64,000 bases of DNA, from the NCBI GenBank assembly GCA_015179125.1, contig WHVA01000111.1, positions 62,001 to 126,000 of the forward strand. Reading direction: 5' to 3'. The notes beneath the pieces were generated by a model. The model did not search any database, had not been told where the DNA came from, and saw only the letters and a list, made by a program, of their open reading frames with translations. Of this stretch, positions 1-64,000 are shown in pieces. Made by a program: the position numbers and the translations under genes. The number at the start of each line of letters is the position of its first letter. Within the stretch, counting starts at the first letter, position 1. The DNA is from Gautieria morchelliformis (Eukaryota; Basidiomycota; Agaricomycetes; Gomphales; Gomphaceae).

Positions 1-1034
1 ACCCACATCTCCATCTTCCGCTCTTCACACCACAGCACACTACATAGTTAGATAAATAGTTCAGCTCGTGTATCCACATCCCCCAGTCAATTAGAACTCA
101 CACTTTTGAAATGTCTTGGGACTCTGTGACGCACAGTCTTGCATAGCTATAACTAAAGAGAATACACACGCCGTGTTTTCTCTACATCTCTGTTTTTGCG
201 ATCCTACTCGATTCGACTTCGAGTAGAAGTCTGAATCCAACACCCTATCCATTCTATTATCAGCTACTCTTAGTCTTTCACAGAACATGAGGGGCAAGTG
301 GACTGCAAGGGGGGCCAGTCTCCTAGCATTGCTATGATTCCCACCCAGGAGCTTCATTTCAGGAAAGTTGATAATATACTCCTTGACATCCGCCATGCCA
401 TGCTGATACCTTGTCATAAACCTGTGCGTGATATATGAATCGCAGGAAGTAGCTGTTGGAGCTGGCATGTCATAACTCACAACGGTCTCCCAAGTGAAAG
501 CATGAATTTCATAGTTGTCACATCATCGAGATTTGCACCCTCGTCCAATGGCTGTGCAAGTTGGTCATAGCCAAGCGCAGTGAATGGCTCCCCAGCTGCC
601 TGTGGAGCATTTCCCATATCAAGGTACACTATTTCGACCCATTCTATTACTATTTTGAATCCTAGTAGTTACTAACATTTTAATATAAGTAGCTTCCACA
701 AACTGTATGATACACTAGGCAATTATAGGTTGCACTCACCAGATAGTACCATGTGTGTTTGATCACTGCAGGACTTGTTTCTTGGTCGTTTTCTCTAGTT
801 CATTGTTGAGGTCTATTGCCATCGACTACTCTGTACTGTTTCAAAAGTGAATGCTTTTGAACAACTCATTCTCTCAATTACACCTGTTTTCTCCTCGATT
901 GAGTCACATGACCAATGGCCTCACGCACCGCCGGACACATCACTGAGCTTAGTCAGCCTGCACATACATTGCACACAGAGGTGCACAAAGCACCACCACT
1001 CCCTGAGCCTCAGAATAATATTTATTCTGATTTA
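1..1034. other. Non-coding flank, no gene supported
   Basis: The open frames here are short, overlap on both strands and resemble no family I know. The sequence is AT-rich intergenic or decayed repeat DNA. Nothing structural was found before the MITE boundary at 1033. Confidence 0.5.
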
Positions 1035-2053
1035 AGATAGAGGACACTCTAACAGGGTACCCTTATGTAATATCTAACCCTAACCCTAATATGTGGCCAA
1101 AATCCTGAAGTTGAGTTTGAAAAAAAAAACCTACTCATCAGATTTCACATCAAGGATGCCTCCCCACGCATAGCCTATGTATTATAATGTATTAAGTACC
1201 TCCAGATCAATAACGAAGTGCTATGCATAGGCAGCCTTTGCTTTCTCAGCCATCCAAGGGGGTAAAGTCTAGTGTCCATGATACCTTCGGTTTCAGTTTT
1301 CCCAGGCAGCCATTGAGCCAGAAAGGCCTTGTGAGTATGGCGAAATGAATCTTGCAGATTGATTCGCATAGTTACTCCAAAAAAAAAAAAAAAAGAAAGA
1401 AAAAAAACAATGAGTAATCCATATTCAGACGATGGACTTAGAAACCACTGACCACTGAATTTGGATCAATGGGATATCGTCAAGGCAAGCAATTACATTG
1501 CATTCCATGGCATCCATATCTGTCATTTGTGCACTTGAGCTATATCAGAACTTGACTGAACCCCAGTATTGCTCAATAAAGTTGAGCTCACAATGAAATT
1601 TTGGATAAAAGTCATTTGGGGCACCTTTTCTCAGGTTTTTGAGGTGTGCTAATCACGCTTTAGACTTCCAGCCCATGCTGGGATGCTCTAGGTATAGAGA
1701 TGTGGTTGGTTCGGCCAGCTTGTGATCAATTTTTGTGCTCCACTGAGGTCACGTGATTGATTACATAAGCGTCCAAATGTCCACCATCGTCCTTGCCCAA
1801 AAATTTTCTGAGCATGTCCTTGCATCATACAAGTGATTTCCTGCACTTTTGTAAAATTCAAGTTTTTTGTCTATATATAGCTCAATTTTTATTCAAATAA
1901 TATTCTGTTTCCTGGGACTCATTTATAGAGGTTATTTGCATGGATTGTAGGATGCAAAGTTGTGAAAAAGTGACCGTGTGAATGTCTATTGAGCTCAGGA
2001 TATTGGGCTAAAGTAGATTATATAAGGGTGCCCTATTAGAGTGTCCTCTATCT
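1035..2053. mobile_element. MITE-like element with ~36-bp terminal inverted repeats and TA target duplication
   Basis: The left end (from 1035) and the reverse complement of the right end (to 2053) share about 36 bp with only three mismatches. Both begin AGATAGAGGACACTCTAA and continue with a conserved ACCCTTAT core. A TA dinucleotide lies immediately outside each end (1033-1034 and 2054-2055), as expected for a Tc1/mariner-type insertion. The 1,019-bp interior has no credible transposase, so this is a non-autonomous copy mobilised by an unseen partner. The superfamily call rests only on the TA duplication. Confidence 0.75.
1075..1089. repeat. Short telomere-like repeat (CCCTAA)n inside the MITE
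   Basis: Two and a half tandem units of the fungal telomere motif, TAACCCTAACCCTAA, lie directly inside the left inverted repeat of the MITE. This is too short to be a telomere remnant by itself. It may be a chance match or part of the MITE family sequence. Confidence 0.5.
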
Positions 2054-2055
2054 TA

Positions 2056-3939
2056 TCTAACAATAAACATAAAAGGCACTTGCCTCGGTGCTCAAGGCAA
2101 AGCCTCAGTGATGAATACGGGGGTGACGGATGTCTTCTGGGATATCCAGGGGGAACATGTGGCATTCCTTGTGATTCCTCAGTTGGTCTCCAGGAACACT
2201 CCAGTTGCATCCTGGTTCCTGGAGACTTTCTGAGTTGCCTCATACCACCCTTCTTAATTATTGAAGGTTGGCATGCCATCCCCAAGCAGGGTGACCTTGT
2301 CCTGTAACAGTGGCTAAAATTATGTCTAAACCTCATAAACACCATGAAATTAGGCTGTCCAGCCGTACATGGTGCTACTGAGCAAATAATGTAGATACCA
2401 ATGCTTCAACCATTGGCTTTAGGTTGTGCACAACACATATTCCACCCACAGGTCCTTAGGTAGTATGCTTAGTCCATGACTGAATTTACAAGCTAGATAG
2501 AGACTAGGTCAGGTGGCATGATTTAGTGTTTTGATTGGGAAGGTTTCTCATGCAATTAATATTTTATAAAATTAGTTCATATATGGTTCGAATTTACGTG
2601 CAGTATTCATTGAACTACAGGGTTTACGACTTGTGTTATTTTCAAACTCAGGGGTGCCTTAGCTAATGCAAACCACTGGACATGTATTTCCACTTTTCAA
2701 TGGTGAATACTCGTATCATGAAGGGTTATAGTATAATGCAGAAGTTGCTACTTAATTGCTGCAGAAAGACTATTTTGTAGCCCCATTATGATGCTTGATC
2801 AGGACCCATCAGGATGGTGACAGCCAGATCAGGTGATTTGGATTTTCTGACATTTGCTTGCCACATGGCATCCAGGGATGGGAGGTTTTGGGGATGTCAG
2901 GGGAGGGCAGGGTTGCTGGTGTAAGGGCAACCCTTGCTCACTGTGGAGATGGTATCACATGCATTCCACATGGTCTGCAATGTGATCCAAGGCTTCCATT
3001 GGCAAAAGGAGGGATGTCATGTCATATTTGAGAATTTCCAAGGTCTCAAAGAAGGGAAGGGTATGGTTGCAAGGAGAGAGAGGGTTAAAATGATATGGTG
3101 TGTGTACTGCTGAAATTGTGCACAGTATGTTGCTGACAATGAATGCATCATCTTCTGGCAATGTGCAATGGGGCTACACAACAGTAGTTCGATGATCTGA
3201 GCATGAACTTCACCCTGAACAGATGGCTCAGATGTCATGGCCACAGAATTTCTCCAATCATGCACAACAAACCATGGGAAAAGCCTGTTAAGAACCTTGG
3301 CTTGGAACACCACTGAATTACTGATACCCTGACATGAATGGATGATGGAATTGTGTTTGCATGGGGTGTAACCATTGCTATCCCAGGGTCATTTGGCACC
3401 AGGTCCTGGGTCCAGGTACAGCCAGAGCTCTGGGCCACTGTAATTATTCATGTTGTAAATCCTGCTAGCAAAGCCTATATATGTATATGATTGGGATGGG
3501 GAGTGTTAGAACAAATGGAATAAATCTGTTGTTGAGATAGACATTGAAGGCACTCTAATGTGCACAATCAAATGAGCCCACAATGAGGATGATAAAACAA
3601 AACACTCACTTAACCTTCATATCTGAGAAAACTGTCACTTCTCCACAGCAGTTTCCAACTCTGGTGTGGGTGATCACACCGTGTACAGTGATCCTATGCC
3701 AGTTAAGAGTCAAAAATAATGGCATATTAAATTTAGAAAAATACTCATGAGCACCCCAAGTGATCCCACACTCCACCCATGTAGAGACAGCACTGGATGT
3801 GAGTGCCCCTGAAGGATGGAAAGGACAACAATCCAGATGGAGGCAGGTGGCAGAGGAGATGGAAGCCGTGGACATTCAATAAGGTTGGGATAGGTAGGTA
3901 TTGCTGGAATTGTGCAGGTTGGAACATCATCAGTATAGC
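2056..3939. other. Gene-free stretch left of element A
   Basis: No frame is long, conserved-looking or spliceable into a recognisable protein. Several 60-116 codon frames overlap one another on opposite strands without support. The segment ends at the CTAGC target duplication (3940-3944) of element A. Confidence 0.45.
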
Positions 3940-3944
3940 CTAGC

Positions 3945-4392
3945 TGTTAAGGTTGTGTTGTACTGTAGTTTGGCTATACCAAGCCGAACTCGGGTCTCGG
4001 GTCAGAGGGCTTGGCTTCAACCTCTTGGGTTGCGCCCACTCGATGTTCCACCCTAATTTCGGGAGCGGTCTCGGCTATAAGCCGAGATATGGGCTTCAAT
4101 ATCAAGCAGAGGGTCTCAAGTATGATAAGCTAATTCGATATCTGAACTGAGGAGCTACTGTACATGGACTGGAGGTCTATATAGTAAAGTAGCATGCAGG
4201 GTTGCGAAGAGAACATGATCGGATCAACGGTCAGGGGAACAAGGGTCAGGCAAATGGGGAACTAACTAGAAAAGGGAATCAGGGGTGATGGGAAGTGCAA
4301 AGGGAAACCCGAAGGAAGGCCGAGAGTAACCCGAGGTTCTGAACGAGAGCCGAAGCCGAGCTTCGGTCCGGATTCGGGAGCGGATCGTAGCA
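3945..4392 (-). repeat. 3' LTR of element A, with polypurine tract beside it
   Basis: This is the downstream LTR in element orientation. It aligns along its whole length with 13805-14245, and most differences are CpG against TpG or CpA. The adjoining 4393-4405 reads on the minus strand as an A/G-rich tract (AAGGGGGAGGTAC), the expected plus-strand primer. Near the element-5' end it contains an inverted repeat, CCGAAGC-N3-GCTTCGG, at 4350-4366. Confidence 0.92.
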
Positions 4393-4525
4393 GTACCTCC
4401 CCCTTATGGCCGAACCCATGAGGCCATAAGCGAGATCCCGGAGATCTCCGGGTCAGGGAAGTTACATAAGCTTTGTTTCACTTTCTGCTTCTTGTCTTCT
4501 CCCATCATCATCAAGTTCACGGATA

Positions 4526-5587
4526 ATGTCAGAAACACGTGAAATTCCCATTGATGAGGTCAACAAGGTCAAGGCTGAGCTCGCACAAGCTGAGCGCGAA
4601 GCTGAGGAGCAGATGAAGGTATTGCAGGAAAAACGATGGCTTGCGCAGGAGCGCAAGGAAGCTGCGGAGAAGAAGTGGTGGGAGGACGCCGAAAAAGCTG
4701 AGGTGGAATGGAAGGAGCAGGAGGTGCAGGCCGAAGCTGTGCAAATAGCCGAAGAGGCTTGGAAAGCCGAGGAAGCACGGGAGGCAGAAAAGTGGGCTTT
4801 GAAGGCGAAAGCCGATGAGGCCTGGAAGGCGAAGGGGCCGGCATTCGAACGTGAGCGAAAGTGACTTCTCACTTTATTGGAAGCTGAAACAATCTGACAA
4901 GCCAATATGGATCAAAACTACCACATCCCATCGCCCAAGCCAATTGTCGTGGATTTGGCAACCGCACAGGCTCGGATATTGGCCATGAAACATGTGGCCG
5001 AAAGAAATGCGGCTAAGGCAAAGCTGAAAGCCTCGGGGTCAAGGAAGAGAAAAATGACTGAGGAATCAGATGAAGAGGAGTCGGATGAAGAGGTGAGTAC
5101 TCGGGTCGGGTTGGTTCGGCTTAACTTACGTTTTTATTTTCACCGCGAACCTTGCGATGTGTGCAGGCATCGCCAGACCCGTTGTCTGCATGGGAGAAAA
5201 ACAGCCTGCCAGCAGTGCGTGGACCAGAAAGTACAGTGCAGTTTCCTGGATGGGAAATGGAAATGGAAGGATGAGGATGCGACTGAGGGTCCAGGGCTGA
5301 AGAAGGCCAAGATGTCTCCAGTCAAGCCGTCAGGAGCCCTACCGATGGTAGACATCTGTGCAGGGTCATCGGGAGTGGGAATAAAGGGTTTGAAACCCTA
5401 CTGGTTTTCGGGAGCGGAAGTCTCTCGAATGGTGAAGGGTTTGCTGTCTCGTCAAAACGAGCAGCTGGAGCAGAGCAACCATCTGCTCCAAGGTGTGTTG
5501 GATTTTGTGCAGCGGATCGAGCGGCACAATTCCAAGCTGAACAAGCGGCTCCACTTGTGGGCCACAGTGGCCGAGAATGCATCCTTA
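4526..5587 (+). pseudogene. Antisense accessory gene of element A: coiled coil plus Zn(II)2Cys6 cluster
   Basis: The frame opens with an ATG 134 bp inside the 3' LTR and runs antisense to gag-pol. Residues ~1-120 are an uninterrupted Glu/Lys/Ala-rich helix likely to form a coiled coil. Residues ~210-238 match the fungal binuclear cluster exactly, C-x2-C-x6-C-x7-C-x2-C-x6-C, followed by basic residues and a second heptad-like helix. That cluster is the DNA-binding domain of Gal4-family regulators. Two in-frame TGA codons (4862 and 4895) split the frame, both at likely CGA sites; the surrounding frame is otherwise open. Solo LTR-C interrupts the gene at 5588, and low-complexity basic sequence continues after 7391. 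A GTGAGT at 5093 could be a donor, but using the CAG at 5166 would remove two zinc ligands and shift the frame. Element B carries the counterpart. Function is inferred, not shown. Confidence 0.72.
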
Positions 5588-7391
5588 TGTCATGATGCGT
5601 TTATTTCCTATGCTCAGTAGCTCTGTCCTCCCCTTCATCACTCCACCTCTATGTTCGCTCTGATCACCCTTCGCCGAGTTCACTGAATGATTGAGGCTAC
5701 TCGCATCACTCGCCATGGCCACGCCATCAAAGCACGATCGACGTCCTTTGATTGGCTTGACAGTTCATCACTGGCCCTCTTACCTCCTCGGATCAACCCC
5801 CTTTGGATGTTCCCATGGCCGGATTGTCACGACCCGTGTATTTCTTGTACCCAGCTATCCCTGTTTTCCCTTTCGCCACTCCTCCCTTGCGTTCGCCCGG
5901 CTTCACCCTGCCATCTGACCACACCTCATCTATGATCGCTGCATTCACCCTTCACCACATTTGCTGAACGACCATTCGCTGCTCGCATCATTCGCCAGCA
6001 GGCACACCATCAAACACGATTGACATCCTCTACCCGGCATGATGGTTCATCACTGGCCCCATCATCTTCCCGATGCAACCCCTTTAGGTGTTCATATGGC
6101 CAGTGTGCATTCGCGGGACGCCCTAACTGTAGATCATGTGGGATCAACCCAGCAGACCAAGAGTCCATGCAGGGTAACATATATGCAGGTCTCAAGGCGT
6201 GTTTCCGTACATAGGTGCCTTCATCGTCTTTTCTCCCCGTCGTTTCACATTCACACTCCTCCTTGTTTCTATTGTATATGTGTTTCATCTTTCCTGTATC
6301 CTGACTGCACACCCCTATCCAACCCTGGCTCAAGACGGCGGCCTCTTCCCTTATGAGCATTCAGTATAACTAGTCTACATTTGCATGTATATTCCCCAGT
6401 TCAATTATCATACGTCCATCTTGTGCAAAACTTGACCTCACTGTGACCATCGTCTTGAGCCCTCTCCTATAGATTTCTATCTTCGACCAGAGGAAGACTT
6501 AAGTGTAGAGGACAGGAATTATAGGCAGTAGGTTCGGACTTGATACTCAAAAGAATGGACTAGAAATTAATTCACTCTCTCAGTGAATCTAGTTGTCACT
6601 TTAAATATATTATACACTACCTGGAAATTAATTCACTACAGGATTTCTAGGTCAACAAATCGAAGAGAAATAAGACTAATTTACTTGCCTCTCTCAGTGA
6701 ATCTAGTTGTCACTGAGAGAGGGGGGAAATGTGTCTCATGCGCATGTACTACTAGCCGGCGCTTTAGCGCCCGTGAGGCAATGGTGTGCCATGCTAAGCG
6801 CCCATAGAATGTAGCGTGTTGGTGAACAGCCACAGCTCAAAAAGGAAACTTGTCCACAACCACCCACAAAGGGTCGGTTGGACAGAACATGAAAAGAAGT
6901 AGAAATACAGCTTTGAAAAATCAAAGAAAAATTTGACAAATCATAGAATGAATGTCAGCATGGTTTCAAGTCAAAATCAAAAGAAATACGAATGGTGGAA
7001 TCTATTTGCCTTGATTTTGGTGCAGGAGCATAAATGCACCCAACATTAAGCACCACTGGTGAGTTTTCATACTTCACCTTCATTACCTTAGCCTTCGAAC
7101 TATTATCTGTGCTGTCGGCGAAGGGCTCTGAAGGAGCGCCTTCACGGGCGAAAGGATTGTTGCTACTTAAACAACCTTTCCATGACACCTTGCACGATAC
7201 ATCATCAAGTGCCACGGGCTATTTCGCTACGACTGTAGATAGGGCAAGCTTCGTTGGGGCAGCCCTCTTACCTTCTGAACATTTATTGGTTCACCTTGTT
7301 CGCCGAACAGCATATTTATTCGCACAAGTTATTCGGGCATTCCCTGTGTTCACTAATACACGATATTAACGTCTAAAAACCAATCTTGACA
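5588..7391. mobile_element. Solo LTR-C (long copy), target duplication CCTTA
   Basis: The insert begins TGTCATGA and ends CTTGACA, with CCTTA directly outside both ends (5583-5587 and 7392-7396). It aligns with a second copy at 21747-22775. This copy is longer for two reasons: an imperfect direct duplication of about 285 bp near its left end (compare ~5697 with ~5982), and a nested insertion at 6504-7045. No internal retrotransposon sequence is present, so it is a recombinant solo LTR. It interrupts the antisense zinc-cluster gene of element A. Confidence 0.85.
6504..7045. mobile_element. Solo LTR-E nested in LTR-C, target duplication TTAAG
   Basis: Relative to the other LTR-C copy, 542 bp are inserted here. 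The insert starts TGTAGAGG, ends CCCAACA and is flanked by TTAAG (6499-6503 and 7046-7050). TG...CA ends plus a 5-bp duplication indicate a solo LTR of another family. It holds an internally repeated motif (CTCTCAGTGAATCTAGTTG near 6581 and again near 6692). Confidence 0.75.
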
Positions 7392-7864
7392 CCTTATGAA
7401 CAGGAACGAGTTCGGATTGGGGCGGGTTCGATTTGGCTGGGGGTTCAGGTTTGGGTTCGGGGTGTGTGGAAAGGAAAAAGGGAGCGGAGGAAAAAGATAA
7501 GGGAAAAGAGAAAAAGGAAAAGCAGAAGCAGGATCAGGTTCGGATTCGGAAGACAGGGACAAGGAAGACAAGCAGAATGACAGGGGAAAGGATGCGGATG
7601 AGGAGGATGCAACTTTGGGAGATATCTAGACCACTGTTTTCAGTTTTCTATCCTAATGTGAATCTTTTTTCTTGGTGCTTTTTGTTTCAGAATTGGGATC
7701 GGGAATGGAAGTGTAATGGACACGCAGAGAAAGGAAGAGCCGAGAACTACAAGTGTAGCTATTCGGCAAAACGGCTGAGAATAAACATAGCAAAAGAGTG
7801 TTTTGTCTAACTAAGAAAGTGACCATCAAATGAGTGAAGGAAACGGGAGAGCCAAAGCTCAGGT

Positions 7865-9725
7865 TCAAGGAACCCATGGTCCAGGCTTGGCAGGGTAGGC
7901 CGAGTGAAAGTCGGTCACGATCTTGGCCACGTGGCCGAGCTCGGTCGCAAGGACCCATGACATCTCTTCATCGGTACCTTCATAACCAGCCCAACGGACA
8001 AGGTACAGGAGGTTACAGGGTCTACGGCGTCGGTCGATCTTGGAATCAAGAATCTCGGAAATCTCATACTCGATCTTGACTGGAGGCGGCGGAGACTGGA
8101 CCCAATTTGGGATTGTATTCAGAATTGCGGGTTCGAGCATGGAGACATGAAAGACCGGGTGGACTGCCTGAAGGTTATCTGGCAGGCATAGAATGTAAGC
8201 TCAGGATCCGGCCTGGGCAATAACCTCAAAGGGACCGAGGTACTTCTTGGCCAGCTTCTTCGAGGGCCGGGTTGTCCGGAAGAACTGCGCTTTTACAAAC
8301 ACCGAGGATCCTATCGCGAACTCGGGAGCGGGAGCGCAATGCACGTCGGCCGAGACCTGATACCAAGATTGAGTGGATTTAATTTGCTCTTTCAGGGCAG
8401 CGTGAAGCTGGTCAATGTCAACTGCGAAGTCTCGGGCTTGGGAGGATGCGAGGTCCTGTTCGGGGTGAACCGTGAGGTTCCGGTTGTATCCCTTGTTGGC
8501 AAAGAAAGGTGATATGCTGGTAGTTGCACTGGGAGCATTGTTGTACGCAAACTTGGTGAGTGGTAGCAACTTGGACCAATTGTCCTGCTGATAATTTGTT
8601 ACGTATTGAGATTTCCGCAAGTCGTAACTGGAAAGGACAACGGCTTCAACTTATATGTTGCGCCCCCAATAAACTATCATCCTAGGTATTTCGGAATGTG
8701 GGTCGGAAGTCGGAAAGTATTGAACTAAACAAAAGTCGGAACTTGAGTCGGAACTGAGTCGGAAGGCAGAAGGTGGAGAGACGGAGGTCTTGCTAAACTC
8801 GCTGTGCTAAGAACAGGAGATAGAGTGAAGGAAATCAAGTATTGAAGGTGATTATCTGATTGCAGAATAACAGACATACATGAGAGGCTTTTATACAAAG
8901 AGCTGAGACAACATGTAATGAGGTAGTACTAAGCAAATTCCGGAGAGAGCGGAAGTTGGATAGACATATGGGGTAATTAACTAATTGGGAACAAGGGGAC
9001 TACAAGGGGGGTTCAGGGTAAGGTAAAACAATGGCAAAAGAACAAGGGGTTGGGAAACATATCTGTCAATGAAACTACAAAGAGTACCAGACATATGGTC
9101 TTGCTGTACTGAGAGGCGAGTCCGGTGGGTCCGAGTATAGAGTCGAAAGAACAAGGGAATAAAACAAGGTGCAGAATATCGGAACTATTGGAAGGTCGGA
9201 ATGTGTGTGGAACTGAGTGTCAGAAATCGGAACTGCATGGTCGTAACATAATTGCAATACACACGGAGATACTGTTCCAGAGTTTGGTTGACACGTTCGG
9301 TTTGACCATTGCCTTCAGGATGATATCCCAAGGTGAAGTGCAGTTTCATGTCGAGAGCCTTGCCCAGGGAACAGAAAAAGTGCGAAACGAATTCCGAACC
9401 TCGGTCGGATGTCACATGGCTAGGGACACCATGCTTCGAGAAAACATGCAAGATGAACAGGCGGATGAGGTCTGCGGATGTGACTGTGTCGTAGGTCAGG
9501 ATGAATATGCTCTGTTTGGTTAGGCGGCAAACTACTACAAGGATTGCAGTGAATCCTGAAGATGCCAGCAACTGCTCAATGAAATCCATAGAGATGGAAT
9601 TCCAAGGTTGCTCGGGTATCGGAAGCTGTTTCAGGGAGCCGTAAGGCCGATGACACTGTGACTTTGAACGCAAGCAAGTAGTGCAGGACTTGCAAAAGTC
9701 AATGACAAAAGACCGAAGTGCGGGC
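7865..9725 (-). pseudogene. Element A integrase with C-terminal chromodomain (broken)
   Basis: In minus-strand order the sequence holds part of the HHCC zinc region (CKSCTTC), the DDE catalytic core (SMDF, TSDRGSEF and EGNGQTE supply the three acidic residues), a GPF/Y-like segment (YLGPFEVI) and a chromodomain (YEISEILDSK ... LVRWAGYEGTDEEMSW). The DDE core ends at ~9249, where solo LTR-B (8597-9248) intervenes. The C-terminal part resumes at ~8596. A TGA near 8201 follows AQAGS, where element B has Cys. The chromodomain would target new insertions to methylated-histone chromatin, which is the known chromovirus behaviour. Confidence 0.85.
8597..9248 (-). mobile_element. Solo LTR-B in element A integrase, target duplication TAATT
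   Basis: This 652-bp insert matches the LTRs of element B in reverse orientation. On the plus strand it begins TGTTACGTATTG and ends GGTCGTAACA, and TAATT flanks it on both sides (8592-8596 and 9249-9253). No internal sequence remains, so the provirus was lost by LTR-LTR recombination. It shows that family B was active after element A inserted. Confidence 0.93.
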
Positions 9726-9730
9726 CATGT

Positions 9731-9945
9731 TGTAAAGGATGTCAATCTTAAGACCTTGTATCACAAGGGCACTGCAGAACTTGACCAATGAGTGGTATTC
9801 TGAATGCTACGTAGTGACAGGTAAGAGTAAGATGCGATGGGAACCGCTGGCCGGTTCCCACGCATAAACTATACAGTGGGTCCCTAAGGGGCCCACTGGG
9901 ATTATGTAATAACTATTGTACATGTAGATACATAGGTTATTTACA
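9731..9945. mobile_element. Small solo LTR-D (215 bp), target duplication CATGT
   Basis: A 215-bp insert breaks the integrase zinc region between the counterparts of element B's RRTYT and WPLLR. It starts TGTAAAGG, ends TTTACA and is flanked by CATGT (9726-9730 and 9946-9950). Two strong palindromes lie inside (about 9837-9857 and 9875-9899). The 3' tail of the upstream reverse-transcriptase frame reads into this insert, so its last ~45 residues are not native. The short length would fit a copia-type LTR, but there is no internal sequence to confirm the family. Confidence 0.78.
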
Positions 9946-11645
9946 CATGTGTATTCCCGTCTGATGAGTTCTAAGGTCTTGTTTTGACTGAAATGTCCCA
10001 AGAGTACATGGTCGTGTTTGTACTGGAGTACTCGGAGCCGGAGGTCATCGGCATCGGGAACGTATATGCAGCCATCGAGGCGGAGGAAGCTGTCCTTGGT
10101 TTGCATCCATCTCGGGTCAGAACTATCACCGAGATGCTTAGCGGCTATGGGATTGGATGCCAGGTTAGCTAATATGTCGGCATGAAGCTTCTCGGAGCCC
10201 ATCACAATGCTTGCCCGGAGAACAGGTTCAAGCAGACAAGTTGCCCGGAGGGATTCTGACAATTGTTGATTAGTGAAAATTGGTCGGATGTTTTGTGGGT
10301 TGACTGAGCCGTAGTCATTACCTCCCTCTTTAAGGTAGATGTCCCATCGTCTAGTTAGAGCATTGGGTTTTGTACCGAGCTTTCTGTGACAGAACCGAAT
10401 GATGAGGTTAAATTGCAAGAGGAATTCGGACCTGCAGGCTTGTCGTTGGGTTAGCAACTTTGTGGTGGCAAAATACTCCAAGTTTTTGTGATCTGTGACA
10501 ACGTCAATGGGGGAGCCGGAGCCCTCCAGATAGTGTCTCCAACGTTGAAATGCTTCAAAAATTGCCAATAGCTCTTTATCATGGACATTGTAATTTGGTT
10601 TGGCACCGGAAAATGTTTGGGAATGGAAAGCGACTGGGTGCAGGACACCTTCTTCATCGAACAATGACAGGATTGCGCCAAGGGCATAGTCTGAGGCATC
10701 AGTTTCCACAACCATGGGTCGGTTGGGAACCCAATGCGACAGAATCGGAGCCGAAGTGAAAGCTTCTTTGAGGTAGTTGAAAGACTTTCGGCATTCTTCG
10801 GTAAACGCCCAAGGGGTGCCTTTATGGGTAAGCCGGGTTAGGGGGACCATGATGTCGGAATAGTTATAGATAAAGCGGCGGTAAAAATTGGTGAAGCCAA
10901 GGAAGGACTGTATGTCTTTTACCTTCCGAGGTTCGGGCCAATCATGGATTGTCTGGACTTTGTGTTCAGACATGGTAAAGCCTTTGGTCGACAGCATATA
11001 CCCTAGGAATTCCACAGAATCTTGGTGCCATTCGCATTTATCAGGTTTAGCATAGAGACCGTGTTTCCGAAGACGCTGCAATACTTCACGGACGTGTTCC
11101 CTGTGTTTGACCGGGTCATCGGAGTAGATGAGTATGTCGTCAAGGTACACGACGACGCATACATCAAGCATATCTCCAAATATGTCATTCATAAAACATT
11201 GAAAACCCGCGGGACCATTGGTTAAGCCGAAAGGCATGACTAGCCATTTGAAAGAGCTGTACCGGGTCCGAAATGCTGTTTTCCACTCATCGCCTTCGGC
11301 AACTCGGACGAGGTGGAATGCATGCTGAAGATCGATTTTGGTATAAATCCGAGCCTTCCGGGGTGCATCCAACAAGTTGGTAATTAACGGGAGTGGATAG
11401 TGGTCCTTCTTTGTAATCTTATTGAGTGCTCAGAAATCCATGCAGAGCCGAAGTTCGCCACTCTTCTTTTTGACAAAAAGGATGGGGGCTCCATGGGAGG
11501 ACCGAGGGCGCCGAATGTAACCCAAATTCAGGTGCTCATCAATGAAAGCTTGGAGCGTGGCAAGCTCCAAGGCAGAGAGCGATTATAATGGGGGTTGAGG
11601 AGGAGTAGCACCATCCTCTAGAGCAATCTTGAGATCGTAGGGTCA
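9946..11645 (-). pseudogene. Element A reverse transcriptase and RNase H (broken)
   Basis: The frame gives the Ty3-type reverse transcriptase: VKKKSGELRLCMDF, then KIDLQHAFHLVR, MPFGLTNGP and the active-site box VVYLDDILIYS. RNase H follows with TDASDYALGAIL, the conserved Glu in NYNVHDKELLAI and DVVTDHKNLEYF. The N-terminal half is separated by a TGA at 11430-11432, directly after the conserved DF, where Arg is expected (element B reads DFRGLN). Another stop sits upstream near 11587 (TAA at a Tyr position). The 5' boundary is the TGA at 11643, which lies at the same residue as a TGA in element B. Confidence 0.88.
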
Positions 11646-12265
11646 GTGGGGAGCCAAGGCGTCACCCTTGGATTTGCTAAAGACATCCGCGAAGTCATGA
11701 TGCTCCTTCGGAACATCCTTAAGATCCACCGGATCGGGTTGCACAGGGGCCAAAGGGGCCGAAGCCGTGGGTTCGGGTTGCGCCAGGTTTAGCTGGAAAC
11801 ATTGGGAACCCTCTAGTTTGCAGGCACAGTAAAATGCTGCTGCATTCAGGAGAGCCACCCGGGGAGCTTCCAAGCTCGGGTTTGGCTCAGTCTCAGCCAT
11901 AGAGGTGGGAGCAGCCGAAGCCGGCAGGTTGTCCACAGGACTTCCCGGGAGGGTAGTTCAGAACATAATACTGCCCAATACCCAGTCAATCAACGGATTG
12001 TAGCGGGTGAGCCGTTGTGTCCGAGAACTACCGAAACAGACGAATCAAGGGGGGTGACATAAAAGTCTACCGAATGGGTGTGACCATTGGGGAAATGGAT
12101 AGGTAGTTCTACAGCTTCAGTAATTACCGAATTTGTACTACCATCAAACAAACGGAGCGGGATCGGGTCTACGGATTGGGTTTTGAGACTATTTCTACTT
12201 ACAAAAACAGATTCAATGAAACAATGAGTAGAGCTGGAATCTACTAGGTGATTTAAACTTTTGGT
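11646..12265 (-). pseudogene. Element A aspartic protease region (degenerate)
   Basis: The minus-strand translation gives LVDSSSTHCFIES, equivalent to IDSGSTHCFLDS of element B, followed by VTPLDSSVSVVLGHN, the flap/C-terminal protease motif. The catalytic triplet reads Asp-Ser-Ser instead of Asp-Ser-Gly, so the enzyme would probably be inactive. Frame breaks lie between the protease motif and the downstream linker (11643-11936), which ends ALAPH and then TGA. The linker matches the same region of element B (LEAPRVAL against LEAPRIAL). Confidence 0.7.
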
Positions 12266-12403
12266 TGGGGAGCAGAGACAAGGATAAACTAACTACAAGA
12301 GAATTCAGGGAACAGAGAGCAGAAGCATTGATTCTTACCTCCCCCAATGCGCAAGCCGTGTCAACGCGACCCTCGGTATGTGTGGAGGCCATAGGGCCGC
12401 TGA

Positions 12404-13780
12404 CTATTTTTTTGTGCCCGAAGCCAAGCTATCGGCTTTATCATCGGATGTCTTCCCATCAGAAGCCATGGCTGCCTGGGCCGTCATGGCTCTCGGACAA
12501 TCCTTCGCATGGTGTCCACTCTGCGCACAGACTAAGCAGAGGTTGTTATCCATGCGACGCTGGCGTTCTGCGGGCGTGAGTTTGCCGTCCTTGCCAAGTC
12601 TGTCAGGTTCGGGTTTTTTCTGACCCTCAGACTGATTATTCCCTTTCAGCTTGTCCTTGCCTTTGCCTTGGTTATTACCGACATTAGCGTTGGAGTTGCC
12701 GGAACCTTGACCTTGACGTCGGTCGTTGTTCTGGGAGCCTCGGTTTTGGTTGGCCGACTTGTCGTTCTTGGCCTCGGGTTTGGGAGCAGAATGAGTCTCA
12801 CAAGAGAGTTCACTGCGACGTTCCCAATACCTCTGGTCGAGTTTCTGAAGGAGGTCTCGGAGGTCATCAAGGGTTTGGAGTTTGTCGAAATGCACCATTT
12901 CGTCCTTGATTCACTTCAGCAAGGCCAAATAGGCTCGGCGATGCAAAGCCAAATCATTATACTGGAGGATGGATGCAAGCCTGTAGAATTCAACGAAAAA
13001 CCGAGTTGCCTTGTGGTTATCCTTCATGACCAAAGTCTCGAGCTCAATTTCGGCGTCCGCAACTTGATCATAAGGACTGAAATTCAGATAGAGCTCTTCT
13101 GTGAATGCCATGTAATCCGAAGCCCATGTGGGTTCGTCGGCAGGGTCATCTGCAAGGTAGGGCTCAAAATAATCCAGAGCTGTTCCCTTGAGGGAGGACA
13201 ATACATAGTTCACTTTCGTGGAACCATCTCGGAATGCTTGGGGTTTGGCACGGAAATTCAGCGTGCACTGGAGAAGAAATCCTCAGAGCTTTTTCAGGTC
13301 CGAGCCATCAAACTGGTCAGGTTCCCGGAGTTTCGCTTTCGAGTCACTTCGGTCTCCACCACCACCAAGCCCATTGTCGGCGAGCCTTTCCAAAGCCGTG
13401 AGCAGTTGCCCAACCTGTTCCTCGCTGCTTGCCGCTGCATTCGGGCTGGGGTTAGGTCTCAGGCCTGCTACTTCAGGATCAGAATTATGCTCAGAACCGG
13501 AGTTGGGATCATCCCCACCACCATCACCATCGCCAGGATCGCTCGGATCGGGGGGTTCAGTGCTCGGTTCCTCGGGAACTTCACTGACACACCCTTGGCC
13601 AGCACCAATAACTTGGCACCGGGGTGCGGGTTGAACTGACGGGGGGTTGTAATACCGGTGACGGAACGGGGGGTTTTCTGGGACGCTCGAAGCACCTCGT
13701 GCACGCCGAGCTTCGATTGTCCGCGTTATGCAGCTGCCTTTGGCACAGGTGTAAGATCGGGTGATTGGCATTCTGAACAA
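12404..13780 (-). pseudogene. Element A gag with CCHC zinc knuckle (three pieces)
   Basis: Three same-strand frames form one gag. First comes an acidic/proline-rich N-terminus ending KLREPDQFDGSDLKKL. The capsid-like core follows (MNYVLSSLKGTALDYFEPYL), then a Q/N/K-rich linker with the zinc knuckle C-x2-C-x4-H-x4-C (CLVCAQSGHHAKDC). The breaks are TGA codons at 13283-13285 and 12911-12913, each at a position where CGA/Arg restores sense (KKL-R-GF, LLK-R-IKDE). A GDGDGGGDD-type low-complexity stretch lies in the N-terminal part. Confidence 0.85.
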
Positions 13781-13792
13781 AGAGTGTAGGGA

Positions 13793-14245
13793 GTTCAGAT
13801 ATACTGTTAAGGTTGTGTTGTACTGTAGTTCAGCTATACCAAGCCGAACTCGGGTCTCAGGTCGGAGGGCTTGGCTTCAACCTCTTGGGTTGTGCCCACT
13901 CGATGTTCTGCCCTAATTTTGGGAGCGGTCTCAGCTATAAGCCAAGATACGGGTTTCAATATCAAGCAGAGGGTCTCAAGTACGATAAGCTAATTCGATA
14001 TCTGAACTGAGGAGCTACTGTACATGGACTGGAGGTCTATATAGCAAAGTAGCGTGCAGGGTCGCGAAGAGAACATGATCAGATCAACGGTCAGGGGAAC
14101 AAGGGTCAGGCAAACGGGGACCTAACTAGAAAAGGGAATCAGGGGTGATGGGAAGTGCGAAGGGAAACCTGAAGGAAAGTGGAGAGAGGTTCCGAATGAG
14201 AGCCGAAGCTGAGCTTCGGTCCAGATCCGGGAATGGATCGTAACA
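13793..14245 (-). promoter_or_regulatory. 5' LTR of element A with TATA box, predicted start site and self-complementary primer-binding site
   Basis: The LTR is 13805-14245. On the minus strand a TATATAG box lies at 14043-14037. Thirty-five nt downstream, starting at 14008, is AGTTCAGATAT. Just inside the LTR, after a 2-nt GT spacer (13804-13803), the primer-binding site reads ATATCTGAACT (13802-13792), the exact reverse complement over 11 nt. The distance from TATA places the transcript 5' end at or near AGTTCAGATAT. The RNA could therefore fold back and prime itself, as known for Tf1/sushi elements. No tRNA match was recognised. Confidence 0.8.
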
Positions 14246-14250
14246 CTAGC

Positions 14251-14546
14251 ACACCCTCAACAAAGGCGGCTCGTCATCTGTCAGAATCAGGAGTAAATGC
14301 AGACAAGGGTAGTGCAAAATGCAAAAGTGGCTGGAGGGTGGGGTAAAGTATGCACATTGAGGGAACACAAGCTGCCAGCAAATGTGAATAAGTACAAGGA
14401 CAAGCGAACTTTCTCACGCCTACCACCACACCCAAAAACCAAAAATCGCTTTCCCTACCCATACACTAGCTAAAAAACACTCTACTACATCACTGACCAC
14501 AGTCAGTGGTGACATCCAGGTTCCATGAAAAGAAGCAACTGAAACG
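14251..14546. other. Sequence between element A and LINE ORF1
   Basis: No coding potential was recognised. It may be the 5' untranslated part of the LINE, because the ORF1 ATG follows at 14547. The true LINE 5' end was not found and could even lie on the other side of element A. Confidence 0.4.
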
Positions 14547-14878
14547 ATGCTGCCGAGCGTCAACCCCCAGGTGCCTGCCAGATCACAAGCTCGCACAAGA
14601 GCGGGCGCCATGCAGCAGACCAGCAGCAGAACCAGAGCTGATTTGTTGCTAGAGCCAAACATGTCAGTGCAAACGAGGGAGCAAGCCAGGCACTTCCTCG
14701 ACAGACAAGGCTACTATGCAAAAGACGACCCGCTGTCAGAGGAACAGCTGAGCTACGCACTACTATCGCTCACACACAATGTCAGTGGGAAGACCCTGCA
14801 GGAGGGAATAAGAGCGGTTGCCATACTAATGCTGGAAGAAGCGGCGAGGGTAGTGGGAGCGACAGTAATGCGACATGT
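14547..14878 (+). pseudogene. LINE ORF1, N-terminal piece
   Basis: The frame starts with ATG and encodes a hydrophilic N-terminal segment (EQLSYALLSLTH, IRAVAILMLEEAA) without a recognised domain. It is cut at 14878 by solo LTR-B, whose CATGT target duplication is 14874-14878 and 19707-19711. Across the junction the following piece is in a different frame, so a one-base loss near 19715 is likely. Assignment to the LINE rests on the downstream continuity and strand. Confidence 0.65.
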
Positions 14879-15697
14879 TGTTACATATCAAGATTTCCAC
14901 TAAGTCGGAACTGGAAAGGACAGCGGCTTCAACTTGTAGGTTGCGCCCCCAATGAACTATCGTCCTAGGTATTTCGGAAATAGGTCGGAAGTTGGAATGT
15001 ACTGAACTGAAGGTTGGTCGGAACTTGAGGCGGAATTGAGGCGGAAGACGGAAGGCGGAGAGACTGAGGTCTTGCTAGACTCGCTGTGCTAAGAACAGGA
15101 GATGGAGCGAAGGAAATCAAGTATCGAAGGTGATTATCTGATTGCAGAATAACAGACATACATGACAGGCTTTTATACAAAGAGCTGAGACAACAGGTAA
15201 TGGGGTAGTACTAAGCAAATTCCGGGGGAAGCGGAAGTCGAGTAGACAATGCGTGGGAACTAACTAATTGGGAACAATGGGACTACAAGGGGGGATCAGG
15301 GTAAGGTAAAACAATGGCAAAGGACAAGGGGTCAGGAAAACATGTCTGACAACGAACTACAAGGGTGACCGGATATATGGTCTTGATGAATGATGAAGCG
15401 GGTCCGGTGGGTCTGAGTAATAGAGTCGAAAGAACAAGGGAATAGAACAATGGCTGGAATGTCGGAAATATCGGAGGGGCGGAAAGTGGGTGACTTTCCG
15501 TAGACCTAAATTTCTAAATAGACAGTTCTAAACTGTCACTGAGGTGACAGCTGGATAGCCGCCATAGATTTAGAACTGGTTTGCGAACCGTAAGACCAAA
15601 GCCCCAGAAATAGAACAAGACTTAAATTGGTATCGGCTGAGAAGCAGCCGAGAAGCAGCCGAGTTTCTGGGTTGCCCTTTGCCCAGCGTTGCTCGTG

Positions 15698-17092
15698 ATG
15701 GCCTGCATCTCCTCAGGTGACCTCCTGGCTGAACTGGAAGAGGAAGAGGAAGAGGAAGAGGCACTGCGCAACAGTCTCATCTGTACGATTGTATTTATGG
15801 AACTCTTGAAGTTGTATTGAAATTTTATGACTATAGTGCTTGCACTCGCTGGGGAACTAGACTTGCGACAAGAGCGTGCTGATCGTCGCAAGCCAGTGCG
15901 TGGGACGCTTACTCGTCCTGATCTCCCTCTGCCAAACAGCGACACCCCATGGATGCACTTGCTAGCTGCTACAAATGACCGGGCTTTTATTACAACAATG
16001 GGCTTCGATGTAGAAGCCTTCTATCTGATTCTCCATTCAGGTTTTCAAGCAGCATGGGAGACCACGGCCATTGAACATACAGATGTGGATGTACATGGTG
16101 TGCCTCGTCTTGGCAGACGTTCCCTCAATGCTGCCGGTGGCCTGGGTCTTTGTCTACATTATATCCATTCATGCATGACAACCACAAGTTTGCAACAAAT
16201 ATTTGGCCTTATTCCTGCAACCGTTGACCGCTATATCAACTTCGGTCTTAACCTGTTAGAGACGACCCTGGCTAACATGCCACTAGCGCGCGTATCATGG
16301 CCTAATGAAGCGAAGATGAAGGTGTATGAAGGAATGATAACGGAGCGTCATGTGCTGCTCCAGGGCGCGTTTGGGAGTATAGATGGGTTGAATTTGACAG
16401 TGGAGGTGCCTGAAGACCCGGGGCTTGAAAATGCAACGTACAACTCATGGACACATGGCCACTATTCAAGTCAGGTCTTCGTGTTTGGCCCTGATGGTAT
16501 AGGCCGCACTGCCTGCGCATTTTGCTTCAGCTGACTCACTTGTTGACTAGGGACAATTTTAGAGGCAGTTTTAAATGCACCGGGAAGTTGGCATGATTCT
16601 CGGATAGCACGACCGGTGTATGAGAAGCTCCTCCACAACACACCGGTTGGATATTATCTTGTTGCTGATACAGCATTTCCTCCGGGTACCCATCAGGTAA
16701 ATAATAAAATCAAAGCACCTTTGAAGTCTGGCGACAAGCTACCCCGCTCTCTATTGGCACGAACAGAACGGCTTGCATTAGACCATCAGCTGTTGTCATA
16801 TCAACAGTCTGCTGAATGGGGAATGTGAGCCATTCAAGGTGGATTTGGTCGCCTCCGTGTCCCTCTCAATGTAGACCCTAACAAGAGGCTACGACTCCTT
16901 CGTGTCATCACACGTGCTTTCAATTTGCGGGTACGATGTGTTGGAATCAGCCAAATACGTGCCGTGTATTGTGACATCTGGTGCGAGGCAGATGGAGACT
17001 ACGTATGGTCAAATTTTACTTTGATGATGTTTGGTGACTTGCGAAAGAATGACCGGGTAGCACGTTTTCACACAAAGGCAGTTGAGGGATAG
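15698..17092 (+). pseudogene. PIF1 Harbinger-type DDE transposase (one nonsense codon)
   Basis: A short acidic first exon (from the ATG at 15698, tentative) joins the main exon near 15836 (LALAGELDLRQERADRR). An intron from ~16498 (GTATAGG) to the TAG before GGACAATT connects VFGPDG to TILEAVLNAPGSWHD. The catalytic residues appear as Asp in FGSIDG, Asp in SWHDSRIA and Glu in SAEWGM, the DDE_Tnp_4 pattern. A TGA at 16826-16828 follows EWGM, where the PIF2 copy has CGA. This is therefore a documented CGA to TGA change that truncates the protein just after the catalytic Glu. Confidence 0.85.
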
Positions 17093-17117
17093 TTATGATT
17101 ACTATCAGCTTTGTTTA

Positions 17118-17270
17118 GCTAGTGAATATCACTTTGGTTCAAGAAGCGACTTAAGGTCGGTACTACAAGAAATGGGTCGGAGAGGGGGTGTAGCTAGTAA
17201 ATATTACTTAGTTCAAGAAGCGACTTAAGGTCGGTACTACAAGAAATGGGTTGGAGAGAGAGAATCAGTC
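17118..17270. repeat. Two-unit tandem duplication (~76 bp) in PIF1
   Basis: The block containing CTAGTGAATATCACTT ... TTCAAGAAGCGACTTAAGG ... CTACAAGAAATGGGT is present twice in succession with few changes. It lies between the two convergent genes of PIF1. No function is evident. Confidence 0.7.
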
Positions 17271-17535
17271 AGAAATTCGGTCAATTAGTTGCATGCGATG
17301 GTCCAGGCATAGGAGGCCATTCAATGGAACCTACTTCAACTTTGTCGTTGGCCTCGTCCAGGCCCCGAAGCGGCTGTTTCTCTGGCGAATGAGATGAGTT
17401 GTACCGACGAGGTGTTCCCCCATACTGACGGGAGGAATTGTGGTGGGCCCGAGGGTGAGAGGAGGAATTGCGGTGGGTCTGAGGGTGAGAGGACAACGGA
17501 GATGACGCCTCAAAAGGAGAGGCATCACATGGCGA

Positions 17536-19210
17536 TCATCGGTCATAAGGGTCGTCCCGCTGTGAGTGGGACCGACCATACCTCCTTGGGGAACGTTGAT
17601 CATAAGCGTCGTACCGCTGTGAATGGGACCGACTACTATGCATCCTCGGGGAACGGGCATGATGGTCTTGGTGCCGAGCATTCCTCATCATCTCGTACAT
17701 GCGGAGGTCACGCTCTGCATTGTCTGCCCGGCGACTTTCTCGGTCACACTGTCGCTGGGTGTCAGTGAGCTCATTGCGCAGCCGGCGCGTTTCAGCTTCT
17801 GCATCACGAAGCTGAGAGGTTAGAGTTTGGAGGTGGATGGCCTCAAACTGCCGTGCTCGTCTGGATTCATCCCGTGCAGCCTGGACTGAGGGGTCAAATG
17901 CCCTGGCAATGTTCTGCAGGGTACCTCGGAGTGCGCCACTACTCATATGACCTTTACCGTCACTTTCAGGCTCTACCTTGACATGTTTAGCCACATAGGT
18001 CTTCATGGTCAGGACCACCTTGGGACAGTCATCGGAGGAGATGTTGATCACCTCGTCGTCCATATCATCATCGCAAACCACGCCAGATGCAACGCGTGTT
18101 GTAATCATATCCTCAATTGCGTGGGCACGCTCAATCTCTGGCGGACATTCGGCATTCCCAGTGGGTTTTGAGATGCGCAGCCACTGGAAGAGAGAATGTT
18201 AGTATGAAGACCCATGACCGAACTGTGCGACTTACCCCCTTAAAGCGTTTCTCCACGGTGTCCAGTGATCGGAGTGGACACCTATTTTCCTTCGCCCACT
18301 CCACAAACAACTCGTACATCCGGCCCCATTCTTTCTTGCCTGCCGGCAGGATCTCCTCGGCAAAATCCAACAGTGCCGTGATATCTTCATTGGTCCAGTT
18401 GGCCGCCCCGACCTGTCGACCCTTTTTACGAGGGCCATCGTCGTCATCGCTTTCAGCATCCTTTTTTTTCCTTTTCACCGGACCAGCTGTGACCTTCGTA
18501 CCTGAAACACCCCCTGCTGCACCGGCCTTCTTCCCTCGGGACCTAACACTAACATCCCTTTCCTCCACCCCCTGCCGCATACCAGGTTTACCTGCACTAG
18601 ACTTACGCAGAAGAGCAGACGGCTCCGGGATCTCGTTCTCCTTCTCGTTGCCAGAGTCCGTATCCAGGGGTCCGGTCGGCTGTGGCTGTGGCCTTGGCTT
18701 TCCCTTCGGCTGCACTGAAGATGGAGGCTGGAAAAGGGTGGTATGCTGGGAAAGAGCAGCGGCAGGTGTAGGTCGAAAGGACTGGGACCAGCTAGAAGTA
18801 GTAGTAGTATCTACCGAACGGGGATAGCACTCGAGAGAGGGGAGGCTATCATGAATCACGCCTGAGTCGAAAGCAGGTCCCAGGAAGGAAGCGGGATGCG
18901 GCTGCCCGGGTACCCGCATGGCTGGCAAGATGGGTCGGAAAGGGGGAGTGGGGTTAGGCGGTACAACACCAGGTGGCCGGGTAGACATAGGAGCCATATT
19001 AGAAGATGGCTAAAATATTAGAGAAAAACAATTATTAGTGAGCGATAAAAAGGAGAGACACGGCAGACTCACGCCTGTTAATGACCAGCGATCCCCGTTT
19101 AAAGCATCACGCATGAACGTCGAACCCGTCCGTGAGTCATAGACCTCACGAACGTCGGGGTCTGAGGGGAGGGCTGCTTGCGTGGCATCAGAAATGGGGT
19201 GGTAAGACAT
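17536..19210 (-). CDS. PIF1 accessory Myb/SANT-like protein
   Basis: Three exons read cleanly: 19210-19074 (MSYHPISDATQAALPSD...), 19010-18236 and 18183-17536, joined at GTGAGT/TAG and GTAAGT/CAG borders in phase 0. The ~520-residue product has an N-terminal DPDVREVYD...G-containing segment and a basic linker (VKRKKK...GPRKKGRQ). A helix-turn-helix-like region follows (ANWTNEDITALLDFAEEILPAGKKEWGRM...VEKRFKGV) that fits the Myb/SANT-like second protein of Harbinger elements. It has a coiled coil (RRARQFEAIHLQTLTSQLRDAEAETRRLR) and an RS/RY-repeat tail. In known Harbinger systems this partner brings the transposase to the nucleus and to the terminal repeats. No inactivating change was seen. 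Confidence 0.8.
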
Positions 19211-19711
19211 CGGAGGTGTAAAGAAAGCAAGCGTTGCTCACCACCTGATATACTGGTAGAATTTGTGGATATTTTGACAAAGCTTGCGCGCGTTAGGCCT
19301 GTAATTTGCGGATCTAACAAAGCTCCAGCAGCAGCGAAGGCAGCAACAACATCTATAAAGGCTATAGAGGTTGATTTATGAGTGAAACAGTACCCAGGCA
19401 TCGTGAGGTGACAAGCAGGACATCAGCGTAGGAGCGATGCCGGTTTGGGATGACCTGTCACTTTAGCCGCTCATTTCGGGCACAAAAAGTTTGGAACAGG
19501 GGTACGAACCCCTGCTTCAAATTTTGTTTTAAAACCAGCGCGTTGACGATCAGCGGGGCTTTAAAATGCTTCGCTGTCACCACCTGTCATCGGCTTGCAC
19601 TCGGCGTGGCGGCTCCGAACCTTTAGAACATGGAATTTAGGTCTACGGAAAGTCACCCAGTGTTGCGGAACTGAAGGTCGGAAGTCAGAAATAAACGGTC
19701 GTAACACATGT

Positions 19712-20450
19712 CAAAAGCACCTCGAGCCGGCCCTTGCCAAGATAGAGGAAGCAGTCCAAAATGTGAAAGAAGTGATGGAGCTAGCAAAAACAGCGACAGA
19801 AGGGGCTAGCAACGTCATAGAGCACCTCCATACCATGGGCGGGTGGAAGGAGCAAGAAGAGGGAAATGGAGTGAGAGGAGCAACATATGCGGCAGCACTC
19901 AAAGGTAACGTGCTGTTTTCACATCTGAACAATTTGGCGAAAGTGAAAGTGAAGGCAAGACAAATACTAATAGACGGAGACCCACAAGGGCAACAGAATG
20001 AGCTCAGCAGATTGACGGAACAAGAGCTGGTGGTAAAAGCAAATGAAGCAATAGAGAACCTAGAGGAAGATCATGAGCGCATCGACATAATCTTCATCAG
20101 AGCCAAGAAGCTCACAAACGGGGGAGTAGTACTCGACATGGAGACTGAGGAGGCGGCGAAGTGGGTCAGGACGAAAAAGGAGACGTTCCTGAATAAATTC
20201 AGCGGGACGGCTACAATAAAAGACCGAGCTCTATCGGTAATAGTGGAATATGTGCCGCTAAGCCACTCACCTGACGCACTGGCCAAGATGAGAAAGATGA
20301 ACGGGACTCGAAGCTCCTGGTTGGCACTCTGCTGTCCACCAGGTGGATAAAGCCCATGCATAGAAGGACGGCGGGACAGAAATCCGCCCACATCATCGCC
20401 AAGTTTTCCACCACCGAGTCAGCAAACCAAAGTATAAGGGACGGGTTAAT
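19712..20450 (+). pseudogene. LINE ORF1, middle piece
   Basis: The frame encodes a helical segment (KIEEAVQNVKEVMELAKTA) followed by a region resembling the RNA-binding fold of LINE ORF1 proteins (LTEQELVVKANEAI, IDIIFIRAKKLTNGGVVLDM, ALSVIVEYVPL). It is cut by PIF2 at the AGT at 20451-20453. A one-base frame change lies near 20300-20320. The downstream portion (KSAHIIAKFSTTES) continues into the zinc-knuckle piece at 34093 in frame. Confidence 0.7.
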
Positions 20451-20663
20451 AGTGGATGCCTATCCATAGACCTAAAATCCTAAATGTAAAGTTCTAAGAT
20501 TAATGACACTTGACAGCTGTCAGGTTTAGACCAATAGCTCAAACCGTAAGACCAAATTTCATCCAAAGATGATTTGTCGTTAACCTGTCATCGCTGTCAC
20601 CGGCATGCGCACGGCAGCTCGCCGTCCGAGGACTTGGCCGCTGACTAATTATCATAACACCTC

Positions 20664-23012
20664 ATGCCGGACGACATCCTGAACAACATACTGGATGAGT
20701 TTGACGAGGAAGAGCATGACGAAGAAGAGCTAATGCATGGGGTTGTATGTAAGTGTGCTTGAGCTGTATTCTTGCCATCCACCTGACATCCTGGTTACAT
20801 CGCTAGGGTTAACCCTTGCCGGTGAGCTGCAGATGCGCCAAGATCATGCAGATCGACGCCATCCGGCTCGATTTTATCTTACATGTCCGGATCTCCCTCA
20901 CCCGAAAGGTAATACCGTGTGGCAACATATGCTGCATGTACGGAATGACCGGGCTTTCATCACCACTATGGGCTTTGATGTAGATACATTTCAGTACATC
21001 CTCCAGTCAGGCTTTACAGAGGCTTGGAATACCACAGCCATAGAGCGTAGAGACACTAACACACAAGGTGTGCCACGTATTGGTCATCGTTCTTTGGATG
21101 CGGCCGGTGGGCTAGGACTTGTGCTGCACTATATCCACTCGTGCATGACACAGACCAGTTTGCAGCAAATATTTGGTCTCATACCTGCAACAGTGGACCG
21201 CTACGTCAATTTCGCTATGGATATCTTGGAGGCCAGCCTTTCCAAGATGTGGGAGGCTCGTGTGTCATGGCCCAATGAGGAGATGATGAATAAGTTTGGC
21301 TCCATGATAGTGGCTAAGCACCCGCTGCTAGAAGGTGCATTTGGCACGATTGATGGGGTATTTGTGTTTGTGCCAGATGGTAGGCAGCACTCGTTATTGC
21401 ACTCCCTATTCACTCTCTTGACATGGTTGACAGGAACTATCCTTGAGGCTGTGTTAAATGCCCCAGGGAGCTGGCATGACTCTCAAATTGCCTGCCCTAT
21501 TTACAAGCAATTGATTGATAATACCCCCAAGGGATTTTTCTTGGTCACTGACACAGCCTTTCCTCGAGGATCGACAAAAGTTGGACAGAAGATCAAAGCA
21601 CCATTGAAGTCAGGGGATAAGCTCCCTCGGAGGCTGTTGGCATGCACAGAACGACTGGCACTTGACAGACAACTGCTATCTTACCAACAAACAGTGGAGT
21701 GGGGTATGCGAGCTCTTCAGGGAGGATTTGGACGATTGCGTGTCCCTGTCATGACCGGTTTATTTCTCCTACCGCGCTACCTCTATGTTCCCCCTCGTCA
21801 CTCCCTAGCATCTTCGCCAGAGTTCGCCGCACCACCGACCACTCCTCCTCTACATCCACTCTACCCACTGTTCGCCCCATTCTCCGAACCACTATTCGCT
21901 GCTCGCGCATTTCGCCATCAGGAACGCCATCAAATATGATCGATACCATTCACCCAGCATGATGGTTCATCATTAACCCCATCATCTTCTTAATCCGACC
22001 CCATTGGGTGTTCGTATGGCCAAAGTGTGGTCGCAGGACGTCCCTTCCATAGGCCGTGCGGGATCAACCCAGTGAACGAAGAGTCCGTGCAGGGTAGCGT
22101 GTATGCAGGTCCCAAGACATGGTTTTGTCCATAAATGCCTTCACCCCCTTTACTCTCCGTCGTTTCATGTTCACATTCTCCCCTCACTCTATTGTATGTT
22201 TATTCCATCTACTTAGTATCATGACTGCGCACCCCTATCCAACCCTGACTCGTGACGGCCTCTTTCCTATTCGCTGATACCTTACGAGCATTCGATATAA
22301 GTAGTTTACATTCGCATGTATATTCCCCAGTTCAATTATCATACGTCGTTCATCTTGTGCAGCTTTGACCTCGCTGTGGTCATCGTCTTAAGCCTTCTCT
22401 TGGAGATTTCCATCTTCGACTAGCAGAGGACTTAGGCATCACTGGTGAGTTCTCATACTTCATCTCCATTACCTTAGCCTTCGAACCATTTTCTGTGCTG
22501 TTGGTGAAGGGCTCCAAAGGAGCACCTTCACCAGCGAAGGGATTGTCAAGACTTAGACAGCCCTTCCGTGAGACTTTGCACGTTACATCATCAAGAGCCA
22601 CGGGCTATTTCGCTACGACTGTAGATAGGGGGACCCCGTTCAGGCAACCCTCTTACCTTGTGAACATTCATTGGTTCACCTATTCGCCGAACGGCATACT
22701 TATTCGCACAAGTTATTCGGGCATTCGCTGTGTTCATTAATACACGATATTAACGCCTGAAAACCAATCTTGACAGTCCCGCTGCATGTCAACCCAGAGC
22801 GACGAATGTGATTGCTTCAAGTAATCACTCAAGCATTCAATATACGTGTCAGGAAAGTGGGAGTAAATCAGATCAAGGCAGTCTATTGTGATATCTGGAG
22901 GCAGGCAGATGGTGATGATATGTGGACAAACTTTGCAACAATGATGTTAGGTGATTTGTGAAGGAATGACCCGGTAGCCCAGTTTCATACCATGGCAGTA
23001 GCAGAGTATTAG
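20664..23012 (+). pseudogene. PIF2 Harbinger-type transposase (split by LTR-C)
   Basis: An acidic first exon (20664-20748, MPDDILNNILDEFDEEEHDEEE) joins 20807 through a GTAAGT...TAG intron. FGTIDG, SWHDSQIA and TVEWGMRA supply the DDE residues. The region following FGTIDG is shortened compared with PIF1. LTR-C interrupts the gene at 21747, and coding sequence resumes at 22781 (the PLHVNPERR region). Two TGA codons (22809 and 22959) lie where PIF1 has CGA. Five or more further Arg codons are also altered relative to PIF1. Confidence 0.83.
21747..22775. mobile_element. Solo LTR-C (short copy), target duplication GTCCC
   Basis: The 1,029-bp insert starts TGTCATGACC and ends AATCTTGACA, with GTCCC on both sides (21742-21746 and 22776-22780). 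It is the second copy of the repeat at 5588-7391. It interrupts the PIF2 transposase directly after GGFGRLRV. Confidence 0.92.
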
Positions 23013-23097
23013 TGGGTGTTAAACATACAATAGACAAGGTTAAGGACAGAGCGGCATTTTTTTTATGTTGCACAAGAAAGGTCATACCCACTGAGCA

Positions 23098-23272
23098 AAG
23101 GCTATCAAGAAGTTAGGAGATGTGTGGGGGCTATCAAGAAGTAAGACGATATGCGAGGGCTATCAAGAAATTAGGAGATATGTGGGGGCTATCAAGAAGT
23201 AAGAAGATACGTGGGGGGTATCAAGAAGTAAGCAGATACGCAGGTGCTATCAAGAAGTAAGCAGATTAGACT
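23098..23272. repeat. Minisatellite, ~30-bp unit, about six copies
   Basis: The unit GCTATCAAGAAGTAAG(A/C)AGAT plus a G-rich spacer (ACGTGGGG-like) repeats about six times between the PIF2 transposase and its convergent accessory gene. Units alternate between GTTAGGAGAT and GTAAGACGAT variants. PIF1 also has a (different) tandem repeat at the equivalent position. Confidence 0.8.
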
Positions 23273-23276
23273 AGGT

Positions 23277-24517
23277 TCAGAACTTGGTGGGTGACACAGG
23301 CCAATAGAGGCTGCTATCAATCGGGGATTCCAGATGGGTAACCTTGGGAGCCATTGTACTAGATCTGGCGTGCAGGGTTGTTGGAGACACATACTGGGGT
23401 AGGTACTGGCCATGATACTCATGAGGAGGAAGAGAAGAGCAAGGTGTTGGGGAATCGACCCGTGAGTTCTTTTTGTTGTGATAGGAGGGGGGTGTGCGAT
23501 GCCGGGACACAGGAAGGGACTGATGATTCAAGAGCTGGTAAATCCAAAGGTCACGCTCGGCATTATCAGCCCGACGACTCTCACAGTCCAGCTCCCACTG
23601 TACTGCATGTAACTCTTTCCGCAGAGCCCATGCCTCAGTTTCCGCCTCGCAGGCCCGAGAGGTTAGATCCTGCAGATGCAGTGTCTCTAGATGGCAAGCC
23701 TGCCTGTTATCATCATGTGCCGCCTGGGAAAGTGGGTCAAATGCGTGAGCAACATTGTGGAGGGTCCCTCGGAGCTGGGCAGAGGTCGTACGAGTGCCCA
23801 GTTCAACATCCCAAGGAACATGTCATGCAATGTAACTCTTCGGTTATTTTTTGACCATGCGACCCTCATCCAACGAAATCTCAATTACCTCATCATCAAG
23901 GTCATCATCACGGACAACCCCAGAGGCCACCCGATTGCCAATTTTGTGCTCAATGGCATGAGCGCGTTCCACATCTGGGGGGCAGTCTGCACTGCTGGTC
24001 AGTTTGGAGGTGCGGACCAGCTAGAGGACAGTGTCAGATTAGTATCCAAAAGACCATCGAGGGACTCACCAGCTTATACCTTTTCTCTATTGTTTCAGCT
24101 GAACACAACGGCCGCTCATTTTCCTCAGCCCACTCAGCAAACCACACATGCAGCGCCAACCACTCCTTTTTACCTGCAGGCAGCAGCTCTTCAGACAGGC
24201 TCAAAAGCCTGTCAAAGTCCTCCACCTGCCATTTAACGGCACCCAATGTGCGCCCCTTCTTTACGACCGCCTCTTCCTCAGTCTCACTCTCAGACTCAGC
24301 CTTCTTCCTCTTCAGCGAGGCCTTTGTACTTTTGCCCCAAGCAGATGTCTTACCCCCCGTGTGCCACTACTTCCTCGCTTAGTCCCCCTTGCTACCTTGG
24401 AACCCTTCGCCACACCTGCTTGCCACTTCTCCAAAGCCGTGAGGGCAGCCATAGTATTCTCTTTTTCATCGTCAGAAGCAAACATAGGAGTGGGGTGAGG
24501 ACAAGACTTAGCAATGG
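23277..24517 (-). pseudogene. PIF2 Myb/SANT-like accessory protein, C-terminal part
   Basis: On the minus strand the piece starts at the element B junction (PMFASDDEKENTMAAL) and continues into the Myb-like helix region (AVKWQVEDFDRLLSLSEELLPAGKKEWLALH ... ETIEKRYKL). It then runs through the SADCPPDVERAHAIEH block and coiled coil to a stop at 23277. It parallels PIF1's intact protein domain for domain. At least two in-frame stops occur in the last exon. The N-terminal exons are at 33162-33595, beyond element B. Confidence 0.75.
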
Positions 24518-25188
24518 TGTTACAACCGTACATTTCCGACTTCCGACCCTCAGTTCCGCAACACTTTCTGCCCCTCCGATATTTCCGACATCCCACCCCT
24601 TGTTCTACTCCCTTGTTCTTTCGACTCTATTACTCTGACCCACCGGACCCGCTTCATCATTCATCAAGATCACATATCCGGTCCACCTTGTAGTTCGTTG
24701 TCAGATATGTTTTCTGACCCCTTGTTCTTTGCCATTGTTTTACCTTACCCTGAACCCCCCTTGTAGTCCCATTGTTCCCAATTAGTTAGTTCCCACGTCT
24801 GTCTACCCGACTTCCGCTCCCCCCGGAATTTGCTTAGTACCATCTCATTACATGTTGTCTCAGCTCTTTGTATAAAAGCCTCCCATGTATGTATGTTATT
24901 CTGCAATCAGATAATCGCCTTCGATACTTGATTTCCTTCACTCCATCTCCTGTTCTTAGCACAGCGAGTCTAGCAAGATCTCCGCCTTCCGCCTTCCACC
25001 TTCCGCCTCCCGCCTCAGTTCCGACTCAAGTTCCAACCAACCTTTAGTTCAGTACTTTCCGACTTCCGACTCATTTCCGAAATACTTAGGACAATAGTTC
25101 ATTGGGGGTGCAACCTACAAGTTGAAGCCGCTGTCCTTTCCAGTTCTGACTTAGCGGAAATCTCAATACATAACAGTATTATCTGATT
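24518..25188 (+). promoter_or_regulatory. 5' LTR of element B with TATA box, predicted start and self-complementary primer-binding site
   Basis: TATAAAAG at 24871 is followed 34 nt later by AATCAGATAAT (24905-24915). Two bases (GT) beyond the LTR end at 25175, the primer-binding site ATTATCTGATT (25178-25188) is its exact 11-nt reverse complement. This predicts Tf1-like self-priming. The LTR is unusually rich in CCG triplets in the TTCCG context, especially 24980-25080 and the first 60 bp. Confidence 0.82.
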
Positions 25189-25208
25189 CCCACCCGATAA
25201 CTATCGCT

Positions 25209-26608
25209 ATGCCTCCATGTACCACAGCTACTTCAGCTCGAGCAGGAGCTGTCGAAGCTCTCTCTTATTTTGGCAGTCTTAGATCCGCAGCACCAAGGCA
25301 CACGGAACCCTCCAGCAGCTCTCGTGCAGACGATGAGCTTTCCGACGCTATTCTGCAATGCTTCGAAGAAGTTCCTGACGCTAATCCCGATGACAATCCC
25401 GACTACGACGGAAACTTGTCAAGTAGCAGCGGCGAGCAAACAGCAGCGTCATTGCGACGCCCAGCTCCACCACCACCACCTCCACCAGGACCTCCAGGTG
25501 GCCCTCATGGTGGTCCCCCAGGCAGTCCTCCCGGTGGTCCTCCACCTCCAATTCCCACCAACCCAGTTCCGCCTGCGCCAGTTCCAGATCTTGCACAAGC
25601 TATCGCCATGCTAGCCGGTCAACTCCAGCATCCGGCCCAAGCCCCACCACGCCCAAGACAAAAGTCCGTGAACCGGATCAATTCAACGGTTCCGACCCCA
25701 AGAAGCTCCAGCCTTTTTTGGTCCAGCTTCAACTCAACTTCCGCGATCGTCCCGACGCCTTTCCCCATGACAAACGAAAGGTCAATTACGCCCTTTCCTA
25801 TCTCCGAGGCACGGCTCTCAACTATTTCGAACCCGCCCTCATGGATCCGTTCGCACTCGTCGACTGGGCTGACGATTACCACAAGTTCGTTTCTGAACTC
25901 CGCAACAACTTCGGACCATTTGATATGGAAACCGATGTGGAAAATGAACTCGACAAGCTTCATATGAAAGACACTCATAAGATAGCTAAAAACATCGTCA
26001 CTTTCCAGCAGCTGGCTCCTCGAGTCCAATGGGGAGAAGCTGCACTCCAACGTCAATTCTACATGGGCTTGCCATCCCGGATCAAGGATGAAATTGCCCA
26101 CGTCGGAAAACCCACCACTCTTACTGACCTCCGCAACCTTGCCCAATCCATCAATTCGCGCTACTGGGAAAGACATTCCGAGATCGCTCGCGAAACTTCC
26201 GCCCAGAGCAAGAACGACAAGCCCTCCAACAAGAAGTCTGATAAAGACAAGAAGAAGACCAATTCCAGAAACAACAACTCCGGAAACAACAACAACAACA
26301 ACAGTTCCGGGTCCAACTCCAGCAACCGAAACAACACCACACCATGCAACAACCAGGCCTCTGGTTCCAACACCAATGCCTGGAAGAGCACTCCGGACCT
26401 TTCCGACAAACTTGGGAAAGACGGAAAACTAACCCCTGCAGAACGCCAGCATTGCATGGACAACAACCTTTGCCTTTTCTGCGGCAAAGGCGGTCACGTC
26501 GCTCGCGATTGCACCCGAGCTTCCACTTCCGCTGCCAAGGCCAAGGGCCGTGCAGCGAAGACGGAAGAGAAATCCGAAGCGGCCCCTGCTACGGATGCAA
26601 AAACATAG
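25209..26608 (+). pseudogene. Element B gag with CCHC zinc knuckle (one frameshift)
   Basis: The ATG lies 20 bases after the primer-binding site. The first frame gives a Pro/Gly-rich N-terminus. At ~25660 the reading must shift by one base to reach KVREPDQFNGSD, which matches element A gag, then SYLRGTALNYFEPALMDP, an Asn/Lys/Ser-rich linker and the knuckle CLFCGKGGHVARDC. The frame stops with TAG at 26606. Protease lies in another frame that overlaps the end of gag from ~26344, so a programmed shift or the native gag stop could separate gag and pol. Confidence 0.85.
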
Positions 26609-27393
26609 TCAGCAGTCCTCCGGCCTCCGCACGAGCTGAGGGCTGTGTTGACCCCATTCGTGCGACAAACGAGGTTAAACTCAACGCATCCGCTCTTTCA
26701 TCCTCCGACTCCCTCTCAGTTCCACTGACTTCCGACACAATTTCCGCACCCCCGTTTACAGCATTGATCGACTCTGGTTCGACTCATTGTTTCCTCGATT
26801 CCGACTTTGTTTTGAAACATAAACTTCCGACCTGCAACATTCCGACAATTCCGCTCCACCTTTTCGACGGGTCATCCAACATGGCAATTTCCCAAGTCGT
26901 GGACCTGTCTATCCGTTTCGCTACTGGGGACAACCATGAGGTTACGCTTTACGTTACTCCGCTAGATGCTAGCTGTTCCATTGTACTAGGACACAATTGG
27001 CTCACCCGATATAATCCGTCGATTAACTGGGCATTGGGTCAGATACAGTTCCGTACCCCGGATCAACTTCCGTCTATTCTGACGTCGTCCGCGAAGATGG
27101 GTCAGGCCTCTTCTGCAACTCCGCTAGTGGATTCAGTTCCGCACTCTGGTCCCACTTTAGCACCTCCGCCCCTCGAAGCTCCCCGAATTGCGCTCGTTTC
27201 TGCCACCGCTTTCTGCATATTGCAACAGCAAGAAGATACGACCGTTTTCCAGCTTCACCTTTCCGATTCGGCTTCAGTCAAGGCTCATTCCGCCTCAATT
27301 TCCGCTCCGGTCGACATGAGCTCAGCTCTGGAAGAATATCGTGACTTCCCGGACGTGTTCAATAAGGCCAAAGCCGATAAACCCGCTGAACAT
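26609..27393 (+). CDS. Element B aspartic protease region
   Basis: The frame contains ALIDSGSTHCFLDS, with the catalytic Asp-Ser-Gly, followed by VTPLDASCSIVLGHNWL and a linker to the reverse transcriptase (LEAPRIALVSATAF). It is open from ~26344 to a TGA at 27394-27396. In a functional pol the frame should continue PYDLKI without a stop. The catalytic triplet is intact here, unlike element A. Confidence 0.8.
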
Positions 27394-27396
27394 TGA

Positions 27397-29683
27397 CCTT
27401 ATGATTTGAAGATATATTTGGAAGAAGGAGCATCTCCGCCCCTTGGACCGATCTACTCCCTCTCGCAAAGTGAACTCCAGACTCTCCGAGAGTTCGTCAA
27501 TGAACACCTGAACATGGGCTTCATCCGCCCTTCGCTGTCTCCGCACGGCGCTCTGGTCCTTTTCGTCAAGAAGAAGGATGGATCTCTCCGCCTCTGCGTC
27601 GATTTCCGCGGACTCAACGCCCTCACTAAGAAGGACAAATATCTGCTTCCGCACATTTCCGACCTCCTCAACACTCCCCGCAGAGCGAAGATCTACACCA
27701 AAATCGACCTATGGCATGCTTATCACCTTGTCCGCATCGCGAAGGTGACGAATGGAAAACCATTTTCCGCACCCGCTACGGTGCTTTTGAGTGGGTTGTC
27801 ATGCCTTTTGGTCTAACCAATGCTCCCGCCACTTTCCAGCAATTTATGAATGACGTATTTTCCAACCTCCTCGACGTATGCGTTCTAGTCTACATTGACG
27901 ACATCCTCATCTATTCCAACACACCGGAAGAACATCGGGAACATGTCCGCGAAGTACTCCGCCGTCTACGCAAACACCACCTCTATGCAACAGCAGAGAA
28001 ATGCGAATGGCATCGCAACACGGTCGAATACCTCGGCTACATCCTCTCTCCTACGGGTCTTACCATGGCAGAGGACAAAGTCAAGGCAATTCAAGAATGG
28101 CCGGAACCCCGACGTGTTAAGGATGTGCAGTCTTTCCTTGGCTTCGCCAACTTTTACCGGCATTTCATTTACAATTTTTCCGACATTACTGTTCCGCTCA
28201 CGTGTCTCACCAGGAAGGGTGCCCCATGGAATTTCACCCCGGAATGCCATTCCACATTTGAAGCCCTCAAAGTGGCCTTCACTACGGCTCCTATACTCAG
28301 TTTCTGGATTCCTGATGCTGTTACGTATCGAGATTTCCACTAAGTCGGAACTGGAAAGGACAGCGGCTTCAACTTATAGGTTGCGCCCCCAATGAACTAT
28401 CGTCCTAGGTACTTCGGAAATGAGCCGGAAGTCGGAAAGTACTGGACCAGAGGTTTGGTCGGAACTTGAGTCGGAACTGAGGCGGAAGGCGGAAGACGGA
28501 AGACGGAAGGCTGAGAGAGAGACTGAGATCTTGCTAGACTCGCTGTGCTAAGAACAGGAGATGGAGCGAAGGAAATCAAGTATCGAAGGTGATTATCTGA
28601 TTGCAGAATTACAGACATACATGAGGGGGGTTTTATACAAAGCGCAGAGCAACAAGTAATGGTGTTGTACTAAGCAAATTCCGGAGGAAGCGGAAGTCGA
28701 GTACAATGTGTGGGAACTAACTAATTGGGAACAATGGGACTACAAGGGGGGTTCAGGGTAAGGTAGAACAATGGCAAAGAACAAGGGGTCGGGAAAACAT
28801 ATCTGACAACGAACTACAAGGGTGACCGGATATATGGTTTTGATGGATGGCGAGGTGGGTCCGGTGGGTCCGAGTAATAGCGTCGAAAGAACAAGGGAAA
28901 TGTACAAGGGGCGGAATGTCGTGCGGAACTATTGGAGGGGCGGAAGGAGTGGCGGAACTGAGGGTCGGAAGTCGGAAATGAACGGTCGTAACAGATGCCC
29001 AATTTGTACTCGAAACCGACGCTTCCGACTACGCGCTAGCCGCCATCCTTTCAATCATTTCCCCTGACGACGGAGAAATTCATCCGATCGCTTTTCATTC
29101 CCGCACCTTTTCTGCCCCGGAACTCAACTACAACGTCCACGATAAGGAACTACTTGCGATCTTCGAAGCCTTCAAAATCTGGAGACACTACCTCGAAGGT
29201 CCAACTTATCCGATCGACGTTGTAACGGATCATAAAAACCTTGAGTATTTTGCGACTACTAAGATTTTGACTCGCCGTCAAGTCCACTGGTCTGAATATC
29301 TCTCACAGTTCAATATGGTGATCCGCTTCCGCCCCAGAAAGCTCAGAGCAATACCCGACACACTCACTAGACGTTGGGACATCTACCCAAAAGAGGGAAG
29401 TAGCGACTATGCCAGCGTTAATCCGCATAATTTCCACCCAGTATTCTCCACTGAGCAACCGGCATCGTCCCTGCGTGCCACAGCATTGCAGTTTCCGCTA
29501 CTCCGCACCTCAATCATTATGGACACCGAGTCTCTCCATTCCGGCATCTGTTCCGCACTTCATTCCGATCCCATCTCCGCAACCCACCTCGATGACCCAA
29601 CCAGTCCTGGATGGTCCCCCGATTCCAACGGATTTCTCCAGTACAAGTCCCGGATTTACGTTCCGGATACAAACGATCTATGA
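27397..29683 (+). pseudogene. Element B reverse transcriptase and RNase H (split by a solo LTR)
   Basis: The sequence begins after the TGA with PYDLKIYLEEGASPPLGPIY. It holds LRLCVDFRGLN, KIDLWHAYHLV, then a one-base loss near 27740, REGDEWKTIFRTRY, MPFGLTNAP and the active site VYIDDILIYS. Solo LTR-B (28319-28993) interrupts after FWIPDA. RNase H resumes at ~28999 with VLETDASDYALAAIL, NYNVHDKELLAI and DVVTDHKNLEYF. The region ends YVPDTNDL and TGA (29681-29683); element A reads DDLRLRVL there, so this is another CGA to TGA. Confidence 0.9.
28319..28993 (-). mobile_element. Solo LTR-B inside element B, target duplication GATGC
   Basis: A 675-bp reverse LTR-B (TGTTACGTATCG ... GGTCGTAACA) is flanked by GATGC (28314-28318 and 28994-28998). 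It belongs to the same family as its host element, so the family jumped into its own copy and then collapsed to a solo LTR. Confidence 0.95.
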
Positions 29684-30991
29684 CTTTGCATGCTCCAGCA
29701 AAGCCACAATCACCCGCTCTCAGGACACCAAGGCCAAAACAAGACCCTCGACATAATCCGACGTACATACACTTGGCCTCTTCTCCGCACAATGGTCCAA
29801 GACTATTGCAAGTCATGCACCACCTGTATGCACGCCAAGCCCCAACGTCACAAACCCTACGGCCTCCTGAAGCAACTTCCGATCCCAGAACAACCGTGGA
29901 ATTCGATATCTATGGATTTCATTGAGAAACTTCCTAAGTCATCCGGCTATGATACCATTCTAGTTATCGTTGACCGCCTCACCAAGCAGTCCATCTTTAT
30001 TCCAACCTATGACACCATCACTTCCGCACAGCTCGCACAACTCTTCGTGCTCCACGTCTTTTCCAAGCACGGAATCCCTTCCCATGTCACTTCCGACCAT
30101 GGATCAGAATTCGTGTCATCCTTTTTCCGCACACTCAGCAAGGCTCTCGACATGAAACTCCACTTCACCTCCGGTTATCATCCCGAAGGAGACGGACAAA
30201 CGGAACATACTAATCAGACCCTTGAGCAGTATCTCCGCGTCTATTGCAACTACCAACACAGCAATTGGTCCGACCTTCATCCACTTGCGGAATTTGCTTA
30301 CAACAATGCGCCTTCCACTACCACCGGAATTTCACCCTTTTACACCAACAAGGGCTACCACCCGAATCTCGCCATCCACCCTGAACGCGACCTCGCCTCT
30401 GCCAGAGCCCAAGATTTCGTTGTGGAACTCGACGACCTTCACCAGCACCTCCGAGAGAACATTTCCGCTGCCCAAAAGAGATACCAAACTTCCGCCGATC
30501 GGAAACGACTTCCGCAACCAGCATTCGAGATAGGCGACAAAGTCTTTGTCAAAGCTGAAAACTTCCGCACCACTCGTCCCTCGAAGAAGCTCTCTGAAAA
30601 ATACCTTGGCCCTTACGAGATCATCGCTAAGGCCGGCAGTTGTTCTTTCACTCTCAGACTTCCTGACAATATGTGTGCAGTACACCCGGTATTCCACGCC
30701 TCCATGCTTGAGCCCGCAGTTCCAAATACAATTCCGAATCGAGAACAACCTCCGCCTCCACCAGTGATCATCGACGGAGAACCGGAATATGAGATCTCGG
30801 AAATTCTCAACTCCAAGCTCGACAGACGATACCGCTGCCAACTCCAGTACCTAGTCAAGTGGGCAGGCTATGAAAACACCGACGAAGAGACTTCCTGGAT
30901 TTCCGCCACGGAACTAGATCATGCCTCTGACCTCGTCTCTGATTTTCACAAGTCATATCCTAATAATCCTGGCCCCATTTCTGCGCTCTAG
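29684..30991 (+). CDS. Element B integrase with C-terminal chromodomain
   Basis: The frame runs 433 codons without interruption. It has an HHCC zinc module (HNHPLSGHQG ... CKSCTTC), the DDE core (SMDFIEKL, TSDHGSEF, EGDGQTEH), a GPF/Y-like segment (YLGPYEIIAKAG) and a chromodomain (YEISEILNSK ... YLVKWAGYENTDEETSW). This integrase inserts the cDNA, and the chromodomain usually directs it to heterochromatin. It is the best-preserved protein of element B. It is expressed only as part of a Gag-Pol polyprotein, so there is no start codon of its own. Confidence 0.9.
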   Translation, partial: LCMLQQSHNHPLSGHQGQNKTLDIIRRTYTWPLLRTMVQDYCKSCTTCMHAKPQRHKPYGLLKQLPIPEQPWNSISMDFIEKLPKSSGYDTILVIVDRLTKQSIFIPTYDTITSAQLAQLFVLHVFSKHGIPSHVTSDHGSEFVSSFFRTLSKALDMKLHFTSGYHPEGDGQTEHTNQTLEQYLRVYCNYQHSNWSDLHPLAEFAYNNAPSTTTGISPFYTNKGYHPNLAIHPERDLASARAQDFVVELDDLHQHLRENISAAQKRYQTSADRKRLPQPAFEIGDKVFVKAENFRTTRPSKKLSEKYLGPYEIIAKAGSCSFTLRLPDNMCAVHPVFHASMLEPAVPNTIPNREQPPPPPVIIDGEPEYEISEILNSKLDRRYRCQLQYLVKWAGYENTDEETSWISATELDHASDLVSDFHKSYPNNPGPISAL

Positions 30992-31279
30992 TCAATTCCG
31001 ATCCCATTTCCAATACCCCATTGATTCTTACAGTTCTCAAATCATATGTCAAATCCGATTAATTTTCCATTACGCTATTTTCCGACACTTCAAGAAATTA
31101 TTTACAAGTATCTTCGACACCTACTCCTCCCTCATCGTTTCCCCCTCGCCCTCGTTCTCCCCTTCCGGACCTTCTTCCGCATGTCCTATCTCCACGTTCA
31201 CCAACACGGTCCCCACCCTGTCCCTCGTTTCCACCCTTTGGCTCGGACCCGCCTCCGCCCCACTCTCCTGCTCCCGCGT

Positions 31280-32387
31280 TCACGACTCCATTCGGTCCCG
31301 GACCAAATCATTCCGCCATCGGAACTCCCGGTTCACCTGTTCCAAGACCGTCGACATGACGGTCATCTGGTTTTGGAAAGACAGCACTTGATGTTGCTGA
31401 ATTTCTGCCATTTCCAGCAGAATATTCCAGATTCCGCGTTGCATTTTCCACATACCCCTCAGCGACCCGGCGATATCGAGTAAAGGAGAGGCCATGGTGA
31501 AGTGGTTTAGGACCGCTGCCTCTGAGTTTCCAGCCACCGGAAACCCTTCCGTGGACTTTCCTCCATGCGGTCCCGGTTTTGACTTAGGGGTTTCAGGCCC
31601 CTTGGTCTCGACCTTGCACCTTTTTCGCTCCACCCTCACGGCACACCCGTCCACGACGCAGCGCCTTTTCTTGTCCCAGCACCGGTTGCAGGCTGTTTCC
31701 TGCGGATTTTCGGACCACATGCAGTCCAAGCCTTTGACCTCGCATGTGTCGCATGGAGCCTTCTCCTCCTCGCCGTCCCTTGTTTTCCGTTTCCTCGTCG
31801 TGGGATTTTCCGGTCCCAATTCCCGTAACTCCTGCATCCGGGCCAGCTTGCCCTTCCTGGCCTGTTGAAATTCATCCGCCCTCCATTTTTGTTCCACAAC
31901 CACGTTGAGCACAGGGGCGACTTCCTTCTGTTTCCCCTTGCCCTCTGGAGACGGCGTGCTTTCCGCCGTGCTTTCCAATTCCAAGTCATCCTCGGACTCG
32001 ATGATCCTCTGGCAGGCTTTTCCGTGAACATCGGAAATTCTTCACATAATATCTCCAACTCACCCGTTGTTTCCCCACCCTTTCCGCCATGGCCTTGTCC
32101 TCCGCAGCTTTTTTGGCCACGTCCCGTTTCCGCTGTTCCTCGTGGAGACGCGACTCCTCCTCGTGGCATTTACGGCCTTTCTCCTCCTTCTCCTTCCACT
32201 CCTGGTCCCGACGCTCCTGTTCTTTGCGTTCCTTCTCCCTGCACTCCTCCTCCAGTCGTTCTTTTTCCTTCCGCGCGGCTTCCTCAGCCTCATGTTTTTC
32301 CGTCAATTCCTTTTGCACGAGGATGTCAGCAAAATGCTGTTTCATCTCGGCACTGGTCATTTTGGAGAAATCGACTTGAGAGCTCAT
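31280..32387 (-). CDS. Antisense accessory gene of element B: coiled coil plus Zn(II)2Cys6 cluster, one intron
   Basis: Exon 1 (32387-32064) starts MSSQVDFSKMTSAEMKQ and encodes a long Glu/Lys/Arg coiled coil. A 55-nt intron (32063-32009) has GTGAGT and CAG borders. Exon 2 (32008-31280) continues in frame (RIIESEDDLELES...) and holds the canonical cluster C-x2-C-x6-C-x10-C-x2-C-x6-C at residues ~194-226, a basic patch (RVERKRCK) and a C-terminal heptad-like helix (LLEMAEIQQHQVLSFQNQM). The ~350-residue protein is complete with no stop. It lies antisense between the chromodomain end and the 3' LTR, starting about 122 bp from that LTR. The LTR edge may thus serve as its promoter. A DNA-binding regulator is inferred from the zinc cluster; no function is demonstrated. 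Confidence 0.8.
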
Positions 32388-32490
32388 GTTGGATTAGGAC
32401 AAAGATGTGTTTTGCTTCCCACCTATCTTTCGAACTCCGACGCATTTGGTCACAGGTCACGTGATCCGACTTGTGGTCTCGCGGGGCTCG

Positions 32491-33161
32491 ACCTTAGAAG
32501 GGAGATACTGTTACAACCGTACATTTCCGACTTCTGACCCTCAGTTCCGCAACACTTTCCACCCCTCCGATATTTCCGACATCCCGCCCCTTGTTCTACT
32601 CCCTTGTTCTTTCAACTCTATTACTCGGACCCACCGGACCCGCTTCATTGTTCATCAAGATCACATATCCGACCCTCCTTGTGTTTCGTTGTCAGATATG
32701 TTTTCCCGACCCCTTGTTCTTTGCCATTGTTCTACCTTACCCTGAACCCCCCTTGTAGTCCCATTGTTCCCAATAGTTAGTTCCCATGCATTGTTTACTC
32801 GACTTCCGCTTCCCCCGGAATTTTGCTTAGTACCATCTCATTACATGTTGTCTCAGCTCTTTGTATAAAAGCCTCCCATGTATGTATGTTATTCTGCAAT
32901 CAGATAATCGCCTTCGATACTTGATTTCCTTCGCTCCATCTCCTGTTCTTAGCACAGCGAGTCTAGCAAGATCTCCACCTTCCGCCTTCCGCCTCCCGCC
33001 TCAGTTCCGACTCAAGTTCCAACCAACCTTTAGTTCAGTACTTTCCGACTTCCGACTCATTTCCAAAATACTTAGGACGATAGTTCATTGGGGGCACAAC
33101 CTACAAGTTGAAGCCGCTGTCCTTTCCAGTTCCGACTTAGCGGAAATCTCGATACGTAACA
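32491..33161 (+). repeat. 3' LTR of element B with polypurine tract
   Basis: The LTR is 32509-33161. The tract TTAGAAGGGAGATAC directly precedes it and parallels the tract of element A (both end in TAC before the LTR TG). Compared with the 5' LTR, four of five differences in the first ~120 bp are CG against TG or CA. Confidence 0.93.
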
Positions 33162-33595
33162 AATGGGCAGTGGAGACTGCGGTCGTTTCATCGGGACGAC
33201 ACGCTCACTGATGGGCCGCACACCTCCATTGGCCAATTGGGGGCGTGGCCACAAGTCCTCTGAGGAATACTGCCATTCCTGCCTCGGGGGCGGCAGACCA
33301 GAGCTAGAGTAATCACCGTACTGGTGAGGAGATACATAGGGTGGATTGAAATTGGATAAAGGCAGGAAACTGGTGTGTTGCAAAGGCGGCAGCATGATAC
33401 CAGATCCCTACATTACTGGTGTGAGTGGGGTCCATAGCGAATGGTTCTAAGACTTACGATCTGTGTCGCGCAACGGTTGCCATTCAGAGGGTCACGAAGA
33501 TATAGGGTCCCAGTTTGCGGGTCCTGGACCTGCCGCACCTCGGGGTCTGAAGGAAGGTTGGCAGCAGTAGCCTCAGAGACAGTGATGTAAGGCAT
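33162..33595 (-). pseudogene. PIF2 Myb/SANT-like accessory protein, N-terminal part
   Basis: The minus-strand start MPYITVSEATAANLPSDPEVRQVQD parallels MSYHPISDATQAALPSDPDVREVYD of PIF1, followed by a second exon from about 33400 (LPLSNFNPPYVSPHQYG). It is severed at 33162 by element B and resumes at 24517. The segment 33600-34089 beyond it is PIF2 subterminal sequence with no gene. Confidence 0.72.
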
Positions 33596-34092
33596 AGTAG
33601 TTAAAAGAAAATGGTAGTGAAACGTACTATGCGTTGAGATCCTTTATACCCCTTCGCTTTGCGCATGTGTAGAACCTGTGTGCCGCCGTTTGGCCAGTAA
33701 TTAGCGGATCTAACAAGGAGGCTTAGTTTAATGCTAATAATGTCATGTAGAGATTGGCATAACTTACGTCTGGTAGAGCTGCATTATGAGCATGCTCATC
33801 GGCAGGTGAGACCAGGCTGAGTCGCAAGAGGGGGTTGGAGGAAGAGAGCTTGCTGCTTTGGGATGAGCTGTCAAATAACTGTCAGAGCTAAATGAAATTA
33901 AGTGTTAAGGACTGCAAAAAATGTTTAGGATGGGGGGGTTGTAGCCATCCTAAACAAAGGATTTAGGACGGCGTTGCATCGTTCAGCGGAGTTTCAAATG
34001 GCTTCCCTGTCATCGGCTAATTGCCGGCATGATGTTCCGGAAGATTTAGGACACTTTATTTAGGATTTTAGGTCTACGGATAGGCATCCAGT

Positions 34093-34576
34093 AGTGGGGA
34101 AAAGAACATGGGCCAGAAGGATGAAGAGGGAACCACAGCGGTGCCTTAAATGCCAGAGATATAACACGCGGCACATCGCAGCTGAATGCAATGGCCGAGA
34201 CATGTGCGGGACACGTGGCGGGGAGCACAGGACAGCCAAGTGCGAGGAAAGTGACCCAAGCCAATTCAAATGCGTGAACTGTGACACAAACGGTCATGCA
34301 TCATGGGATAGAACATGCACGGTCTTCAAAGCAGCATGCACAGCGGCGGAGAAGAGCGATCCGGAACATACATATAGATTCTTCCCCAACGATAACCCCT
34401 GGACATGGGAGCAGCAAGGGGAGGCAGAGGACGATATAGATGCGGGGCAGCTGATAAAAAAAGTCAGGGAACAAGAAGACAGGAGATGGAGAGTGACAGA
34501 AATAGAGGCCCGCCTGGGAAGACAGACAGGCAATCGCAGCAGCAAGAGACGGCAGATAGAACAGGATAACCCGTGA
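34093..34576 (+). pseudogene. LINE ORF1, C-terminal piece with three CCHC knuckles
   Basis: The frame continues from 20453 and encodes RCLKCQRYNTRHIAAEC, MCGTRGGEHRTAKC and KCVNCDTNGHASWDRTC, the tandem zinc knuckles typical of I/Tad/Jockey-group ORF1 proteins. It ends in a charged tail and a TGA at 34574. Additional ORF1-like residues may follow in another frame before ORF2. Confidence 0.8.
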
Positions 34577-34781
34577 AATGGAGGAAGAATGGAAAGCAGA
34601 GGAAGTGCACAGGGAAGAAGACGAGGGGTGAACCCGCGAGTCAGACATATGGATCAAGGGTGGCAGGAAAGACATCAGGGCGAAGTCAACAAAGCCGGCT
34701 GAATGATTATGGAATCGGAACCAGCCGCAAGCAGACGCAAACAGTGCAGCAGGATGGCAACAACAACAATCTGCGTCAGGA

Positions 34782-37700
34782 ATGAACATGGAAAATCAAC
34801 AGATACAAGAGTTGAGAATCAGACAACAAAATGTTAACAAGTCGCTGACAGCGACGGTGGAAATGCTAGCTAAGTGCTCACCTGATCGATATGATGTACT
34901 CGCAATTCAGGAACCATACATTGACTTTCTGGGAAATGCTAGGGCCATGCTCAGCTGGTACTCGGTGTACCCGAAAACCCACTTTCAAGATAGAGGGCCG
35001 TGGACGAGGCCAATGATACTGGTAAATAAAAAGATAGCCACAAGCACTTGGGAAGTGGTGGAAGTAGGCTCACTGGATGTCACGGCAGTGAAAATCAAGA
35101 CAAACATGGGTGACATTCTAATAGCCAATATATACGCTGACTGCACTCGATCTGACAGCATAACAGCCATACGGAGACATGTACAGCAGCGAGCAGCAGA
35201 AGAGAACGCACACGAACGGGAGATAGAAGGGATGGTATGGCTGGGGGATTTCAACAGACACCACCCCATGTGGGACGAGCTGCGCAACTCCCACCTCTTC
35301 TCCAGAGCAAATCTGGACGAGGTGCAAGTACTACTGGACACCATAGCTGAGCATGGGCTACAGATGGCACTACCCAAGGATGTACCCACGCTCAAGGTGA
35401 TGGCCACAGGAAACTACACTTGAACAGATAACGTGTTTGCTTCATCCCTGCCCATAGAAAATATAATCAGTTGCATTACAGTGCCGGAGGAAAGACCACC
35501 GAAGACGGACCATCTCCCAGTGGATACTACGTTTGATGTTGCCATCAAAGCTAGCGCGCAGATCCCAAAACCAAATTATAGACAAGTGGACTGGAAGGAA
35601 TACAACAAAATGCTCGAAGCTAAGTTGGCAGAAAGGATCAACGAGCCTACACCGCTCACCCCCCAACAATTCCACCATCACCTGCAGGAGCTAGTCACAG
35701 CTATCTTAGAAACTACGGAAGAGATAGTGCCAAGGAGCAAACCGTCCACGTATGTGAAATGCTGGTTGTCCCTGCAACTGACACAAGTCAGGACGGAAAC
35801 GAGACGGCTTGGAAGGAGATCGTACGCGAAGAGGGGAGATCCAACACACACAGCACATGAGGAGTACAGGGCAGCCAGAAACCGCTACGCAGAAGCCATA
35901 GAGAAGTCGAAAAAGGAGCACTGGAGGGATTTCCTCAAGGGTATAAACCAAAAGAAATATAGACTGCACACAGGTATGCCTCAGCAGACGCGAGTGACGG
36001 GGGGCAGACACGCATCCTGACACTAATGACGGAGAAAGCAAATGGTGCGAAGATGATAGCAGAAACAAACGAACAGAAGGCAGAAATGCTTTTCACCACC
36101 TTCTTCCCCAAGCCAGGGAATGTGGCAGAGTAAATACCGACGCAATACGAGTACCCTCCGCCAGCGTTTGAATACCAACCAATCTCAGACGAACAGATCC
36201 GGAGAGCCGTAGACAACCTCAACCAATTTAAAGCGCTGGGAGAGAACGGTATCCTGAACGAACTCATAAAACAATGCATTGACGTCCTTCTACCATACAT
36301 AGGTCCTCTGTTCCACGCAACGTTCGACCTCAGGGTGTACCCAGCAGAGTGGAGGAACTCCATCACGAAAGTCCTTTGAAATCCAGGCAAAGCCGACTAC
36401 ATGGTTCCTGGAGCATATCGGCCGATCACCCTGCTGGACACTATAGGCAAGGTGTTGTCAGTGTGTGTGACAGAGGACCTGGTGAAAATGATGGAAAAGC
36501 ACCGACTTCTCCCAGATAACCATTTTGTATGCAGGCCGGGAAGGACGACAACCGACGCCATACACTACATGGTAGCAGAGGCGAAGGATGCATGGAGAAG
36601 GGGAAGGTACTGGGGGTGCTATACCTGGACATCAAGGGAGCATACCCAAGTATCATCCTGGATAGACTGACTCACAATATGCGCAAAAGGGGAATACCGA
36701 GGGAATACACAGACTGGATACGAAGAAAGGTCCAAAACAGACTCACCACCATCAACTTCGAGGACTACATGTCTGCAACCAGGCCCATAGAGTGGGGCAT
36801 GGACCAAGGGTGCCCCCTGTCCGCAATTGCATACCAGTTCTACAACAGCGATCTGATAGACATAACACAGGGCAAGAAGGGAGAGGGATGCGTAGGCTTC
36901 GTAGACGACACCACCATATTCGCCAAAGGTTCAGACCTCAAAGAGGCATTCGAAAGACTGACAGACATAATGATCAGACCGGGTGGAGCATATAGCTGGG
37001 TGGAGAACCACCACTGCCTGTTTGCAATGGAAAAATTAGGCTTAATGGGGCTCACCAGACGCAGAGAGAAAGACCCATCTAAGCCAAATAGAACCAGGCC
37101 GACAGCAAGGCCATCGATAAAGCTAGGGCAACACGTCGTAAGGCCCACGGCGACACACAAATTCCTGGGGGTAATAGTGGACCAGGAGCTGAGGTTCAGA
37201 GACCATATCAACTATGCATTGAAAAAGGGAGAAGCATACACATAGGCCAATACAGAAGGATAGCAAAGCCATCGAAGGGCATAACAGCTAAGCATATGAG
37301 AACCTTCTACTTAACAGTAGCAGTCCCAAGGATATTATATGCAGCTGATGTATTTCTTGTACCAGCTACAGAAAGGAACAAAGGAACCAAAGGGTTCATG
37401 AACAAGCTAGCAAGAATACAACGGCAGGCAGCACTCGACATCACAGGAGCATTCAGAACTACAGCCAATGACATTTTGGACGCACATGCCAACCTCCTTC
37501 CGTTCCCTCTATTGGTGGCCAAAGTAGTACACAGAGCGGCGGTGCGACTCACATGTCTTCCCCAAAACCACCCGCTAGCAGAGAAGGTAAACAGGGCAGC
37601 AAAGAGATACGTGAAATGCCACCGATCGCCGCTACACAAGATAATGCATGCATTTAGTCTAGAGCCAAAAAAGATGGAGAAGATTCTAACCGTGGTGCAT

Positions 37701-38714
37701 GGGCCCAAGTGGGCTCCGGCCTTCAGCGTAAGAGTCCCACTGAACAAGGAAATGGTGAAAAACGAGCTAAGCACGGACAAGGCGGAGGTGGTGGTGTACA
37801 CCAACGGATCGAGCATAGAGGGCGCTGTAGGAGCAGCGGCCGTACTGTATAGGAATGGAAGAGAGCAGAGGTCAACGAGACTACACTTGGGCCCAGACAG
37901 TGAGCACACAGTATTCGAGGCTGAGCTGGCAGTGGCAGCCATGGGAGTGAAGATGCTGACATCAGAGAGGGGAGGGAGATACACGATAGCACTGGACAGT
38001 CAAGCAGCGATCCAAACGACCCGCAAGGAGCAAGCCATCCCTGGGCAATACCTTGTCAACACGCTACACAGACAAGTACAGAGCATCGTCGAGCGGCAAA
38101 CAGGAGCCAAGGTGGTTATGAGGTGGGTACCAGGGCATGAAGGAGTGAGAGGGAACGAGAGGGCGGATGTAGAGGCAAAAAAGGCGGCCGGGGGACAGAC
38201 CAGCAAAGAGCAGCACATACAAATCGAATGCAGGGGGACACTGCCGATAAGCAGAGCAGCGGAGACTCAGCGACATAACACGAAACTAAAGCAGGCAGCA
38301 CGAACACAATTCGCTAAATCCCCTAGAGCTATGTTCGCACTAGAGATTGATCCAACGATGCCATCGGCAGCTTTCTCAAAAATCACAAAAGGAATGCCAC
38401 ACAGGCAGGCGAGCCTACTCATACAATTGAGAATGGGACATATACCGCTGAACGGCCATCTGTACAAGATAGGAAAAGTGCAGTCGCCCCTTTGCCCAGC
38501 GTGCAGGAACGTGCAGGAGACGGTTCACCACTTCCTGTTCCGCTGCCTGGCCTACAGAGAGCAGAGAAAGAGACTGGAGAGGAAGTTGAAGAGAGGGGCC
38601 AGCTCAGTCAAAATGTTATTGGGAGGGCACAAGGTGATGGAGTATCTATTCAGATACATATACGACATGAAAAGATTCGAAGAGCAGTATGGGGATGTAC
38701 AACGCCACCAATAA
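34782..38714 (+). pseudogene. LINE ORF2: endonuclease, reverse transcriptase, RNase H
   Basis: An APE-type endonuclease (IRQQNVNKS, IQEPYIDF, WLGDFNRHHPMWD) comes first. The reverse transcriptase follows (PGAYRPITLLDTIGKV, GMDQGCPLSAI, active site GFVDDTTIF), then an RNase H (VVYTNGSSIEGAVGAAAVL, FEAELAVAAMG, IALDSQAAI, VPGHEGVRGNERADVEAK). A terminal zinc motif (CPACRNVQETVHHFLFRC) closes the protein. TGA codons at 35421 and 36377 fall where Arg is expected. A TAA near 36132, another stop near 37243 and frame changes near 35960 and 36600 add to the decay. The first RNase H Asp is Asn (YTNGS in place of YTDGS). Confidence 0.88.
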
Positions 38715-38931
38715 AGGATAACATGGGTAGGAGATAAGCCAAGAAGGACCGGGAAACACACAACGAATGACACGAATACACACCTCGCCTACATAGGCAC
38801 GGACAAGCTCAGGGCCTCACCCATAGAGTACAAGCAGCAATAGAGGTCGAAAAGAGAGGAGGAGCGAGGAAAAGACAGAAAATGTACACATCGTCTTACA
38901 TAGGGCCCCGCCCCAAAAGATGTTAAATTGG

Positions 38932-38967
38932 AAAAAAAAATAAAAATAAAAAATAAAAAATAAAAAA
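38932..38967 (+). repeat. A-rich LINE 3' tail
   Basis: About 36 nt of A interrupted by single T (TAAAAATAAAAAATAAAAAA pattern) follow the ORF2 stop by ~220 nt. This fits the simple-repeat tail of a target-primed LINE insertion and sets its 3' end. Confidence 0.75.
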
Positions 38968-40576
38968 GGTACAAGGACATTGTGCCCTGTAAGATGCTGA
39001 AAAGTAGGTAAAGATACATAGCTCAATGTTGGGAGCCTGCCCCAGCTAAATGTTGAGTTTATATGCTATTCCCAGTGTCAGCTTTGCATACAAGACTGAG
39101 ACAGTTGCCCAGTGGCTGGCTGGGATCCCACATGCAGATGCAGCGCAGTGAATGGGTGCAGTGCAGTGAACAGGTGCAACGTGGATCGGAGTGCAAAACA
39201 CGTGTACAGCAAAGGACTGTAAATGGATGCACCAACATTACAGATCCCAGTCTACTACAAATATTCAAGATACCATCTACGTCCCAAAAGAGACTGGCCT
39301 TACTTATGCATAGTAAATAGTATGGAGAGAACAATGTATCATTTGGAGATTCATACTACAAATTACAAGATAGGTCAACTATTGTAGGCTGCGCAGGCTA
39401 TTCACACCTCTTGGATGGCGTGCTCCAGGTGCTCCTCCGGCTGTTGGGCCACGGCGTCCTTGGCATTCATTACGAGTAGTTGGAGGGCTTGTGTGTGGCA
39501 CCATCAACGGCGGCGTCTTTCCACTGCCAGTGCGTGGCCTTGAGCTCTAGGCTCTCAGCCATGGTCTCAGAGTCCACGTCTGAGACAACCTGCTCTCTGA
39601 TGATCTGTTGGGTCATCTTGTGGCCTCCCGAGGGGGCCACTGGCCCCATGTGCGGTTCATTTGTGAACCATACATCTTGTGCCTCAGGAGTGGGCAGCAG
39701 CGGCATGTGCCATCGGTCCTGCTCTTTATCTCAGGGTCTTCTGTGCTGGCACCTCTTGTTGCATAGTTCGATTTCTCAAACTTCAGCTCTGACACTTTCA
39801 AGCACTGCCATACCACGTTTGTCCGCCGTCTCGGCCTTTTCCACGATGTGGTCGAGGCCTTCGATGTCCTATGTGAGGCCATGCAAGGTTGCCGTGATGC
39901 ATCCTATCCTAGACAATTGAAGATTGTCCAGGGTCTATGAAGCAACACAATGTGATCCACAAGCATCTATACTGCCATTGTCTTTCCTTCTGACCGCCAC
40001 AGTCCAACACAGACTAGTTGGAGTGGCCCTCTCTCATCCTTCAAGCTTCAGCGACAGTAGTCGCAGTCTTTTCTTTCTTACACACCCACTATATACTTCC
40101 CTATTTTGTTGTTAGTTAATCCTATTGTGTTGTTAGTTAGTTTGTCTCATTACTGCCGGCTCGAGCCCATCCCCAAAGGCGTGCAAGAGAGCAGCTTCGA
40201 CATGCAAGTGCCTGCAATCTAAGCCTCCATTGCGGCTTCTAGCCTGCTGGCTCAACCACTTTGCTCAAATTATTAGCTGTATTGACTACTAACTCTTCAT
40301 TGATAGCCCTTCTGGCGGATAATATTCACAGAAGCGGCAGCAAAGTCCAGTATCGAGGTTTTATTTACTTTGGTCCATATCTTGCTGGGGCATAGTACTA
40401 CTGTAGCTCAAAGTCATGGTATCCATCTAAATGGGGCATAGGTATATACTCACCCCGCCAGTATTATTTAGCAAGCCCCAGGTACTACGTCTACTAGTAC
40501 TGTTCACAAAGGAATGCCATGGTTTATATTCAAGGTACGGGCTTTCATAGTACCATCCTTGCAGTGGTATTCATAA
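38968..40576. other. Gene-free stretch
   Basis: Overlapping open frames at 39470-39920 on both strands show no recognisable domain and no convincing splice structure. The remainder is AT-rich intergenic or old repeat sequence. Confidence 0.45.
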
Positions 40577-41459
40577 GTAGTCCCATAGTAATATTGGCTG
40601 GGTACAGTGCCAGACGCTCAAAACCGACCACTCGGTCATAGGCGCGACGCGGATTGTATCTCGACCTTGGATATTTAACTTAGTCACTCCAAAAGTGGTG
40701 GAATCGAGTGTGATTGAGCTTAGCTAGAAGTGTATCTCGTTACTTTTTCAAAATTCCAACGTTTACCCAGGGAACCCCCCTCAAAATTTGGACTTTGAGC
40801 GGAGATGTCGGAGTTTGGTATTAGCCGAGTTAGCCGAGCTTGCCGGTCGCCGGCAGTCGTGGAGTGACACCATCGTGTTGCTCCTGCAGCACATAATAAT
40901 AGTGTAAAATATATACAAATTGTTTGTTTAGACAGAATTGTCTAATATTGTGAGGCTCATCATGAAACTGGGCCCACATTGGCAGTGGGATCTGATTTTT
41001 TTCACCACAAACTGCAGCTTGCTTTGCATTTAAGCCATGTCTGATTACCAATTAATAGAGTAAAAAGCTTTAGTGTGACAAAGGCTAAACGACTGTGCCG
41101 TCTTCGTTACATAATATCGTCTGCATCACTGACTTCCAGAATGAAATCCGGGTCAGCTAAGCTCTCTAAAGGGTCTTCAATCAGTCTGGAGTCAAAGTAT
41201 TTAGAGCCTGAAGCTTGCTGAAGCTTTGCCTGCCTGGCTCTTTTGGTTGGGGGAGTCATGGCTGAGATGAAAATTTTCCAACAAGAATTTGGACTGGTCA
41301 CGTGACCGGCGAATTTTCGGTTTTTTGAAATTATGCTCATTTCAGTAAGTTTCCTTCTAAATTTTAAATTTGGGGACCTGCGGTGCAATTTAGCGCCGTC
41401 GGCAGACTTGCTGCCTTTTAGCGTAGTACACTGTAGTCCCATAGTAATATGGGCTGGGT
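40577..41459 (-). mobile_element. Possible hAT-like remnant between 27-bp direct repeats
   Basis: A 27-bp sequence (starting GTAGTCCCATAGTAATAT) occurs at 40577-40603 and again at 41433-41459 with one mismatch. The enclosed segment begins CAGTGCC, and its other end reads CAGTGTAC in reverse complement, with a further shared CGCT-AAAA. This resembles imperfect hAT-type terminal repeats. A minus-strand frame (MTPPTKRARQAKLQQAS, from ~41260 to 41107) looks like the charged N-terminus of a transposase. The direct repeats are too long for a normal 8-bp hAT duplication, so the class is unproven. Confidence 0.35.
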
Positions 41460-41555
41460 TTACATAATTGGACAGTGCGTGACTCTCACGCGAGGCGCCG
41501 CAGCGATACCGAGAGCTCGAAACCTGTCTCAGTCTTTCAGCTCAATGAGCGCGAG

Positions 41556-43958
41556 ATGACGACTGCCAGTTCTCCCGCCAAGTTTACAATATCAGATAAA
41601 GTGCGGTTATCTTCTGAGGAGCTATATCAACCAACGCCGCAACGACTGGAGCAGAAGCTCGACCTTGACGATGCTTTCTCTGTGCACGAGGACGAAGAGT
41701 CGGCGTCGTTTGACTTTGACCCGAACACATTTATGAAGGATTTGCAATCCAGAGATGCTATAGCTGCCATAGAACGTAGCTCAGAGGACGAGTGGGAGAA
41801 CCCAGATGACGAGGCAGTTGATATGCAGAATGGGCAAAATGCGACATACCATTCTACCGACGCATCCATATCCACCTTAGACAGCGATGCCGTGGGGTCA
41901 CATCGTTCACCTGCTACTCCCCCACATGCTTCGTCGTCTGCTCAATCTATGGATTCGGAGGCGTCTCCTTCCACGCCTCCCGACGACCCCGCTGCTGCAT
42001 CAGACTCTCAATTAACCAATGTTGTTCTTTCACGCCCTTCCCACTCGGTGCCACGCTCTCAAATTCACGAAGTTGACCATGCATATCCCAACGTTATCAT
42101 AAATGCCTCTAAATCACATATGGCAGATGTCAGGGCCCATGCTCCTGAATTCTCACAATCTGTTTCAAAACGGCCCCCAGACTGGAGCTCAACATCAGAG
42201 CCAACTGCAGATGCGATGGCGCCGTCCTTGACACCAGCCGACGGCAATTCGGGTCGCATGACCCAGTCTGTAAACTTGACAAGTCCTTCCCTTTCTCCAC
42301 CAGTACATCGATCTCTTCCATCCTTGTCGACATCTGGAAAGGCTCGAGTCAATGGTCCTTCCGCCTTCGAGAAAGTGGTCTCCAAGACGAGACCACCGTA
42401 TTTACCGCCAAAGCAAAAGGATGAAGATGAGAAACATAGTAAAGAGTGGGAGGAGATGATGCAGCGTAGTCGCCTAGCTGGTGAGTAACTGCTGTCTGCA
42501 TGGCTGTTGGCGAAGATCTTCGCCTTTGACATGGTGTATTAGAACGACGACGACGCGAAGAACTAGAAGCACGCCGCCTAGCTCGTGAATTTTCTGTAGA
42601 AGCAAATACTTGGCTTTGGGAACGTGCCGTTGTACCAGACTGGAAGAAGGCTATGAAGGACCCTAATTTACGCAAACTCTGGTGGAATGGTATGCCCATC
42701 TCGTCCTTGTCATTACTTCTGGCGTGTAAACATAGTTTATGCTAGGGGTCCCTACGAAACTTCGAAGCGCAGTATGGGAACGCGCTATTGGTAACGGACT
42801 TGCCTTGAGTAAAGGTAGGGATTATGCTCTAGGCTCAGCCTCTTAGCTGACTCGTCTTTCATGTTCAGACACATATAAGTCGACGCTTGCTAGGGCCAAG
42901 AACCTCATCGCTTCAAAACGTTTTCCGACAACAGCAATCTCATTGCTAGAGTCCGACATTGCAACCACACTGCAGCAACTGCATATATTTAACTCCTCGA
43001 CAGGTCCGCTCTATGGTGACCTACGTGATTTACTCTGTGCGTGGGTTGTCAGCCGAGCAGATGAGGGCCTGGGATATGTAGAAGGAGTGGCCAAAGTAAG
43101 TATTCCAAAGGCCGGCCGCGTGTCCAGCCGTATCTGCTTTTGTTGTTATAGCGCACAATTGGGAGGTTAACTGACGCGTATGGATTGTAGATTGGCGGCA
43201 TGCTTTTGTTAAATCTAACGGGTCCCGCACAGGCTTTCCTCGTGATGCGCAATCTCTTGGAAAGGGGCTGTTTACGCGCGTTTTATGGCGGTCCATCTGC
43301 TCGAGATGATGTGCGTCCGCGATTATTTTTAGCGGAATAATTGTAGATATCGTTATTTTTATTTTAGGTGGAAGCATATTATCGGTAGGGTTTATGGCTT
43401 TACAAAGAAATGGCACTGACGGGTAAGTGTGGTATAAAGAATCTTTGATACCTTACTTGCAGACGGGATGCCAAAAGGTTCATATTCTCCATTGTGTGGT
43501 TGTTTTATTGACTTAGGCACATTGCAGTTTACTTTAACTTCAAGCAGCACCAGATATCTCCGTCAGAATATCTCCCAGATTGGCTGTTGCCGCTCTTTTT
43601 GAACCATCTCCCTCTCGAAGCTTGCTCTCGAATATGGGACGTGTTCCTCCTAGAGGGCGATGCATTTCTCTTCCGTGCCGCGCTTGCTGTTCTAGCATCC
43701 ATCGAGTCGCGTCTCTTCTTCCCAGACCGTAAGGAGCTCATGGAAGTGCTCAAGGGCGAAAATAAGGCTGCTCTCGAAGTTGCCAAGCGAGATGCCACCA
43801 GTCCGATCCGGAGTGAGCACGGCGAGATTATGGGACCACGGTACGAGATATACCACGTAAACGAAGAGTCGGTGTGGGAACGCGTGGAGGAGATGGCGGA
43901 GTGGTGGAAGGAAAGCACTTGGCAGCGGCTTATTCTGCGAGAGTTACCTGACCTGTAA
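41556..43958 (+). CDS. TBC-domain Rab-GAP-like protein (TBC1D12/14 type)
   Basis: Exons are 41556-42480, 42543-42689, 42746-42814, 42869-43095, 43191-43310, 43368-43422, a 15-nt microexon 43463-43477 and 43528-43958. The Ser/Pro-rich N-terminus (~310 residues) precedes a helical linker and the TBC domain, from GVPTKLRSAVWERAIGNGL to CSRIWDVFLLEGDAFLFRAALAVL. TBC proteins normally stimulate Rab GTPases with an Arg and a Gln finger. Here IxxDxxR reads LESDIAT and YxQ reads YVEG, so both fingers appear absent. An in-frame TAG at 43386-43388 lies in the sixth exon after VEAYYR; a mis-modelled junction, a sequence error or real inactivation could explain it. It is convergent with the F-box gene. 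Confidence 0.78.
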
Positions 43959-44131
43959 GTCTCACATTATCTGACCGTGACAGCGAAGAGCCATTGTTAT
44001 ACTTGAGTCATTGTGATGTATTTATCTATCTTTATCGAAGGACGGTGATCATAAAAGCAGTGATCGTGATCATAACAATGCAGCCGAAAACATAATGGGA
44101 AAGCAAACAACACCGTCTGGGAAACGGACAA

Positions 44132-44939
44132 CTACTTGGAGAGACTCTCATAAAACGACTTGAGCCTGCGGACGCCAGGACAAAGGGCCAAACGAACCCT
44201 CTCACCCTCGACGTAGAAGCTACGTGCATTGCCTTCGAACCAGCCTGTCGGTGAATTGTTCAATTGCTTGTCCCTGTGAATCTTAGCAAGTCGATCGCGC
44301 TGCAGGCTCCACTTCAGTTGGTGGACGACTGGCAGTAACGTGTGTGAGATACGCGGCGAGCAGGATTCAACATCTGGCAAAACGACCCGAGCAGTGGATT
44401 GAACCTTTAATGGGTCGGTTGGACGAGAACCAAGGAGGGAGGATATTGAATGGCAGACGTAGGCGCGATCAAGGCGCTGACTAGTCCAGTATTGTTTCAC
44501 GGACTGCAGATTAGGGCAGTGCTCAGAAATATGAGCTCATAAACGACAACGCGCAAACATGTTCACCTGTGGCGAAGAGAAGTACAGACCATGCCTCCAT
44601 CGTCTTTCCATGCCAAGGCCACGCATGACACCTCGCTGTACAAGGTCACCGACGGTAGGTCGCAGACTGCCGCCCTGGGCAAAGAGGAAGTGGCGGATGC
44701 GCGACGGGGCAACCACGAGAACGCGAAGCCTGTGCAATGCCTTGTCTGAAGCGAGATTGCGAAGACGAGGCGAGATAGTTGAGAGCTGAGCCAAGTCAGG
44801 TAAATCCAAGAAGGAGACTGTGTGCTTCTGCTGGGTCAGGCGGCAGGACAAGTTGAAGCTTTAACTTACATATGTAGAGGAGGACCTCGGGTGGCATAGT
44901 AAGAAATGTGGGAGGATCAATTGTTTCGGGAGCCATCAT
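44132..44939 (-). pseudogene. F-box protein gene with one internal TGA
   Basis: Exon 1 (44939-44870) encodes MMAPETIDPPTFLTMPPEVL, and a 52-nt intron (GTAAGT...CAG) leads to exon 2 from 44817. Together they form an F-box (LTMPPEVLLYIFSFLDLPDL ... ISPRLRNLASD), which would bind Skp1 in an SCF ubiquitin ligase. The C-terminal part (LPVVHQLKWSLQRDRLAKIHRDKQL) has no recognised substrate domain. The frame is cut by TGA at 44537-44539 (RCRL-stop-AHISEHCPNLQS) but is otherwise open to 44132, so a single CGA to TGA change is likely. No alternative intron restores the phase cleanly. Confidence 0.68.
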
Positions 44940-45687
44940 AGAAGTGCTAGAGAGCTAATCTCACTAAGCTATCTGGGGCTCTCGAGCAAGTCTTATGTAG
45001 GTCGAAACGTGCTGCGGGTCACCGTGACGCATGTATCGAGAGTGCGCCGGCAACCCGGCGACTGTTGTTCTTTATGTTCATCTGTGGTTTGAAGACTACG
45101 TACTTCGGGAGGACGTCCCAGCTTCGACTACGCTAGGCCGTGATGAGAGCTGTGAGGGTTGGGCTGAGGTGAGTTGTGCTCACCGGTTGCGCGGAGCAGG
45201 GTCGCCGCTCGGGTGGGCGGGACCTTGCTCGGCGGCTGCTCTCATCTCGGCTTTGTAGAATGTGTACTGTGTCTCATTACTACGCTGATGTTCTTTAATG
45301 TACTTGTGTCTAATTACTGGCTATTATGATGTGCATGGTCATTGTCCCGCTGCGGGCACACTTGAGGTGCCGTCTCGGACGGCCGTTTACTCTCGGGGCT
45401 TGACTGGCGTGGGCGTGTGGGTAGAAAGAAACTTTAAGGATTGGCTGAATGAGCGAAGGAGCGTGGATGCGGTCTCTGAGCGAGTGAGTGGTGCGGAGAG
45501 ACACCTCTCTCATTGAATATGCGGCAATATTACACCACTGTAAATATTATATTACCTATGCATTATTTATGCCGCAACGTAGATCATTGCTGTCACACAA
45601 AAGTCTGAGTGTCTGGCAAGAGTCGTGAACTTCGAACTTCGAGGTTGAAGGCGCCCAATTGTCACTATCTGCTCCACATCTTCCTGC
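44940..45687. other. Intergenic region between divergent genes
   Basis: No coding frame is supported. This 750-bp interval separates the divergently transcribed F-box gene and the unknown conserved gene and should contain both promoters. Confidence 0.5.
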
Positions 45688-47943
45688 TTGATGTCGTCTA
45701 CGGGCCCATACCTCTCTGGAGCAGCTGTTCGTCTACTGATCGATTTGCCGTCCAGCCCCGATCTCAGTCCAAGCCAGTCATTGCGCTCTGGGACAGGTGT
45801 CATCCCTATTCTGTTAGATCCCTCTCTTGCTGCTTCTCCGTCCAAAGAAACACTTGTTCCTTGTTCTTCCGATTCATCAATAACCCCGTCCCATGCCAGT
45901 GTAGACACCTTCGGTCAGGTGATGCGACACGGTTTGTCGCGCCCTGCAGCCATCAGAGATCATCCCGCGACTAGGGCAGATGCTGGTGCTCGTTTCCTGT
46001 CGCGGTCATTCAGTATCCATCATGAAATGTTTTCCTCTCCGTCACTACATAGATATAGTTCCGTAATTGGATCTGGATCCTCTAGCACCACGTTGTCTAT
46101 TCCGCGTGTTATTTCGCCGCGTCCCACCAACAATGACGTGGAAGATAACCCCCACGCGGAAACAGACTCGGTGTTCACTGTCTCTGCTTACCTTCGCTCG
46201 TCCTCTCTTTATGGCGACGCCGACGACGACAATGTTATCACCAAACCGGCCCACACACCCCGAACTGCCATTGGCCAGCATAACTCTTCACTCGGCGTCT
46301 CTGTCCACTCCATCGAAGGACTACCTAAGGTTCATACCGATAAAGCAAACCGCACTTCCACAGGTTTGAGGCGCCAGAAATCTGAGCTAGATGTTCCTTT
46401 ATCCCCTACTTCAACGTTTATGCTCTCTCCTTCAGTATCAGTGTCAAGTCAATATCAGCCTTCTCGAGCTCATGCAGCTACTCATCCCCTCAAGTCAAGC
46501 ACCCATTCAACTTCGAAACATCAGCGTATCCATCACTGTCGAGCTGCGTCAGCGCCCACGTACGCAGTCTCATTTTCCACGTATGAAGTCGATGAACTGG
46601 AAAATCCATCTGCCGTCAAGATTATATCTTCTGGTACCCAGTCACATTGTCCTAGCGATCGACGTTTTAGATCAGTGTCCAGTTCCTATGGTGCAGAGAC
46701 CGCCATCCAGCCAATGCCGGGCTTAAGTTGTGCTGTCCCTTCCCACGATATGCGTGGAGACTCGGCTCCGGATGTGTCGCCAAAGGTATCCCAAGAGGAG
46801 GCCAGCACTGTTTCTATTACGCGACCGTCTACCAGTTCTACGTTGGCGCCTCCCTGGATTCGATCTGCCAGCGTTGAACTGTGGATTGATCAGGAGGGTT
46901 TCAGATCAATCCAGCCCAAGTTTGACTTGGCCGAATACTGGAGGGGGACCGGGTTAAGTCCAAGCGGGCAAGTATTGGACGTTGTAGAGTTCATTATGAA
47001 GAGTCCTCAGACGTGGCATTTTCACTATGCAGTTCGTGTCCTCACTTGATTCATGTCGCATTGACAAGGTCGTTATGTTCTGTTCCAGATGCTCGACAGT
47101 CCTCCCGTGCTACGTCGCCTCACTGTCAACGGTGATATGAATGACTATATTTCGCGTCAGGCGGCGCTCACGCTGAAGTATAATGGAATAAATGCCGTGG
47201 AAAGCACCGAGGACAAAGGGAAACTGGCATGGAAGTTTGAATATCTTGTGGAGGACAGACGAGATCCTGAGACTGGTAAAATCATGGAGGGTGAAAAGGT
47301 GAGAAGACGCTGGAGAAAACTTCTAGCAAACTACCCATATTGAATAATTTTTCTCTCATGCCGGTCAAAGAGATTCACGCCACTTAACTTTGTCTGCAAT
47401 CCGGAGTTGCTCACCTCGGAGCATGGGAAGAAAGTCAAGTTGCTTCACTTCGTGAAGAAAAGTGTTACACCGAAATTGCAAAGCTTCAACCTAGGCCTTC
47501 CCGCGACGAACTGCCCTCCCTTAGGAGCGACAGAGATCAGAAGTTCCATAGGTAACTGTGGCCAGCGAAAGAGTGACGATAAATATAAGGCCACACCTGC
47601 GATTGCTACCTCCGTATATTCAAGCTCGCATCACACGGGAAAGCGGAGAGTGACCTCGTTGAGCTCACCAGTCTTTCTGGACACTACTAAAAAAGAGTTC
47701 CACCTTCGACGCCGCAAACTCGGAAACCACCAAACTACTGACGGCATAAAGCTGTCAGAGGTAGAAGCCCGCCATCCGTCACTGACAGGACCTCAAGCAT
47801 CCTCCGAGTTGGCCGATCCTCTTACGGCTGCCATTAATGATGAAGTAATTCTACGACCTGGACAGAGAATCGTGTCGCCATCTCTACTGGAGATGTGGTT
47901 CCCCCCCCATCGCCCTCGACCTGAGCCGGCATCATTTTCCTAG
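45688..47943 (+). CDS. Conserved fungal protein of unknown function, Ser-rich N-terminus
   Basis: Three exons (45688-47037, 47089-47298, 47371-47943) join with GT/AG borders to a ~710-residue protein. The first 380 residues are Ser/Thr/Pro-rich and probably disordered. A compact block follows across the exon junctions (WHFHYAVR-MLDSPPVLRRLTVNGDM, ALTLKYNGINAVE, KLAWKFEYLVEDRRDP, LNFVCNPELLTSEHGKKVKLLHFVKKSVTPKL). It resembles a conserved block in agaricomycete hypothetical proteins as I remember them. I do not know its function. The tail is basic with no clear motif. Confidence 0.75.
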
Positions 47944-48501
47944 TGTTTCTCCGCGACAATACTAGTATCTTCATAATTGAAGGGGGAGTATGAGTGGTTT
48001 GTAAGGATCATCTCGTAAGACATGTAAATGCTTATAGTTATGGTTCATCCTCGAGTTCAAATTCCTTCGATCTGTATTCATTCTCCGTGGAAGTCTACTT
48101 GCATGCGATCCATGCTTTATTTTCATTTGACTCGCCGGGTAGTAGCAGTGGGGTCAAACACCCAACTTGCACTGGGGCGTTTTTCGTCTAGTTTCTAACA
48201 CGCCGCGGAGATCAGACCGTCAATTACAAGGTGATTTCCTGAATTTAGACCAAGGGGTGGCCTGGGCGCCAGACTGCATGCCCAGCTTCTGTGGCCCGGC
48301 TACTTGGCTGGAATAAGTATGTATTCAGTGGCCGGAGGGACACTGAGCATTGTGAAAATCAGGCTTTACGCGCGTCATCACGTGACGACAACCATCGCTT
48401 ACGAGGTCCCTGGACTTACTCTACCCCCTGGCAGTCGATACGGGTGCGCTAGGCTTTTCATCAAGTTACCATCGTTGAAACCGTTGAGAGTATTTGAATA
48501 A
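47944..48501. other. Intergenic, promoter side of the bromodomain gene
   Basis: No supported gene. The interval separates two same-strand genes. Confidence 0.5.
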
Positions 48502-50562
48502 ATGAAGTTGAAGAGGGAACTTGGAGCAATCGATCCGTCAGACGCTCCCATTGACCACCCCAGAACGAAGCGCCTCAAACGGGGCTCGTCTGCAGCTTCG
48601 CCTCCCGTCAATGAAGATGTGGAGATGCCCAATGGGTCTAGCAGTGACGTGGCAGAGGAAGGAGAGGAGGGAAACGAATCCGTGAAAGAGCTAGGACTGA
48701 AGATGTGGCATGCGGTGCGGAATGCGAAAGGCAAGGAGTAAGTTTGAATTCCTGAGTTTCTTACCCCAGAACTCATCGCTTTTGTTATATCTTCCCAGCG
48801 ACCGCGTCCTCTCCCATGACTTCTTGCGGTTGCCTTCGAAACGTCAATATGCCGACTATTACAACTTAATAAAACGTCCCATAGCCCTTGATGAAATCAA
48901 GGCTCAACTTGACTCGGAGGCATATCCGTCTCTTGACGGAGTAAAGCGAGATTTTGACACATGTTTTCGAAATGCAAAGAAGTATAACATGAAGGAAAGT
49001 CAAATCTGGAAGGACGCAAAGACGCTTCATGTTTGTCTACATCAATCACTGCAATTCCACTTTTTCTGACGAACACTACCTAGAAAATCGTATCTGCGGA
49101 GTACAGGTCGCTTACAGGAGTTGAGGATGAAGTCGATGTCATTGGTTCAGAGGGCGGTGACGGCGGCTCAGATGACGACGAAGGCAAAGGCAAAGCAGGC
49201 AAGGCACGATCGGGACGACCAGCGAGTGTCAATCGTCTGATAAAATCTCGCATGCAAAAACTCGCCGAAAAGACAGACGACACGTACGTGTGGAGTCGCA
49301 TTCTTATCCAATATTTGCCACTGACGACTATTCCATCCAGAGGTCGTTCTGTGACAGAGGCCTTCATGGAACTCCCACCAAAGAAGATTTACCCCCTCTA
49401 CTATAAAACTATCAAGAGACCCATTTGTTTTGAAATGATATTCGTGCGTAAATAGTATGGAATGTACTGTCGTGGCCTAACGTCATCATTAGAAACGAAT
49501 CAAACGAAAAGAATACAAGACCACTAGGGACTTTGCCGCCGATGTCGAGCTTGTTTTTTCAAATGCATTGGCTTTTAACGAGGAGCACAGTGTTATTTGG
49601 GAAGATGCAACTGCACTCAAGGTGCGCGCGCCGTCGCAGTGCAGTCCTGGTTTTTTGACCTAGGCTCCCAGAAATACTTTGCGCATATAATGTCCGACCT
49701 TCCCTTACCGTATGCACTTCCAGAGTATAGCCCCAGTACCAGTCACTCGCCCGCTCAGAACGGGAAGCTTAAGCTTCGAGTGCCAGCGCCTTCACAGCCC
49801 TCTGCGAACGCTACGACACCCCCAAACGGCACCACTTCTTTGAAAGTTAAGCTTCCTCCTTCGGCGGCTGCAACCACCTCCCAGCAGCAGGTCAATCAGC
49901 CATCACGTCAGTCGCAACAGGCTTCAAAGCAAGTCTCTCGATCACCCAAGATAGCTGGACGACCGCCTCCGCAAGGGCAGCCCTCTCACGCTCAAAATAG
50001 TCCTCAGGCTTCGACATCATACCTTCACCCTTCCACGTTTGCACATGTCAATCCCCACCAGCCACAACCGCAATATCAGCATCATTCCCAGCCAGCGTCT
50101 CAAACACAGTCGGCAGCGCACTCCATATCACCTTCGCCTTTGCCACCTACTCCTACTCCTATCACATTCGATCATCCCCTCCGCTCTGTGACGTTGAAAA
50201 CGTTGCCATTGGGTCGAATGCTGAGACTTGATTCCTCGGAGGGTGTCCGCACGTGGGTATTGAGACTGGGGAATGGTGAAACAGCAATTGATGTTCGCGA
50301 TGTGAGGTTTCTAGATGTGGAAGAGACCGAGGATGAAGAGGAAGATGATGGCGAGGGCGATCGTACCAATGGTCAGGATAAGGGGGAGGTCATCGTGAAG
50401 GCCAACGGATCTCTCGTCAGTGCCAAAATACCGAACAAGAAGGAAGGGGAGGGAGTGTGGGAGGTCACAGAGCTAAAAGCCGGCACAAATATCTTAGAGG
50501 TTGGCGAAAGAGCTGGAGATATATGGAAGATTGTCTTGCAGCGGATCGGAGTAAAGACTTAG
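48502..50562 (+). CDS. RSC4: Tandem-bromodomain RSC-complex-like subunit (Rsc4 type)
   Basis: Six exons: 48502-48737, 48799-49030, 49084-49283, 49341-49443, 49493-49621 and 49672-50562. Bromodomain 1 contains SKRQYADYYNLIKRPIALDE and the acetyl-lysine Asn in AKKYN. Bromodomain 2 contains PPKKIYPLYYKTIKRPICFE and ALAFNEEHS. A Gln/Pro/Ser-rich linker follows, then a C-terminal domain (HPLRSVTLKTLPLGRMLRLDSSEG ... AGDIWKIVLQRI). Two bromodomains with a unique C-terminal domain are the Rsc4 layout, a reader of acetylated histone H3 in the RSC chromatin-remodelling complex. The acidic stretch EETEDEEEDDGEGD lies within the C-terminal domain. It is convergent with PFA4, with 141 bp between the stops. 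Confidence 0.85.
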
Positions 50563-50703
50563 ATCTTGTGGTGTCTCTGCGCATATCCCCTTACATCGAC
50601 TTTACGTTCTATTGTCTATTATACGATATTACTACCTGAACCATGTATTTTCATATCCATTGCTGATGGTCCATAACCTCGCAGTCCAAGGGAAGACGTT
50701 CAG

Positions 50704-52787
50704 CTAGGCAACTGGTATGGCTGGCCGCCTGAGCTCCTTTAATGGCAGCGAAATATCTTCGTCCTCACTTGTGGTTGGCGACTCAGGTGTATATGGTTGG
50801 TATCGTCCAGCCTCTTCTCCGCGACTCTCTAGATATCTTCGCAGAATCTCTTCGCGGGTCTCCTCGCGCACTTCGTAACCCTCAGAACCTCTTCGCACCT
50901 TCGGACCACCCCACGGTACCATTTCATCATCGTCACCCTCAAACGAATGATCATAACCGTCGAAAGAGTGCCGGGAAGGTGTAGAGGACGTATGCCTCTC
51001 ATCGTCTGAATCCGGCCCACCTGAAAATTGGCTAGGTGGTCGGTAAGCGGGATGATATGGCGGCACGTCCGATCGTCCGCTTGCAATGTGTGTACGCCGA
51101 TATGCATTGGAAGGTTGTAAGTTCGGATTTACCCCGTTGCCATATGTCCACGGTGAGATGTCCTTGCTGAAGTCATGAGCAGGGCCTGTGTATGACGGTT
51201 GTTTGTAGGGATCCTGGGGTGGCCATACATTTTGCGATAATGGATCTGGAAGAGAAGCAGCCAGAACACGTCAGCATTATGAGACGAAAGAACACGAAGA
51301 AAGGAAATATGGACGGAGGGACGTGGCTATAGCAGAAGAATAAGTATAGATCTAACCCTTTCGACGACGCCCACCTCATGCCTCAAGCCATCAAGTCCCT
51401 CCCGCCTTCTATGTCCTTAGTGTAGCGCCGCCGGGACGATACCATGTCCTCCATCTCATAACTATCACGACGAAATTCAATCCATTTACCTTCTCCTTCT
51501 GCAATCTTGTATTTGAGTCCAGATGATGTCACTTTAATGGGAAAGGGCCAGTAAAGAGGTGAAGGTCCTAATATCGAATATATATTCTCCTTTATGCCAA
51601 GATTCTGCAGGTAATACGTCATTCTACATCGCCTGAAAATACCAGTGAAACATACGTAGGGAAACTTGACCTTAAAGTCATTTGTAAGTTATCAAGAACC
51701 TCTCAGATAGTAATGGATATGCCTACTTCACGAATCTTGCCCCTCCGTATAAGCGTGGCAACTTTATCTTTCTCCCAACCCTCAATGGTGGTTGTGTTGG
51801 TAAGAAGGCAATAAATATGGTAGCCACTGGCGTGGAAACCAGTCGATTCGTTCCACTGTGAAGAGTACTCCACAAAACACATACCTGAACGCGCCAACTG
51901 CTAATATGACAGGAACACAAGCAACGTAGTTTAAGATTATAAATATTAGCTCCCTCGCCGAGGGTTCAATCTGCATCAGGAAACGTCAGAGAGGGATGAA
52001 CAAACAGGACGCTTTACAAACCCAATAACCTCGTGCCGTGTTGTATGCTCCGAGTGCTCGTGCAGTGAGCATCCAAAGATGATACGAACATGCAATGTCT
52101 ACATAGAGCAAAAATCGGATGAAATGTGCATAATTAAAATGACCGACACAGTTGTTGACCCAGGGACAGTGATGATCTGCGATAACAATTCAATGAAAGC
52201 ATTTCAGGTTCATAGGGATGAGCTAAGAAACAGTAATTACCCATGCGCAAGACGCAACTGAATATACAGATCCAGAATTGATCAATAATTAATGAATCTG
52301 CACACGGGTGACATACCGGTGGCACTGGCGACAGTGATGCGCTCGAGGAGGCTTGAATTTCTCGCAAGTACGACAATATCGTGGCCCGCCTGTCAACTTC
52401 TTGACTTCGTAGTCATCCCCGTCTGGTTTCTGAATAGTCACATTCAAAAATTGAGGAATTCCATTGACAATGCACAACAAGCAAGTGGCTTCACCCAGGT
52501 ATTTGGAACGCCACCAGGATCCGTGACTACGGTCATGAAATAGTTCCAATAAAGCAGTCCAACGAGTACACTGGCGGTAATAGAATTAATGAGTCGTCAT
52601 TTTTAACTCGCAATACGTTAACCTCACTTGAATGGTCCAAGTAACTTAAGAAGGTCGACAGATATCTCTGAGCCATACCATGGGTATATAACGAATATTT
52701 GGACCGAGTATGCGATAAACGCAATTAACAAGGTCGTGAAAGTCACCCATATTCGTCCAAACAATCTGGAAGTGCGAGGAGAGACCA
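50704..52787 (-). CDS. PFA4: Palmitoyltransferase PFA4-like (DHHC family)
   Basis: The start at 52787 gives [20 protein letters not shown], a first membrane segment. After introns come [26 protein letters not shown] and the cysteine-rich domain [46 protein letters not shown] follows with the catalytic DHHC split by a GTAATT...CAG intron. Further segments follow ([20 protein letters not shown]), [39 protein letters not shown] and an acidic C-terminus ending at 50704. TTxE and the NxxxNPNL-type C-terminal motif ([15 protein letters not shown]) support PFA4, an ER S-acyltransferase that in yeast modifies chitin synthase Chs3. A chitin synthase gene lies 1.6 kb away. Confidence 0.85.
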
Positions 52788-53039
52788 TTATTGCTCCTAA
52801 CCTGAGGGTTTATGTTAACTGGGGTGTCTCTGTATGTAGCGATCTAGAAGAGACTACTGAGTAGAGGGGGGCGTCCAGAAAGGTATGGGTTTTCGGTCGT
52901 GGTATGCGCCTTGCTGGCTACTTTTGCTTCCGCTTGCGCTCTCGTCCAAGTCTATGGGGGCAGTGTAGTTCACTTCACAAAGGAGAGGTGTATAGAATGG
53001 GGTTATCTTGACATATATACGGTATACTATAAGTACGGG

Positions 53040-54116
53040 CTATAACCGCTCGCCAACCTCCCAACGTAAGAACTCAACAACACTCAAACCCGTCATACCA
53101 TCCTCCAGTGGATTCTCGTCTGTCAACTTCTGCTCTTCCCCCCATGACTTCAGTGTTTTCTGAACAGTTTGTCCCCCAGAACTTGCTAGCATATCAAAAG
53201 GTTGACTATAAAGGTTGTTACCTCGATCTCCATGAACACGCTCAGGACGCATCCCAACCACTTGTCTTGCTATCCCACGTTCCAAGGCGCCCAGGTCGAC
53301 GTCGAAAGCGGGTTTTGCTAGAAGCTCGCTGAGACGAGACGCAGGCGATGTCCTGAGTCCTACAGCAACCAACGCGCCGATTCTGCCTTGAGCCTCCATA
53401 ACAGCTGAAGGATTCCCTGGAGGTATAGCAAGCGCACCATGCACATAGCATGCCACTCGTAAACCCATGCCAAGTGGTGGAGGAATGGAATTGTGCACGA
53501 AGGACACGGCTCGACGGATTTTGATATTCTCACCCACTGCTGCTATGATGTCACGGATAGCATCGGAAACGGAAGGGTGTTTGCTAGCGCCGTCTCTAAT
53601 CATCAGCGGTGCACCTTGTAGATGAGCCAGCTCGATGGGACGGATAAAGGGATGAGGTTCGTTTGCCGGAGAGAGTGACGGGGGAGGTTCAGCCATAAAC
53701 GCAGCCGTGAAAGCCAGGTCCTGACTGAGCTTCCGGAAGAGTTCGTTTCTGCCCACAAAATCTGTCTCGCAATTAAGTTCTACCATGGCCGCCCGAATCC
53801 CCAGTGGCGGTCCGTGGCAAGAACCTCGGCTCAGCACGGCAACCCCGATGAGCCCTTCACCTGCGAACCGGCTCCCAACCTTTTCAGCTGTCCTTTGACC
53901 AGAGGAGACACGGTCTTTCTCGAGCCATTGGAGTGCGCCCTCCACGTCGTCGTTGGTGGCCATAAGGGCCTCCCTGGCTTTTTGGACACCCACTGTGGTG
54001 CGCTTGCGGAGCTCCGCTACAAGTTTTAATGAGGATGAACCAGATGCGACAGATGAATACCGAGAGAAAGGGAGAGCAAGGTGTCGTACATGTCGCGATA
54101 CAGAGGCAAGAAGCAT
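53040..54116 (-). CDS. TSF1: Mitochondrial elongation factor Ts
   Basis: A single 358-codon exon. Residues 1-25 are Arg/Ser/Leu-rich without acids, as in a mitochondrial presequence. Residues ~30-66 form the UBA-like N-domain (LVAELRKRTTVGVQKAREAL, NDDVEGALQWL). The core has the EF-Ts signature TDFVGRN at residues 118-124 and later blocks (VVGMRPERV). It exchanges GDP for GTP on mitochondrial EF-Tu. It is slightly longer than bacterial EF-Ts because of the leader and a loop rich in Pro (AEPPPSLSPANEP). No introns were seen, unlike its neighbours. Confidence 0.92.
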   Translation of the reverse strand: MLLASVSRHVRHLALPFSRYSSVASGSSSLKLVAELRKRTTVGVQKAREALMATNDDVEGALQWLEKDRVSSGQRTAEKVGSRFAGEGLIGVAVLSRGSCHGPPLGIRAAMVELNCETDFVGRNELFRKLSQDLAFTAAFMAEPPPSLSPANEPHPFIRPIELAHLQGAPLMIRDGASKHPSVSDAIRDIIAAVGENIKIRRAVSFVHNSIPPPLGMGLRVACYVHGALAIPPGNPSAVMEAQGRIGALVAVGLRTSPASRLSELLAKPAFDVDLGALERGIARQVVGMRPERVHGDRGNNLYSQPFDMLASSGGQTVQKTLKSWGEEQKLTDENPLEDGMTGLSVVEFLRWEVGERL

Positions 54117-54395
54117 GCCAATTGCACTTCCTAACTGAGAAAATTGCCTTATGTAATATGCGTTACTTACGAGTATTCGTTGACCTTCCGAGTAATTAGG
54201 TACCTACGTTCAAAGTCAAGTTATGTAACGGTTCCTGGTCATGGTAAAGGTGATGGGATATATCGACATGCCATGACCTGACGAGACAAGAGGGGACGAA
54301 ACAAGATGAAATGACTAAATAGTCCAAGTGCTAGAAGGGTCGTGCGCGTAGGTGGGAAGTATAACATATGAACATAATGGTCCGTTTCAATGTCC

Positions 54396-57300
54396 TCATC
54401 GATATAGATATGGGGCTGGAGGGGCTGCTCCAGGAGGAAGTGATGTAGGTACAGTACCAGGAGTAGGAGAAGGCCCCCCAGAGACTGAGCTACGTGAGTA
54501 CCGATTCGCATTCGTTGACGGATTCTGTACAGAGCTTCGTCTTGCTTGCGGCCTGGCGACCCTTCGCACGCCTTCAGGACCTGGCACAGGACCGTTGTCT
54601 GCGAGGCTAACCCCACGATTATTGCGGCCTGGCGCAGGATAAGGACTATTACTCTGCGGAAGCTCTTCAGGTTCGGCGCTGTAAGCATATGTGTCTTCGT
54701 AGCCCAGCGCTGCCTGGGGCTGTGGGTGCCGATACGGACTTTGAGTCTCGATGGGATATTGTGTTGAAATAGTGCTTTGACGAAGAACTCCACCCGAACC
54801 CATACGGGTCATGTGTGATTCGATAGACGACTGACGTACGGACGAATGTTGCTCAAAGGATTCTTGTGAGTATTCCTGGGAGTATTCTGCACTGGGAGAA
54901 GTCGGTAGTAGTCGCTGGTGCGAGCCATCGTGACCTTGCATATACGGCGTTGCGTCCTCGCTTGAGCGCGATTGGCTTATGTTAGACACGGGAGAGCCCG
55001 GTGAAGGTCCACGACCCAGAGGTGCAGGTAATTGAAGTGACGGTGAATTTTCGTATCTGGCTCGTGGAGGGCCGCTGAAAGGATCCCCTTCGAAAGCCGC
55101 GGGGCTGAAAACAGCCTGCGGGGGGTTGAACGCGTCTGAGGTAGACACCATCGAAAATCGATTATTGCCGTCGTCAGGGCTGAAGAGATTTCAGTGAGAT
55201 ACCTCAAAAGACGAACGTAAGACAAACCGTTTCGGGGAACTTGGGCGATCGTAATACGTGGAATCACGAGAGTGTGTGCCACTCTTCCATCGCCTGTCTC
55301 TTTCAAATTCTGCCCAGCGCTTCATGACAATGTGTGACGAATCGAATTCGCCTTCTTTATCGCCGTGGTTGCCCTTGCTGTCACCTGAGACCTTGCGTGT
55401 TTGACCCCACGAGAAGTCATCAAAGTGCCAGAACGCATAGGCAGGAAGAACAAAGTTCCAGACTGGCAAAGACAACAGATAAATGAACATCCAGCCGACA
55501 TATGCGATTTTTCGGGAAGTCAGAACGATCAATAGACCCGGAAGACCAAGGATAATCCCAAGCAGGACAAGTGGTATGGTTGTGTTCTGGTGGTTTGGAA
55601 TAATGGATATAACAATGAGATAGACGGTAAATGAAATGGCGGCTGGTAGGACCAGCGTCCCCATAAGCTCCATAAATACGACGAACTGCATCGAAAAGCA
55701 AAACGTGCCGCAAAGGTCGCGCACAAGCAATAACTCAGCAAGGTTGTGAACTGTAGAGTTGATCCATCGCCGTCGCTGGGAGAGGAGAACCCCAAAGGTA
55801 TCCGGCACAATCGTCTTGCACACGGCCTGTGGGCAAAACATCATCTTGCGTTTCGGGAATGTCTTAAGCATAAGTGTTGTCAGGTATCGATCCTCGCCCA
55901 GTAGGAGCAAGTTCTTCTTATGCAGCGTGTCCACGATGTTCTCAGAGTAATGTTCAACGATGTCCGGGTTAGCCAGGACTGGAACCCAATAGCCCAAATT
56001 GCCTTTCGGAGCCTTGATGCGGTACATGCTAAAGCAACCGGGCAAACAAGTAACGCCACCGAACATGGATTCAAAAGCCTTGGTAAGGTGATGCGAGATG
56101 TAGTATTCAAACACTTGAAACCAGGGTTATGAATGGACGCAGATGCATTGAGACTACTCGGCTCACCTTGAATCATCGTCACCCATGTTTCTGCCTTGTT
56201 TGCTATTTTTGTCTCTCCACATAACCCCATGATCTCTTCATCATGTGCCATACATGCAGCCATCCGGGTTAGTGAGTCGGGGAACACCTTGGTATCCGCA
56301 TCGACACACAGGACATACTCGTATCGATCAGGGCTTACGCCAGTGACACGCCATATGGCATTGAAGAACTCGTATTCCATAGTAGTCATGCGCTCGTCGA
56401 ACATGACCTTTTGCAGGAACGCCATGAGCACCATCTGTGAGTCACGCTTGCCACGGTTCCCGGGTTTGGGATCATTTGCCTCGAGAGGGTTTCCGCATTT
56501 GGCGACAAGAACCATAGGGACCCGCTGCTGCTTGGACATTTCGACAGTATTGTCATCGTAATCATAAAACCCGGCGTACACCCTCGCCATGTTGTGTCGC
56601 TTGTGCCCATCGGCGATAGAAACGTAAGAGTGTGCTTCAACTTCATGTGAGGATATGACGAGTTCTTTCATCATAGAGAGTACAATGTCCGGAGTCGTAA
56701 GAGCATTACCCGAGCCCTTTACCATTCCATCTGCAATAACCATGATGACTTTATGCGAGTTAGGATAATCGGTTGTTGCGAGGGAGTCCAGCGTGGTGCG
56801 CAACCCTTCCACAGATTCGGAATAAGCGGTCACAAGACAGATCGAATGAGCAAGAGGGAAATGGAAGGGCTCATAGTCGGGTGGTGGTTGTGGCACAACG
56901 TTATGGAGTGGGAACGGGCATGCAGCCAATGAGGGATCCGATACAGACTGGCGTGTGGTCGAGCCATCCACAAGAGACGTGGACGAGCGCGAGCTACGCA
57001 TTCCAAGGCCATAACCAGGGGATTCAGGTGGAGTCAGATGAGCCTTCCCAGAGCTATACGTGCTCTGAATCATAGCTCGGCGATAGCTGGGCAATGGTTC
57101 TGAGGTACCGTATGTTGTCGTAGGCCGCTGACCAGGTCCCTTGAGTCCCGAGTCCTTGGTGAAGCGGCTAGTGACTGGTAAGAATGCTGCACTCTTCTTC
57201 CCATGTTTGTGCAACTTCTCTCCAGAGAGCCCGTCCTTCTGCACTGTGGGACGATACCGGCCTGGGGCGGGTCGGTAAATATCATCCGTCCAGTGCTCAA

Positions 57301-58998
57301 TCTCAGCGGCACGTTGCATTCGCTCTTCGTATGTTTCACGAGGGAATGCACCAAGGCGCCACGAAACGAACCAGCCAAAGATAAGAGCCATACAAAACCG
57401 AATTGCAACAACACCAATGATGAAGACAAGTGAGATGACGAGGACCACGGTGGATGCGACACAACCAATCGTGTTAGTGTCTATAAAGCCGACGGTGGCG
57501 ATGTCTTGCAAACAACGAAAGAGAGACTTCTGCTGCGCCCGATAGACAGACATGGTGACGTCACGGCCGGTGTAGTTGGTGCGCACTTTGAGCTGATCGA
57601 AAAGAGCAGGATACTGCACTTCACTCCTGTCAAGCCACTGTAGTAAACTGAAGTCCAATACAGAGCTGCCGACAATTTTAGAAACGGAACCAAATTTAAC
57701 TGCGCCCAACTCACGATTCATAAACTGCCAAGTTGCGCTGAGAATTCTTGAGATCATCCCAAGTATAAAATACCTGACCATTAGCAGCCGTGCTAGCCAA
57801 CGTTTGACGTGCTTTTGAAGTAGTGTGACAGAAAGTAGAAGAGCCATAGCCAGTCTTGTTGACAGGCGAAGTGCCAAACTGGTTGAAAAGGTTGCAGGGA
57901 TAATACCACCCAAGATTGCCGTTTGAATCCGTTGGTATCGAGCTACCATTTGCTGCAGTGATGAGTGACCGACAGTTGAGATTAACATTTTGAAAAAGAA
58001 AAGAAGCGTCTTTGCTGCCGGCATTGAAAGGATCGGTGAAAAGTGGGTTCTGCTGGCCATTGAATAGCCCCGGAACAGCCGGGTGATTAAACTTTGAAAA
58101 ATCGTAGTCGAGACCGTTGATGATGAGAGATCCTGTATCAATAGTGCCTGAGTGGTAACGCAATGGTGGCTTCCCGCACACGGTTTGAGTGAAACCAAAG
58201 GTAAGGAAGCCTACTGCGGCCATGAGTTGAAAAACGAAAGATAGCAATCCCATCTTCTCGCGCCAAGCCCGTTGCTGCTCTGGGGTGCGGATTCCACAGG
58301 TTGAGAGGAGGAAGGGCGGAATGCAACATGTAATAAACCAGGAATATACCATGAACGGGTCTTTAGGGCCAGGTGCGATGTTGTCGAAGCACCCCTTCTT
58401 CTTGTTGTATTCGGGAGTGACACGTCCTGCATGAGAGCGCCGCCGGCGGAGTGTAGCACTGCGCTTGAAAATGGAGAGACCTGACTCTGGAAGGTCCTCT
58501 TCTCGCGCGAGAAGTGACTTTCCACGGCGGAGATCAGCCTGCGGGTAGTTACCGGTCGCTGACAAGAGATGAGCGTTGCGTTTATAAGTAGGACGGCGTT
58601 ATTGAAAGCGCACTAGATGCCATAACACGACCCTCGTTTTCCATCTGAGCAGCGTGATTGCGATAGTACCATTGGCGATGACCTGGCTCAATCTTCTCTC
58701 TGTCCGGTTTGACGAGACTCTTCTTCCTGGCCACCCGTGCCCCGAACGCACCGCCTGCGGTTTCATCGTCGGCATCGTGCATGAGATCTTGTGGCGTTGG
58801 AGGAAGGGGCTGTTCTTTGGCTGTTCCCTGGTGTGAATAGCGAGTTTGGATGGGAGCCGCACGGTCACCTCTCTCGGTTGGCTGGAAGGAAACAGAGCCA
58901 GAAGATGGATACTGTTGAGGATGTGGCCTCATGGGTGACACGTTTGCACTGGATTGGCGGCCAGGTTGCGTAGACCGCACAGGTCGTTGCGGGGACAT
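54396..58998 (-). CDS. Chitin synthase, class IV-like
   Basis: Exons: ~58998-58620 (donor not certain), 58558-57715, 57665-56167, 56113-55228 and 55179-54396, about 1,460 residues. N-terminal membrane segments ([38 protein letters not shown]) precede a luminal Cys-containing region and another segment ([18 protein letters not shown]). The GT2 catalytic domain includes [30 protein letters not shown] and the chitin-synthase hallmark [14 protein letters not shown]. Several C-terminal membrane segments and [11 protein letters not shown] follow, then a Ser/Pro/Gln-rich tail. It polymerises GlcNAc from UDP-GlcNAc at the plasma membrane. The cytochrome-b5-like N-terminal region and lack of a myosin domain favour class IV (Chs3 type). 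Its start is divergent from the BRCA2-like gene. Confidence 0.9.
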
Positions 58999-59497
58999 GA
59001 GGAGGCAAGATGCGAGAGACAGCCGCCGGGCTTGCCGTCGGCGTGCCGGATTGCATTGATAATCGGAGAATAAAACGGAGTAATCCCGCTATATTCGAAG
59101 ATGGGCGCTTCAAGTAGGTATAAACGCTATAAGAAGTGTTTCGAAACGTCCAAATTCCAAACCTTCGGGCCCGAATCAGGAAGCGTAACGCGTAGCTGCA
59201 TGTTCGCCACAGTGAGACAGTGAGGCACAGTAGGTTCAAGTGACAAAAATGCCGGAAGGACGCCCTAGTCATAAGTACTACAGATCTCTTTGCTTTGCTC
59301 CAAATGATAAGTAATACCGCAGCAGTTCAAATTTGGGTGTAGGATCATAGCTGCGAGTTGTAAGCTGACTAATGTTGACGAAGCCTGCACGCGTACTATT
59401 TCTGTGACAAGAGTGACAGACCGCGCTGCTCAACTCAACGTCATCATGGGTCGGTCTGGTAAGTATTTCACTCGTGCTCAGTAGTCAGGACGAGCTT
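58999..59497. promoter_or_regulatory. Divergent promoter region, chitin synthase and BRCA2-like
   Basis: About 500 bp separate the two divergent starts. An upstream ATG at 59446, followed by a GTAAGT donor (59459), could be a small first exon of the BRCA2-like gene, but the joined frame does not match with the obvious acceptor. No specific site was identified. Confidence 0.45.
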
Positions 59498-62400
59498 ATG
59501 AGCCTCACATTAGCCACTTCTTCACCCATACGCAAGAAATCACGACTCTCGTCGCCCACCTATGATGACCACTTTGACGAATTTGATGACTATGACTTTC
59601 AAGCGTTGGACAAGATCGAGACGAGCTTTTCACACAGCTTTGTAGCCACTCCTGTGAGATCATCTCAGAGTGACCCATTTTGTCCGAGGGAAAAGCGTAG
59701 CCGTGGTGTTGAAGACACTGCCCAGCTGAAGCAACATGATGACTCAGGCGTTGTCCTAGTAGATTCGAAGGGTACTCGCAAAAGTACAACAACACCGCCA
59801 CCACCGCCTTGTGCCACACAGTCTCGACCGCCTCTTTCCCATACTCTAGGCTTCAAATCTGCCGCACATCTCCCCTTAGACGTGCCAAAACGCCATATTT
59901 CCAACACTGCTCCCAAGCCCGCTTCTGCAAATTTCCTTCCAGTTTCATTGATAATATCGGCGGACAGTATTAATGGTAACGTGGGTTATCCCCCACCACC
60001 TGGGGAGCCCCTGGATCACGACCATACTACCTGGTTCGCGCCAGCTGATACAGCATCAGCTTTGGCGCATACGTTTACATCTGCCTCGGCTCACCGGTCA
60101 AAACTGACCTTGGTGTCTCCCTCAGTTGCCGCCCTCGAACAAGCTAAGAAACGAATGCAGATGTGGGAAGCAGAGATTGAGACTGAACTGTCTGCCTTAG
60201 AGCATGCCCAGGAGATCGTTCCCGGCACACACGATGGCAATAAAGAGCCATATATCAACAGAGAACCTCTCAAAGGCGTCGAAAACTCTTTTGCTTCCCC
60301 CTCGATGTCTGGAAACCCATCACCTGCGTCACTACCTGATATCAATCCTCACTCTACTTCTACACCCATCCGTCCGTTCAAGGCACCCTCTTTCACAACT
60401 CCCCGATCTAATAGTAATGCTCCCAACCTTTCTCGTCCCTTTGGGGTTCGTTTGGCCTCGGTCGTCTCCCGCAGCAGTGCAGCTGCTGAGGTTACCCCGT
60501 CAGACTCCTCTCTCGCCGCACCCTCCACCTTGCCTCCAGTGACGCCGATTAGGCCTGCGTCATTTAACGGACGTCCTCAGCCCCAAACGCCTAAACTACC
60601 CACCCTTCCCCGACCTTCCGATTTATCTCAATATCAAACGACTACACCCCATAAAACTAAACCTTTGGGACTTAGCCCTCGCGCGCACGCGTTCACCAGC
60701 TCGCGAGCGAGACCTAAATTTGTTACGCCGTTCAAGTCAGGAATGAAACCTAGTGATAGAAAGGTACAGTTGACCCCGTCAACTCCAACTATACAGCCAC
60801 AATTCGACTACAAAGGAAAGGGACCTCAAGGATTATCAAGTATTACAGAGGCATCAAAGAAGAACCGTGGTCAAGGCCCCGAATATAGCGAGTGCATTTT
60901 ACGTCAGATGTCTCTCCGTAAACTTGACTGATTCCGGTTTAGTGACTCATTCGAACCGCACAGTTTTAGCCAAATCCAGACTCGTACCCCACCACGCTTA
61001 TGGACACGAGGAGCTTAAGGAGATGGGGCTGTGAGTACCCTCTTTGTCCTATATCCCAACCTCTCACCATCAATTCCTGCAGCGATCTCAGACTTTTTAG
61101 TCTGACCACTGTCTCACACTTCCTTTACTATCGCTTTAATACTACCGGTCCCGATGCCAATCCATTCTCAACGCAGATGTCTCTCGGTTCGGACTCTGCG
61201 CTTGAAGCACTACTAGCCATGGATTGTCGCCTCGCGACAAAAGGATGGGTTGACAACCATTGGTCGCTAATATTGTGGAAGATGCTCGGCATGGCATGCC
61301 TTGAGCCTGCTAAAGCCGCAAATAGGTGGTGCTGGAGTGAGGTCATGCGACAGCTTCGTTATCGGTACTACTTAAAGCTAGCTCATATGGGCACCATTAA
61401 CTCGTTATAATTATCTGCAGGTACCAGCGCGAGCAGGAAGGTGGCTCACGTCCGGCGGTGAGGCTCATTGTTGCCCACGATGCTCCGTCGTCGGCGCCCC
61501 TCGTACTATGTGTATCGAACATCTTTTGGACAGATGAGTCCGTCGACGCTGATGGTCGGCTCGTCCCGGCCCATCCAGAACTCGAGGTTACAGATGGATG
61601 GTATCGGCTTCGTGCAACGGTTGACGAAGCGCTTGCACGCGCAGCAAGGAATAAGGTCCTGAGAATTGGGAGAAAAATTGCCTGTAGCGGAGCTAAGGTA
61701 TGTCTCTCTCGGCCATAGATTGATTGCATTCGCGTGATGCGAGATTGTCACCAGTTAGATTCATCAAAGAAGGACCCCATGGAAGTGTTGGATGCGTACG
61801 GAAGCGTGCAACTAATACTTTCCGGTAATTCAACCCACCTTGCGCCATGGCACGCCAAGCTCGGATTTCAAAACACTCCATTTGTGGCAACACTGCGCAG
61901 TTTAACGTCAGATGGAGGGGTGGTCTCCCTCGTCGACGTAATTATCACGAAGGTCGATAGTCCTTATGTGTCTGGGAACGCCGCTGAGCGTCCTATCCTT
62001 TGTAGACGTTTTCTGTGGGCTTTCTTGAGTTTATTACAACAGAGAACGGCGAAACGATTCGTGAAGGACCACGGACCGAAAAGGATGAAGCTATAGAGGA
62101 GGATTCCTGGAATGTTGGTGTCTCATTGGGAGTAGCTGCGGTACTTACGCTGATGCTCAGGAACGCCGATCAAATCAAGCCGCGAAACTCCAGGATAGGC
62201 TGGAGAAGAAATTGCTTCAACTCGAGTCATACGCCGATCGACTAGAAAGTATAGCGGGTAGTAACTTTCGCCCTACCGAAGACGGTCCGTCAACAGCAGC
62301 TCCTGAATCACGATGGGGGTCACTGATCTTTTCATGACTAGAATCGCCACCAAACAACATTGAAGACCTGGTTGACGAGCTTGACGACAGCGACGACCCT

Positions 62401-62901
62401 GCGCATATCATCAAGGGCATTAATAAAGCGGATGCGGGATGGCTTTCACTATTATTACGAAAGAAGTGCCAAACTGATAGAGAGAAGAGTCGTGATCTAA
62501 TTGACCGAGAACTCGCGGTAAGTTCTGCTAACCCGACCTTCCCTTTATAACCCACACCGTTTATAGTCAAGCTTTCCACCACGACAAGTCCGCAACTTCC
62601 GAGTCTTGAATGTCAAGGACGCCCAAACCGTCCGTAAACCGTCATGGAGGACCGCTCAAGTCACGGTCTGGGATGTCATGTCCCTGAATGTCACGGAGGG
62701 GGGAGCCCCAGGATCATTCAACGTTGGAGAGCGATATATGGTGTGTTGGCGCTTCGCCACATTCTGTTGTATTTATGATTTTTGCAGATATCCAGCCTCG
62801 TACCGAGCCAACAGAGCGCCTGGATGGGACATGAACCTGGCTCTGAGATATATTTTTGCACGAGACGGGACTCAAAATGGAAACTAGTTAGCCGGCCATG
62901 A
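59498..62901 (+). CDS. BRH2: BRCA2/Brh2-like recombination mediator (internal TGA)
   Basis: A long N-terminal exon (59498 to ~60928) is Ser/Pro-rich, with an acidic start and a possible BRC-like motif (LGFKSAAHLPLDV). After an unresolved junction, exons at ~60930-61030, 61083-61364, 61421-61697, 61755-61952, 62006-62113, 62161-62517, 62567-62740 and 62788-62901 encode the BRCA2 helical domain (HEELKEMGL ... GWVDNHWSLILWKML). OB1 (VTDGWYRLRATVDEAL, GRKIACSGAKL, LSGNSTHLAPWHAKLGFQ) and OB2-type sequence (TAQVTVWDV, VPSQQSAWMGHEPGSEIYF) follow. It loads Rad51 on single-stranded DNA. An in-frame TGA at 62335-62337 (LIFS-stop-LESPPNNIEDL) lacks a credible intron to remove it. A CGA to TGA allele or sequencing error is possible. 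It is convergent with the ceramidase gene. Confidence 0.82.
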
Positions 62902-63048
62902 CAACTACCAGTCAGTGTGTATCTGTACAGTAATCCGTCGGCTGACAATAGTATGGTATCACTTTGAATTGGCCATCTCATACTGTACATTTAGTCTCAG
63001 GCTGCCATCGATGGAAATTCGTGACTAATAACTACTGTCTAATGAAAT

Positions 63049-64000
63049 CTATTCGTTCATTTTCCCTTTGAAATGACGCCGTGCAACATATGGCACTCCC
63101 ATTTCGTAATCCAGGCCGAAATTTTCTTCGCCTTCCTTGAGACAGAGGGTTCTGGGTGTGTTAGAAGCCAGTAAGTTATTTTGTATCATCGGTCGTGAGA
63201 AAGGAATGGACGAACAAATCTTAAACGTGACAGTGAATAATCATGCACGTGAGTGGGCACAACAAAACAAGATGAGAGCTTACACTGTACACCTACTAAC
63301 ATAAGGTACACGCCGACAGCCTAGAAAATACTCAGAAAGTGGCGGGAATCTAAACGTAGCAGTGCGTACCGTCATGAGGTGCCACCAGGCGTGCCCTAAG
63401 GTTGGGTCAGTGGTCAGACACACTCCCGCAAAATACGACTGCCGCGAAGGTGTCACTTACCTTCAAGAACGAACGCGGCAGGCCATCCCATGCCTGCCTT
63501 CCACACTTTAAGCGTGTCACAATATGCGTTGTCCAAATTCCATATTATAAACCCAACGATGAACGAGAGAGAGCCCGTCCAAAATATTTTTATGATTATG
63601 TATCTCGTACTTACGGAGATGGGCGTGGAGGTACGACGCGAAAGGATGGTAGCACGCGCAGCAACGGCAAGCATGAGGATCGCGAAGACCGCTTGATGAA
63701 ATATGGGGTTGCGATACCAGGAGCTGCGAGACCTGAATGTGAGCGTTTCAGCGCGAATGAGGGCGAGGGTTACACACTATAACAGCGTGAATATCAGATC
63801 GAATATAATGATGATCGCTGCGAGCGGTTTGCGACGACTAGAATCGTGGATTGCTCCGGGGGCTGTCTCAAACAGAACATAGAGGCTCTGACTGCAGACA
63901 TAGCTGCAATAATGGCGACGATGAGTAGTGATGATGGACAAGTTGTTTGCCTACATCCTTTAAACATTATTGACGTCAGACGCATATAAGGTATGACCAG
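63049..64000 (-). CDS. YPC1: Alkaline ceramidase (3' part, continues beyond the window)
   Basis: Reading minus strand from the edge, exons give YVLFETAPGAIHDSS, then IFDLIFTLLY, YRNPIFHQAVFAILML, and the family signature FIIWNLDNAYCDTLKVWKAGMG. A short GHAWWHLMT exon follows, then AVGVYLMLVGVQ and a C-terminal tail ending KGKMNE-stop (63051-63049). The WNLDN and GHAWWHL blocks with His residues are the catalytic/zinc-binding parts of the ER alkaline ceramidases Ypc1/Ydc1, which hydrolyse (phyto)ceramide to a sphingoid base and fatty acid. The first exons lie to the right of the window. Only 147 bp separate its stop from that of the BRCA2-like gene. Confidence 0.85.

Follow-up and report, generated by a model that had tools for sequence, protein, structure and literature searches.

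Antisense zinc-cluster genes in two chromovirus families of Gautieria morchelliformis and the CGG words that their products may read

The 64,000-nucleotide stretch of the Gautieria morchelliformis genome analyzed here (hereafter the window) contains, at positions 4526..5587, an open frame on the strand opposite to that of an LTR retrotransposon. This raised the question of whether the frame represents a gene of the element and, if so, what its product could do. The original prediction was that two families of Ty3/gypsy elements, represented in the window by elements A and B, carry at the same place and in the same antisense orientation a gene for a Zn2Cys6 protein.

Structure of the two elements and of their antisense genes

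Element A lies on the minus strand (3945..14245) and was delimited by LTR self-BLAST, by its ends and by Pfam matches to reverse transcriptase, RNase H and integrase. It carries nested insertions, is flanked by CTAGC target duplications (3940-3944 and 14246-14250), and its 3' LTR (3945..4392, minus strand; LTR self-BLAST, ends) and 5' LTR (13805-14245, minus strand) are 91.7% identical by self-BLAST. The C-terminal, chromodomain part of its integrase is broken (7861..8590, minus strand) and shares 62-67% identity with the same part of B copies, this identity being the sole ground for placing A among the chromoviruses. Element B (24518..33161, plus strand; Pfam, self-BLAST) is flanked by AATGG target duplications. 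A solo LTR from the same family (28315-28994) splits its reverse transcriptase region, its integrase frame, with SH3 and chromodomain (29690..30991, plus strand; Pfam), is open, and its 3' LTR (32509..33161, plus strand) holds 12 TTCCG/CGGAA words counted over 657 bp. The combination that defines chromoviruses, a Ty3/gypsy pol with an integrase chromodomain, was found by Pfam in element B and in a third family, C, described below.

The surroundings of the two elements are rich in other insertions. LTRs of family B without an internal part occur at 8590-9255 (in A), 14875-15490 and 28315-28994 (in B), with 5-bp duplications visible around those at 8590 (TAATT) and 28315 (GATGC). Another repeat is present in two copies (5825-7391 and 21747-22775) that are 75-87% identical, the first sitting in element A just past the antisense gene and the second adjoining a transposase with a sub-threshold DDE_Tnp_4 match (20737-21939). 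The window also contains a short interstitial telomere-like run of CCCTAA repeats at about 1074-1090 and a chitin synthase gene at 55883-58198.

The antisense gene of A starts on the plus strand at 4526, 133 bp inward of the 3' LTR, and heads toward the integrase. It comprises exon 1 (4526..5092, plus strand), which encodes a charged helix and an acidic stretch, an intron (5093..5143, plus strand), both defined from an alignment of 14 of the 30 A loci, and exon 2 (5144..5620, plus strand), which encodes the zinc cluster, a linker and a C-terminal helix and whose homology to the other copies ends near 5585. The intron donor is present in 14/14 aligned copies and the acceptor in 13/14, the exception being the window copy, which is decayed compared with the 13 others: it has lost the acceptor, and its exon 1 is interrupted by two in-frame stops. 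Several further copies of the alignment have frame breaks or stops. The frame 4526..5587, as originally read, partly crosses the intron, and its six cysteines are exonic.

In B, the antisense gene occupies the minus strand, starts 121 bp inward of the 3' LTR and likewise heads toward the integrase. Exon 1 (32064..32387, minus strand, ATG at 32387) is followed by an intron (32009..32063, minus strand) and exon 2 (31280..32008, minus strand), and with the predicted splicing the window copy has an open frame of 350 aa. Among the eight of 11 B loci that were aligned, the ATG is present and exon gaps are mostly multiples of three; the intron has a GTGAGT donor and an AG acceptor in 8/8 copies, around a body that differs from copy to copy in sequence and length. 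Retrotransposition leaves such an antisense intron in place, since the genomic RNA comes from the other strand, and the conservation of its ends points, indirectly, to the existence of an antisense transcript. In the interval separating the antisense start codon from the 3' LTR, a ATCACGTGAC stretch is conserved in the window (32388-32508) and in other B copies, with an E-box-like CACGTG in 7/8 aligned copies, and is a possible promoter element of such a transcript.

Copy number, coding constraint and encoded protein

A first look at the genome returned 446 candidates for the A gene and 671 for the B gene, with at least 153 and at least 150 matches, respectively, among the best-scoring; the match is free of stops in 130 of the best 150 B places. 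Around the best 30 A-like places (window copy included), an integrase on the opposite strand lies downstream in 26/30 and an A LTR upstream in 21/30, one or the other being present in 29/30 and neither at L017. The 11 distinct B-like loci examined all have both integrase and LTR. The predicted position between integrase and 3' LTR is therefore that found in both families, and it corresponds to the placement of an aORF-3R, between pol and 3' LTR and antisense to gag-pol. Such locus counts are not independent, because the copies are related; five B loci (L035, L036, L038, L039 and L059) carry one antisense type (dS <=0.03), so that the 11 B loci represent about seven types.

Coding constraint was assessed with our own Nei-Gojobori script, excluding pairs with dS <=0.1 or >=1.5. 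In B, median dN/dS was 0.12 for exon 2 (41/55 pairs usable), 0.27 for exon 1 (37/55) and 0.14 for the integrase (40/55). The corresponding values in A were 0.20 for exon 2 (375/435 pairs, individual ones reaching 0.80), 0.25 for exon 1 (184/435) and 0.37 for the integrase (261/435). Duplicate loci were removed beforehand (L037 duplicates L059, and L005 is contained in L060), which shifts the medians by at most 0.01; L015 and L028, whose genes are identical (dS 0) on different contigs and which are perhaps one place assembled twice, were both kept. The Pfam zinc-cluster model found 17 Zn_clus loci in the genome, none of which matches the antisense proteins, the integrases or the LTRs of A and B, so that no host-gene homologue was seen among these loci.

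Long-term retention, the second part of that prediction, is strongly supported by the dN/dS comparison over copies that it had proposed, with low values in both families, by the conserved splice sites of the antisense intron and by the large share of stop-free matches among the best-scoring B places. Copy number, intron conservation and dN/dS make the gene more than a chance frame, and we consider its existence, strand, splicing and coding constraint to be well supported by these comparisons, with very little room for doubt.

Zn2Cys6 clusters have the cysteine spacing C-x2-C-x6-C-x(5-12)-C-x2-C-x(6-8)-C, and those of both families satisfy it. The cluster of A (5153..5239, plus strand), seen directly in the sequence, has the pattern C-x2-C-x6-C-x7-C-x2-C-x6-C as predicted and matches PF00172 with 18.0 bits; that of B (31658..31753, minus strand) reads C-x2-C-x6-C-x10-C-x2-C-x6-C and matches weakly (13.4 bits for the window copy), both scores being below the curated cut-off of 21 bits. 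Weak Zn_clus matches at E up to 1 were obtained for 9/9 B rows (8 loci) and 4/5 A rows, and a profile comparison of A with B aligned 36 zinc-cluster columns (hhalign probability 93.5). The same domain order had been proposed for B, which holds for the cluster and the arrangement, the spacing being x10 rather than the x7 of A.

A long coiled coil had also been expected ahead of the cluster. This N-terminal part is instead a highly charged helix (48-56% DEKR) in which hydrophobics are scarce at heptad positions a and d. In the helix after the cluster, 59-65% of the a/d positions are hydrophobic in the most favorable register, so dimerization is more likely there, and the C-terminal helix appears to be the better coiled-coil candidate. 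In Gal4-type proteins a Zn2Cys6 cluster is followed by a linker and then a helix; the same order in the antisense protein makes the proposed Gal4-type regulator plausible. A PDB sequence search with the antisense protein gave no match, single-sequence AlphaFold2 modelling of window B exon 2 gave a poor model (cluster pLDDT <40), and Pfam scans of the exons gave weak Zn_clus matches, along with a handful of weak ones to other families, and no bZIP.

The antisense gene can be much older than the rest of the element that carries it. The B copies L058 and L059 share 96-100% identity across about 3 kb of pol, 97-98% in the 3' LTR and 86-95% in most of the region of the 5' LTR and gag, compared with 69-83% between the end of the integrase and the 3' LTR; their dS is 0.077 in the integrase and 1.45 in antisense exon 2. 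This contrast goes beyond a uniform mutation rate, and cassettes of different age therefore seem to have been joined to related backbones, like phage immunity regions. Antisense dS exceeds integrase dS in 46/55 B pairs, the nine exceptions all falling within one antisense type, and in 258/261 A pairs.

Family-specific CGG words

Zn2Cys6 proteins typically read CGG triplets. Relative to dinucleotide expectation, the top 5-mer is CGGAA/TTCCG in 11/11 distinct B loci. Pooled counts of CGGAA were 876 against 171 expected in B (17.7/kb), 497 against 97 in family C (11.5/kb), 202 against 175 in A (2.6/kb), 91 against 101 in the 17 host zinc-cluster loci (1.7/kb) and 38 against 56 in the rest of the window (1.1/kb). 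Family A is enriched instead for CCGAA (423 against 175 expected) and CCGAG (412 against 162), that is, for YTCGG on the other strand, in a pool that leaves out L001, L017 and L024, with window pieces standing in for L001; the top word of individual decayed A loci is often another one. The enrichment follows the element: at L059, CGGAA occurs once in 1960 bp of flank and then 6-13 times per 500 bp across the element, and B LTRs hold 12-19 sites each.

The words also fill coding sequence. Synonymous shuffles that preserve protein and codon usage were applied to stretches of >=300 bp, a limit that admitted 20/29 A and 10/11 B loci for the integrase; as these are related copies, they do not count as independent trials. 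The A integrase has 148 YTCGG against 77.9 in the shuffles (sd 6.9; 20/20 loci above their own mean) and no excess of CGGAA (19 against 23.4), whereas the B integrase has 199 CGGAA against 58.6 (sd 6.3; 10/10 loci) and no excess of YTCGG (82 against 85.7). The antisense genes follow their families, with 165 YTCGG against 97.0 in A exon 2 (up in 27/29 loci) and 138 CGGAA against 73.4 in B exon 2 (up in 11/11). The integrase of family C has 230 CGGAA against 90.5 (sd 7.6; 19/19 loci) and a weaker excess of YTCGG (180 against 136.7, sd 8.7), and a single C pol frame of 4.3 kb has 33 TTCCG against 10.5 and 43 CGGAA against 10.4. Two LINE frames in the window showed no word excess. Composition or codon usage as the cause of the words is rejected on the basis of the dinucleotide expectation and of the shuffles.

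Among B copies, CGGAA is retained at 0.63, compared with a mean of 0.46 for CpG 5-mers (rank 2/87; 28 pairs). Within the B antisense gene alone the figures, which count the duplicate L037/L059 as two, are 0.52 and 0.38 (rank 11/105). The eight gene copies have 46 CGGAA sites, of which one is found in all eight and 12 in a single copy, with 14-24 sites per copy; individual sites thus turn over at a maintained density. When the sense strands of L058 and L059 are counted together, the B word is biased (233 TTCCG, 62 CGGAA), and the bias is unclear in A (152 vs 185) and C (39 vs 54). An RNA signal is an unlikely cause, as A and C have no clear strand bias, though B has one. A fixed dimer spacing is not apparent, the modest excess at 12 bp being unconvincing. 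At L061, an A-like antisense match of 35-39% identity, CTCGG and TCGGG are preferred over TTCGG, which may be a case of the word shifting along with the protein.

Family C was recognized from 19 of 20 loci cut around the best SH3_Tf2-1 matches (L063-L081), with a further pol frame at L060:4620-9999. Its integrase is about 40% identical to that of B, and its sequence is filled with CGGAA/TTCCG words of either orientation, above synonymous expectation. With tblastn, neither exon of A or B had a match within 1.5 kb on each side of SH3 in 19/19 C loci, nor was there an antisense-gene match beside the C pol frame of L060. A text pattern for the zinc cluster was negative in the C loci; it is a weak pattern, matching just 2/5 A-type loci. 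For family C the 5' part was covered in part, through L060, and the 3' end was inspected by eye. A strict link between word and gene is rejected, C being rich in CGGAA with no antisense-gene match in 19/19 loci: either C uses the B protein in trans, or CGGAA is selected for another reason. Beside the C copies L069 and L070, the words CAGCG and GGTAC are in strong local excess, perhaps because of a tandem array.

Possible roles of the antisense protein

The best single explanation of the sequence data, although it falls somewhat short of being probable, is an antisense protein that reads the CGG word of its own family. The gene would be transcribed inward, from beside or within the 3' LTR, and spliced once. 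The product would be a nuclear protein in which a charged N-terminal helix and a basic stretch precede the Zn2Cys6 cluster, with a linker and a probably dimerizing C-terminal helix after it, and it would bind the word filling the DNA of its family, YTCGG in A and CGGAA in B. Once bound, it would mark or coat the chromosomal DNA or the cDNA of the element, most likely countering silencing or activating transcription, as VANC does for VANDAL. Anti-silencing is the most likely use of word reading, a proposal that we nonetheless regard as doubtful. Old cassettes on young backbones could reflect selection for different protein types, and, speculatively too, family C would borrow the B protein in trans. 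Observations that stand against this explanation include the abundance of the word in C, where no gene was detected, together with the weaker YTCGG excess of that family, the strand bias in B, the lack of a convincing dimer spacing, the lower retention rank of CGGAA within the antisense gene alone and the Pfam scores under cut-off. In a broader and tentative form of this explanation, each family would have its own address system, with LTRs and synonymous positions rewritten to place a word every 50-100 bp, C free-riding on B, and cassettes exchanged like phage immunity modules. Such a system would let the DNA of a family be distinguished from host DNA from end to end, in the service of anti-silencing, cDNA handling or insertion control.

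The antisense protein could instead be a classical local regulator acting at the LTR promoter, as an activator or as a repressor in copy-number control, the saturation with words having another cause. The order of zinc cluster, linker and helix fits such a role, as do the word-rich B LTRs and the old cassette types on young backbones, which recall immunity modules, and a regulatory role is supposed for other antisense genes in the accessible text on them (PMC7264820, PMC11963269). We consider this unlikely, as it leaves unexplained both the filling of coding sequence through synonymous choices and the difference between the A and B words. Rather unlikely, too, is that CGGAA saturation comes from a host factor or from an integrase or gag function, the zinc-cluster protein being a coincidence. 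Saturation of family C, where no such gene was found, and the orientation bias of the B word would suit this reading. It is hard to reconcile with the background word level of host loci and with the integrases, since those of A and B are about 60-70% identical and their words differ, whereas those of B and C are about 40% identical and share a word. That the antisense transcript acts as RNA (dsRNA, silencing, self-limitation) with the protein incidental, as the accessible text proposes for antisense transcripts in plants (PMC7264820), is very improbable in view of the low dN/dS, of exon indels that are mostly codon-sized and of the persistence of a zinc cluster in two diverged families. Capture of a host transcription-factor gene by a single copy or a handful of copies, or an open frame arising by chance, had in its favor that the first sighting was in one decayed copy, and is rejected as scarcely credible given the copy number (446 and 671 first-look candidates, at least 153 and at least 150 matches), the conserved place and strand, the dN/dS values and the lack of a host homologue among the 17 Zn_clus loci.

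HBZ of the retrovirus HTLV-1 is a bZIP protein and nuclear regulator whose antisense gene is driven from the 3' LTR side. The A and B genes, originally compared with it, share its position and strand but encode a zinc cluster, with no bZIP in the Pfam scans, and the analogy is limited to position and strand because HBZ is a bZIP protein. Plant LTR retrotransposons such as Grande, RIRE2, Retand (with TRP28) and PvRetro13 have antisense genes at the same place (PMC7264820, PMC11963269, PMC8365987), whose function is described as unknown in the accessible text (PMC7264820, PMC11963269). These resemble the A and B genes in place, antisense strand and supposed nuclear or DNA-binding role (PMC7264820, PMC11963269). 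According to the same text, they are found in most copies (the A and B genes have hundreds of candidate copies, with coding constraint among the loci compared), they encode TRP28 or SMC rather than Zn2Cys6, and Retand is called a non-chromovirus lineage, unlike A and B; an element-wide, family-specific motif is not mentioned there.

The original prediction knew of no such gene in fungal Ty3/gypsy elements. For antisense genes as such this does not stand: the accessible text attributes to Zhao et al. 2011 the antisense gene brtn of Boty from Botrytis cinerea (PMC7264820, PMC8365987), which likewise lies between pol and 3' LTR of a fungal Ty3/gypsy element. For the zinc cluster it may: that text does not mention one for brtn, whereas A and B have it, and among titles and abstract openings, with few subscription journals, no Zn2Cys6 antisense retrotransposon gene was found described.

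The closest parallel to a protein reading its family's word comes from Arabidopsis VANDAL DNA transposons, whose VANC proteins bind motifs amassed in the non-coding tandem repeats of their own family (PMC5735166). In the accessible text, as in A and B, a protein encoded by the element is paired with a short motif multiplied in its own family, related families having different motifs; the enrichment is likewise family-specific here, except that B shares its word with family C. VANDAL elements are DNA transposons and A and B LTR retrotransposons, and the proteins are unrelated by domain content. VANC motifs are described as confined to non-coding tandem repeats, whereas the words of A and B are also found in coding sequence, above synonymous expectation.

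For the reading of family words by the antisense protein, the Zn2Cys6 identity gives a concrete DNA-binding prediction, with two proteins and two words. If the words are binding sites, a retrotransposon would have shaped its whole coding sequence for self-recognition. If true, this would parallel the anti-silencing systems of plants as a separately arisen case, and it might help to explain the multiplication of these elements in a fungal genome of 122 Mb.
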